Assembly: GCA_009693435.1 (NCBI GenBank)
Contig: SHXF01000047.1
Coordinates: 1-36,919 of the forward strand
Length of the DNA stretch: 36,919 bases
DNA from: Betaproteobacteria bacterium
GTDB lineage: Bacteria > Pseudomonadota > Gammaproteobacteria > Burkholderiales > SG8-39
Direction of reading: 5' to 3'
Positions within the stretch are counted from its first letter, which is position 1, and each line of letters starts with the position of its first letter. Position numbers and translations under genes: made by a program. The notes under the pieces were generated by a model that was not told where the DNA came from, did no database searches, and saw nothing but the letters and a program-made list of their open reading frames with translations. Positions 1 to 36,919 of the stretch are shown here, one piece after another.

Positions 1-73
1 AGGTAGAAAAAGCAGAGAAATCGTCAAATAAACGGTCGGTAGCGAGTAATTTCATGCCTATCGCATATTTCAT
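1..73 (-). CDS. Partial ORF, probable transposase N-terminus
   Basis: Open frame running off the left edge. It can start at position 73 or at an internal Met at position 55, which begins MKLLATDRLFDDFSAFS. It is identical to the partial frame at the right edge of the window. Its place about 70-85 bases inside a repeated, AT-rich sequence edge fits the 5' end of a transposase gene. No conserved domain can be seen in so few residues, and the family was not recognised. Confidence 0.4.
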   Translation of the reverse strand, partial: MKYAIGMKLLATDRLFDDFSAFST

Positions 74-144
74 TCCGCAGTGGAGTGAATCACCTCTGTG
101 CTCAAATGCCAACTGCTAAAATTGAAAAAATCACAGCCTCTCAG
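1..144 (-). mobile_element. IS edge, left copy of a 144-bp terminal inverted repeat
   Basis: These 144 bases are a perfect reverse complement of 36773-36916. The sequence is AT-richer than its surroundings. On the minus strand it contains the start of an open frame that leaves the window. The likely IS tip reads GAGGCTGTG (minus strand, at about position 140). The insertion falls at or inside the 5' end of the MBL-fold gene and has removed its signal peptide. The IS family was not recognised. That this is an IS edge is inferred from the repeat plus open frame. Confidence 0.7.
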
Positions 145-1501
145 GCGCGCCGCCGCCACGATGGGCGAGCCGAAAACCATCCGTTATGTGTCAGAGGGCA
201 ACGGCTGGACCTTCGGCCAGGCGTTCGTGCCGGGCGCACCCTGGCCCAAAATCGCCGTGCACAACCAGATCCGCACCATCAACTACGACACCGGTTCGAT
301 GCGCCAGGAGATCACCTTCAGTCGTGCCGAGCCCAAGGGCGGCGGCGGCTATCCGCTTTCCGGACAGGTAACCAACAATGAGTTCATCAGCGGTGGCTCC
401 GCCTGGAATGTGGTGGGGAATAATCCGGTGGCAGGTCCCCGCTTTATCGCCGACCGCGTACACCAATTGTGGACCACGCCCCACGGCGTTCTCAAGGCAG
501 CGCAGAGAAACAAGGCCACGGTCGAGTTCCAGACCAAAGGCGGCAAGTCCCTGGCGGCGGTGAGTTTCACCGAACCCGGGCGCCTCACCGCCACGGCATA
601 CTTCAATGAGGCCTTCCTGCTGGAACGTGTCGAATCGCGCCTGCCGGATCCGGTCATGGGCGAAGCGGCAGCGGTCACGAACTACTCGGAGTATCGCGAC
701 ACGGGCGGGGTGAAATTCCCGATGCGCATCCAGCAGTCGCAGGGCGGCCATCCCACGCTGGACGTTATCGTCAAGGAGGCCCAACCCAATGTGCCGGCTG
801 ACATCCAGGTGCCTGAAGCAGTGGCGAAGGCCACCGACCGGATCACCAGCGATAAGGTGGCGGACGGTGTCTGGTTCATCGCCGGTGCCTCGCACAACAG
901 CGTCGCCATCGAAATGAAGGACCATATCGTGATGGTCGAGGCCCCGCTCAACGACGGGCGCAGCGGGCCGGTGATCGATCAGGTCAAAAAGCTCGCGCCG
1001 GGCAAGCCAATCCGCTTCGTGATCAATTCGCATCACCACTTCGATCATACCGGGGGCATCCGCACCGCTGCCGCCGCAGGCGCGACCATAGTCACCCAGG
1101 CGGCAAGCAAGGCGTATTTCGAAAAGAACCTGGCGACCGCGAGCCGGATCAATCCGGACATGCTGGCCAAGTCGGGCAAGAAGGGCAAGGTCAGAGGCGT
1201 CGGCGACAAGCTGGTGATGGGAGACGGCACGCGCAGCATTGAACTGCATCGCATTCAGGGCAGCCAGCACACCGACACCTTCCTGATTGTCTATCTGCCC
1301 AAGGAAAAACTGCTGGTCGAAGCCGACGCCTACACGCCGGCGCCACCCGATGCCAAGCCGCCTGCGACCCCCAATCCATACCATGTCAACCTGGTGGAGA
1401 ACATCGAGCGCCTGAAATTGTCGGTCGATCGCATCCTGCCGCTGCACGGGCGCGTCGTGCCCGTCGGCGATCTTTACACGGCGATCGGCAAGAAACGCTG
1501 A
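98..1501 (+). CDS. MBL-fold metallo-hydrolase, 5'-truncated by IS
   Basis: Metallo-beta-lactamase-fold hydrolase. The zinc motif HHHFDH lies at residues 312-317 (counted from the ATG at 98). Further likely ligands are His391 (GSQHTD), Asp410 (VEADAY) and His450 (LPLHGR). The N-terminal 300 residues match the long beta-rich region seen before the MBL domain in secreted members of this group. The first 16 or so codons come from the IS edge, and native sequence begins near RRAAATMGEP. The original start and probable signal peptide are therefore missing. An internal ATG at 161 could start a shortened, cytoplasmic form. The substrate is unknown. A strong terminator follows directly. Whether the gene is still functional cannot be judged; a 5'-disrupted pseudogene is possible. 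Confidence 0.8.
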   Translation: MLKCQLLKLKKSQPLRRAAATMGEPKTIRYVSEGNGWTFGQAFVPGAPWPKIAVHNQIRTINYDTGSMRQEITFSRAEPKGGGGYPLSGQVTNNEFISGGSAWNVVGNNPVAGPRFIADRVHQLWTTPHGVLKAAQRNKATVEFQTKGGKSLAAVSFTEPGRLTATAYFNEAFLLERVESRLPDPVMGEAAAVTNYSEYRDTGGVKFPMRIQQSQGGHPTLDVIVKEAQPNVPADIQVPEAVAKATDRITSDKVADGVWFIAGASHNSVAIEMKDHIVMVEAPLNDGRSGPVIDQVKKLAPGKPIRFVINSHHHFDHTGGIRTAAAAGATIVTQAASKAYFEKNLATASRINPDMLAKSGKKGKVRGVGDKLVMGDGTRSIELHRIQGSQHTDTFLIVYLPKEKLLVEADAYTPAPPDAKPPATPNPYHVNLVENIERLKLSVDRILPLHGRVVPVGDLYTAIGKKR

Positions 1502-1520
1502 TCGCGCGTTAGTCAGCCCC

Positions 1521-1557
1521 AGCCCCAAGCCGCGCGCGGCTTGGGGCTGTTTTTTTT
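1521..1557 (+). terminator. Intrinsic terminator after the MBL gene
   Basis: A perfect 14-bp inverted repeat (AGCCCCAAGCCGCG and its complement, no spacer, so the apical bases form the loop) is followed by G and then eight T. It lies 20 bases after the MBL stop codon and reads as a textbook Rho-independent terminator on the plus strand. Confidence 0.92.
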
Positions 1558-1627
1558 CCGCTCTGGCCGCCCTGAATCCGACCGCGCATTCGCCCCAAAA
1601 TGCGCGCTGCGATTCCCGGTAACATGG

Positions 1628-1687
1628 ATATCGGGACCAGACGTTGGAACATATCGGGACCAGACGTTGGAATCAGACACTGGAACG
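1628..1687. repeat. 23-bp-period direct repeat array (2.6 copies)
   Basis: A 22-bp sequence (ATATCGGGACCAGACGTTGG plus AA) occurs at 1628-1649 and again at 1651-1672, a 23-bp period. A degenerate partial copy follows at 1673-1687. On the minus strand each copy contains TCCAA-CGT-CTGGT. The same core with the same period recurs at 23721-23812. It lies just upstream of the VOC gene. Function is unknown; it could be a regulator-binding array or a dispersed genomic repeat. Confidence 0.85.
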
Positions 1688-1762
1688 TTCGACTGTCCGA
1701 CCAATGACGGCTTTGCGCGATGACCCTGTCGCCGCGGTCGCGAGCCTGCAAGGAGACAAATC

Positions 1763-2338
1763 ATGGGTCATGCCGATGTGATGGAAATGCGCGCGAAACC
1801 GAACCTGCTGCCCACATTGCCTGAGCGGCTGCACCACCTTGCCTATGTCGTTCGCGACCAGGAAGTGAACCGGAAATTTTTCGAAGACCTGCTGGGCATT
1901 CCGCTGGTCGCGACCTGGTGCGAGAAAGTGTTCAACAAGGACCTGGGCCGCGAAATCGAGTATTGCCACACCTTCTTCGGCGTGGGTGACAGTGGCGCGC
2001 TGGCGTTCTTCCAGTACGCCGACGAATCGCTCTACGAAGAGCCGACGGTGAATCCGGTGAAGATGAGCGGTTTTCGACACGTCGCTTTCAAGGTGGGCCG
2101 CGCCACCTTCGATGAACTCGACCGGCGCATCACGGCAGCGGGCATCGCCAAACGCATCACCGACCATGGCTATTGCCTGTCCTTGTACGTCATCAGTCCC
2201 GACAAGCTGCGCGTGGAGTTCACCGTCGATCCGCCCGACATCGCCAAGATCGATGCCATGCGCCGCGCCGATGCGCACGCGGAACTGGCGCGCTGGCTGG
2301 CGGGGGACCGACGTACCAATAACGACGATCGGCCCTGA
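1763..2338 (+). CDS. VOC family (glyoxalase/dioxygenase fold) protein
   Basis: 191-residue vicinal-oxygen-chelate protein. The usual metal positions appear as His24 or His25 (RLHHLAYVV), His106 (FRHVAFKV) and Glu152 (LRVEFTVDP), one per beta-alpha-beta module. Members of this fold are metal-dependent lyases, isomerases or extradiol dioxygenases; the two-module layout resembles ring-cleavage-type VOC proteins, but no substrate can be assigned. The start at 1763 is supported by AAGGAGA seven bases upstream. The gene stands alone between a terminator-plus-repeat region and a REP region, so it is probably monocistronic. Confidence 0.82.
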   Translation: MGHADVMEMRAKPNLLPTLPERLHHLAYVVRDQEVNRKFFEDLLGIPLVATWCEKVFNKDLGREIEYCHTFFGVGDSGALAFFQYADESLYEEPTVNPVKMSGFRHVAFKVGRATFDELDRRITAAGIAKRITDHGYCLSLYVISPDKLRVEFTVDPPDIAKIDAMRRADAHAELARWLAGDRRTNNDDRP

Positions 2339-2386
2339 ACCGTTCCCGGCAATCGTGTTGGCAGGTTCATAGGGTCGCAGTCACAG

Positions 2387-2460
2387 GTTGGGCTGAGCCC
2401 AACGGCCGATGCCCAACATGCTGGTTGCGATGACCGTGTTGGGCATCGCTGCGCTCAGCC
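2387..2460. repeat. REP-like paired hairpins
   Basis: Two stem-loops in succession: GTTGGGC-TGA-GCCCAAC (2387-2403), then GATGCCCAAC (2408-2417) pairing perfectly with GTTGGGCATC (2438-2447) across a 20-base loop. The type of sequence (GTTGGGC and GCCCAAC stems, CGCTGCGCTCA) recurs at 24915-25000, which supports a dispersed intergenic repeat family. Confidence 0.75.
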
Positions 2461-2461
2461 G

Positions 2462-2545
2462 AGCCTACGCCCTACGAACCTACGAGCTACGAGCCTACGA
2501 GCTACGAGCCTACGATCCTACGAGCTACGAGCTACGAGCCTACGA
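2462..2545. repeat. CTACGAGC short tandem repeat
   Basis: About ten consecutive 7- or 8-base units of the type TACGAGC/TACGAGCC, with a few variants (TACGAACC, TACGATCC, TACGACC). It abuts the REP-like hairpins and lies about 75 bases upstream of the next gene. Such a short array is likely to vary in length by slippage. Confidence 0.85.
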
Positions 2546-2621
2546 CCCCGCGATCTGCGCGCAGGCGAAGCCTGGCCACAGACAAATGGAATTTTTCCGC
2601 AATTCTTATAGTGAGTTTTGA

Positions 2622-3650
2622 ATGACGAACACATTGCTTCCCACCACCGTCGTCGGCAGCTACCCCCAGCCAGACTGGCTTATTCTCCGCGAGACACTCG
2701 GTGCGCGCGTGCCGCGCATCCGGGCGAAGGAAATCTGGCGCGTCGACGAGCCCTTTCTGGAGCAGGCGCAGGACGACGCCACGGTGCTGGCCATACGCGA
2801 CATGGAACGTGCCGGCATCGACGTCATTACGGACGGTGAGATGCGGCGCGAGAGTTATTCCAACCGGTTTGCGACCGCGCTGGAGGGGGTGGATGCCGAC
2901 AATCCCGGCACCACCATCAGCCGCACCGGGGGCAAGAGCGTGGTGCCGAGAATCGTCGGCCCCATCAAGCGCCGTTATCCAGTGGAAGTGCGCGATGTGC
3001 AGTTTCTGCGCGCGAATACCGATCGCATGATCAAGATTACCCTGCCCGGCCCGTTCACCATGGCGCAGCAGGCTCAGGACGAGTTCTACAAGGACGAAGA
3101 AGCTCTCGCCATGGCCTACGCCGCCGCGGTCAACGACGAGGTGCGCGACCTGAAAGCCGCGGGCGCCGACGTGATACAAATCGACGATCCCTGGCTGCAG
3201 GCCCGCCCCGAGCGCGCCGCGCGCTACGGGGTGAAGGCGCTGAACCGCGCGCTGCAGGGCATAGGCGGGCAGACCGTGGTGCACCTGTGCTTCGGCTATG
3301 CCGCGGCGGTGCGCGACAAGCCGAGCGGCTATTCCTTTCTGCCCCAGCTTGCCGATTGCACGGCGACGCAGATTTCGATAGAAGCTGCCCAGCCCAAAAT
3401 CGATCTGGGCGTGCTCAGGGAACTGTCCGCGAAAGCGATCATGCTGGGCGTCATCAGCCTTGCGGAGGCCACCGTGGAAAGCGCGGAGGAAGTCGCGGCT
3501 CGCATCCGGGCCGGACTCAAGCACGTCGCCGCCGAACGCCTGGTGCTCGCGCCTGACTGCGGCATGAAATACCTGCCGCGCGCCGCGGCGTTCGGCAAGC
3601 TGCAGTCGCTGGCGGCGGGTGCGGCGATAGTGCGGCGCGAACTAAGCTGA
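2622..3650 (+). CDS. MetE C-terminal-like (cobalamin-independent methionine synthase family) protein
   Basis: 342 residues matching only the C-terminal catalytic barrel of cobalamin-independent methionine synthase (UROD/MetE-like superfamily). Zinc-ligand equivalents are visible: His221 and Cys223 (VVHLCFGY), Glu254 (ISIEAAQP) and Cys313 (LAPDCGMKYLP). IDDPW at 187-191 corresponds to the substrate-binding IDEPA of MetE. The N-terminal folate-binding half of MetE is absent, so these proteins are likely methyltransferases using another methyl donor, or act in catabolism; the true reaction is unknown. The start at 2622 (MTNTLLPTTVVGSYP) matches the family, although no clear Shine-Dalgarno is seen. 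It is isolated from the operon downstream, which lies on the other strand. Confidence 0.85.
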   Translation: MTNTLLPTTVVGSYPQPDWLILRETLGARVPRIRAKEIWRVDEPFLEQAQDDATVLAIRDMERAGIDVITDGEMRRESYSNRFATALEGVDADNPGTTISRTGGKSVVPRIVGPIKRRYPVEVRDVQFLRANTDRMIKITLPGPFTMAQQAQDEFYKDEEALAMAYAAAVNDEVRDLKAAGADVIQIDDPWLQARPERAARYGVKALNRALQGIGGQTVVHLCFGYAAAVRDKPSGYSFLPQLADCTATQISIEAAQPKIDLGVLRELSAKAIMLGVISLAEATVESAEEVAARIRAGLKHVAAERLVLAPDCGMKYLPRAAAFGKLQSLAAGAAIVRRELS

Positions 3651-3900
3651 TCGCCGGCGAGAGTCACGGGTCGTCGCAAGGCATTGCAGCTGATTGAAGA
3701 AGTATGCAATGAACCCCGCGCAGCGCGCTTCCATACAACGCTGGACGACGAAACCAATCCGGTGGGGGCGGCCAATCGGCCAGGGTGGCGGATCGCGCGC
3801 CATCGAGACGCGCATCCGGGCGAAGCGCAGGGACATCCTTGGGCGCTGAGAATCGATTCGATACTTTGCCCGCGGGGGCCAGGTAACCTGCAGCATCGTT

Positions 3901-4881
3901 TCACTGCTGCGCGCTGAGACCCGCCTTCTTGCCCGCGTCTCCCCATTTCCTGAGGTCGGCCTCGATGGCGGCGCTCACCTGCGCCGGCTCCCACCACAAC
4001 ACATCGACACCGATTGATTGCAGGGTGCGCTTGTTGGCTGCATCTTCGTTCAGTTTTTTCAAGGCGTCGCGCACCTTGCCCAGGATTGCCGCGGGCGTGC
4101 CCACCGGCGCAAGAACGGCGAACCAGGTGGTCACGGTGAGTCCTGGCCAGGTATCCGCCAGCGGTTTCAGTTCCGGCGTGAGCGCAGAGGGTCTGGCGCC
4201 GGAGGTTCCGACCGCGATCAGCTTGCCGGCGCGCACCTGCGGCAGGCCTTGCGTGATCGGACCGCAGAACATCGACACTTCTCCGGTTACGGCCGCGAGG
4301 ATGGCCGGGGCCGACCCCTTGTAAGGAATATGCCGCATGTCGACGTTCGCAGCCGACTTGACGATTTCGCCGCACAAGTGCGCGGGTGAGCCGATGCCTG
4401 CCGATCCGAACGTCAGGCTGCCGGGTTTCGCTTTAGCGGCGGTCACCAGGTCAGCCAGTGTTTTGATGCCCAGCGTCGGATTGACCACGAGCATGAGAAG
4501 CGTATCCGCGACGCCGGCGATGGGCACGAGGTCCTTGCGCGGATCGTAGGGAATTTTCAGCACGTTCGGCGCCTGCACCAGCGGCAAGTCGGTGGTGAAC
4601 AGCAGCGTGTAGCCGTTGGGTTCGGCCTTCACCACCGCGTCGGCGCCTATGGTGCCGGTTGCACCGGCGCGATTGTCCACGATGACGGGTTGACGCCAGG
4701 CGTCGGACAATTGCTGCGCGTAGAGCCGCGCCATGATGTCTATGGGTGCGGTCGCGCTCGCCGGCACGATGAAGCGCACCGGGCGGCTTGGATAGCTGTC
4801 TTGCGCGAGTGCCGGACCTGCGGCGATGCCAATCAGCGACAGAACGACCCGCAGCAGTGGCGCGCGCGCCACGGTAGTCAT
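3901..4881 (-). CDS. Bug/TctC-family periplasmic receptor (third gene of operon)
   Basis: 326-residue tripartite-tricarboxylate-type solute receptor. A signal peptide ends at GPALAQ (residues 22-27). It is followed by YPSRPVRFIVP and then VDNRAGATGTIGADAV, the typical first-lobe motifs of Bug proteins, which bind carboxylated solutes in the periplasm. The start ATG lies one base after the sulfatase stop, so translation is coupled. No TctA/TctB membrane genes are nearby, the usual state of orphan Bug proteins in betaproteobacteria. The ligand is unknown; the sulfatase neighbour hints at an organic acid derived from a sulfate ester. The 250 bases between this stop and the preceding gene hold nothing I can identify. 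Confidence 0.92.
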   Translation of the reverse strand: MTTVARAPLLRVVLSLIGIAAGPALAQDSYPSRPVRFIVPASATAPIDIMARLYAQQLSDAWRQPVIVDNRAGATGTIGADAVVKAEPNGYTLLFTTDLPLVQAPNVLKIPYDPRKDLVPIAGVADTLLMLVVNPTLGIKTLADLVTAAKAKPGSLTFGSAGIGSPAHLCGEIVKSAANVDMRHIPYKGSAPAILAAVTGEVSMFCGPITQGLPQVRAGKLIAVGTSGARPSALTPELKPLADTWPGLTVTTWFAVLAPVGTPAAILGKVRDALKKLNEDAANKRTLQSIGVDVLWWEPAQVSAAIEADLRKWGDAGKKAGLSAQQ

Positions 4882-4882
4882 G

Positions 4883-6469
4883 TCAGGTGACCGCGGGGAT
4901 CACCACCCCCGTCTCCCGTGCGTACGCGTTCCAGGCCGCCACCAGCTCCTGCAGTTTCGCCGGTTCCTTCGCACTGAGGTCGGTGGTTTCGCCGGTATCG
5001 TTGGCAAGATTGAACAGCAGCCAGCGATTGACCGGCAACTCGGGGGCGATGTTCTTTGCGGCGCTGGGCAGGTACACCACCTTCCAGTCCCCCTTGCGCA
5101 GGGCGCGGCCGTACGCCAACTCCCAGCCGATCTCCTGCTCGGGCGGATGGACTTCGGCGCTGCGTCCGGCCAACAGTCCGGCCACCGAGGAACCGCGCAT
5201 CGCCAGCTTGTCCGGCGCGGGCGCCGCATCGATGCCGGCGAATTCCAGCAGCGTCGGCGCGAGGTCGGTCACGTGGATGAAGCCCGCGGCTTCACGCCCG
5301 CCCGCGACGCCCGGGCCGGCGGCGAACGCGCAGGTGCGCACCCCGCCCTCGGTGGTGTAGCGCTTGAACAGGAAGAAGGGCGCGGCCTGGGCTTCGGCCC
5401 AGCGCGGGCCGATGGAGGTGTAGCTGTCGGGGCGCCCGATGTTGTCGAACCGATTCACCGCATGCTCGGCAATCCACTCGCGCCATCCAGGCGAGTTTTC
5501 CCGCAACGTGCCGGAGGGGCCGTTGTCGGAAAGAAACATGATGAAGGTGTTGTCCAGCCGCCCGAGGCGATCCAGGGCCGCGACCACCCGCCCGACCGCG
5601 CGGTCCAGCGCATGCACCATGGCGGCGTAGATTTCCATCTTCCTCGCGTCCAGCGCGCGCTCGTCCGCCGTCAGTTCGCCCCACGGCTTACTGCCGAAGA
5701 AACCGGCGTGACGCACCTGCGCCACGGAAAGTCCCAGCTCGCGCATCCTCGCCATGCGCCGCTCGCGCAGCACTTCGGGCCCGTCGTCGTACTTGCCGCG
5801 ATTCGCGGCGATCAGGTCGGCCGGCGCCTGCAACGGACAGTGCGGCGCGGTGAAGGCAAGGTAGGCGAAGAATGGCCGCTCGTCCTTCTCCGACTCGTTC
5901 AGGAATTCGATCATGCGATCGGCGAAGACGTCCGTGGAATAAGCGCCGGCGGGCAAACTCGCCGGCCGGCCATCCATCTGATAGAGCGCTTTTCCGTGAA
6001 CGCCCGCGGTGGCATCTGTCTGGTCCGCGCCATAATGATTGTGCTCGCCCTGGAACAGCGCGAACGAGCGCTCGAATCCCTTCGCCGATGGCGGCGACTC
6101 GGCGTGAATGCCCAGATGCCACTTGCCCGACATCATGGTCCTGTAGCCGCCCTTGCGCAGGCGCTCGGCAATCGTGTCGGCGCGATCGTTCAGAAAGCCT
6201 TCGTAGCCGGGCTTGCCGCGTTGTTCCGGCGTGATGAGTTCGGCCATGGTGCCGAGGCCGACCTGGTGATGATCGCAGCCGGTCATCAGCATGGCCCGCG
6301 TGGTCGCGCACAGGGGAGAGGTATGGAAGTTGGTCAGCTTCGCGCCGCGCGAGGCGAGCGCATCGAGATTGGGTGTGACGATCTCGCCGCCGAAGGCGCC
6401 GAGGTCGGACCAGCCCATGTCGTCGACGACGATCAGCAGGATGTTGGGTCGCTTTGCAGTTGCATTCAT
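4883..6469 (-). CDS. Sulfatase (arylsulfatase family)
   Basis: 528 residues of the alkaline-phosphatase-superfamily sulfatases. RPNILLIVVDDMGWSD (7-22) carries the metal-binding aspartates 16 and 17. SPLCATTRAML holds the candidate formylglycine residue Cys54, SGKWHLG is at 114-120, and LSDNGP supplies further ligands. The signature is CATTR rather than the usual C-x-P/A-x-R, so residue 56 is Thr where Pro or Ala is normally needed for maturation. No signal peptide is visible, which suggests a cytoplasmic enzyme acting on imported sulfate esters. It lies 2 bases after one Bug gene and 1 base before another, clearly one operon. The exact substrate is unknown; aryl sulfates are one option, and phosphonate or sulfamate hydrolysis cannot be excluded. 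Confidence 0.9.
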   Translation of the reverse strand: MNATAKRPNILLIVVDDMGWSDLGAFGGEIVTPNLDALASRGAKLTNFHTSPLCATTRAMLMTGCDHHQVGLGTMAELITPEQRGKPGYEGFLNDRADTIAERLRKGGYRTMMSGKWHLGIHAESPPSAKGFERSFALFQGEHNHYGADQTDATAGVHGKALYQMDGRPASLPAGAYSTDVFADRMIEFLNESEKDERPFFAYLAFTAPHCPLQAPADLIAANRGKYDDGPEVLRERRMARMRELGLSVAQVRHAGFFGSKPWGELTADERALDARKMEIYAAMVHALDRAVGRVVAALDRLGRLDNTFIMFLSDNGPSGTLRENSPGWREWIAEHAVNRFDNIGRPDSYTSIGPRWAEAQAAPFFLFKRYTTEGGVRTCAFAAGPGVAGGREAAGFIHVTDLAPTLLEFAGIDAAPAPDKLAMRGSSVAGLLAGRSAEVHPPEQEIGWELAYGRALRKGDWKVVYLPSAAKNIAPELPVNRWLLFNLANDTGETTDLSAKEPAKLQELVAAWNAYARETGVVIPAVT

Positions 6470-6471
6470 GA

Positions 6472-7434
6472 TCAGTCAGCCTTTATGTTTGCCTCTTTCG
6501 CAACGGCGGTCCAGCGCGCAATGTCGGTCGCGATGACTTTGGCGAATTCTTCGCCGCTCATCCCGGATGGATCGACACCCAGTCCGGCGAACCGCTCGCG
6601 CACGTCGGGCAATGCGATGATGCGCGCAACTTCGTCGTGCAGCCGCCTGACGATCGCGGAGGGCGTGTTGGCCGGCGCAAACAGGCCGATCCAGACGAGG
6701 AAGGCCATGTCGGGCACGCCCGCCTCGGCCATCGTGGGCACCTCCGGCCAGGAGGGATGGCGCGTTGCCGACGTCACGGCGAGCGCGCGCAGTCTGCCGG
6801 ATTTTATCTGGCCCGCCGACGGGGGCGGATCGGCGAACGCGATGGTGATTTCTCCCGCAATTACGGCATTGACGAACTCGGCGCTGCTCTTGTAGGGGAT
6901 GTGCTGGAAGCGGGTGCCGGTCTTCTGATTCAGCATTTCCGAGGAAAGCTGGAACAGCGCCGAGGTCGAACCGTAGTTGACGCTGGTCGGCCGCGATCTC
7001 GCGAATTCGATCAGTTCCCGGACGGTCCTGGCGGGGGATGTGCCGTTCACAACCAGAATCAGGGGAAACGAACCGACCATGGTAATCGGCGCGAAATCGC
7101 GCAATGTCGAGTAAGGCAGCTTGGCGTAGATCGCCGGATTGCTGGTCATGGGGCCGCTCGGCCCCACCAGTATCGTGTGCCCGTCAGGCGCGGATTTCTG
7201 CACGAACTCAACAGCAATGATGCCCTGCGCACCCGGCTTGTTTTCGACCAGCACCGGCTGGCCGAAGGTTTCGCCGAGCTTGGCTGCGACGACCCGTGCC
7301 ACGATGTCGTTGCCGCCGCCCGCGGCAAACGGAATCACCAGGCGCACCGGTCGCGACGGATAACCAGTTTGTCCAGTCGCAGGATTGCACACGGCGGCGC
7401 ACAACGCCGCGGCCACAGCCATGAATCGCCTCAT
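6472..7434 (-). CDS. Bug/TctC-family periplasmic receptor (first gene of operon)
   Basis: 320-residue tricarboxylate-type solute-binding protein. The open frame extends upstream to 7548, but the start at 7434 (MRRFMAVAAALCAAVC) is chosen because CAAGGAGGAG lies just before it and gives a proper signal peptide ending near ATGQ. YPSRPVRLVIPFAAGGGNDI and VENKPGAQGIIAVEFV are classic Bug motifs. It leads a three-gene minus-strand operon with the sulfatase and a second Bug receptor. Its promoter should lie in the 197-base gap shared with the divergent CmcJ-like gene. The ligand is unknown. Confidence 0.93.
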   Translation of the reverse strand: MRRFMAVAAALCAAVCNPATGQTGYPSRPVRLVIPFAAGGGNDIVARVVAAKLGETFGQPVLVENKPGAQGIIAVEFVQKSAPDGHTILVGPSGPMTSNPAIYAKLPYSTLRDFAPITMVGSFPLILVVNGTSPARTVRELIEFARSRPTSVNYGSTSALFQLSSEMLNQKTGTRFQHIPYKSSAEFVNAVIAGEITIAFADPPPSAGQIKSGRLRALAVTSATRHPSWPEVPTMAEAGVPDMAFLVWIGLFAPANTPSAIVRRLHDEVARIIALPDVRERFAGLGVDPSGMSGEEFAKVIATDIARWTAVAKEANIKAD

Positions 7435-7631
7435 TGCCCGCTCCTCCTTGCCGATCGAAACCAGCGAAGCGGGCAGTGTACGGTTCGCTAGGGGGTTCGG
7501 CAAACAGGGTTCAGCGATGGTGTTGTGCCGCGCCGGCTGAAAGCGCATGTGGTTGCAATTAACCCGCCGCCCGGTCCAATATAGCGGCGGATACCCGCCG
7601 CAGTGCCAGTCCAGCCGAAGGAGAATGCATC

Positions 7632-8480
7632 ATGAATCAGGCCATCGTTGATCGACCCGCCAGCGTGCATGGCGGCGACCTGGTCGCCGCAATCAATTAC
7701 ACGCTGGATACCGGCGAGAAGCTGGTCAATGAAACCTTCGGCCCGAACAACATCCATCGCAAGAATAGCGGCACGCCGGACCCGCAGCCCGTGCGGGTGA
7801 GAAACGGCCGGCCGCTGGCCGCTAAATTCAAGCTCGATGTGAACGGCTTCGAATTCGTGGAGCACAAGACGGCGGTTGCGAACTTTTTCGATGCGGAAGA
7901 GCTGAAATCGGTTTACTACCGCGAAGTCGAAGCGCTTATAAAAAAAGTATCGGGCGCGACGCGCGTGGTGGTGTTCGACCACACGCTGCGATCGGGTGAC
8001 GAGAACGAGCGCGAGGAGAAATTGATCCGCGAACCGGTGCTCTCGGTGCATAACGACTACACCGAATGGTCCGGGCCGCAGCGGGTGCGCGACCTGCTGC
8101 CGGACGAAGCCGACACGCTGCTCGCGGGACGCTTCGCCATCATCCAGGCGTGGCGCGCCATCAACCAGCCGATCGAGGCGGATCCGCTCGCCATCGCCGA
8201 TGCGCGCTACCTCGACCCTGCCGACCTGCTGATTGCCGAGCGCCGCTTTCCGACCCGGGTGGGGCAGACTTACCGCATCCGCTACAACCCCGCGCATCAG
8301 TGGTTTTATTTTCCGCGGATGCGCCGCGACGAAGCGCTGGTGTTCAAGGTGTACGAGTCGTCCACCGACGGCCGCGCGCGTTTCACCGCCCACACTGCGT
8401 TCGCCGATCCAACCACGCCGCCGGGCGCGCCGGCGCGGCAGAGCATCGAGATTCGCACCCTGGCGTTTTTCGCCGCTTAG
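7632..8480 (+). CDS. CmcJ/NvfI-like (AsaB-type) oxidoreductase-family protein
   Basis: 282 residues resembling the CmcJ/NvfI/AsaB group, known mainly from fungal and actinobacterial secondary metabolism and from many uncharacterised bacterial proteins. Recognisable segments are FDHTLRSG, VHNDYT (the probable H-x-D metal pair), QAWRAINQPIEADPLAIAD and the C-terminal PRMRRDEALVFKVYES. By family these are candidate 2-oxoglutarate/Fe(II)-type or related oxidoreductases; the reaction here is unknown. AAGGAGA nine bases before the ATG supports the start. The next gene, a dienelactone hydrolase, is 73 bases downstream on the same strand, so the two may share a catabolic role. Confidence 0.75.
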   Translation: MNQAIVDRPASVHGGDLVAAINYTLDTGEKLVNETFGPNNIHRKNSGTPDPQPVRVRNGRPLAAKFKLDVNGFEFVEHKTAVANFFDAEELKSVYYREVEALIKKVSGATRVVVFDHTLRSGDENEREEKLIREPVLSVHNDYTEWSGPQRVRDLLPDEADTLLAGRFAIIQAWRAINQPIEADPLAIADARYLDPADLLIAERRFPTRVGQTYRIRYNPAHQWFYFPRMRRDEALVFKVYESSTDGRARFTAHTAFADPTTPPGAPARQSIEIRTLAFFAA

Positions 8481-8553
8481 AAGGGTCATACGACCCGAAC
8501 GGCGACAGCACTTACCCTCAGATGGCAGTAAGGACATCCGCAAAGGCAGACAT

Positions 8554-9249
8554 ATGATCGACTGGCAAACCACGCAGGTAGACGGAAAACCCATGCGCAT
8601 CTATCTCGGTGCGCCGGTCGCGCCGGGCAGGCACCCGGGTGTGGTGATTGCGCACCATGCGCCCGGCCTCAACGGGCCGATACAGGACATGGTGCATCGA
8701 CTGGTGCGCGAGGGCTACGTCGCAGCCGCGCCCGACCTATTCCATCGCCAGGAGGCCTGCCTGGAGCAACTCGAACGCACGAAACTGCTGCGGGATACGG
8801 AAATCATCGAGGACATCAACGCGACCGCGAGGCATCTCCAATCGCTGGGTGACCAGGTCGGGCCGCTCGCCGTGATGGGCTTTTGCATGGGCGGTCGCGT
8901 CGCCTATCTCGCAGCCTGCACCAATGCCGATTTTCGCGCCGCGGCGGTGTTCTACGGAGGCAATATCATGAAGGCGGCCGGCAATGGCCCCAGTCCGTTC
9001 GAGCGCAGCGCGCAGATTGCCTGTCCCGTGATCGGTTTCTTCGGCGCCGAAGACACCAATCCCTCGCCGGACGACGTGAAAGCCATCGATGCCGAGCTCA
9101 CACGGCTGGGCAAATGGCATGAGTTTCACACCTACAACGACGCCGGCCACGCCTTTCACAATTTCGCCACCGAGCGCTATCGCGATCGCGCCGCGCGCGC
9201 GTCCTGGGGAGAGCTGGTGGCGTTTTTCGATCACGTGCTGAAACGCTGA
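8554..9249 (+). CDS. Dienelactone hydrolase family protein
   Basis: 231-residue alpha/beta hydrolase of the dienelactone hydrolase family. The nucleophile is Cys111 in GFCMGG. The other triad residues are probably Asp167 (GAEDTNP) and His199 (DAGHAFHN). Family members hydrolyse cyclic lactones such as dienelactone in chlorocatechol breakdown, or related esters. The frame is open far upstream, but the ATG at 8554 is preceded by AAAGG at suitable distance and gives the usual family length. It probably forms a transcription unit with the CmcJ-like gene. The specific substrate cannot be read from sequence. Confidence 0.9.
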   Translation: MIDWQTTQVDGKPMRIYLGAPVAPGRHPGVVIAHHAPGLNGPIQDMVHRLVREGYVAAAPDLFHRQEACLEQLERTKLLRDTEIIEDINATARHLQSLGDQVGPLAVMGFCMGGRVAYLAACTNADFRAAAVFYGGNIMKAAGNGPSPFERSAQIACPVIGFFGAEDTNPSPDDVKAIDAELTRLGKWHEFHTYNDAGHAFHNFATERYRDRAARASWGELVAFFDHVLKR

Positions 9250-9364
9250 TCAGTCGGCCTACGCGATCACCAGCGCGCGCAACTCCGCGAACGTCATGAT
9301 TCTCGGGTAGCAGGAAGAGAAGAAGGCTTGTATTTTTTTGTCGTTTTCCGTCCAGGAGCATCCA

Positions 9365-9864
9365 GTGAGCAAAACAGTTTAACTATCGCGATGTCTGGCG
9401 TTCGTGTGTGTTGCCGTTGGCTCCCTCGTTCATTCACCTGTGTTCGCCCAGGAGAGGGTTCCAAAAAAGGAGTTCCTGAACCCGCCAACGTTATTCGCGC
9501 CGGGCGGATTTACCAACGCTGTGACCGTCGTTGGCGGGAAGACGATTTATGTCGCCGGGCAGGTGGCATTCGATCCCAAAGGACAGATTATCGGCAGGGG
9601 CGACCTGCGAGCGCAGTTCAGGCAGACCTACGAGAACGTGAGGGCGGCTCTGGCTGCGGCGGGCGCGACGCCGGCGGACGTGGTCAAACTGAACACCTAC
9701 GTGGTGAACTGGGATCCGGCCGTCCACCGCGCGATCAACCGGGATGAGCGTGCACGCTTCTTTACGGACCGAATCCACCGGCCAGCACCACGGTGGGCGT
9801 GCAGGCCCTGGCGCTCGAAGGATTGCTGGTCGAGATCGAGGTGGTCGCGGTGGTGAGGGAATAG
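9365..9864 (+). pseudogene. RidA/YjgF-family protein, broken by a stop and a frameshift
   Basis: A secreted RidA-type (reactive imine deaminase superfamily) protein is recognisable: a signal region ending VHSPVFAQ, then NPPTLFAPGGFTNAV, YVAGQVAFDPKGQ and ALAAAGATPADVVKLNTYVV. It carries two lesions. The likely start, GTG 9365 with AGGAGC upstream, meets an in-frame TAA at 9380-9382 after five codons. Near 9772 the frame shifts: the family ending (PPASTTVGVQALALEG, then VEIEVVAVV) continues in another frame up to TAG 9862-9864. A GTG at 9404 could rescue the start but not the shift. Two independent defects favour a decaying gene, although assembly errors are possible. Confidence 0.75.
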
Positions 9865-9994
9865 CCGGCGTACCGGCCACAGCTGCCACTGGACGACAGT
9901 CCGCAAAGCTGCCGCGGGGCGGCAAGTATCGATTCGCAACGACAGGCGAAAAATGAATTAGAGTGGTGCTTCTGTCTCGCACAAAGGAGCGGCA

Positions 9995-10483
9995 ATGGCG
10001 GAAAAACTGGATATAGGGGCAAGCTTTCCCAAGCTCACGCTCAATCTCGTCGGCGGCGGCACGCTGGATCTGCCCGACGGACTGGATGCGAAGTACCGGA
10101 TCGTGCTGTTCTATCGCGGACACTGGTGACCGTACTGTCGCCGGCAGTTGGCCGGCTTCCAGAATGCATTGCCCGAGCTTGAATCGCTCGGTGCGAAGGT
10201 CGTAACCGCCAGCGTCGATGCGATCGACAAGGCGGGCGAAGTCGCCGCAGGATTAACGTTCCCGCATGGTTACGGCGTGACCCGCGAGATCGGCAGTCTG
10301 CTCGGCGCCTGGTGGGAGGACAAGCGCAACTTCATGCAGCCTGCGGAATTCATCCTCGATGAAACCGGCAAGGTGCTCGCGTCCAGCTACAGCGCCGGTC
10401 CGCTCGGTCGCATGGACGCGGCTGACGTGGTGAAGCTGATCAAGCTGTACGAGGCACGCAAGGCGGAAGCGAAGAAAGCCTGA
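9995..10483 (+). CDS. Candidate selenoprotein: AhpC/TSA-like redoxin with U-P-Y-C
   Basis: 162-residue thioredoxin-fold (AhpC/TSA-like redoxin) protein read through an in-frame TGA at 10127-10129. The context is YRGHW-(TGA)-PYCRRQLAGF, exactly where this family has a CPYC active site, so residue 45 would be selenocysteine and Cys48 the resolving residue. The frame is intact on both sides. The start ATG 9995 has a strong AAAGGAG seven bases upstream, and the downstream part (EFILDETGKV) is conserved in character up to stop 10483. A 17-nt hairpin 10 nt after the TGA fits a bacterial SECIS. Its role would be thiol or peroxide reduction in the cytoplasm, since no signal peptide is seen. The alternative is a Cys-to-stop mutation; selenocysteine genes elsewhere in the genome would decide. 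Confidence 0.75.
10135..10162 (+). promoter_or_regulatory. Candidate bacterial SECIS hairpin
   Basis: After the in-frame TGA come 10 bases, then GCCGGC (10140-10145), loop AGTTG and GCCGGC (10151-10156), a 17-nt hairpin with a 6-bp GC stem. CTG (10135-10137) and CAG (10160-10162) can extend it by three pairs below an internal loop. The E. coli fdhF minimal SECIS is likewise a roughly 17-nt stem-loop about 11 nt after UGA with G and U in the loop; here the loop also contains GU. It lies inside the coding frame, as required in bacteria. Confidence 0.65.
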
Positions 10484-10502
10484 GCTTCGGCGCCGGAAGT
10501 CT

Positions 10503-10880
10503 GCCTCCCTCTCCGTTCAGGAGAGGATCGCTTTGCCTCCCCCTCCGGGAGAGGATCGCATTGCCTCCCCCCTCCGGGAGAGGATCGCTTTGCCTCCCCC
10601 CTCCGGGAGAGGATTATTTTGCTTCCCTCTCCCTCCGGGAGAGGATTGTTTTGCTTCCCTCTCCCTCCGAGAGAGGATTGTTTTGCTTCCCTCTCCCTCC
10701 CAGAGAGGATTGTTTTGCTTCCCTCTCCCTCCGGGAGAGGATTGTTTTGCTTCCCTCTCCCTCCGGGAGAGGATTGTTTTGCTTCCCTCTCCCTCCGGGA
10801 GAGGATTGTTTTGCTTCCCTCTCCCTCCGAGAGAGGATTGTTTTGCTTCCCTCTCCCTCCGGGAGAGGGACAGAGGGTGA
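10503..10880. repeat. Tandem hairpin minisatellite, 28-32-bp units
   Basis: About twelve head-to-tail units. Eight nearly identical 32-bp units start at 10621 and every 32 bases up to 10845. They are preceded by four more divergent units of 28-32 bases from 10503. Each contains the palindrome CTCTCCCTCCGGGAGAG, so each can fold into a stem-loop. The last unit runs into GGGACAGAGGGTGAGGGG, a common proteobacterial intergenic sequence. There are no unique spacers, so it is not a CRISPR. The 555 bases between the redoxin and the IS transposase hold only this array, about 80 bases without recognisable features and the IS left end. Confidence 0.93.
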
Positions 10881-10958
10881 GGGGAAATCCGGCACAGCGC
10901 CACAGATGTCCCTCAGAAAGCGCCGAAAATGCCGGCACGTTCGCCTCAATCGACCTCC

Positions 10959-11996
10959 TGATTAGTGACAAAGCTCAGCAGGCTCATCCTTTGAGCCACT
11001 GAGTGTGGAAAATGGGTTCACCCACACAGGAGGTGAACCATGGCGATGAATGGAGTGCAGTTTCAACCCGGGCTTTCGATGGCCGAATTTATGAGCCGGT
11101 ACGGCAGCGATGAGAATTGCGAGGTGGCGCTGATCGCCTCGCGCTGGCCCAAGGGCTTTGTATGTCCGTCGTGCGCATGCGGTAACAGTAGCTCGTTTCG
11201 ACGTGAGGGCCGGCTGTATTTCCAGTGCACCGAGTGCCGGCACCAGTGCAGCGTGATCAGTGGCACGATCTTCGAGGCGACCAAGCTGCCGCTGTCGCGC
11301 TGGTTCCTGGCGATGCATCTGCTGACCCAGTCCAAGAACAACGTCGCGGCACTCGAACTCATACGCCATCTGGGCGTTTGCTACAAAACTGCCAGGCTCA
11401 TGAAACACAAGCTGATGGAGGTCATGCGAGAGCGCGAGGACACGCGCCAGCTCGAGGGCCGGGTGGAGATCGACGACGCCTACCTCGGGGGCGAGCGCAC
11501 CGGCGGCAAGGTTGGGCGCGGCTCGGAGAACAAGGTCCCGTTTGTCGCCGCGGTGCAGACCACACCCGACGGGCAGCCGCAGTTCGTGTGCCTGCGCCAG
11601 CAGCCGTTCACGAACGAGGCGGTGGCGATCTTCGCAGCCCTCTCGATCGCGCCCTTGGCCACCGTGGTCTCCGACGGACTGTGGTGCTTCGGTGCCGTCC
11701 AGATCGTAGGCGCCGAGCATGAGCGCGTCGTCACCGGTGGCGGCAAGCTCAGCGTCGGGTTGCCTCAGTTCCGCGCAGTCAATACGTTCCTGGGCAACCT
11801 CAAGCGTTCCCTCCGCGGTACGTACCACGCCTTTGACTTTGCCAAATACGCCCATCGCTACCTCGCCGAGGCCCAATATCGATTCAACCGTCGATTCAAT
11901 CTGTGCTCCATCCTGGCTCGCTTGATTCGCGCTGCGTGCCTCACAATTCCAACCCCTGCCTCTGCCATTCGTGCGGCTGAGGTAGGTCGCTAATCA
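10959..11996 (+). mobile_element. IS1595-family insertion sequence
   Basis: About 1,038 bp bounded by imperfect inverted repeats: TGATTAGTGACAAAGCTCAG on the left, and on the right the complement of TGATTAGCGACCTACCTCAG. The transposase fills the interior and its stop codon lies inside the right repeat. Flanking 8-mers (CGACCTCC and AGAAGAAT) do not match, so no target duplication is visible. This suggests an old insertion or later rearrangement. Short hairpins (GGCTCA/TGAGCC and GTGTGG/CCACAC) lie between the left end and the transposase. Confidence 0.85.
11040..11993 (+). CDS. IS1595-family transposase
   Basis: 317 residues, the typical length. An N-terminal zinc ribbon is formed by Cys42/Cys45 (CPSC) and Cys63/Cys66 (CTEC). 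The DDE-type catalytic domain (ISXO2-like) shows EIDDAYLGG (Asp145/146), VVSDGLWCF (Asp212) and RAVNTFLGNLKRSLRGTYHAF, where an Asn replaces the last acidic residue as in several IS1595 subgroups. GGAGGTG precedes the ATG at 11040. The frame is intact, so the element may be active. It catalyses cut or copy of its own IS ends. Confidence 0.95.
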   Translation: MAMNGVQFQPGLSMAEFMSRYGSDENCEVALIASRWPKGFVCPSCACGNSSSFRREGRLYFQCTECRHQCSVISGTIFEATKLPLSRWFLAMHLLTQSKNNVAALELIRHLGVCYKTARLMKHKLMEVMREREDTRQLEGRVEIDDAYLGGERTGGKVGRGSENKVPFVAAVQTTPDGQPQFVCLRQQPFTNEAVAIFAALSIAPLATVVSDGLWCFGAVQIVGAEHERVVTGGGKLSVGLPQFRAVNTFLGNLKRSLRGTYHAFDFAKYAHRYLAEAQYRFNRRFNLCSILARLIRAACLTIPTPASAIRAAEVGR

Positions 11997-12246
11997 AGAA
12001 GAATTATCGGAGCATAGCCAATAAATACGGTTCAATACAGACAGTTTATGTATTTGTACTGTTACAGTGTAGGGGTTAAATGTCCCGTTCAACGGGTGGA
12101 ATGCGGTCGCGATTGTTTTGGTGCTACATTGCAGGCCACAAGAACTTCGCCCGGGTCTCGCCCGGGTCTCGCTCGCTTGCGATCGGCTTCAATTGCGCAC
12201 GATGGGCGGGGACCGACCGCGGACTTTTCCGGCAAGGATGCCTGTC

Positions 12247-13491
12247 ATGACGCAATATGCCGCGCCACCGGCCGCTGCCACCGACGTTCCAGTCCATTGC
12301 CCGATATGCGCGCATAGCGTTGTCGTGGCGCTGTTCGACGGCAGCCTGCAACCGCTGGCCACACTGGGCTGGCCGCAGTCGGCTGCCGAAGCCCGCGCGA
12401 TGCGGCGCCACCCCCACGACTTCGTGCAGTGCCCTGCATGTTCCCACGTGTGGAACCGGTCATTTCACTACGAAGCAGTGCCGTACCGGAACAACCCGAA
12501 CCGGATGTTCAACCAGGGTCTCCATTGGCAGGGGCATCTTGCGCACACGCGCGACCGCTTGCTGGCGCGCTTGCCCGACGCACCCGCAATAGTGGAGATC
12601 GGCTGCGGTGAAGGCCATTTCCTGCGCGGTCTGGCCGACGCGCGCAACAGGCGGGGGCGGTTCGTCGGCTTTGATCCGAACGCGAGCCCGCAAACGGGAC
12701 TCGGGGTGGAATTCAACGCGCGCTTGTTCGAGCCGCTCGTGGACATGCCCCGTTACGCCCCGGATGCCGTGATCATCCGCCACGTGCTGGAGCATCTGAC
12801 CCACCCCGCGGTGTTGGTCGATCAGCTGGCCTGGGGTGCGGCGGCACTGGACAAGCCGTGCTGGTTGTTCGCCGAAATGCCGTGCATCGACCGCGTATTC
12901 GAGACCGACCGGCTGGTTGATTTCTACTACGAGCATGCGGCGCATTTCACCACGTTGTCCTTCAGCACCCTGATGGCGCGCGCGGGAGAGGTTGCCGAGG
13001 TGGCGCATGGCTACGATGGCGAGGTCGTGTACGGGCTGGTGATGCTCGGTGTTCCGGCGGCTGCGCGGGAGCGAGCCCGCGTGGCGCAAGCCTACGAGCG
13101 CCGCACCGTCGAGAGCCGCGCTACGATCCGCGCCCAGCTCGACGCGCTCGCCGCCAGCGGCGCCCGGGTGGCGATATGGGGCGGCACGGGCAAGTCCGCG
13201 GCATTCATCCACCAGTTCCACGCCGACGCAGCGCGCTTTCCGCTGGTGGTCGATTCCGATCCGGACAAGGCCGGCACATTCGTGCCGGGCAGCGGGCAGG
13301 AGATCATGTTCCGCGACGTGCTGAAGCGCGTCCCGGTCGATGTGGTGATCATCACCACCCAGTGGCGCGCGCAGGACATCGCGGCCGAGATGGCGCGCGA
13401 AGGCATTGTCGCTGCGCAGGTGCTGGTTGAGCACGGCGGCCGGCTGGTGGCATTCCAGCCGCACGCAATGCCGCTGTCGGGCGAGGCATGA
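12247..13491 (+). CDS. Zinc-ribbon class I SAM methyltransferase (C-methyltransferase type)
   Basis: 414-residue protein. Two CxxC pairs, Cys18/Cys21 (HCPIC) and Cys62/Cys65 (QCPAC), form a putative zinc-binding domain. The SAM-binding motif VEIGCGEGHF follows at 116-125. The C-terminal Rossmann-like part (VAIWGGTGKSAAF, then VVDSDPDKAGTFVPG) matches the Methyltransf_14-type domain of sugar C-methyltransferases. The frame is open to 12118, but ATG 12247 is preferred because AAGGA lies eight bases upstream and the CxxC pair follows. The next gene is a TPR/O-GlcNAc-transferase-like protein, so methylation of a sugar or glycoconjugate is plausible. The 250 bases upstream, after the IS, hold no clear feature. 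Confidence 0.82.
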   Translation: MTQYAAPPAAATDVPVHCPICAHSVVVALFDGSLQPLATLGWPQSAAEARAMRRHPHDFVQCPACSHVWNRSFHYEAVPYRNNPNRMFNQGLHWQGHLAHTRDRLLARLPDAPAIVEIGCGEGHFLRGLADARNRRGRFVGFDPNASPQTGLGVEFNARLFEPLVDMPRYAPDAVIIRHVLEHLTHPAVLVDQLAWGAAALDKPCWLFAEMPCIDRVFETDRLVDFYYEHAAHFTTLSFSTLMARAGEVAEVAHGYDGEVVYGLVMLGVPAAARERARVAQAYERRTVESRATIRAQLDALAASGARVAIWGGTGKSAAFIHQFHADAARFPLVVDSDPDKAGTFVPGSGQEIMFRDVLKRVPVDVVIITTQWRAQDIAAEMAREGIVAAQVLVEHGGRLVAFQPHAMPLSGEA

Positions 13492-13539
13492 TAGCTCGCC
13501 GCCCGCCGGAACTGATGTCAACCAAGCCGGGTATGCCAC

Positions 13540-15792
13540 TTGTCGACGGAAATCGATAACACGCTGCAGCGCGCTTTCGCGTTGCACCAGCAAGGCGAGC
13601 TTGCCGGGGCTGCGGACCTGTATCGCGAGATTCTCGGTCAGGCGCCCGATCACTTCGACGCGCTGCATCTGCTGGGGGTGGTCGATGCCCTGCGCGGAAA
13701 CCCCGAATCAGCGGTGGGTTTGATTCGCCGGGCGATCGAACTCGATGCGGGCGTTCCCGAAGCGCACTCGAATCTCGGCAACGCGCTGGGGGAACTCGGA
13801 CGCCACGAAGAGGCGCTGCAATGTCACGAGCGCGCGCTGCAGCTGAACCCGGGTTCCGCAGAGGGGTCCAACAGCCGCGGCACTGCGTTGCAGGCGCTGG
13901 GCCGCGACGCCGAGGCGCTGGCGAGCTTCGATCGGGCGCTGCAACTCAATCCCGATCACGTGGACGCGCTCTGCAACCGCGGCAAAACACTGCATATACT
14001 CGAACGCAACGAAGAAGCGCTCGCAAGCTACCAGCGTGCGCTGCAGCTGCAGCCGCGTCACGCGCAGGCGCTGTTCGGTCGCGGCAACGTGCAGGGGAGC
14101 CTGGTACGCCACGAGGAGGCGCTGGCGAGCTACGAGCTGGCGCTGGCGAGCGCGCCGGACTTTGCACAGGCGCTGAATAACAGGGCGGTGGTATTGCTGG
14201 TCCTCGGCCGCCGCGAGGAGGCCATGGCAGGCTTCGAGCGGGCGGTAGAGATCGACCCTGAATACGTGGAAGCACACTGCAACCGCGGCTTCGCCCTGCA
14301 CGAACTCGGGCGCCCCGAAGAGGCGGTCGATAGCTATCTGCGCGCGGCCAAGCTTCAGCCCGATAACCTGCAAAACCTGATCAACGCGCGTCTCATGCTG
14401 CCCATCATTCCCGCGAGTGTCGAGGCGATAGGCGCATGGCGGGAGCGCTATCGCGCGGGTATCGCGGCACTGATGGACGCTCCGAGAATGCTGAATGGTT
14501 TGAGTCTGAATCCATGCGTGTTCTACCTCGCCTACCACAACCTGGAAAACAGGCCGGTGCTGGAGGCGCTGTGCCGCTTCTTCCGCGCGCGCGTTCCGGT
14601 TCTGGAATTTGCCGCACCCCACATCGAGGATTGGCGACCGCCGGCAAGCGCCGGCCGGCGGATCCGGATCGGATTTCTTTCCGAGTATTTTGGCAACCAT
14701 ACGATCGGCATGCTCTACAGGGGATTCATCCAGCACCTGGATCGCGCCCGCTTCGAAGTGGTGCTGATGCATACCACCAAGTCGATGCGCGATTCGTTCC
14801 GCAACGATGTACTGAATCCGCTGGCCGACCGCGTTGTCGTGCTGCCCGCGATCGTAGAGAGCAAGCTGCAGGCAGTGGCCGCGGAAAAGCTGGACGTGTT
14901 GTTCTACCCCGACATCGGCATGAGTATGTCCACCAACCTGCTGGCCTACGCGCGCCTCGCTCCGGTGCAGGCTGTGAGCTGGGGTCATCCGGAGACCACG
15001 GGGCTGGACAGCATGGACTACTTCGTTTCGGCGGGCCACATCGAACCGCCAGGCGCCGAGGCGCACTACACCGAAACGCTGGTCCGCCTGACCCGGCTGC
15101 CGTGCTTCTATGTGCCCCCGCCCATTGCCGCGCAACCCGCAACCCGGGCGGCGCTCGGTTTGCCGGAAAGCGGCACGCTGTACGGCTGTCCGCAGACGCT
15201 GTTCAAGATCCACCCGGATTTCGATCCGATTCTGGAGGCTATTGCACTGGGGGATCCCGAGGGATGGATCGTGTTTATCAAGGGGCCCTATCCCGCATGG
15301 GCTGAACTTCTGCGCCTGCGCTGGTCAAGAAGCTGTCCGGCGCTCCTGGAAAAGGCGGTATTCCTGCCGGGCATGTCGCGCGACCGCTTCCTGCAGTTGA
15401 TGCAGAACATGGACGTGCTGCTCGACCCGATTCACTTCGGCAGCGGCAATACGCTCTACGAGGCGATGGCGCTCGGCATACCGGTCGTGACCTGGCCGGG
15501 TCGATTCATGCGCGGCCGTATCGTCGCGGGCGCCTATGCGCAGATGGGTGTGGCCGGCGCGCCGGTCGCGTCCCGGCTGGAAGACTATGCGCCGCTCGCC
15601 TTGTCGCTGGGCCGCGATCCGGAACGGCGACGGCAGTTGCGCCAGGCATTGCAGGATGCGGCGCGACGCGAACTGTTCGCGGATATGCGCACGGTGCGCG
15701 AGTTCGAGTTGTTCGTGGAAGCGGCCGTGATCGCGGCTGGTCGCGGAGAGAAACTGCCGGCAGGCTGGCGGCCGGATGTTGCCGCTGGGTAG
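13540..15792 (+). CDS. TPR protein with O-GlcNAc-transferase (SPINDLY-like) C-terminus
   Basis: 750 residues. Roughly eight TPR units occupy residues 1-275, with the recurrent pattern ALQCHERALQLNPGSAEG, ALASFDRALQLNPDH and so on. From about 370 a glycosyltransferase 41-type domain starts with RIRIGFLSEYFGNHTIGM and ends with the nucleotide-sugar motif HFGSGNTLYEAMALGIPVVT at about 632-651. By family it would transfer a sugar from a nucleotide donor to protein Ser/Thr in the cytoplasm. The start at 13540 is TTG, because a TGA at 13513 closes the frame upstream and no in-frame ATG or GTG lies nearer; there is no clear Shine-Dalgarno. It sits 48 bases after the methyltransferase, so co-transcription is likely. 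The target protein is unknown. Confidence 0.87.
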   Translation: MSTEIDNTLQRAFALHQQGELAGAADLYREILGQAPDHFDALHLLGVVDALRGNPESAVGLIRRAIELDAGVPEAHSNLGNALGELGRHEEALQCHERALQLNPGSAEGSNSRGTALQALGRDAEALASFDRALQLNPDHVDALCNRGKTLHILERNEEALASYQRALQLQPRHAQALFGRGNVQGSLVRHEEALASYELALASAPDFAQALNNRAVVLLVLGRREEAMAGFERAVEIDPEYVEAHCNRGFALHELGRPEEAVDSYLRAAKLQPDNLQNLINARLMLPIIPASVEAIGAWRERYRAGIAALMDAPRMLNGLSLNPCVFYLAYHNLENRPVLEALCRFFRARVPVLEFAAPHIEDWRPPASAGRRIRIGFLSEYFGNHTIGMLYRGFIQHLDRARFEVVLMHTTKSMRDSFRNDVLNPLADRVVVLPAIVESKLQAVAAEKLDVLFYPDIGMSMSTNLLAYARLAPVQAVSWGHPETTGLDSMDYFVSAGHIEPPGAEAHYTETLVRLTRLPCFYVPPPIAAQPATRAALGLPESGTLYGCPQTLFKIHPDFDPILEAIALGDPEGWIVFIKGPYPAWAELLRLRWSRSCPALLEKAVFLPGMSRDRFLQLMQNMDVLLDPIHFGSGNTLYEAMALGIPVVTWPGRFMRGRIVAGAYAQMGVAGAPVASRLEDYAPLALSLGRDPERRRQLRQALQDAARRELFADMRTVREFELFVEAAVIAAGRGEKLPAGWRPDVAAG

Positions 15793-15880
15793 CAGTGGTG
15801 TCGTGCTGCATCAGCATTGCCGCATCGGCAACCTTGGGACGCGATTCGGAATTTGCCCTCGCAGGATTGACCTCGATTCG

Positions 15881-16276
15881 CTAGCGGTAGGCTTCTTCCA
15901 GCGGATCCTGCAGCGGCAGTTCCTGCCGGAAGTGCGCTTCCTTCACGCTGTCGCCCTTGAACGTGACCACCAGGCGCTTCTGCCGTCCTCCCGTCGGGTT
16001 GTTGCGGTCGAATTGCCCGAACAACTTCCGCGACTCGTAGCCAAAGCCGCCACCCTCGTAGTAGGCGTAGGTCCAGACGTCGTCGTCACCCACGCGGCTC
16101 ACCAGTGCGGGGCGCCCGAGCTTCGCGCGCACCTCGGCCTTGGTGGTCTCGCCGGGCTTGATCTGCTGGACCAGGGCATCGTCGAAATCCTGCCCCAGCC
16201 GGCTTGCGCATCCGGCTAGCGCAATTGCCAGCAGCACCGCAACGGCAGTCCTGGCAGCATGGGTCAATGTGTTCAT
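15881..16276 (-). CDS. SmpA/OmlA (BamE-like) lipoprotein
   Basis: 131-residue outer-membrane-type lipoprotein. A signal peptide with lipobox LAGC (lipidated Cys about residue 22) is followed by the SmpA/OmlA pattern: QIKPGETTKAEVRAKLGRPA, then VWTYAYYEGGG. BamE proteins help the Bam machinery insert beta-barrel proteins, but many paralogues of this fold have other envelope roles, so the gene symbol is not assigned. The frame is open to 16294; the ATG at 16276 is chosen because AAGGAGC precedes it. It is convergent with the glycosyltransferase gene and probably a single-gene unit. Confidence 0.8.
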   Translation of the reverse strand: MNTLTHAARTAVAVLLAIALAGCASRLGQDFDDALVQQIKPGETTKAEVRAKLGRPALVSRVGDDDVWTYAYYEGGGFGYESRKLFGQFDRNNPTGGRQKRLVVTFKGDSVKEAHFRQELPLQDPLEEAYR

Positions 16277-16392
16277 ACGTGCTCCTTCGCGCAAAGATTC
16301 ACTGCGTACAGCGGCGACAAAAGTTCATGACGAGAGATCGCAAAAATCGAGCGTAACGATTGATCGTAACATCGGGCAACGGTCTATGCACG

Positions 16393-16428
16393 CCCAGCCT
16401 GGCACCCAGCCTGGCACCCAGCCTGGTA
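16393..16428. repeat. 12-bp tandem repeat (three copies)
   Basis: CCCAGCCTGGCA occurs at 16393 and 16405, with CCCAGCCTGGTA at 16417, a 12-bp period. Each unit contains the near-palindrome CCAGCCTGG. It lies in the short gap between the lipoprotein and the pyrophosphatase-like gene. Confidence 0.88.
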
Positions 16429-16441
16429 TTAGAGGCAGCGT

Positions 16442-16948
16442 TCAGAATCCGACCGGCGGCCCCTGCCACGCGCCTGTTCGCGGCCGCGCGCGCGCGATCG
16501 CCTGGTCCGTTTCGCACCACCCGTCGCAAGCGTTGCGTCCCGGGAGGCGGCGCCAGACATTCAGCAGGCCCTTGCACTTCGCGTAGAAATCGAAAAATCG
16601 CAGTACCTTGCGGCGTTCGGCGGGACCCACCGGCTGACTGCTGCAGATGAGTTTGTCATCGCTCATGCCACGGTCGGTAAGCGTCACGGCGCCCCATGCC
16701 TTGACGCGTATCCGGCTGCCATAAGGCAGGCGCGGCCCGAGCACCACCGCATCGAGGAGATCCCCCTCCATGCCCAGGTACTGCGGCACCGAGCCATAGT
16801 TGAACGGGCAGGGCAGCGGCGAAATGAAGTCGATGCGGCCGGTCGACCCGCGCTTGAGAAAACTGCCGCGCGGGACTTCGATTATGACGTCCAGTTCAAT
16901 CGGGTCCAGGATGTGCTCCGCGCGGTGAGATAGGGTGGCTGGTCGCAT
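16442..16948 (-). CDS. Inorganic pyrophosphatase-like protein
   Basis: 168 residues of the family I soluble inorganic pyrophosphatase type, which hydrolyse pyrophosphate to two phosphates with Mg. Visible family parts are EVPRGSFLKR (24-33), PFNYGSVPQYLGMEGDLLDAVVLG (two pieces from about 48) and TDRGMSDDKL. The metal-binding segment normally DGDPLD is EGDLLD at 61-66, so the first aspartate is Glu; the other two aspartates remain. The final 25 residues are unrelated to the usual C-terminus. This is a divergent paralogue rather than an obvious housekeeping enzyme. It is followed on the same strand by the lipoprotein gene after a gap with tandem repeats. Confidence 0.78.
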   Translation of the reverse strand: MRPATLSHRAEHILDPIELDVIIEVPRGSFLKRGSTGRIDFISPLPCPFNYGSVPQYLGMEGDLLDAVVLGPRLPYGSRIRVKAWGAVTLTDRGMSDDKLICSSQPVGPAERRKVLRFFDFYAKCKGLLNVWRRLPGRNACDGWCETDQAIARARPRTGAWQGPPVGF

Positions 16949-16967
16949 TGTGCCGGCCAGGGCCCGC

Positions 16968-17948
16968 TTATTCGATCACCCGGTTCGCCCGCAGCAGTAC
17001 GGACTGCGGGATGGTGAGGCCAAGTGCCCTGGCGGTTTTCAGATTGACGACAAATTCGAATTGGGTCGGCTGCTCGATCGGCAGATCCGCGGGCTTCGCG
17101 CCTTTGAGGATCTTGTCCACGTACACGGCCGCGCGTCGAAAAACTTCCGCATCGTCGGTCGAATAGGACATGAGGCCACCGGCGTCGACCCAGCTGTGTC
17201 CTTCGAACACCGAAGGCAGCCGGTGTTTCAGGGCCAGTTCGGCAACGCGCTTCTGCTGGCTAAAGGTAGTGAAGTTCGTCACAGTGACGAACGCGCCTGC
17301 CCGTCCCCTGGTCGCGGCCTGAAACGCGCTTTCCAGGTCCGGTTTCGGACTTCGCGCTTCGAGGGACTGAAGCGACAGCTTCAGATTGCGCGCGGCAACC
17401 TCGTATTCCTTGAAACCTATTCTTGCGCTAACACTGTCCGGATCCCACAGTATTGCGACACGCGACAGTCGCGGCACCGACTCTGCCAGCAACTCCAGCC
17501 GTTTTCCGCTCAATTCCCGCTGCAGACTGTACAGACCCGTGATATTCGCGCCCGGACGCGCCATGCTATCGACGATTCCCGTGGCGACCGGATCGTCGTT
17601 GGACACCATGACAATGGGTATCGTTCGGGTTGCCTGCCGGGCGGCGCGGAGCACGCCCGAGGTTGGGACCACCAGCACATCCACTTTGAGTTGCACCAGT
17701 TCGTCTACGAGGATCGACGAGCGCTCGTTCTTGAATTCGGCGTAGCGATACTCGACCAGGATGTTTCTTCCCTCGATGTAACCGAGATCGCGCAGTCCTT
17801 GCCGGAATGCCTCCAGCAGCGGTCCGGGCGAGGCGGCGCTGCCACTCGCTGCATAGCCGACCCTGGGGATCTTCGCCTGCTGTGCCCTGGCCGAAAGCGG
17901 CGCCACGCCTAGCGCAAGAAGTGCAAGTACCGCGTCGCGTCTGTTCAT
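16968..17948 (-). CDS. ABC-type substrate-binding protein (PF04392 type), orphan
   Basis: 326-residue periplasmic binding protein of the TrpX/DUF534-like ABC family. The signal peptide is MNRRDAVLALLALGVAPLSA-RAQ. Family hallmarks are GLRDLGYIEGRNI, MARPGANITGL, YVDKILKGAKPADLPIEQPT and the end KTARALGLTIPQSVLLRANR. Intact family systems have a permease and an ATPase beside the receptor; none is present here. It is the first of six full paralogues in this window. The ligand is unknown; aromatic or amino-acid-like compounds are typical guesses only. The start ATG 17948 is consistent with the signal peptide. Confidence 0.9.
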   Translation of the reverse strand: MNRRDAVLALLALGVAPLSARAQQAKIPRVGYAASGSAASPGPLLEAFRQGLRDLGYIEGRNILVEYRYAEFKNERSSILVDELVQLKVDVLVVPTSGVLRAARQATRTIPIVMVSNDDPVATGIVDSMARPGANITGLYSLQRELSGKRLELLAESVPRLSRVAILWDPDSVSARIGFKEYEVAARNLKLSLQSLEARSPKPDLESAFQAATRGRAGAFVTVTNFTTFSQQKRVAELALKHRLPSVFEGHSWVDAGGLMSYSTDDAEVFRRAAVYVDKILKGAKPADLPIEQPTQFEFVVNLKTARALGLTIPQSVLLRANRVIE

Positions 17949-18158
17949 CAGTTCCCCTGCCGGTCGGACCGGAAGGCCAGTCTACCTTTGATCGGCGGCT
18001 CAAGGATTGATGGGTCGATCGCGGCGGGCTGCCGGTCGGCTGCGGCATTCCCGGCAGCACGGCGCGGTTTCTTCAGCAACGTCCGCTGCCGGCTGAAGGT
18101 CGAGGGTAAGACTATGGGTATCGTCCAGGCGAAACCGGATATCAGTAAAGTGGCCATA

Positions 18159-18200
18159 AGTCCATTTTACTCATGAGTAAAATGGACTACTATCCATTTT
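18159..18200. promoter_or_regulatory. 30-bp perfect palindrome upstream of an AAA/DUF4143 gene
   Basis: AGTCCATTTTACTCA (18159-18173) is followed directly by its exact complement (18174-18188). A third half-site, TCCATTTT (18193-18200), touches the ATG of the ATPase gene. The AT-rich sequence stands out from the surroundings. No Shine-Dalgarno is present before that ATG. Most likely it is an operator for autoregulation, or a cruciform/hairpin that controls translation; this is inference. Confidence 0.75.
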
Positions 18201-19337
18201 ATGACCACAAGTCGTTATCTGGAAATTCCCGTGTCGGACGCCCTGAAGCGCAAGATGGTCTTCGTTGGCGGGCCGCGACAGGTCGGCAAGACCACGTTTG
18301 CCCTGGGATTTCTTGGCAAGAACGCGGACGAAACGCATCCTGCGTATCTCAACTGGGATCATCCCGGCGTCCCGCCCAGACTGAGAAACGCGGAGCTTCC
18401 CGCCGGGGAATCATTGCTGTTGCTGGATGAAATACACAAGTACGCCCGTTGGAGGAACCTGCTCAAGGGAATCTACGACACGGAGAAATCCCGGCGCAAG
18501 ATCATCGTCACGGGTTCCGCGCGGCTCGACTACTACAGGAAGGGTGGCGATTCCCTTGCCGGCCGCTATCGTTACTTTCGTCTGCATCCTTTTTCCCTCC
18601 GGGAACTGAACCGGAAGCCCACGCGCGCCGACCTGGAGGCGCTGCTGAAATTCGGCGGGTTTCCGGAGCCGCTATTCGCGCAGAACGAGGCGGAGCATCG
18701 CATCTGGCAGCGGGACCGGATTTCACGCGTGGTTCGCGAGGATCTGCGCGATCTGGAACACGTACGCGAAATCAGCCTGATCGAGCACCTGACCGACCTG
18801 CTGCCCTCGAAAGTGGGTTCGCCGCTTTCGGTAAAAAGCCTGTGCGAGGATCTGCAGATCGACCACAAGACCGCGGAGCGCTGGCTGCAGATACTGGAAA
18901 ACATGTACGTCTGCTTCCGCATCCTGCCCTTCGGCGCGCCGCGCATCCGCGCCGTGAAGAAGGCAAGGAAGCTCTATCTCTGGGACTGGTCGGGTGTGGC
19001 GGGCGCGGGGCCGAGATTCGAGAACATGGTCGCTTCACAGCTCCTCAAGTTCTGCCATTGGCAGGAGGATACGCAGGGTCATGCCATGGAGCTTCGCTAT
19101 CTGCGAGACACCGACAAGCGCGAAATCGATTTTGTCGTGCTCAAAAACAGGAAGCCCGTGTTCGCCGTCGAATGCAAATTGGGAGAACGAGCCATCGGCC
19201 CCGCGCTCCATTATTTTGCCGGGAGAACGCCGATTCCGCGCTTCTACCAGACGCATCTTGGCGAGAGGCACTTTGAAACCGGCAAGGTGACGGTATTGCC
19301 GTTCATCAAGCTGTGCCAGGAACTCGAGCTTCCCTAG
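18201..19337 (+). CDS. AAA-family ATPase with DUF4143 C-terminal domain
   Basis: 378 residues. Walker A is GGPRQVGKTT (Lys30) and Walker B is LLLLDEIHK (Asp76, Glu77), with sensor VTGSARLD. The AAA_14 domain is followed by a DUF4143 domain whose Asp310, Glu324 and Lys326 (EIDFVV, then VECK) match the D-ExK pattern of PD-(D/E)xK nuclease folds. The cellular role of this widespread family is unknown; defence or genome maintenance has been suggested by context. It stands alone, and its start codon abuts a large palindrome. A second member is encoded at 22462-23703. Confidence 0.9.
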   Translation: MTTSRYLEIPVSDALKRKMVFVGGPRQVGKTTFALGFLGKNADETHPAYLNWDHPGVPPRLRNAELPAGESLLLLDEIHKYARWRNLLKGIYDTEKSRRKIIVTGSARLDYYRKGGDSLAGRYRYFRLHPFSLRELNRKPTRADLEALLKFGGFPEPLFAQNEAEHRIWQRDRISRVVREDLRDLEHVREISLIEHLTDLLPSKVGSPLSVKSLCEDLQIDHKTAERWLQILENMYVCFRILPFGAPRIRAVKKARKLYLWDWSGVAGAGPRFENMVASQLLKFCHWQEDTQGHAMELRYLRDTDKREIDFVVLKNRKPVFAVECKLGERAIGPALHYFAGRTPIPRFYQTHLGERHFETGKVTVLPFIKLCQELELP

Positions 19338-19389
19338 AAATACGGACGCAAGCAAAGGCATGCGTACTGTCTGATTCCGGCATCAATCA

Positions 19390-19426
19390 CCATGAAATTC
19401 CCACAAGGTGCGTTGGAATTTCATGG
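19390..19426. repeat. 12-bp inverted repeat (hairpin)
   Basis: CCATGAAATTCC (19390-19401) pairs perfectly with GGAATTTCATGG (19415-19426) around a 13-base loop. There is no T-run, so it is not a standard terminator. It lies 50 bases after the ATPase gene and could be a remnant of a mobile element end or a regulatory hairpin. Confidence 0.7.
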
Positions 19427-19548
19427 CGAATAAGTCGACCAGGGGCATCGGCAATATCCTGAATTTTGCCGGTTCATCCGGTTTCGCATCACGGCGCGGC
19501 GGCCGAACCCGGTCGATTTCCCGGCTGCAAAAAAGTTACACTTGTTGC

Positions 19549-20106
19549 GTGCCGCAGTACAACCAATCCCTCATCCAGTGGATCCCCGCTGCCTGCTCGC
19601 AGCGCACCCGGGCTATTGCGCTGTCGATGGCCGCGTCTATCCTTGCCGGTTGCGCCACCCTGGGCCTGGTCGGGAGCACGGTGCCGCCGTACCGTAGCGG
19701 GCAGACCTTTGTGAGAGGAACCTGCATTCCCGGGCCAGCGCGGGAGCCGTGCCCGTTTGCTTTCCACCTCGTCCGCGACGATGCCGACCATATCCTGCTG
19801 CTGAGCAGGCTGTCCGCGCGCGATGCCCAGGGCAAGGCATTGTTCACCGTCTCGGATTCGTTTGCGCCGATACCGATCGGGTCTGGCGACGCGCCACTGC
19901 TGGGATTGTGCGGACCCGGCCGGCATCCGGATGCGACGATATTTGCCGTCGTCGAAACGCACGGCGAGGCCGCATGGCGTGGCAGCGTGCGCTTTGCGCT
20001 CAAGGCGAATCTGGATCTGGCGCGTCTGGAGCGCATCGAAATTGCGGACCTGGCATGCTCGAACGGGGAAAGCGTCAATCCGTTCGGCGCGCAGCTCCCG
20101 ATTTGA
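19549..20106 (+). CDS. Hypothetical lipoprotein
   Basis: About 185 residues. Signal sequence RTRAIALSMAASILAGC has a clear lipobox (LAGC). A cysteine-containing mature part follows (GTCIPGPAREPC, LGLCGPG, DLACSNGE) with no recognised domain. The frame is open to 19408 on ATG, but that start would put the lipobox far inside, so GTG 19549 is preferred; an ATG at 19627 would leave too short a signal. It is convergent with the exporter gene. The function is unknown; a conserved envelope lipoprotein is the best description. Confidence 0.6.
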   Translation: MPQYNQSLIQWIPAACSQRTRAIALSMAASILAGCATLGLVGSTVPPYRSGQTFVRGTCIPGPAREPCPFAFHLVRDDADHILLLSRLSARDAQGKALFTVSDSFAPIPIGSGDAPLLGLCGPGRHPDATIFAVVETHGEAAWRGSVRFALKANLDLARLERIEIADLACSNGESVNPFGAQLPI

Positions 20107-20130
20107 GTCTGTGCCTCGGCGCCCCCGGTT

Positions 20131-21339
20131 TCATTGCCGGCGCCGCTTCAATACGAATGGCAGGGCGCTGAACGTCATGGTCAGCACCGTTCCCACCGAC
20201 ATGATGATGACCATGGGCACGGGCGTGCCGTCGGCGATCGCGGTGTAGAACTGCACGAAGACGGCGCCTAGCGCGAAGTGACAGAACATGGCGACCCCCG
20301 ACGCCGTGCCTGCCAGATGCGGCTTGACGCGAATCGCGCCGGCCTGGGCATTGGGCGAGATCAAGCCCTGGGCGATGCTGATCAGGCACCAGGGCACCGC
20401 CAGTATCGCGGGCGTGACGTAACCCGCCAGCATCAACACCGCCTGACCCGCCACCAGCACCACCATGACGAGGGCGCCCGTGAGCACCTGGGTCTCGATC
20501 GCCACGCGCCCGCTCAGCCTGCCCGTCATGTAATTCCCAAGCGCGTAGGCCGGGGGGAAAAGCATGAAGTACAGGCCGAACTCGGTCGAGGAACGGCCCA
20601 GATAGTCTTTCATGAGAAACGTCATCGCGGAGGCCGCGCCGACGAAAGTGCCGGAGGAAAATCCCGTGGCTAGAACGAAACCGACAAACGAGGGGTTGGA
20701 CAGCAGCGAGCCATAGTTTCGCAACACGCTGTGCGACAGCGCGGCGCGCTCTGCGGGCGGATGCGACTCGCCGAGCACGCGCCAGGCCGCCGCGAGTATC
20801 AGGCCACCGCCCAGCAGGGCCGACCAGAGCACGCTGCGCCAGCCGAAATAGTCCACGAGCAGGCCGCCTATCAGCGGCGAGAACGTCGGCCCCAGGGTGG
20901 AGGCCATGGTCAGGTAGGAGATCGCCGTGACCAGGTGTTCGTGGCCGAAGCGGTCGCGCGCGATGGCGCGCGCGATGGTGACGCCGCAACCGGCGCCCAG
21001 TGCCTGTACCACTCGCCCGGCCAACAGGCTCTCCACCGATCCTGCCAGCGCCGATGCCAGGCTGCCGATGCAAAAGAGCGCGAGTCCGGATATCAGCACC
21101 GGACGCCGGCCATAGCGATCCGAAAGCGAGCCATAGGCAAGGGTGCTGAAGGCCATGACCAGCAACGCAATACTGAAGGTCGCCCCCACCAGGGCGTCGG
21201 AGGCATCGAAGGCCTTCTTTACCTCCGGCATCACCGGCAGGAACATGTGTATGGCCATGGTGCCGACCAAGGTGATGGCCAACAGGGTGAGCATGAATAC
21301 GATGCCGGGGGCGCGCTGGGTCATGGCCAAGTATCGCAT
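20131..21339 (-). CDS. MFS drug-resistance exporter, Bcr/CflA type
   Basis: About 402 residues with roughly 12 hydrophobic segments. MFS motif A is visible as GSLSDRYGRRPVLISG after the second segment, and LGAGCGVTIARAIARDRF matches the Bcr/CflA signature region. Family members are proton-driven exporters of small drugs such as bicyclomycin or chloramphenicol, or of amino acids. The open frame extends to 21465. ATG 21339 (MRYLAMTQRAP) or 21324 (MTQRAP) are the likely starts; both have weak ribosome-binding sites. It is divergent from the DUF1778/GNAT pair. The substrate is unknown. Confidence 0.88.
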   Translation of the reverse strand: MRYLAMTQRAPGIVFMLTLLAITLVGTMAIHMFLPVMPEVKKAFDASDALVGATFSIALLVMAFSTLAYGSLSDRYGRRPVLISGLALFCIGSLASALAGSVESLLAGRVVQALGAGCGVTIARAIARDRFGHEHLVTAISYLTMASTLGPTFSPLIGGLLVDYFGWRSVLWSALLGGGLILAAAWRVLGESHPPAERAALSHSVLRNYGSLLSNPSFVGFVLATGFSSGTFVGAASAMTFLMKDYLGRSSTEFGLYFMLFPPAYALGNYMTGRLSGRVAIETQVLTGALVMVVLVAGQAVLMLAGYVTPAILAVPWCLISIAQGLISPNAQAGAIRVKPHLAGTASGVAMFCHFALGAVFVQFYTAIADGTPVPMVIIMSVGTVLTMTFSALPFVLKRRRQ

Positions 21340-21489
21340 CGAGGCGGTGACCGCAACGGAGTTATGCGTCGAAAAATCGGTTGCAGGTCCTGGCGCACGG
21401 CGCGCGCAACTTCCGGTGCAGCGCGCATGTCGTGCCGATACGGGGATCGGCGCAGTCGGAGTCACATGCGGCTGGAGAAGCGGGGCTAG

Positions 21490-21508
21490 ATACGGTAAAA
21501 TGCCGTAT
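21490..21508. promoter_or_regulatory. Operator-like palindrome before DUF1778/GNAT pair
   Basis: ATACGG-TAAAATG-CCGTAT, a 6-bp inverted repeat with a 7-base AT-rich centre, 27 bases upstream of the antitoxin start. Ribbon-helix-helix antitoxins repress their own operons by binding such sites, so an operator is likely. Confidence 0.65.
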
Positions 21509-21534
21509 TGCCTCTTGCTTGTTGAAAGCTCGCC

Positions 21535-21807
21535 ATGAGCGTGACGGCCCGTTTCGACCTGAAGATGAATGCCGACGAAAAGGACGTGGTCGCGCGCGCC
21601 GCTGCGCTCATGGGCACGACCATGGCGGGATTCGTGCGCGCTGCGGTGAAAGAGAAGGCCATGGCCCTGCTGGATCGCGAATCGCGCGTCACCCTGTCGA
21701 CGCGCGATTTCGCTGCGTTGACCAGGGCGCTGAACAGCCCGTTCAAACCCAATCGGGCGCTCAAGGGAGCATTGGCGGAGGCGGCAGCCAAAGTCCGTCG
21801 TGCTTGA
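21535..21807 (+). CDS. DUF1778 (TacA-like) ribbon-helix-helix antitoxin
   Basis: 90 residues. SVTARFDLKMNADEKDVVARA is followed by AAALMGTTMAGFVRAAVKEKA, the RHH fold of DUF1778 antitoxins. The C-terminal tail (RDFAALTRALNSPFKPN) is the toxin-neutralising segment in this family. It binds and inhibits the acetyltransferase toxin encoded next and represses the operon. The start ATG 21535 is the first in frame after the palindrome. The stop overlaps the toxin start by 8 bases, so translation is coupled. Confidence 0.9.
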   Translation: MSVTARFDLKMNADEKDVVARAAALMGTTMAGFVRAAVKEKAMALLDRESRVTLSTRDFAALTRALNSPFKPNRALKGALAEAAAKVRRA

Positions 21808-22288
21808 AGAGCAGCCGCTTGATCAGGATCTTCACGACCGTGCAGGATTCACCTGCGGCGTCCCCGCGCTGGACGATTACCTGCGCCGCTACGCCGCTCA
21901 ACACCGTCGCAAGGGTGTCAGCACGGTTCATGTGCTGGTGGACACCCGGGAGCCACGCCTGATTCTGGGCTACTACACTCTCAGTGCGGCCCAGGTGGAC
22001 GCAGCCGATTTGAGTGATGCCGAAAGGAAGAGTCTGCCTCGCTACCCGGTGCCGTGCTTTCGTATGGGACGATTGGCGTGCCGTATGGATCGGCGAGGGC
22101 AAGGACTGGGGAAATTGCTCATCGGCTGTGCGGTGGAACGGTGCCTGCACGCCAGAAAGCAGGTCGCCGCGTATGCGCTTATCGTCGATGCCAAGAATGC
22201 TCAGGCGAAGGCATTTTATGAGCACTACGGCTTCAAGCCTTGCGTTGATGCTTCGATGACCCTTTACCTGCCGCTGGGATCGGGTTGA
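21800..22288 (+). CDS. GNAT acetyltransferase toxin (TacT-like)
   Basis: 162 residues. The GNAT acetyl-CoA loop RRGQGLGKLL is at 98-107, and AFYEHYGF carries Tyr140, equivalent to the catalytic tyrosine of TacT-type toxins. Such toxins acetylate the amino group of charged tRNAs and stop translation. GTG 21800 is chosen as start because it overlaps the antitoxin end and yields the usual length. The partner and organisation are those of a complete type II module. The 170 bases after it hold nothing recognisable. Confidence 0.9.
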   Translation: MLEEQPLDQDLHDRAGFTCGVPALDDYLRRYAAQHRRKGVSTVHVLVDTREPRLILGYYTLSAAQVDAADLSDAERKSLPRYPVPCFRMGRLACRMDRRGQGLGKLLIGCAVERCLHARKQVAAYALIVDAKNAQAKAFYEHYGFKPCVDASMTLYLPLGSG

Positions 22289-22461
22289 TGCACACCGCGA
22301 GCCCTACCGGATTAACGACTCCCGGCAGCTAGGGGTGAGAGTGGCGATGCCCGACATTGACTCGCGCGAGCTGCTTGATTGGCGCACTTTGTGCACCCTT
22401 ACGCTAGTGGCCGCAGACCGCATGACCATGCCATTGTCACATACCGGCCTGCGTCAGATTC

Positions 22462-23703
22462 CTATTGTGTCCACAGCTCTGAAAGCGGCACAGCCAGGAT
22501 GCGCCGGTCCGCGGTCGGGAGCGTGCTCGTGCCCGCATACAGGATCATGCCACCCTGAAAATCCTTGCCGCATTGCTCGGCAAGGCGGCGCAGCCCATTG
22601 CCGTCGGCCGGCGTCACTGTCGCAGCGGTCTTCACTTCCACACCCCACGTGCGCCGGCCGCGCGTGATAACGAGGTCCACCTCCACCTGGTCCTTGTCGC
22701 GGTAGTGCCAGAAGCGCAGGTCCGGATCGGTCCACCCGGCCTGGGCGATGATCTGCTGCACCACGAACGATTCGGTCAGATGGCCGTAACGCTCGCGTCG
22801 CGCTGTCCAGTCTCCGGCTTCGAGCCCCGCGAGCGTTGCCGCAAGGCCGCTGTCAATCAAGTGGATCTTGGGTGCCTTGATGAGGCGTCTTGCTTCGTTC
22901 CGGTGCCAGGCCGGCAACCGCCGCAGCAGGAACAGTCGCTCAAGAATATTCAGGTACTGATCGGCGGTCTCCCGGCGCATGCCGAGTTGCGCACCCAGGA
23001 TGGAAAGATTGAGCAGGCTGGCAGAGCGCAGGGCAACGATTTCAACGAGCCGGCCGAGTTCGGCGGCGTCGCGCACGCGGGCGATATCCGCGACGTCCCG
23101 CTCCAGCAAAGTGCGCAGATATTGCCGGTGCCATTGGCGCGCCCGATCGGGCGAGCGCAGTTGCGCCGGCGGATAGCCCCCGCGCAGGAGTCGCGCCTGC
23201 AACTGGCCGTGCGGCGCCGCCTCGATGCCACGAATGCGGGGCGTAACGCGCCCGGTCAGGAAGGCGTGAAGCAGCGCGCCGGGCTGGCGCTCCTTTTCGG
23301 ACTCCGTCAGTGGATGCAAGTGGACGAACTCAATGCGGCCTGCGAGCGAATCGCCGGTCTTCGGCAACAGCAAAAGATCAGCGGAGCCCGTGAGGAGAAA
23401 GCGGCCTGGCCGCCGGTCGCTATCCACTGCCGCCTTGATCGCCAAGAGCAGGCCCGGCGCGCGCTGTATCTCGTCGAGTGTCACGCGGCCGGGAAGTGCC
23501 GCGATGAAGCCGACCGGATCCTCGCGGGCGGTGCGGAGCATCGGCTCCTCGTCCAGCGTGACGTAGGCGCGCTCGGGTGTGAGTGTGCGGACCAGCGTGC
23601 TCTTGCCCGACTGCCGCGGCCCCAGCAACGCGACCACCGGGGTGTCGCTCAGCGCCAGCTTCAGCGCGCGCCGGACGTTGCGGGGGTAGGCGGATTCGGC
23701 CAT
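22462..23703 (-). CDS. AAA-family ATPase with DUF4143 domain (second copy)
   Basis: 413 residues. Walker A is LLGPRQSGKST (Lys34), Walker B VTLDEIQRA (Asp77, Glu78) and sensor LLTGSADLLLLP. The C-terminal DUF4143 domain has a D-ExK pattern (QVEVDLVI, then WGVEVKTA), like the ATPase at 18201, but overall sequence similarity between the two is modest. The function of the family is uncertain. The start ATG 23703 lies just downstream, in gene orientation, of a 23-bp-period repeat array, which may contain its promoter region. Confidence 0.9.
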   Translation of the reverse strand: MAESAYPRNVRRALKLALSDTPVVALLGPRQSGKSTLVRTLTPERAYVTLDEEPMLRTAREDPVGFIAALPGRVTLDEIQRAPGLLLAIKAAVDSDRRPGRFLLTGSADLLLLPKTGDSLAGRIEFVHLHPLTESEKERQPGALLHAFLTGRVTPRIRGIEAAPHGQLQARLLRGGYPPAQLRSPDRARQWHRQYLRTLLERDVADIARVRDAAELGRLVEIVALRSASLLNLSILGAQLGMRRETADQYLNILERLFLLRRLPAWHRNEARRLIKAPKIHLIDSGLAATLAGLEAGDWTARRERYGHLTESFVVQQIIAQAGWTDPDLRFWHYRDKDQVEVDLVITRGRRTWGVEVKTAATVTPADGNGLRRLAEQCGKDFQGGMILYAGTSTLPTADRRILAVPLSELWTQ

Positions 23704-23720
23704 TTGCCGGCTAATGTACC

Positions 23721-23812
23721 GTCCAATTGCTGGTTAAGCAAGCGTCCAATTGCTGGTTAAGCAAGCGTCCAATTGCCGGTTTTCAGAGCGTCCAATTGCC
23801 TAGTTCGGGGCG
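23721..23812. repeat. 23-bp-period direct repeat array (four copies)
   Basis: Copies begin at 23721, 23744, 23767 and 23790. The first two are identical; the third and fourth share GTCCAATTGC and then diverge. The core TCCAA-TTG-CTGGT matches the spacing and most bases of the core in the array at 1628-1687 read on the minus strand (TCCAA-CGT-CTGGT). It is intergenic, upstream of the minus-strand ATPase and downstream of a binding-protein gene. Function unknown. Confidence 0.9.
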
Positions 23813-23873
23813 CTGCGGCAGCGTCGGGAAGCAGCCGCGAAGCGCCAATGCCATGGGAGCGCTATGCGCCGCT

Positions 23874-24881
23874 TCACTCGATCACCCGGTCGGCCCGTAT
23901 CAGCACCGACTGCGGGATGGTCAGACCGAGCGCTTTCGCCGTCTTGAGGTTGATCACCATCTCGAACTGGGTCGGCTGTTCGAAGGGCAACTCGCCGGGC
24001 GGCCTGCCTTTGAGAATGCGATCGACGAAGTTCGCTGCGTTGCGGAACATGCCGGTCGCGCTGAATCCGTAGACCGCGAGCCCGCCGTCGGCGACGAATG
24101 AATCGCTGGCGTAGATAGCCGGAATGCGATGGCGCGCCGCGAGATCCACGATCAACTTCGGCTGCGAGGAAAGCAGCGGCTGGTTCGCGACGATCAGCAT
24201 CTGGGCACGCTGTGCCGCCGCCCTGGCAAACGCATCCGGCACTTCCTTCAGGCTGGTCACGTACAGGATATCGACACTGAGGCCGAGCTTTGCCGCGGCC
24301 GCCTGAAACAGTTTTGCGCTCTGCTCCCGGGTCGGACATCCCGAATAGCTCAGCACACTGACGCGCTTGGCGCCGGGAACGATCTCGCGCAGGATCTCCA
24401 TGGTCTTCTGGTCGGAGACTTCCTGAAACAGGACATTGCCGGTGACATTGCCGCCGGGCCGCGCGAGACTGGCGGCAAACCCCTGCGACACGGGATCCCC
24501 CATCATCGCGGCCACCACAGGAATGGTGAGAGTCACGTCTCTGGTTGCCTTCACCATTTCCGAACCGTGGACGACGATGATCCGGGGACTGCTACGGGCA
24601 ATCTCGTCCAGCAGCGCGGGCAGTCGTTCGAAGCGGCCCGCCACCTCGTGAATTTCCAGGATCAGATTGCGGCCTTCGATATAGCCCAGTTCGCGCAAGC
24701 GGCTGCGGAATGCACCCACCCGATCCGCCTGGACTTGCACTGTTCCGGCGATCACCAGCGCCACGCGAGGGGCCGCAGCTTGCGCCTGGGCCTGCGCGAC
24801 GCGCGCATTGGTCGGCGCAAACGCCGCCAACGCCACGCCGCCGGCGGCCATCAGAAATTGTCTGCGTTGGATTGGCTTCAT
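23874..24881 (-). CDS. ABC-type substrate-binding protein (PF04392 type), orphan
   Basis: 335 residues. The N-terminus MKPIQRRQFLMAAGGVALAA resembles a Tat-type signal (RRQFL), unlike the Sec-like signals of the other paralogues. The mature part has LRELGYIEGRNLILEI, ASLARPGGNVTGN, FVDRILKGRPPGELPFEQPT and the terminal KTAKALGLTIPQSVLIRADR. No permease or ATPase is adjacent. It is more distant from the plus-strand paralogues (for example VVHGSEMVKATRD in place of the AAG-type segment), which suggests an older split. The ligand is unknown. Confidence 0.9.
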   Translation of the reverse strand: MKPIQRRQFLMAAGGVALAAFAPTNARVAQAQAQAAAPRVALVIAGTVQVQADRVGAFRSRLRELGYIEGRNLILEIHEVAGRFERLPALLDEIARSSPRIIVVHGSEMVKATRDVTLTIPVVAAMMGDPVSQGFAASLARPGGNVTGNVLFQEVSDQKTMEILREIVPGAKRVSVLSYSGCPTREQSAKLFQAAAAKLGLSVDILYVTSLKEVPDAFARAAAQRAQMLIVANQPLLSSQPKLIVDLAARHRIPAIYASDSFVADGGLAVYGFSATGMFRNAANFVDRILKGRPPGELPFEQPTQFEMVINLKTAKALGLTIPQSVLIRADRVIE

Positions 24882-24914
24882 GAATTCCGTGGCAACGTTT
24901 GCACTATCAAGCAG

Positions 24915-25000
24915 GTTGGGCTGTGCGCAGCGATGCCCAACATTCTACGGTGCATGACCGCCAAGTTGGGGTTCGCTGCGCTCAACGCCAACCTGCGGCT
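24915..25000. repeat. REP-like hairpins (second locus)
   Basis: GTTGGGC (24915-24921) pairs with GCCCAAC (24935-24941), followed by GTTGGGGTTCGCTGCGCTCA and CCAACCTGC. The motifs match those at 2387-2460. The gap between the binding-protein gene and the RES toxin gene contains only this element. Confidence 0.7.
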
Positions 25001-25061
25001 GGCAGTGCTAAAAGGCAGGGCCAATGTGTCATGTGCTCTTGGCAGATGATCGTGGCAATTA

Positions 25062-25523
25062 TCAATCCCGTCTCAAGCGCAGATCGGTGACGAACGCCTC
25101 CGGTTTGCCAATTGCTATTCTGGAGAATGCAGGGTGCAGCGGATTCAGCAGGTAGTTGGTTTCAGTGGGTATGACGAAGCTGGGCACGGCAAGAACCGGG
25201 CTGGACCTGAGCCTGGCCCAGTCGGTGCCGATCGCCTGCAGTCGCTCGCGCGCCACGGGCTTTCGCCAATCGGCAGGCAGTTGACCTGGCGTGACCCGCG
25301 CGATTTTCAGATTCCCCGGCAGCGTGGCGGAGATCATCACGTAGCGCGCGCGCAATGGTTCGTCCTGCACCAGCATTTCCAGCATGGCCAGCGACTGGCT
25401 GCCGGCGGTGTACACCACAGGCGTGCCTTCGCGGTTCCAGCGCCCCGCGTAGAGGCGGGCACCCTCGCCCGAGAACGCGGATTGCGCGAACCGGGCGGTA
25501 AGCAGCCGCCAGACGACGAGCAC
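25062..25523 (-). CDS. RES-domain toxin (NAD-degrading family)
   Basis: 153 residues of the RES family, toxins that phosphorolyse or hydrolyse NAD. WRLLTARFAQSAFSGEGARL and AGRWNREGTPVVYTAGS give the conserved Arg and Tyr region, and AMLEMLV carries the conserved Glu. The start is GTG 25523, whose G is shared with the antitoxin's TAG stop (TAGTG), a one-base overlap. It forms a complete type II module with the upstream Xre/DUF2384 antitoxin. Confidence 0.92.
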   Translation of the reverse strand: MLVVWRLLTARFAQSAFSGEGARLYAGRWNREGTPVVYTAGSQSLAMLEMLVQDEPLRARYVMISATLPGNLKIARVTPGQLPADWRKPVARERLQAIGTDWARLRSSPVLAVPSFVIPTETNYLLNPLHPAFSRIAIGKPEAFVTDLRLRRD

Positions 25524-25978
25524 TAGCCGAACACGCCGTGCTCGATCCGGCCGAGCGTATCCATTACGCCCTCCGCGCCGATGTCGGTGTCCAGAAGGGA
25601 AAACGGGGTTGCACCCGACAGTGCGGCATTCGGAGACTTCAACCAGTCCCGGGCGGTGTCCAGATCTTCAAATGTTTCAGTGGCGCGCGCGACGACACGG
25701 GCAAGCCGCACCAGTTTGGCTGACTCCTCGCTCGTGAGCACGCCCGCCTTCTTGCGCCGGGCCAAGGTGCGCTCGGGAATGCCCAGCGCCGCCGCCAGTT
25801 CGGATTGTGTGACGCGCAGCGTCCTGGCCAGGGAATCCACCGCCCCCGATGAAAGCCCGTGGCGAATCACCAGGACCCAATCCAGCGCGGTGCGTTGTTT
25901 CGCCTGCAAGACCTTTCTGCCGCCAAGCAGGGCTTCAAGCGACAAGGCGGGCCTGGAAATCGTGGCGGTGGTAACCAT
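25523..25978 (-). CDS. Xre/MbcA/ParS-type antitoxin (DUF2384)
   Basis: 151 residues. A helix-turn-helix region (TLRVTQSELAAALGIPERTL, residues about 53-72) is followed by the DUF2384 toxin-binding domain with VARATETFEDLDTARDWLKS. It neutralises the RES toxin encoded immediately downstream and should repress the pair by binding the sites at 25997-26030. ATG 25978 gives the family's usual length. Confidence 0.92.
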   Translation of the reverse strand: MVTTATISRPALSLEALLGGRKVLQAKQRTALDWVLVIRHGLSSGAVDSLARTLRVTQSELAAALGIPERTLARRKKAGVLTSEESAKLVRLARVVARATETFEDLDTARDWLKSPNAALSGATPFSLLDTDIGAEGVMDTLGRIEHGVFG

Positions 25979-25996
25979 GAGGGGACTCCATTCATT

Positions 25997-26030
25997 GCCA
26001 TATGGCGGTAGTCATGTGCAATTATGGCGG
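25997..26030. promoter_or_regulatory. Operator-like repeats before Xre/RES pair
   Basis: TATGGCGG occurs at 26001-26008 and 26023-26030, 22 bases (two helical turns) apart. The first copy lies in the palindrome GCCATATGGC (25997-26006). The position 20-50 bases upstream of the antitoxin start fits an autorepressor site. Confidence 0.5.
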
Positions 26031-26070
26031 ATTTAGCTGTAGGACACCTCCATAAATTAAAATTTTGTCG

Positions 26071-26088
26071 TTCCCGCGTAGGCGGGAA
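26071..26088. repeat. REP-type hairpin TTCCCGC-GTAG-GCGGGAA
   Basis: A 7-bp GC-rich stem with a four-base loop, inside GTCGTTCCCGCGTAGGCGGG, a sequence type that is widely dispersed in proteobacterial intergenic DNA. It lies in the 250-base gap between the divergent antitoxin and binding-protein genes. Confidence 0.75.
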
Positions 26089-26229
26089 CCCAGGTGCGCG
26101 CAGGATGGAGATTGCGTCGATAGAATGGCGATTCTAGGCAGCGCTTCAAAGAGTCGTCCCAGGCTGAGCGTGCCCGGGCCGGATACCGCCGGCGCTTGCG
26201 CCAGGCCACGATGATCCATAGGGAAACAA

Positions 26230-27216
26230 ATGAACAGACGCAACGCGATTCAGGCACTGCTCGCCGCACTGGCTTCCTCGTCCGGCGTTTTACCGCTTCC
26301 CGCCTACGGCCAGGCGCGCGTGCGGCGCATAGTGTCGGTTACCGGCAATGCCGAACGAACGGTCGCGGAGCCGTTCAAGGGTTTTCTCCAGGAATTGAAA
26401 ATCCTCGGATACCAGGAAGAACGCGACTTCACCCTCTCCATCGGCTACGGCGAATTTTCCCGCGAACGCACCGCCCGGCTCGCGGCCGAGGCGATCGCCA
26501 CCAAGCCCGATCTCATCTTTGCGCAACACGGTGCCGTCCACGCCTTCGCGGCATTAACCAGGACGATACCGATCGTCATTATCTACAGCGGCGATCTGGT
26601 GGAAGCGGGTCTGGCGAAGAGTCTGGCCCGCCCGGGCGGCAACATTACCGGGATGCAACTCCTGCATTTCGATCTGGTCGGCAAGCGCATCGAAGTCCTC
26701 AAGGAACTTGCGCCGCGCATCAAGCGATTGGCGGTGTTGGCGATGCCCAATCATGCTGGCATCCAGAGAGAGCGCGATTTATCGGTTGCGGCTGCCCAAC
26801 AGCTCGGCCTGAGCGTCGCCTACTACCCCGTGAATAACCCGCAGGAAGTCGATGCGGCGCTGGTGGCAGCGCGCTCGGCAGGCGTGCATGGGCTGGTGAT
26901 TTTTCCCGACCCCATCACGATGGAGGGTCGCGAGCGCATCGCGGCCTTCGCGCTCAAGCACAAAATGCCGGTGGTCGGTGGATGGGACAATTATCCGCTT
27001 GCCGGCGCGCTTGCCAGCTATGGTCCGAACCTGGGCGAGGCCTGGCGCCGGACCGCGAGCCACGTGGACCGGATCTTGAAAGGCGCCGACCCGGCAAGCT
27101 TGCCGGTGGAATTGCCGACCATCGTCGAACTGGTCGTCAACTTGAAGACGGCGCGCGCGCTGGGCCTGAAAGTTCCGCAGTCACTGCTGCTGCGCGCCGA
27201 CCGCGTGATCGATTGA
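26230..27216 (+). CDS. ABC-type substrate-binding protein (PF04392 type), orphan
   Basis: 328 residues. The signal peptide ends near LPLPAYGQA. Family features are LKILGYQEERDFTLSIGYGE, KSLARPGGNITGM, VDRILKGADPASLPVELPT and KTARALGLKVPQSLLLRADR. It is the most divergent of the plus-strand copies (no QQQGKVWR at the mature N-terminus). Its TGA stop overlaps the TTG start of the next binding-protein gene, so the two are co-translated. Two binding proteins without a permease in one operon is unusual. Confidence 0.9.
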   Translation: MNRRNAIQALLAALASSSGVLPLPAYGQARVRRIVSVTGNAERTVAEPFKGFLQELKILGYQEERDFTLSIGYGEFSRERTARLAAEAIATKPDLIFAQHGAVHAFAALTRTIPIVIIYSGDLVEAGLAKSLARPGGNITGMQLLHFDLVGKRIEVLKELAPRIKRLAVLAMPNHAGIQRERDLSVAAAQQLGLSVAYYPVNNPQEVDAALVAARSAGVHGLVIFPDPITMEGRERIAAFALKHKMPVVGGWDNYPLAGALASYGPNLGEAWRRTASHVDRILKGADPASLPVELPTIVELVVNLKTARALGLKVPQSLLLRADRVID

Positions 27217-28205
27217 ACACGCGCCGAAAACTCATTCTCTCGCTTGGCGCGGCCGCGCTCGCGGCGCCATTCGCGGCTTTTGCCCAGCAGCAGGGCAAGG
27301 TCTGGCGTGTCGGATTCCTTTCACTGGGCCCGCGCCCCGCATCCTTCGAATCCGACTACCTCGGGGCGTTCCCGCTGGGGATGCGCGATCTGGGCTATGT
27401 CGAGGGCAGGAACCTCGCGATCGAGTGGCGCTTCGCCGATGCGAGGAGCGAGCGGCTTCCGGCTCTTGCGGCTGAACTGGTCGAATTGAAAGTGGACGCC
27501 ATTGTGGCGGCGGGCACGCAGGCCGTCAGCGCGGCGCGCAAAGCGAGCGCCACGATTCCCATCGTCATGGCGACCGTCGGCGATCCGGTGGGCAGCGGTT
27601 TGATCGCCAGCCTCGCGCGCCCCGGCGGCAATGTCACCGGGACGTCGCTCATGGCGGTAGACATCATCACCAAATATCTGGAACTGCTGCGCGGCATGGC
27701 GCCCAAGGTGTCGCGTGTCGCTGCCATGATGAACACAGACAATCCGCCGCATGCAACGGCCTTGAAGAATCTTCAGGACGCGGCCGGGAAGACCGGCGTA
27801 ACGATCCTGCCCTACGATGTCAGGACTCCCGCGGCGATCGAACCGGCCTTTGCGCAGATGAAGCGCGCCGGCGCCGGGGCGGTATTCATTTTTCTGCACC
27901 CGATATTCACGGCGCAAGTGCGCCAGATCGGCGAACTGGCCCTGAAGCACCGGTTGCCCTCGATATCGGGGATTAGGGAGTTCGCCGAGGCGGGTGGCCT
28001 GGTGACGTACGGTTCGAGTTTCTCCGAAAGCACCCGGCGCACGGCGGCTTATGTGGACAAGATCCTGAAGGGCGCGAAACCGTCCGACCTGCCGGTGGAG
28101 CAACCCGTGAAATTCGAAATGATCATCAATGGCAGGACGGCGAAGGCGCTGGGCCTCACCATCCCGCAAGCGCTGCTGATCAGCGCCGACAGGGTGATCG
28201 AATGA
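27213..28205 (+). CDS. ABC-type substrate-binding protein (PF04392 type), coupled second copy
   Basis: 330 residues. The start is TTG 27213, overlapping the preceding stop (TTGA). This start gives a proper signal peptide, MNTRRKLILSLGAAALAAPF, ending at FAQ. The longer frame to 26982 is only read-through of the upstream gene in another frame. Mature features are QQQGKVWRVGFLSLG, MRDLGYVEGRNLAIEWRFAD, ASLARPGGNVTGTS and KALGLTIPQALLISADR. It belongs to the same subgroup as the copies at 28998, 30126 and 31915. The stop is 5 bases from the end of the convergent PIN gene. The ligand is unknown. Confidence 0.9.
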   Translation: MNTRRKLILSLGAAALAAPFAAFAQQQGKVWRVGFLSLGPRPASFESDYLGAFPLGMRDLGYVEGRNLAIEWRFADARSERLPALAAELVELKVDAIVAAGTQAVSAARKASATIPIVMATVGDPVGSGLIASLARPGGNVTGTSLMAVDIITKYLELLRGMAPKVSRVAAMMNTDNPPHATALKNLQDAAGKTGVTILPYDVRTPAAIEPAFAQMKRAGAGAVFIFLHPIFTAQVRQIGELALKHRLPSISGIREFAEAGGLVTYGSSFSESTRRTAAYVDKILKGAKPSDLPVEQPVKFEMIINGRTAKALGLTIPQALLISADRVIE

Positions 28206-28210
28206 ATACG

Positions 28211-28615
28211 CTACAAAACCAGGTTGAGCGTCTTGCCGTTCGGCAGGCGATAGACGGAGAAATCCTTCCGGTCTATGGTCAGAATGTCGATTACGCCGGT
28301 CTGTTGCGCGACCCAGATCAGCGAGGCGTCGGCCAGGTCCATGGGCAAATCGCGATACTTGTCTTTCCAGTCGGCGAGGGAGGCAAGCGCCGATTCGTGC
28401 ATTTCCACCAGACTGATTCCGCCGGCGTCGGCCCAGCGCAAGAAGCCCAGCTGCGTCTTCTCAGGAAGAAAATAACACGCTTCGGCCAGCACTGGCCAGG
28501 TGGTCAGCATGCGGCCATTGAAGCGCCGCAGATAGGCGGTAACGCGGCGATGATGCTTGTCGGAGCGGTCCGCCAGCGCGATCAGCGGCCCGGCGTCAAC
28601 GAGAATGCTTGCCAC
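28211..28615 (-). CDS. PIN-domain toxin (VapC-like)
   Basis: 134 residues. PIN-domain acidic residues are Asp7 (ILVDAGPL), Glu45 (VLAEACYF), Asp93/Asp96 (MDLADASLI) and Asp115/Asp118 (TIDRKDF). VapC-type enzymes are Mg-dependent RNases that cut tRNA or rRNA. It starts inside the end of the RHH antitoxin gene (20-base overlap). It is convergent with a binding-protein gene. Confidence 0.92.
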   Translation of the reverse strand: MASILVDAGPLIALADRSDKHHRRVTAYLRRFNGRMLTTWPVLAEACYFLPEKTQLGFLRWADAGGISLVEMHESALASLADWKDKYRDLPMDLADASLIWVAQQTGVIDILTIDRKDFSVYRLPNGKTLNLVL

Positions 28616-28856
28616 GCAGCTTTTCTGCGAGATACAGCTTGCGATTCTCCGCCAGGTCGCCCTTGCCGCTCGAAAAGCCGCCCATCACGCCGAATTCGCG
28701 CGCGAGTTGATAGGGTGTCTTGCCGCCGCTGGGAACGGAGGACAAATGGTCGCTCAGCAGTTCGGTGATCACATGGGTCTTGGTGACCCTGCGTGATTTG
28801 CAGTAGCTGTCGAGTTGCTGGCGCAGGTGCGGCGAGAGGCGGACAGTGAGGGTCAT
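28596..28856 (-). CDS. Ribbon-helix-helix antitoxin for the PIN toxin
   Basis: 86 residues. The N-terminus TLTVRLSPHLRQQLDSYCKS, then RRVTKTHVITELLSDHL, forms a CopG/Arc-type ribbon-helix-helix. The C-terminal part (GVMGGFSSGKGDLAENR) is typical of antitoxins that wrap around PIN toxins. It overlaps its toxin gene by 20 bases, and a palindrome sits at its promoter. Start ATG 28856. Confidence 0.88.
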   Translation of the reverse strand: MTLTVRLSPHLRQQLDSYCKSRRVTKTHVITELLSDHLSSVPSGGKTPYQLAREFGVMGGFSSGKGDLAENRKLYLAEKLRGKHSR

Positions 28857-28880
28857 GTGTACCTGGAAACGAAAAATGTT

Positions 28881-28895
28881 GTATTACGATAATAC
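28881..28895. promoter_or_regulatory. Operator-like palindrome before RHH/PIN pair
   Basis: GTATTA-CGA-TAATAC, 25 bases upstream of the antitoxin start codon (minus strand), in an AT-rich segment that also resembles a -10 region. Likely the binding site for the ribbon-helix-helix antitoxin. Confidence 0.65.
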
Positions 28896-28997
28896 GCCAT
28901 CGTGGCGGACAGCGGAAGAAGGGCGGGTTGCGGCAGAAAATGCGCGTAATGGCGATGCCGAGCGCCCATCGTCACAGCACGCCAGGGAGGCACGCGC

Positions 28998-29264
28998 ATG
29001 AATCTGCGACGCAAACTGCTTGCTGCCCTGGCTGCAGGTGCGCTCGCGGCGCCGTTCGCCTCCTTCGCACAGCAGCAGGGCAAGGTCTGGCGTGTCGGAT
29101 TCCTGCTGGCCAGTCCGCGTCCGGCCGTCATCGACTCGGACTTCCTCGGCGCATTCGTGCATGGCATGCGCGGCCTCGGCTACATCGAGGGGAAGAATCT
29201 CGCGATCGAATGGCGCTTTGCCGAGGGCGAAGTTGCGCGCCTGCCGCGTCTCGCTGCCGAGTGA
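28998..29264 (+). pseudogene. Truncated ABC substrate-binding protein gene
   Basis: The first 88 codons of a PF04392-type binding protein (MNLRRKLLAALAAGALAA, QQQGKVWRVGFLLASPRP, GLGYIEGKNLAIEWRFAE), ending in TGA at 29262. From the QQQ codons to the end it differs from the intact gene at 30126 at only about six of 190 bases. Aligned to that copy, one base is missing just before the stop, and similarity fades about 12 bases later. It is therefore a recently duplicated, decayed 5' fragment. GGGAGG lies upstream of the ATG, so a short secreted peptide could still be made. Confidence 0.9.
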
Positions 29265-29333
29265 ACGAATTGCGCATGTGAAGCCGGCAGTTGCTACACT
29301 TCCCGCATCGGATTGATCGGTCGCCATCACATC

Positions 29334-29588
29334 ATGCATACCACCGCAGCATTGGAATTTCCCGAGGAAGTGCTGGCCAGCACGCAATTAAGCGCAGAGC
29401 AGTTAGCCGAGCGCGCCAAACTCGAAACGGCGCTGGCGCTTTACCGCGAGGGACGGCTTTCGTCCGCGCTGGCTGCTAAATGGGTCGGGGAACCGCGCGT
29501 GAGTTTCCTGATCCGCGCCTCCGCGGCGGGCATACCCTTGCTTGACGATTCACTCGACGATTTCGAGCGCGAACGCAACTTGTTGTGA
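29334..29588 (+). CDS. UPF0175-family antitoxin
   Basis: 84 residues. AALEFPEEVLASTQLSAEQL, then ALALYREGRLSSALAAKWVG, is the UPF0175 pattern of small helix-turn-helix antitoxins that accompany DUF3368/PIN-like toxins. The frame is open to 29313, but ATG 29334 fits the family. The toxin start overlaps its stop by four bases (GTGA). It sits immediately after the broken binding-protein gene, so its insertion may mark the duplication break. Confidence 0.85.
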   Translation: MHTTAALEFPEEVLASTQLSAEQLAERAKLETALALYREGRLSSALAAKWVGEPRVSFLIRASAAGIPLLDDSLDDFERERNLL

Positions 29589-30058
29589 TTTTCAGTAACA
29601 CCACGCCGTTTATCGCCTTGAGCGCAATCGACCGCCTGGAGTTGTTACCCGCGCTTTTCGGCCGGATTCATGTGGTCGAGCCGGTGGTGCGAGAATGCGC
29701 AGCGGGCGGCGCGATCAAGGTGCCAGCGCTGGATTCACTGCCCTGGGTGACGGTGCTGCCGGTCACCGATGGCGATCCGGAACCGATGCTGATGCAACTC
29801 GATAACGGAGAAAAGTGGACTTTGCATACTGCGCGACAAGCCAAGGCGAAATTGCTGTTGATCGACGAGCGCATCGGTCGCAACGTCGCCGAACGCATGG
29901 GCCTGAAGGTGACCGGCACGCTGGGCATCTTGCTCAAGGCACATCAGCAAGATTTGATCGCCTCTTTCTCCAGTACGGCGGAGGACTTGCGTGTTCGGGG
30001 AATATTCTTTCATCCGCGATTGATTGCGCGGCTGGCGGAGTCAGTCGGCGAGGGTTAG
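29585..30058 (+). CDS. DUF3368 PIN-like toxin
   Basis: 157 residues. The PIN-like start is IFSNTTPFIALSAIDRLELL, with Asn instead of the usual first Asp, as is normal in DUF3368. Further conserved parts are VVEPVVRECAAGG and LLIDERIGRNVAERMGLKVTGTLGIL. Probably an RNA-cleaving toxin paired with the UPF0175 protein. Starts with GTG 29585 overlapping the antitoxin stop. The next gene, an intact binding protein, begins 67 bases later. Confidence 0.88.
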   Translation: MIFSNTTPFIALSAIDRLELLPALFGRIHVVEPVVRECAAGGAIKVPALDSLPWVTVLPVTDGDPEPMLMQLDNGEKWTLHTARQAKAKLLLIDERIGRNVAERMGLKVTGTLGILLKAHQQDLIASFSSTAEDLRVRGIFFHPRLIARLAESVGEG

Positions 30059-30125
30059 GTTTCCACGATACGGCGGTTCCAGCCGCCATCGAGCATAACC
30101 GCCACGCACGGAATCTTGAGGAGAG

Positions 30126-31118
30126 ATGAACAATCGCCGGAAACTTCTTGCCGCGTTAGGCGCAAGCGCGCTCACGGCGCCGTTCGCCGCCTTCGCCCAG
30201 CAGCAGGGCAAGGTCTGGCGTGTCGGATTCCTGCTGGCCAGTCCGCGTCCCGCCGTCATCGACGCGGACTTCCTCGGCGCATTCGTGCATGGCATGCGCG
30301 GCCTCGGCTACATCGAGGGGAAGAATCTCGCGATCGAATGGCGCTTTGCCGAAGGCGAAGTCGCGCGCCTGCCGGGCCTCGCTGCCGAACTGATCGAACT
30401 GAAAGCGGACGTCCTCGTGGCGGCAGGGCCGCAAGCGATGGGTGTGGCGCAGAAAGCGACCAGCTCGATTCCCATCGTCATGGCATTTCTGAGCGAACCG
30501 GTGGGAGCCGGCTTCGTCAAGAGCCTTGCGCGTCCCGGCGGCAACATCACCGGGCCTGCGATGATGGGCCCCGACGTAGTCACCAAACAGCTGGAGATGC
30601 TGCTCAGCTTCGCTCCCAGGCTCTCCCGCATGGCCGTCATGCTGAATCCCGCCAGCGCGAGCCATGTTATTGGTCTCAAGAGCCTTCAGAGCGCAGCACA
30701 AAAAATCCGCGTAAAAATCCTGCCCGCGGAAGTGACCACGGCGCAGGAAATCGAATCGGCATTCGCCATGATGAAGCGTGAGCAGGCCGGTGCTGTCATC
30801 GTGTTCGCCGATTCGATGTGGAACAGGCGGACGCGCCAGATCGCGGAACTTGCGCTGAAAAACCGGCTGTTGTCGGCAGGCGGGTTTCAGGACTATGTGG
30901 AAGCCGGCTGTCTGGTCAGCTACAGCTCGAGCTTCGCCGACAACGCCCGGCGCGCGGCAACGTATGTGGACAAGATATTCAAGGGGGCGAAGCCCGCCGA
31001 CCTGCCGGTCGAACAACCGACGACATTCGAGTTGTTCATCAACCGCAAGACCGCGAAGGCGCTCGGTCTCACCATCCCGCAATCGCTGCTGATCAGCGCC
31101 GAAAAGGTTATCGATTGA
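30126..31118 (+). CDS. ABC-type substrate-binding protein (PF04392 type), intact twin of the fragment
   Basis: 330 residues. Signal peptide MNNRRKLLAALGASALTAPF ends at FAQ. QQQGKVWRVGFLLASPRP, LGYIEGKNLAIEWRFAEGEV, KSLARPGGNITGPAM, YVDKIFKGAKPADLPVEQPT and KTAKALGLTIPQSLLISAEK follow the family. GAGGAGAG precedes ATG 30126. Its first quarter is almost identical to the fragment at 28998. It has no permease or ATPase partner. The ligand is unknown. Confidence 0.92.
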   Translation: MNNRRKLLAALGASALTAPFAAFAQQQGKVWRVGFLLASPRPAVIDADFLGAFVHGMRGLGYIEGKNLAIEWRFAEGEVARLPGLAAELIELKADVLVAAGPQAMGVAQKATSSIPIVMAFLSEPVGAGFVKSLARPGGNITGPAMMGPDVVTKQLEMLLSFAPRLSRMAVMLNPASASHVIGLKSLQSAAQKIRVKILPAEVTTAQEIESAFAMMKREQAGAVIVFADSMWNRRTRQIAELALKNRLLSAGGFQDYVEAGCLVSYSSSFADNARRAATYVDKIFKGAKPADLPVEQPTTFELFINRKTAKALGLTIPQSLLISAEKVID

Positions 31119-31147
31119 ATCATGAAATCGTGCCTGCCGACGCCGGA

Positions 31148-31576
31148 TCATGTCACCGCGTCGGCAAGAATGCGTTCCAGCGCCGTGCGCGGAGGAAGAA
31201 CTTCGACGCCCCGAAAGGAGCGCTCGTAAAGGCTGCCGAAATCGGTGCGGTCGCCGGTGACAAGAATATCGGCCCTGGCTTGCGCCGCTGCCGCGAGGAT
31301 GGGCGCATCCTTGTCTGGAAGTCCGGTAGAGCGCGCCCAGTGAACGGCTTCGGCGCCCGCTTCCCGGCAGATCGTGATCTGCGCAATCAGATGCTCAAGG
31401 TCTGCGGATTTCACCGGATATTTTCGCGCGATATTGCGGCGCGCTTCATCGAGCGAGTAAGCCGAAGCAAGCAAATCGCAGATCCCGGTCTCGGCAAGGC
31501 GGAAGAATGCGCGCAACGGGCTTCCGGCCCGGTGCGCGGCGCTGAACAGGACGTTCGCGTCCAGGAAGACGCGCAT
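31148..31576 (-). CDS. PIN-domain toxin (VapC-like) with AbrB partner
   Basis: 142 residues. VFLDANVLFSAAH carries Asp6. LPDKDAPILAAAAQARADIL and VTGDRTDFGSL carry the remaining acidic residues of the PIN fold. A probable toxic RNase. Its ATG directly follows the TAG of the AbrB-type antitoxin, with no gap, so translation is coupled. It is convergent with the binding-protein gene at 30126. Confidence 0.88.
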   Translation of the reverse strand: MRVFLDANVLFSAAHRAGSPLRAFFRLAETGICDLLASAYSLDEARRNIARKYPVKSADLEHLIAQITICREAGAEAVHWARSTGLPDKDAPILAAAAQARADILVTGDRTDFGSLYERSFRGVEVLPPRTALERILADAVT

Positions 31577-31840
31577 CTAGCGCGGTTTCTTGCGCCGGGT
31601 CCGTACCAGTTTCTCGACGCGGCCGACCAATCCTGCGGGAATCGCATTTTCCCGCTCGAACTCCGCGATGCGTTCGTCGGTATAGAGTTCAATGGGATAA
31701 ACACCCGCAGGCCGCAGCACAATGGAGCCATCGGGAACCGCGGCGATCAAGAGCGGCGCATCCTCTGCGATTCCCGCCTGTCTGAGAATCGCCTTGGGGA
31801 TGGTGACCTGGCCTTTCTTGCCCAGCTTGACAAGATCCAT
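31577..31840 (-). CDS. AbrB/SpoVT-type antitoxin
   Basis: 87 residues. MDLVKLGKKGQVTIPKAILR is the swapped-hairpin AbrB DNA-binding motif, followed by the PIN-binding tail ending VRTRRKKPR. The open frame reaches 31945, but ATG 31840 at the AbrB motif is the real start. It should repress the pair through the palindromes just upstream. Confidence 0.9.
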   Translation of the reverse strand: MDLVKLGKKGQVTIPKAILRQAGIAEDAPLLIAAVPDGSIVLRPAGVYPIELYTDERIAEFERENAIPAGLVGRVEKLVRTRRKKPR

Positions 31841-31846
31841 GCTTTT

Positions 31847-31869
31847 ATCCGGATTCCGGAAAGCCGGAT
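31847..31869. promoter_or_regulatory. Operator-like palindromes before AbrB/PIN pair
   Basis: TCCGGA-T-TCCGGA (31848-31860) is nested with ATCCGG (31847) and CCGGAT (31864-31869). It lies seven bases upstream of the antitoxin start, also inside the intergenic space of the divergent binding-protein gene, so one protein could affect both promoters. Confidence 0.6.
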
Positions 31870-31914
31870 TATCCCACATCCGGCAGGGACGGACGTGGCT
31901 GCGACGGGCATCGC

Positions 31915-32913
31915 ATGATTGCAAGGCGCAAGCTGCTGGTTGCACTGGGCGCCGGCGTAATCGGCGCGCCGCTCCGTGCCTTCGCGCAACAGCAGGGCAA
32001 GATCTGGCGCATCGGCTACATCGACTTCGGCACGCGCCAGTCGACGCTCGAATCAGGCCGGTACGCTGCCTTGATGCAGGGACTGCGCGAATCCGGTTAT
32101 GTCGATGGCAGGAATCTCGTCATCGAAGCGCGCTACGCGGAGGGCCGGCTGGACCGCGTCGACGGGTTCGCCGCGGAACTGGTGGGCCAGAAGGTGGACC
32201 TGATCCTGACATTGGGGTCAGCGGCCAGCCGTGCGGCGCAGCGCGCGACCTCCACCCTACCGATTGTCGTCATCTCCTCCCCCGATCCGGTGCGCGAGGG
32301 TTTCGCCGCCAGCCTGGCGCGGCCCGGCGGCAATCTCACCGGCATGTCGAACGGCGCCGACGACACGGTCGAAAAACTGCTGGAACTGTTGCTCGCGGCG
32401 GCGCCGAAACTGAAGCGGGTTGCGGTGCTCACCAACCCGGCCAACGGCGCGCACGATTCGCTGCTGGCGGGCGTGCAGTCCGCCGCCCGGAAAACCGGCA
32501 AGAAACATCTGCCGATGAGCGTGCGCACGCCGGAGGAAATCGGCAAGCGCTTTGCGTCCATGGCGCGCGAACGCGCCGATGGCGTGATCATCCTCGCCGA
32601 TGCGTTTCTGTTCCAGCAGCGCGCGCAAATTGCGGGGCTGGCCCTGAAGCACCGGTTGCCGTCGATTTACGCGCTGACCGGCTATGCCGAGGTCGGGGGC
32701 CTGATGAGCTACGGCGCGGACAATACCGATAACTTCCGCCGCGCCGCGATGTTTGTGCACAACATCTTCAAGGGCGCGAAGCCGGGCGACCTGCCGTTCG
32801 AGCAACCGCTGCGCTACTACCTGGCGATCAACGGCAAGACCGCCAAATCGCTGGGCCTTACGCTGCCGCAATCGCTGCTGATCAGCGCCGACAAGGTCAT
32901 CGGTCTGACCTGA
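31915..32913 (+). CDS. ABC-type substrate-binding protein (PF04392 type), orphan
   Basis: 332 residues. Signal peptide MIARRKLLVALGAGVIGAPL ends near FAQ. QQQGKIWRIGYIDFGTRQ, LRESGYVDGRNLVIEARYAE, ASLARPGGNLTGMS, FVHNIFKGAKPGDLPFEQPL and KTAKSLGLTLPQSLLISADK follow. It is divergent from the AbrB/PIN pair, with only about 75 bases between start codons. No transporter partner follows; the next genes are a small hypothetical protein and a methyltransferase. The ligand is unknown. Confidence 0.92.
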   Translation: MIARRKLLVALGAGVIGAPLRAFAQQQGKIWRIGYIDFGTRQSTLESGRYAALMQGLRESGYVDGRNLVIEARYAEGRLDRVDGFAAELVGQKVDLILTLGSAASRAAQRATSTLPIVVISSPDPVREGFAASLARPGGNLTGMSNGADDTVEKLLELLLAAAPKLKRVAVLTNPANGAHDSLLAGVQSAARKTGKKHLPMSVRTPEEIGKRFASMARERADGVIILADAFLFQQRAQIAGLALKHRLPSIYALTGYAEVGGLMSYGADNTDNFRRAAMFVHNIFKGAKPGDLPFEQPLRYYLAINGKTAKSLGLTLPQSLLISADKVIGLT

Positions 32914-32970
32914 AACCCGTCTCGCCCTTGCCGGGGTCCAGGGGTTATGCTGGCGCATCTCATCCACTGA

Positions 32971-33294
32971 ATGAGCCTTGCCATGACTGATGAACCCGGC
33001 ATGACCGATCTACCCGAGGGCCGCCCGCGCCCCGAGCAGACTTTTTTCGCCGACCCCGCGATCGATCGCACGCTGGGCGTGGTGATGGCGCTCGCCACCG
33101 AAGTCTATGTGCTGCGCGACCGGCTGCACGCGATGCAGAGCGAACTCGCGCGCCGCGGCCTGCTCGATATCGAGCGGCTGGATGCCGAACCAGGCCCCGC
33201 GGAAATCGCCGCGCGCGATGCCGACCGCGATGCGTTCGTCGCGCACCTCATGGACAACCTGATGGGCGTGCAGGCTGCGAAGGGGCCGCTGTGA
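32971..33294 (+). CDS. Small hypothetical protein linked to a methyltransferase
   Basis: 107 residues, acidic, with a predicted helix in the centre (IDRTLGVVMALATEVYVLRD, then RLHAMQSELARRGLLD). No domain is recognised. The methyltransferase starts with GTG four bases inside its end (GTGA overlap), which implies a shared function, possibly as a subunit or chaperone. There are ATGs at 32971, 32983 and 33001; the first is given here but the true start is uncertain. Confidence 0.65.
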   Translation: MSLAMTDEPGMTDLPEGRPRPEQTFFADPAIDRTLGVVMALATEVYVLRDRLHAMQSELARRGLLDIERLDAEPGPAEIAARDADRDAFVAHLMDNLMGVQAAKGPL

Positions 33295-34460
33295 GCGCGC
33301 ATTCCACAAGCATCGAAGCTCAGACACAGCAGCGTCCCGCGCCCGCGGCGCCTGTCGACGGCCGCAGTTTCGCGGCGGCCCAGGCCTTCCTGTTCGGCGC
33401 CAAGACCGCGTGGACCACGCGGCTGTATCCGCTGCTGCGCGAGGACTATCGCCGGCGGGTGCAGGCTGCCCAGGCGCAGGGCGGCGCCACGCCGGCGTCG
33501 CCGGAAGACGTGGCCGCGCTGCTCCAGGGCAGCACCACCTACCAGACCTATGCGTGGCTGGAGCGCCACCTGCAGCGCTTCAAGTACGCCGGCCGCTACG
33601 GTCTGCAACCCTATCATGCGCAGCAGCGCGGCGCGCTCGAGGCGGCGCTGGAGGGCGCCGCGCGCTCTGGTGCGCCGCTGGAGGTGGATCCCGACCTGCC
33701 CATGCCGCGCTACTACACCAGCATGGACATACACCAGCATCCGGGCGGCGTGTGGAGCGACCCGGTTGCGGGCTATGTGTACGAGCGCGGCGCGCGCAGC
33801 ACCACGCCGCTTGCCGGCGGCCGCCACGCGGATCTGCACCAGCGCCTCACCGATGCGGCGCTGGCGCGCTGTCCGGCGCCGCGGCGCGTGCTCGACATGG
33901 CCTGCGGCTTCGGCAAGAGCACGCGCGCGTTCTGCCAGGCGCTGCCCGAGGCGCAGATCGAAGCGGTGGACCTCGCCGCGCCCTGCGTCAAGCTGGGGGC
34001 GAAGGAGGCGGCCGACGCCGGCGCGCGCAACGTGCGCTATCGCCAGATGAACGCCTGCGAAACCGATTATCCCGGGGGATCCTTCGACCTGGTCACCTCC
34101 ACCATGTTCCTGCACGAGATGCCGCCGCCCATGATAGAGGCCATGCTGGCCGAGGCGAAGCGCGTGTTGAAGCCCGGCGCCCGCATGGTGCACCTGGATT
34201 TCCTGCCGCAGGTCCAGCCGCAGGCCGCGGCGGTGGGCGATCCGTTTCTGCGCTTCATCCACTACGGCCACGGCCGGCGCAACAACGAGCCCTACATGGA
34301 GCCGCTGGCGCGCATGGACCTGGAGGCGGCGCTGCGCCGCCACGGTTTTGACGACATCGAAATCCGCCCGTTCGAGGAGGCCGAGGGCACGCTCGCGCCC
34401 GACTACCCGAAGTGGCGATTTCCCTGGACCCTGATTGCCGCGCGCCGCGCAGCGGATTGA
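33291..34460 (+). CDS. Class I SAM-dependent methyltransferase with long N-terminal region
   Basis: 389 residues. Motif I RVLDMACGFGKSTRAF is at 199-214, an acidic loop EAVDLAA follows, and then FDLVTSTMFLHEMP and LKPGARMVHLDF. The first 170 residues are a separate region containing YYTSMDIHQHPGGVWSD, whose role is not known to me. The start is GTG 33291 overlapping the upstream small gene. The pair is probably a two-gene unit. The substrate is unknown; small-molecule methylation is the default inference for this fold. Confidence 0.85.
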   Translation: MSAHSTSIEAQTQQRPAPAAPVDGRSFAAAQAFLFGAKTAWTTRLYPLLREDYRRRVQAAQAQGGATPASPEDVAALLQGSTTYQTYAWLERHLQRFKYAGRYGLQPYHAQQRGALEAALEGAARSGAPLEVDPDLPMPRYYTSMDIHQHPGGVWSDPVAGYVYERGARSTTPLAGGRHADLHQRLTDAALARCPAPRRVLDMACGFGKSTRAFCQALPEAQIEAVDLAAPCVKLGAKEAADAGARNVRYRQMNACETDYPGGSFDLVTSTMFLHEMPPPMIEAMLAEAKRVLKPGARMVHLDFLPQVQPQAAAVGDPFLRFIHYGHGRRNNEPYMEPLARMDLEAALRRHGFDDIEIRPFEEAEGTLAPDYPKWRFPWTLIAARRAAD

Positions 34461-34479
34461 AAAAAGCCCAGGCACTGCG

Positions 34480-34495
34480 TTGCATTACAATGCAA
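34480..34495. promoter_or_regulatory. Operator-like palindrome before the fused antitoxin
   Basis: TTGCATT-AC-AATGCAA, a perfect 7-bp inverted repeat 20 bases upstream of the antitoxin ATG. It overlaps TACAAT (34486-34491), which resembles a -10 box. Fits autorepression by the ribbon-helix-helix domain. Confidence 0.7.
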
Positions 34496-34515
34496 GGCAA
34501 AGGGAGGGTGATCAA

Positions 34516-35055
34516 ATGGAATCGCAATTGACGCTGCGATTGCCGGCGGCGCTGGCACAAAGACTCGAGCGCTCCGCACAGCGCATGAAACGCAAGCGTT
34601 CGGATGTGGTGCGCCAGGCGCTGGAGCAGTTCCTGGACGCCGGGGCCGATGATGTCCGCCCCATAGACCGGGTACGCGATCTGCTGGGCAGCGTCGAGAC
34701 CGGCGTATCCGACCTGTCCGAAGAAAAAGATGGTTTGTACAGCTGGACCAGACGTCCCCTATTCGGTAAGAATAATCGATATAATTCCTACACACTGTAT
34801 CCGGGAGAAATAATGAATGCCGTCATCTCGACCAAAGGACAGGTCGTCATTCCGAAACGGATCCGGGACCAGTGGGGCCTGGCCAGCGGTTCACGGGTGA
34901 AAATCTCAAGCACGCCGGTGGGAATTCAAATTACCCCGGTGGCCGCCAGAAACGCCAAAGCGGTCCTCAAGGGATTGGGCCTGGCGGGTTACAGGGGCAA
35001 GACCATCGCAATCGAGGATATGGATCCGCTTGCCGCGCTGAAGGTGCCGCGTTGA
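34516..35055 (+). CDS. Fused RHH-AbrB antitoxin, or truncated RHH gene reading into AbrB gene
   Basis: 179 codons without a stop. Residues 1-74 are a CopG-like ribbon-helix-helix antitoxin (QLTLRLPAALAQRLERSAQR, then KRKRSDVVRQALEQFL and VETGVSDLSEE). Residues 100-179 are an AbrB/SpoVT antitoxin (MNAVISTKGQVVIPKRIRDQ). The normal RHH tail is lost after DLSEE, and a 25-residue linker of AT-rich sequence follows. An internal ATG at 34813 with GGGAGA upstream and a TATAAT box at 34780 show that AbrB can be made alone. The RHH start 34516 has AGGGAGG upstream. The AbrB stop overlaps the PIN toxin start. Most likely one module inserted into another's antitoxin; a working double-domain repressor is possible. 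Confidence 0.8.
   Translation: MESQLTLRLPAALAQRLERSAQRMKRKRSDVVRQALEQFLDAGADDVRPIDRVRDLLGSVETGVSDLSEEKDGLYSWTRRPLFGKNNRYNSYTLYPGEIMNAVISTKGQVVIPKRIRDQWGLASGSRVKISSTPVGIQITPVAARNAKAVLKGLGLAGYRGKTIAIEDMDPLAALKVPR
34780..34785 (+). promoter_or_regulatory. -10 box TATAAT for the AbrB/PIN part
   Basis: A consensus TATAAT in an AT-rich island (ATAATCGATATAATTCC) 27 bases upstream of the internal AbrB ATG at 34813. No good -35 hexamer is seen 16-18 bases before it. Its presence inside the longer frame suggests that the AbrB/PIN module arrived with its own promoter. Confidence 0.45.
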
Positions 35056-35447
35056 TTGCTCTCGACACCAACCTGCTGGCGCGCTTCTATCTTGACGATG
35101 AGCCGGCGCAGGCGCAGATCGCCGCGCGGTTGCTGATGGAAGAGGACGTGCTAATCCCCAAGACTGTCCTCCTTGAACTGGAGTGGGTGATGCGGGGCGT
35201 GGCGCGGGTACCCGCCGCAAAAATCGCCAAGTCGATGGCTCATTTGCTGAGCTTGCCGAATGTGCGCATCGAAGACGAAGCGAACGTCCGCCTCGCGCTC
35301 AAGGCATATGCGAAGGGGCTGGATTTTGCCGATGCGCTGCACCTGCACTCGGTCAGGGGAGCAACCCGGTTCGCCACCTTCGACCGGAAGCTGGCAAAGC
35401 GCTCACTGCCCGCCGGTTCCGGCACCAGGGTTGCGTTGGCGGAATAA
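35052..35447 (+). CDS. PIN-domain toxin paired with the AbrB domain
   Basis: 131 residues. The start is TTG 35052, overlapping the antitoxin stop (TTGA). PIN residues are Asp5 (IALDTNLLAR), Glu42 or Glu44 (LLELEWVM), Asp91 and Asp94 (GLDFADALHL) and Asp111 (ATFDRKL). A probable VapC-like RNase whose partner is the AbrB half of the upstream frame. No second toxin exists for the RHH half. Confidence 0.9.
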   Translation: MIALDTNLLARFYLDDEPAQAQIAARLLMEEDVLIPKTVLLELEWVMRGVARVPAAKIAKSMAHLLSLPNVRIEDEANVRLALKAYAKGLDFADALHLHSVRGATRFATFDRKLAKRSLPAGSGTRVALAE

Positions 35448-35519
35448 AGCCCCCGCAGCCTATGTCGCGATCGATAATAATGGGCGCGCCAACGCCGAAG
35501 CACACCTGCCACTGTTCCC

Positions 35520-36776
35520 ATGCGCCTGATCCTGATCGACGACAACGCTGATTTCCGCATGCTGCTCGGGCAGCTGCTGTGCGTGGCGATTCCCGGCGTG
35601 GAGGTGGAGGAGTGGGCGGCGGAGTCGCGCGGTCATCCCCCCGCCGACATGGACTGGTCCGCCTATTCGGCGGTGCTGCTCGACCACGAACTGGGCAGCG
35701 AGGACGGCGCCGACTGGCTGCAGGAATTCCGCGAGCACGGCATGGACCTCCCGCCGCTGTTGTTTCTCGCGGGAAAGGATGCGGTCGCCTCGGCGGTGCG
35801 CGCCATGAAGCTCGGCGCCCTGGACGTGCTGATGCGCGGCGACCTGAACCCGGTGCGCCTTGCCGCTGCGCTGGGCGCCGCCGTGCGCGAACAGGAAGCG
35901 CGCCGCGAACTCAGGCGGCAGGATGCGGCCGGCGAGCGCTCGCGCCCGCGCGTGCTGGAAGCGCAATCCATAGGAACGGAAATCGCAGGTGACATAGCGC
36001 CGATTCGCGGCTATCGCATCCAGCGCATGATAGGAGAGGGCGCGACTGCGAAGGTCTACCTGGCCGAGCCTGAGACGGGCGAGGGCCACGTGGTGCTGAA
36101 GGTGCTCGAACCCTCGCTGTGCGCCGATCCCGATTTCATGAAGCGCTTCGCGCAGGAGTTCAAGCTCATCTCGCGCGTCAAGAGCGAAAACGTCTCGCGC
36201 ATCTACGGCCAGGGGCTGGACAACGGGCGCGCCTTCATCGCCATGGAGTATTTCGGCGCCGGCGATCTGCGCGAGCGCATCGGCGGGGGCATGGACCCGA
36301 TGCAGGCGCTGAAAATCCTCGCGCAGCTCGCCAAGGGGCTGGAGGCGATCCACCAGGCGGGGATCATCCACCGCGACCTGAAGCCGCACAACGTCATGTT
36401 CCGCGACGAGTACAACGCGGCCATCGTCGATTTCGGCGCGGCCAAGGACCTCAATGAAAATCTCGAGCTGACGCGCATGGGCGACGTGTTCGGCACGCCC
36501 TATTACATGAGCCCGGAGCAGGTCTGCGGCGAGAAGCTCGACGAGCGCAGCGACCTCTACAGCCTGGGCGTGATCTTCTACCAGATGCTCACCGGCAGGC
36601 ACATGTTCGAAGCAAACACCGCCGCGGGCATCGCGGCCCAGCACCTCACCGCCGAGCCGCCGCCGCTGCCCGAGGCCTACGCCGGGCTGCAGCGCCTGTA
36701 TTCGCGCCTGACCGCCAAGGATCGCCAAGCGCGATTCAAATCCGCGCAGGACCTGTACGGCTATATCGCGGTCTGA
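35520..36776 (+). CDS. Receiver domain-Ser/Thr protein kinase fusion
   Basis: 418 residues. An N-terminal receiver-like domain (1-125) has acidic Asp7/Asp8 and phospho-acceptor Asp55 (VLLDHEL), though the usual Thr/Ser is Ala (FLAGKD) and the conserved Lys near 106 appears as Arg. A linker leads to a Hanks-type kinase (164-418): glycine loop GEGATAKVY, Lys194, HRDLKPHN (Asp286), DFG at 304-306 and SPE at 331-333 in place of APE. It ends right after the C-lobe, with no transmembrane segment, so it is cytoplasmic. It would couple a two-component phosphorelay to Ser/Thr phosphorylation; no histidine kinase is nearby. Its stop codon lies at the junction with the right IS edge. Confidence 0.92.
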   Translation: MRLILIDDNADFRMLLGQLLCVAIPGVEVEEWAAESRGHPPADMDWSAYSAVLLDHELGSEDGADWLQEFREHGMDLPPLLFLAGKDAVASAVRAMKLGALDVLMRGDLNPVRLAAALGAAVREQEARRELRRQDAAGERSRPRVLEAQSIGTEIAGDIAPIRGYRIQRMIGEGATAKVYLAEPETGEGHVVLKVLEPSLCADPDFMKRFAQEFKLISRVKSENVSRIYGQGLDNGRAFIAMEYFGAGDLRERIGGGMDPMQALKILAQLAKGLEAIHQAGIIHRDLKPHNVMFRDEYNAAIVDFGAAKDLNENLELTRMGDVFGTPYYMSPEQVCGEKLDERSDLYSLGVIFYQMLTGRHMFEANTAAGIAAQHLTAEPPPLPEAYAGLQRLYSRLTAKDRQARFKSAQDLYGYIAV

Positions 36777-36919
36777 GAGGCTGTGATTTTTTCAATTTTA
36801 GCAGTTGGCATTTGAGCACAGAGGTGATTCACTCCACTGCGGAATGAAATATGCGATAGGCATGAAATTACTCGCTACCGACCGTTTATTTGACGATTTC
36901 TCTGCTTTTTCTACCTTCA
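36773..36919 (+). mobile_element. IS edge, right copy of the 144-bp inverted repeat
   Basis: Positions 36773-36916 are the exact reverse complement of 1-144; three more bases follow. The likely IS tip is GAGGCTGTG at 36777, right after the kinase stop codon (TGA 36774-36776). The two copies face outward, so both partial frames leave the window. This layout is expected if a contig ended in two copies of one IS. Confidence 0.7.
36844..36919 (+). CDS. Partial ORF, probable transposase N-terminus (right copy)
   Basis: The same frame as at 1-73, open at the right edge; starts are possible at 36844 or 36862 (MKLLATDRLFDDFSAFSTF). The ribosome-binding site is weak. Assigned to a transposase only because of its position inside a repeated IS-like edge. 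Confidence 0.4.
   Translation, partial: MKYAIGMKLLATDRLFDDFSAFSTF

Follow-up and report, generated by a model that had tools for sequence, protein, structure and literature searches.

In a 36,919-nt stretch of betaproteobacterial DNA (contig SHXF01000047.1, analysed as a whole and hereafter called the window), we identified a gene at 9995-10483 that very probably encodes a selenoprotein of the UxxC peroxiredoxin-like (Prx-like) kind, with selenocysteine (Sec) at residue 45 (U45), and we infer that Sec is inserted there in the organism's own cells. The preliminary description of this DNA had preferred such a selenoprotein to a nonsense mutant, and that choice was upheld by a TGA codon shared by all 80 genomic relatives fetched, a covarying SECIS element, homologues with Cys, and Sec machinery in the majority of the relatives' genomes searched. 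The features of the locus are as follows.

9983..9989, + strand: Shine-Dalgarno-like AAAGGAG, 5 nt before the ATG at 9995-9997, read from the sequence
9995..10483, + strand: predicted UxxC Prx-like (AhpC/TSA, PF00578) selenoprotein gene, 162 residues plus stop
10127..10129, + strand: in-frame TGA, predicted selenocysteine codon U45, first position of UPYC, TGA in relatives
10136..10138, + strand: TGT for Cys48, the protein's sole Cys, presumably the residue that resolves U45
10140..10156, + strand: bacterial-type SECIS upper stem-loop, 6 bp (10140-10145 with 10151-10156) and loop AGUUG (10146-10150)
10148..10150, + strand: TTG for Leu52 in the SECIS loop, a false start of gene callers

The frame runs from the ATG to a TGA at 10481-10483 and contains one internal stop, the TGA of codon 45, in the context LFYRGHW-U-PYC. 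When translated with C for U, the protein matched the Pfam AhpC-TSA model over residues 7-128 (E 1e-18, 67.9 bits against a cut-off of 26), so that both halves form one domain; PF08534 (Redoxin) also scored above its cut-off (39.6 against 26.6 bits). The AhpC-TSA score above the gathering value together with the UPYC motif places the protein among the UxxC Prx-like proteins. Frame reading and Pfam match thus agree with the earlier proposal of a single frame broken only at the first Cys position of a CPYC site, preceded by a Shine-Dalgarno sequence and followed by an intact downstream half. The earlier assignment to the thioredoxin fold can be made more specific, as the model matched is that of the AhpC/TSA, or peroxiredoxin, branch. 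It had also been predicted that a gene finder would call only the 3' half from about 10148, and the mechanical list of open reading frames indeed gave just 10148..10483 in this frame, with a TTG start and 111 aa.

A one-genome-per-species scan yielded 159 confirmed relatives, the best 80 of which were fetched; because the scan patterns lay downstream of codon 45, the scan did not select for TGA. Codon 45 was TGA in 80/80 of these, with sequence conserved on both sides, so the in-frame TGA is not a matter of chance, and a second stop near the site was seen in two of them (L033 and L060). TGA was also present in all 13 full copies among 98 genomes of one family, that of genome G033. One Cys besides U45 was found in 76 of the 80 fetched relatives, three of the 80 not being readable to full length for the Cys and Leu52 counts.

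A protein search with the window protein returned 166 matches, of which 120 were listed. Among the proteins listed, 92 begin after position 45, 91 of them at residue 52 (Leu, TTG 10148), while the others carry Cys (19), Trp (6), Arg (1), Gln (1) or a gap (1) at position 45, which gives the gene Cys homologues at the Sec site. The closest full-length proteins among the matches listed, P0002 and P0003 (67-68% identical), are Cys forms, and they would suit an ordinary Cys gene in which a sequencing or assembly error had turned TGC into TGA. We consider such an error very unlikely indeed, given the TGA in every fetched genomic relative, a window SECIS element that distant Cys paralogues lack, and P0004, a 96% identical C-terminal half on a separate 833-base contig that begins past the same codon. 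The preliminary description had also named Cys-bearing close relatives combined with relaxed selection in this copy as evidence against Sec; the nearest full-length relatives do carry Cys, but the window gene has retained its SECIS and both halves, which speaks against relaxed selection.

At the Sec position, eight of the 120 proteins listed carry W, Q or R (P0005, P0006, P0007, P0009, P0010, P0014, P0015 and P0024); several are close to Sec forms, and they may be translations with another code or true replacements. Two loci (L004:13215 and L008:13237) contain a second, distant redoxin about 5 kb from the first; it too has a TGA (HW-U-PYCGRQ) and shares the SECIS stem.

Directly downstream of the TGA lies a stem-loop of the bacterial SECIS type. 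Limits for such elements given in the Fig. 2 legend of PMC13188914 are a loop of 3-9 nt, an upper stem of 4-16 bp, a G within the first two loop positions, a distance of 16-37 nt from the UGA and a minimum free energy of -7.5 kcal/mol or lower. The window element falls within these limits as stated there, with a 5-nt AGUUG loop in which G is second and followed by U, 6 bp, a distance of 16 nt from the UGA and -15.4 kcal/mol in a 42-nt fold. The 42 nt starting at the TGA aligned without gaps across 80 relatives (the final alignment leaving out L098), with positions 14-19 pairing with 25-30, and RNAalifold recovered this helix unprompted. AGUU formed the first four loop bases in 81/81 genes, window included; all six pairs were present in 73 of the 81 TGA genes and five pairs in the remaining eight. 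L098, which is 36% identical and has TGA, also showed all six, and one to four pairs were found at 21 Cys-paralogue sites, this control being made up of distant paralogues (21-37% identical).

Pairing in the stem exceeded that of shuffled alignments in most of the measures used. In 73 distinct rows, 98.4% of cells were paired, against a mean of 87.7 in shuffles and 6.8-54.6 in versions slid along the alignment; the slid control matters because the shuffles ignore relatedness among the sequences. Four of the six pairs had changed on both sides, a number reached in 2 of 500 shuffles (mean 2.0), as had 44 cells, a number reached in 0 of 500 (7.6 in shuffles). One of five covariation measures, the count of further pair types, did not rise above the shuffles (10 against 8.7, reached by 86 of 500). 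A covariance model built without the window scored the window element (10127-10168) at 57.7 bits, much of which comes from primary sequence that coding also shapes; its next match reached 14.4 bits. The folding energy of the stem-loop was not exceptional (z of -0.62, -0.63, -1.81 and +0.22), and the best fold of the longest folded piece did not use the stem at 10140-10156. When 42 nt of each of the 81 genes were folded singly, 58 formed the full stem, 7 kept four or five of its pairs and 16 adopted a different structure. A gathering-threshold Rfam search and ARAGORN gave no match in the window.

The position of Leu52 within this loop bears on whether the real protein is instead the short one begun at TTG 10148, with the upstream half not translated in one chain with it. 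The short frame is the one in the ORF-finder list, and 91 of the 92 shortened relatives among the matches listed start there. However, Leu52 lies within the SECIS loop and is a TTR codon in 80/80 relatives (for comparison, a fixed stretch of the genes contains 842 CTN and 223 TTR codons). The upstream half shows conservation too, and the short product would be without the strands that the structural model places between residues 14 and 39 and without the UPYC site. We therefore give this reading next to no weight and retain the full-length selenoprotein.

To survey the Sec machinery, we searched the genomes of 50 of the 80 fetched relatives, picked to span taxa and identity, and found SelA in 46, SelB in 45 and SelD in 43, with a strong tRNA-Sec match in 43 of the 50. 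A strong tRNA-Sec was defined as 64 bits or more; the 47-bit cut-off was passed by 45 of the 50 but also by 5 of 14 control genomes, which is why the higher line was used. One genome (G048) had none of the four components, two (G001 and G003) had SelD only and one (G036) had tRNA-Sec only, gaps that may come from incomplete assemblies. Within flanks of up to 8 kb, the 80 loci contained SelA, SelB, SelD and tRNA-Sec in 4 cases, SelA, SelB and tRNA-Sec in 7, SelA and SelB in 1, SelB and tRNA-Sec in 1, SelD only in 3 and none in 64. Hence selB was nearby at at least 13 of the 80 loci, and 12 of these 13 had selA and 12 tRNA-Sec; this linkage is a lower bound, as the set of ten sel query proteins included four (L087, L119, L120 and L126) that were poor or in the wrong strand or frame. 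Among 300 genomes of the order of G018, 10 contained a relative with TGA (E 1.6e-26 or better), and SelB was found in 7 of these 10 against 77 of the 290 others (one-sided Fisher p 0.006, kinship ignored). Among the 98 genomes of G033's family, a sample overlapping with the former, SelB was found in 9 of 12 gene carriers against 34 of 86 others (p 0.022, kinship ignored); the carriers lacking it were G003, with SelD only, and G058 and G106, with SelA and SelD. Apart from the redoxin, one in-frame TGA was seen within the SelD match of nine genomes (G015, G018, G022, G024, G032, G041, G047, G050 and G249), in which SelD is probably itself a selenoprotein.

A different account of the window gene is that its host has lost the Sec machinery and that the TGA is a true stop in a recently inactivated, decaying copy. 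A tblastn search found no sel genes within the 36.9-kb window, and decay of this kind does occur: in G033, a broken redoxin copy (C13:169097-169536) lies in a row with a partial match to SelB and a weak one to tRNA-Sec (C13:167473-169536), an array that looks like a decaying selB-selC-redoxin cassette. Against inactivation of the window copy, both of its halves match the family end to end, its SECIS retains 6 of 6 pairs, and the 96% identical C-terminal half of P0004 is present on another contig. We judge inactivation unlikely and keep to a functional selenoprotein gene.

Ten in-frame TGAs in UxxC or CxxU contexts with open flanks were found in the window, including that at 10127, and eight of them look non-coding by eye. 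Another, the TGA at 29262 that ends ORF 28998-29264, was considered as a selenocysteine codon and rejected as an ordinary stop, with neither a Pfam match nor a SECIS-model match. This ORF is coding-looking and resembles ABC_sub_bind by eye; with no Pfam match, it is possibly a gene fragment. The other annotated genes of the window are listed below.

2622-3647: Meth_synt_2 protein gene
3901-4881 and 6472-7548: two TctC genes
11040-11993, downstream of the redoxin: IS1595 (ISXO2-like) transposase gene
18201-19337 and 22462-23703, opposite strands: two AAA_14/DUF4143 ATPase genes
23874-32913: five ABC_sub_bind (PF04392) genes in one stretch
29313-29588: UPF0175 protein gene, with a small unassigned ORF (29585-30058) directly after it

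An abundance of ABC_sub_bind and TctC genes is typical of betaproteobacteria, and the UPF0175 protein is one that we take to be antitoxin-like. Among the 120 relatives listed for the Meth_synt_2 protein, the four named by organism are all Burkholderiales bacterium (78-79% identical); of 26 genomes carrying redoxin relatives, 19 gave a match to this protein, the closest being G033, recorded as a betaproteobacterial MAG (77%). Judged by this one gene, the host probably belongs to an uncultured lineage of Burkholderiales. A 32-bp unit (CCTCTCCCTCCGGGAGAGGATTGTTTTGCTTC) that contains a short inverted repeat is repeated about 10.6 times at 10536-10868, between the redoxin gene and the IS1595-type transposase. 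A plasmid search gave no match. When neighbouring genes were clustered across the 81 loci, the gene's own frame was recovered in 73 and an antisense frame over the gene in 44, and every other cluster occurred in 15 or fewer, so that no conserved neighbour hinting at a substrate was found in more than 15 of the 81.

In a tree of 108 proteins, the Cys forms P0002/P0003 and P0008 fell among Sec forms and two other Cys groups lay outside; the Sec label required 10 changes, at least 7 of them forced by well-supported branches, with the eight W/Q/R rows counted. The position of the window protein itself was not well supported. The simplest reading of the nested Cys forms is reversion from Sec to Cys. 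It is an evenly balanced proposition that proteins with the GHWUPYCRRQL motif make up a coherent Prx-like subfamily of Alpha-, Beta- and Gammaproteobacteria, that Sec predominates in it and may be the ancestral state, that reversion to Cys has happened repeatedly, that the gene is sometimes part of a selA-selB-selC-redoxin cassette, and that the false TTG start supplied by the SECIS makes the subfamily hard to see in databases. The annotation error is systematic: of the 120 relatives listed, 92 are missing the half with the active site, and 91 of these start at the Leu codon of the SECIS loop. The NCBIfam search reached no model's cut-off for the window protein, the SelL-related redox protein NF040769 scoring 23.7 bits against a curated cut-off of 120 bits; a subfamily model could therefore recover many such genes. 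The genes suggest that uncultured bacteria resembling Burkholderiales and Rhodospirillales carry out redox chemistry that depends on selenium.

The structure predicted for the window protein was a confident peroxiredoxin fold with U45 at the N-terminus of helix 46-64. In the proposed mechanism, SelB carrying Sec-tRNA-Sec would bind the stem-loop at 10140-10156 and selenocysteine would be inserted at the UGA, yielding GHWUPYC in a peroxiredoxin-fold selenoenzyme that is probably cytosolic. The U45 selenolate may then attack a peroxide or disulfide substrate and form a selenenylsulfide with Cys48, the only other such residue, which thioredoxin or glutathione might reduce. For these catalytic details (cycle, substrate, reductant and location), the chances of being right or wrong seem to us about equal.

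The peroxidatic motif of classical peroxiredoxins is PxxxTxxC. The window protein departs from it, with U45 in the Thr position and R41 in the Pro position. Profile alignment against structures gave the best E-values to peroxiredoxins; in 6q5v, the Cys of FTPVC aligned with C48 and the Thr three residues before it with U45. The window protein therefore differs from both the Sec peroxiredoxin (PF00578, TxxU) and ordinary peroxiredoxins (Bcp/PrxQ and AhpC) in having Sec at the Thr position, and its chemistry would provide a clean test of the role of Sec at this site of a peroxiredoxin fold. The CxxC of ResA-type thiol-disulfide oxidoreductases aligned with the window UxxC (3c71, E 1e-9), but unlike these proteins the window protein has no leader visible by eye and has better E-values to peroxiredoxins.

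A literature search for the motif letters returned, among the matches listed, chance letter strings, and we make no claim of absence from print. The accessible portions of the Prx-like selenoprotein literature held no assay of the GHWUPYCRRQL subfamily, and those of a Sec-prediction paper (PMC12013277) no redoxin terms. Selenoproteins of the UxxC Prx-like kind were on record by 2005, when UXXC was reported for 21 of the 22 Prx-like sequences in the Sargasso Sea set (PMC1088965), and the GOS family 'Prx-like 1' was described with 225 Sec and 2,740 Cys forms (PMC2398784). Table 1 of PMC13188914 includes both a Prx-like thiol:disulfide oxidoreductase (PF00578 or COG0450, UxxC) and a Redoxin family protein (PF08534, UxxC); the latter, compared by its description, has the UxxC motif and the PF08534 match in common with the window protein. 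A published reference protein of the UxxC Prx-like kind (PF00578) is WP_010940744.1. As described in these three sources, the published Prx-like selenoproteins resemble the window protein in their Prx-like domain, UxxC motif and Cys homologues, and in both a bacterial SECIS directly follows the UGA. GOS Prx-like 1 is reported as mostly Cys, whereas TGA was found here in all 80 fetched relatives. Set beside the published sets by their descriptions, the window gene is a UxxC Prx-like selenoprotein of a kind that is already known.
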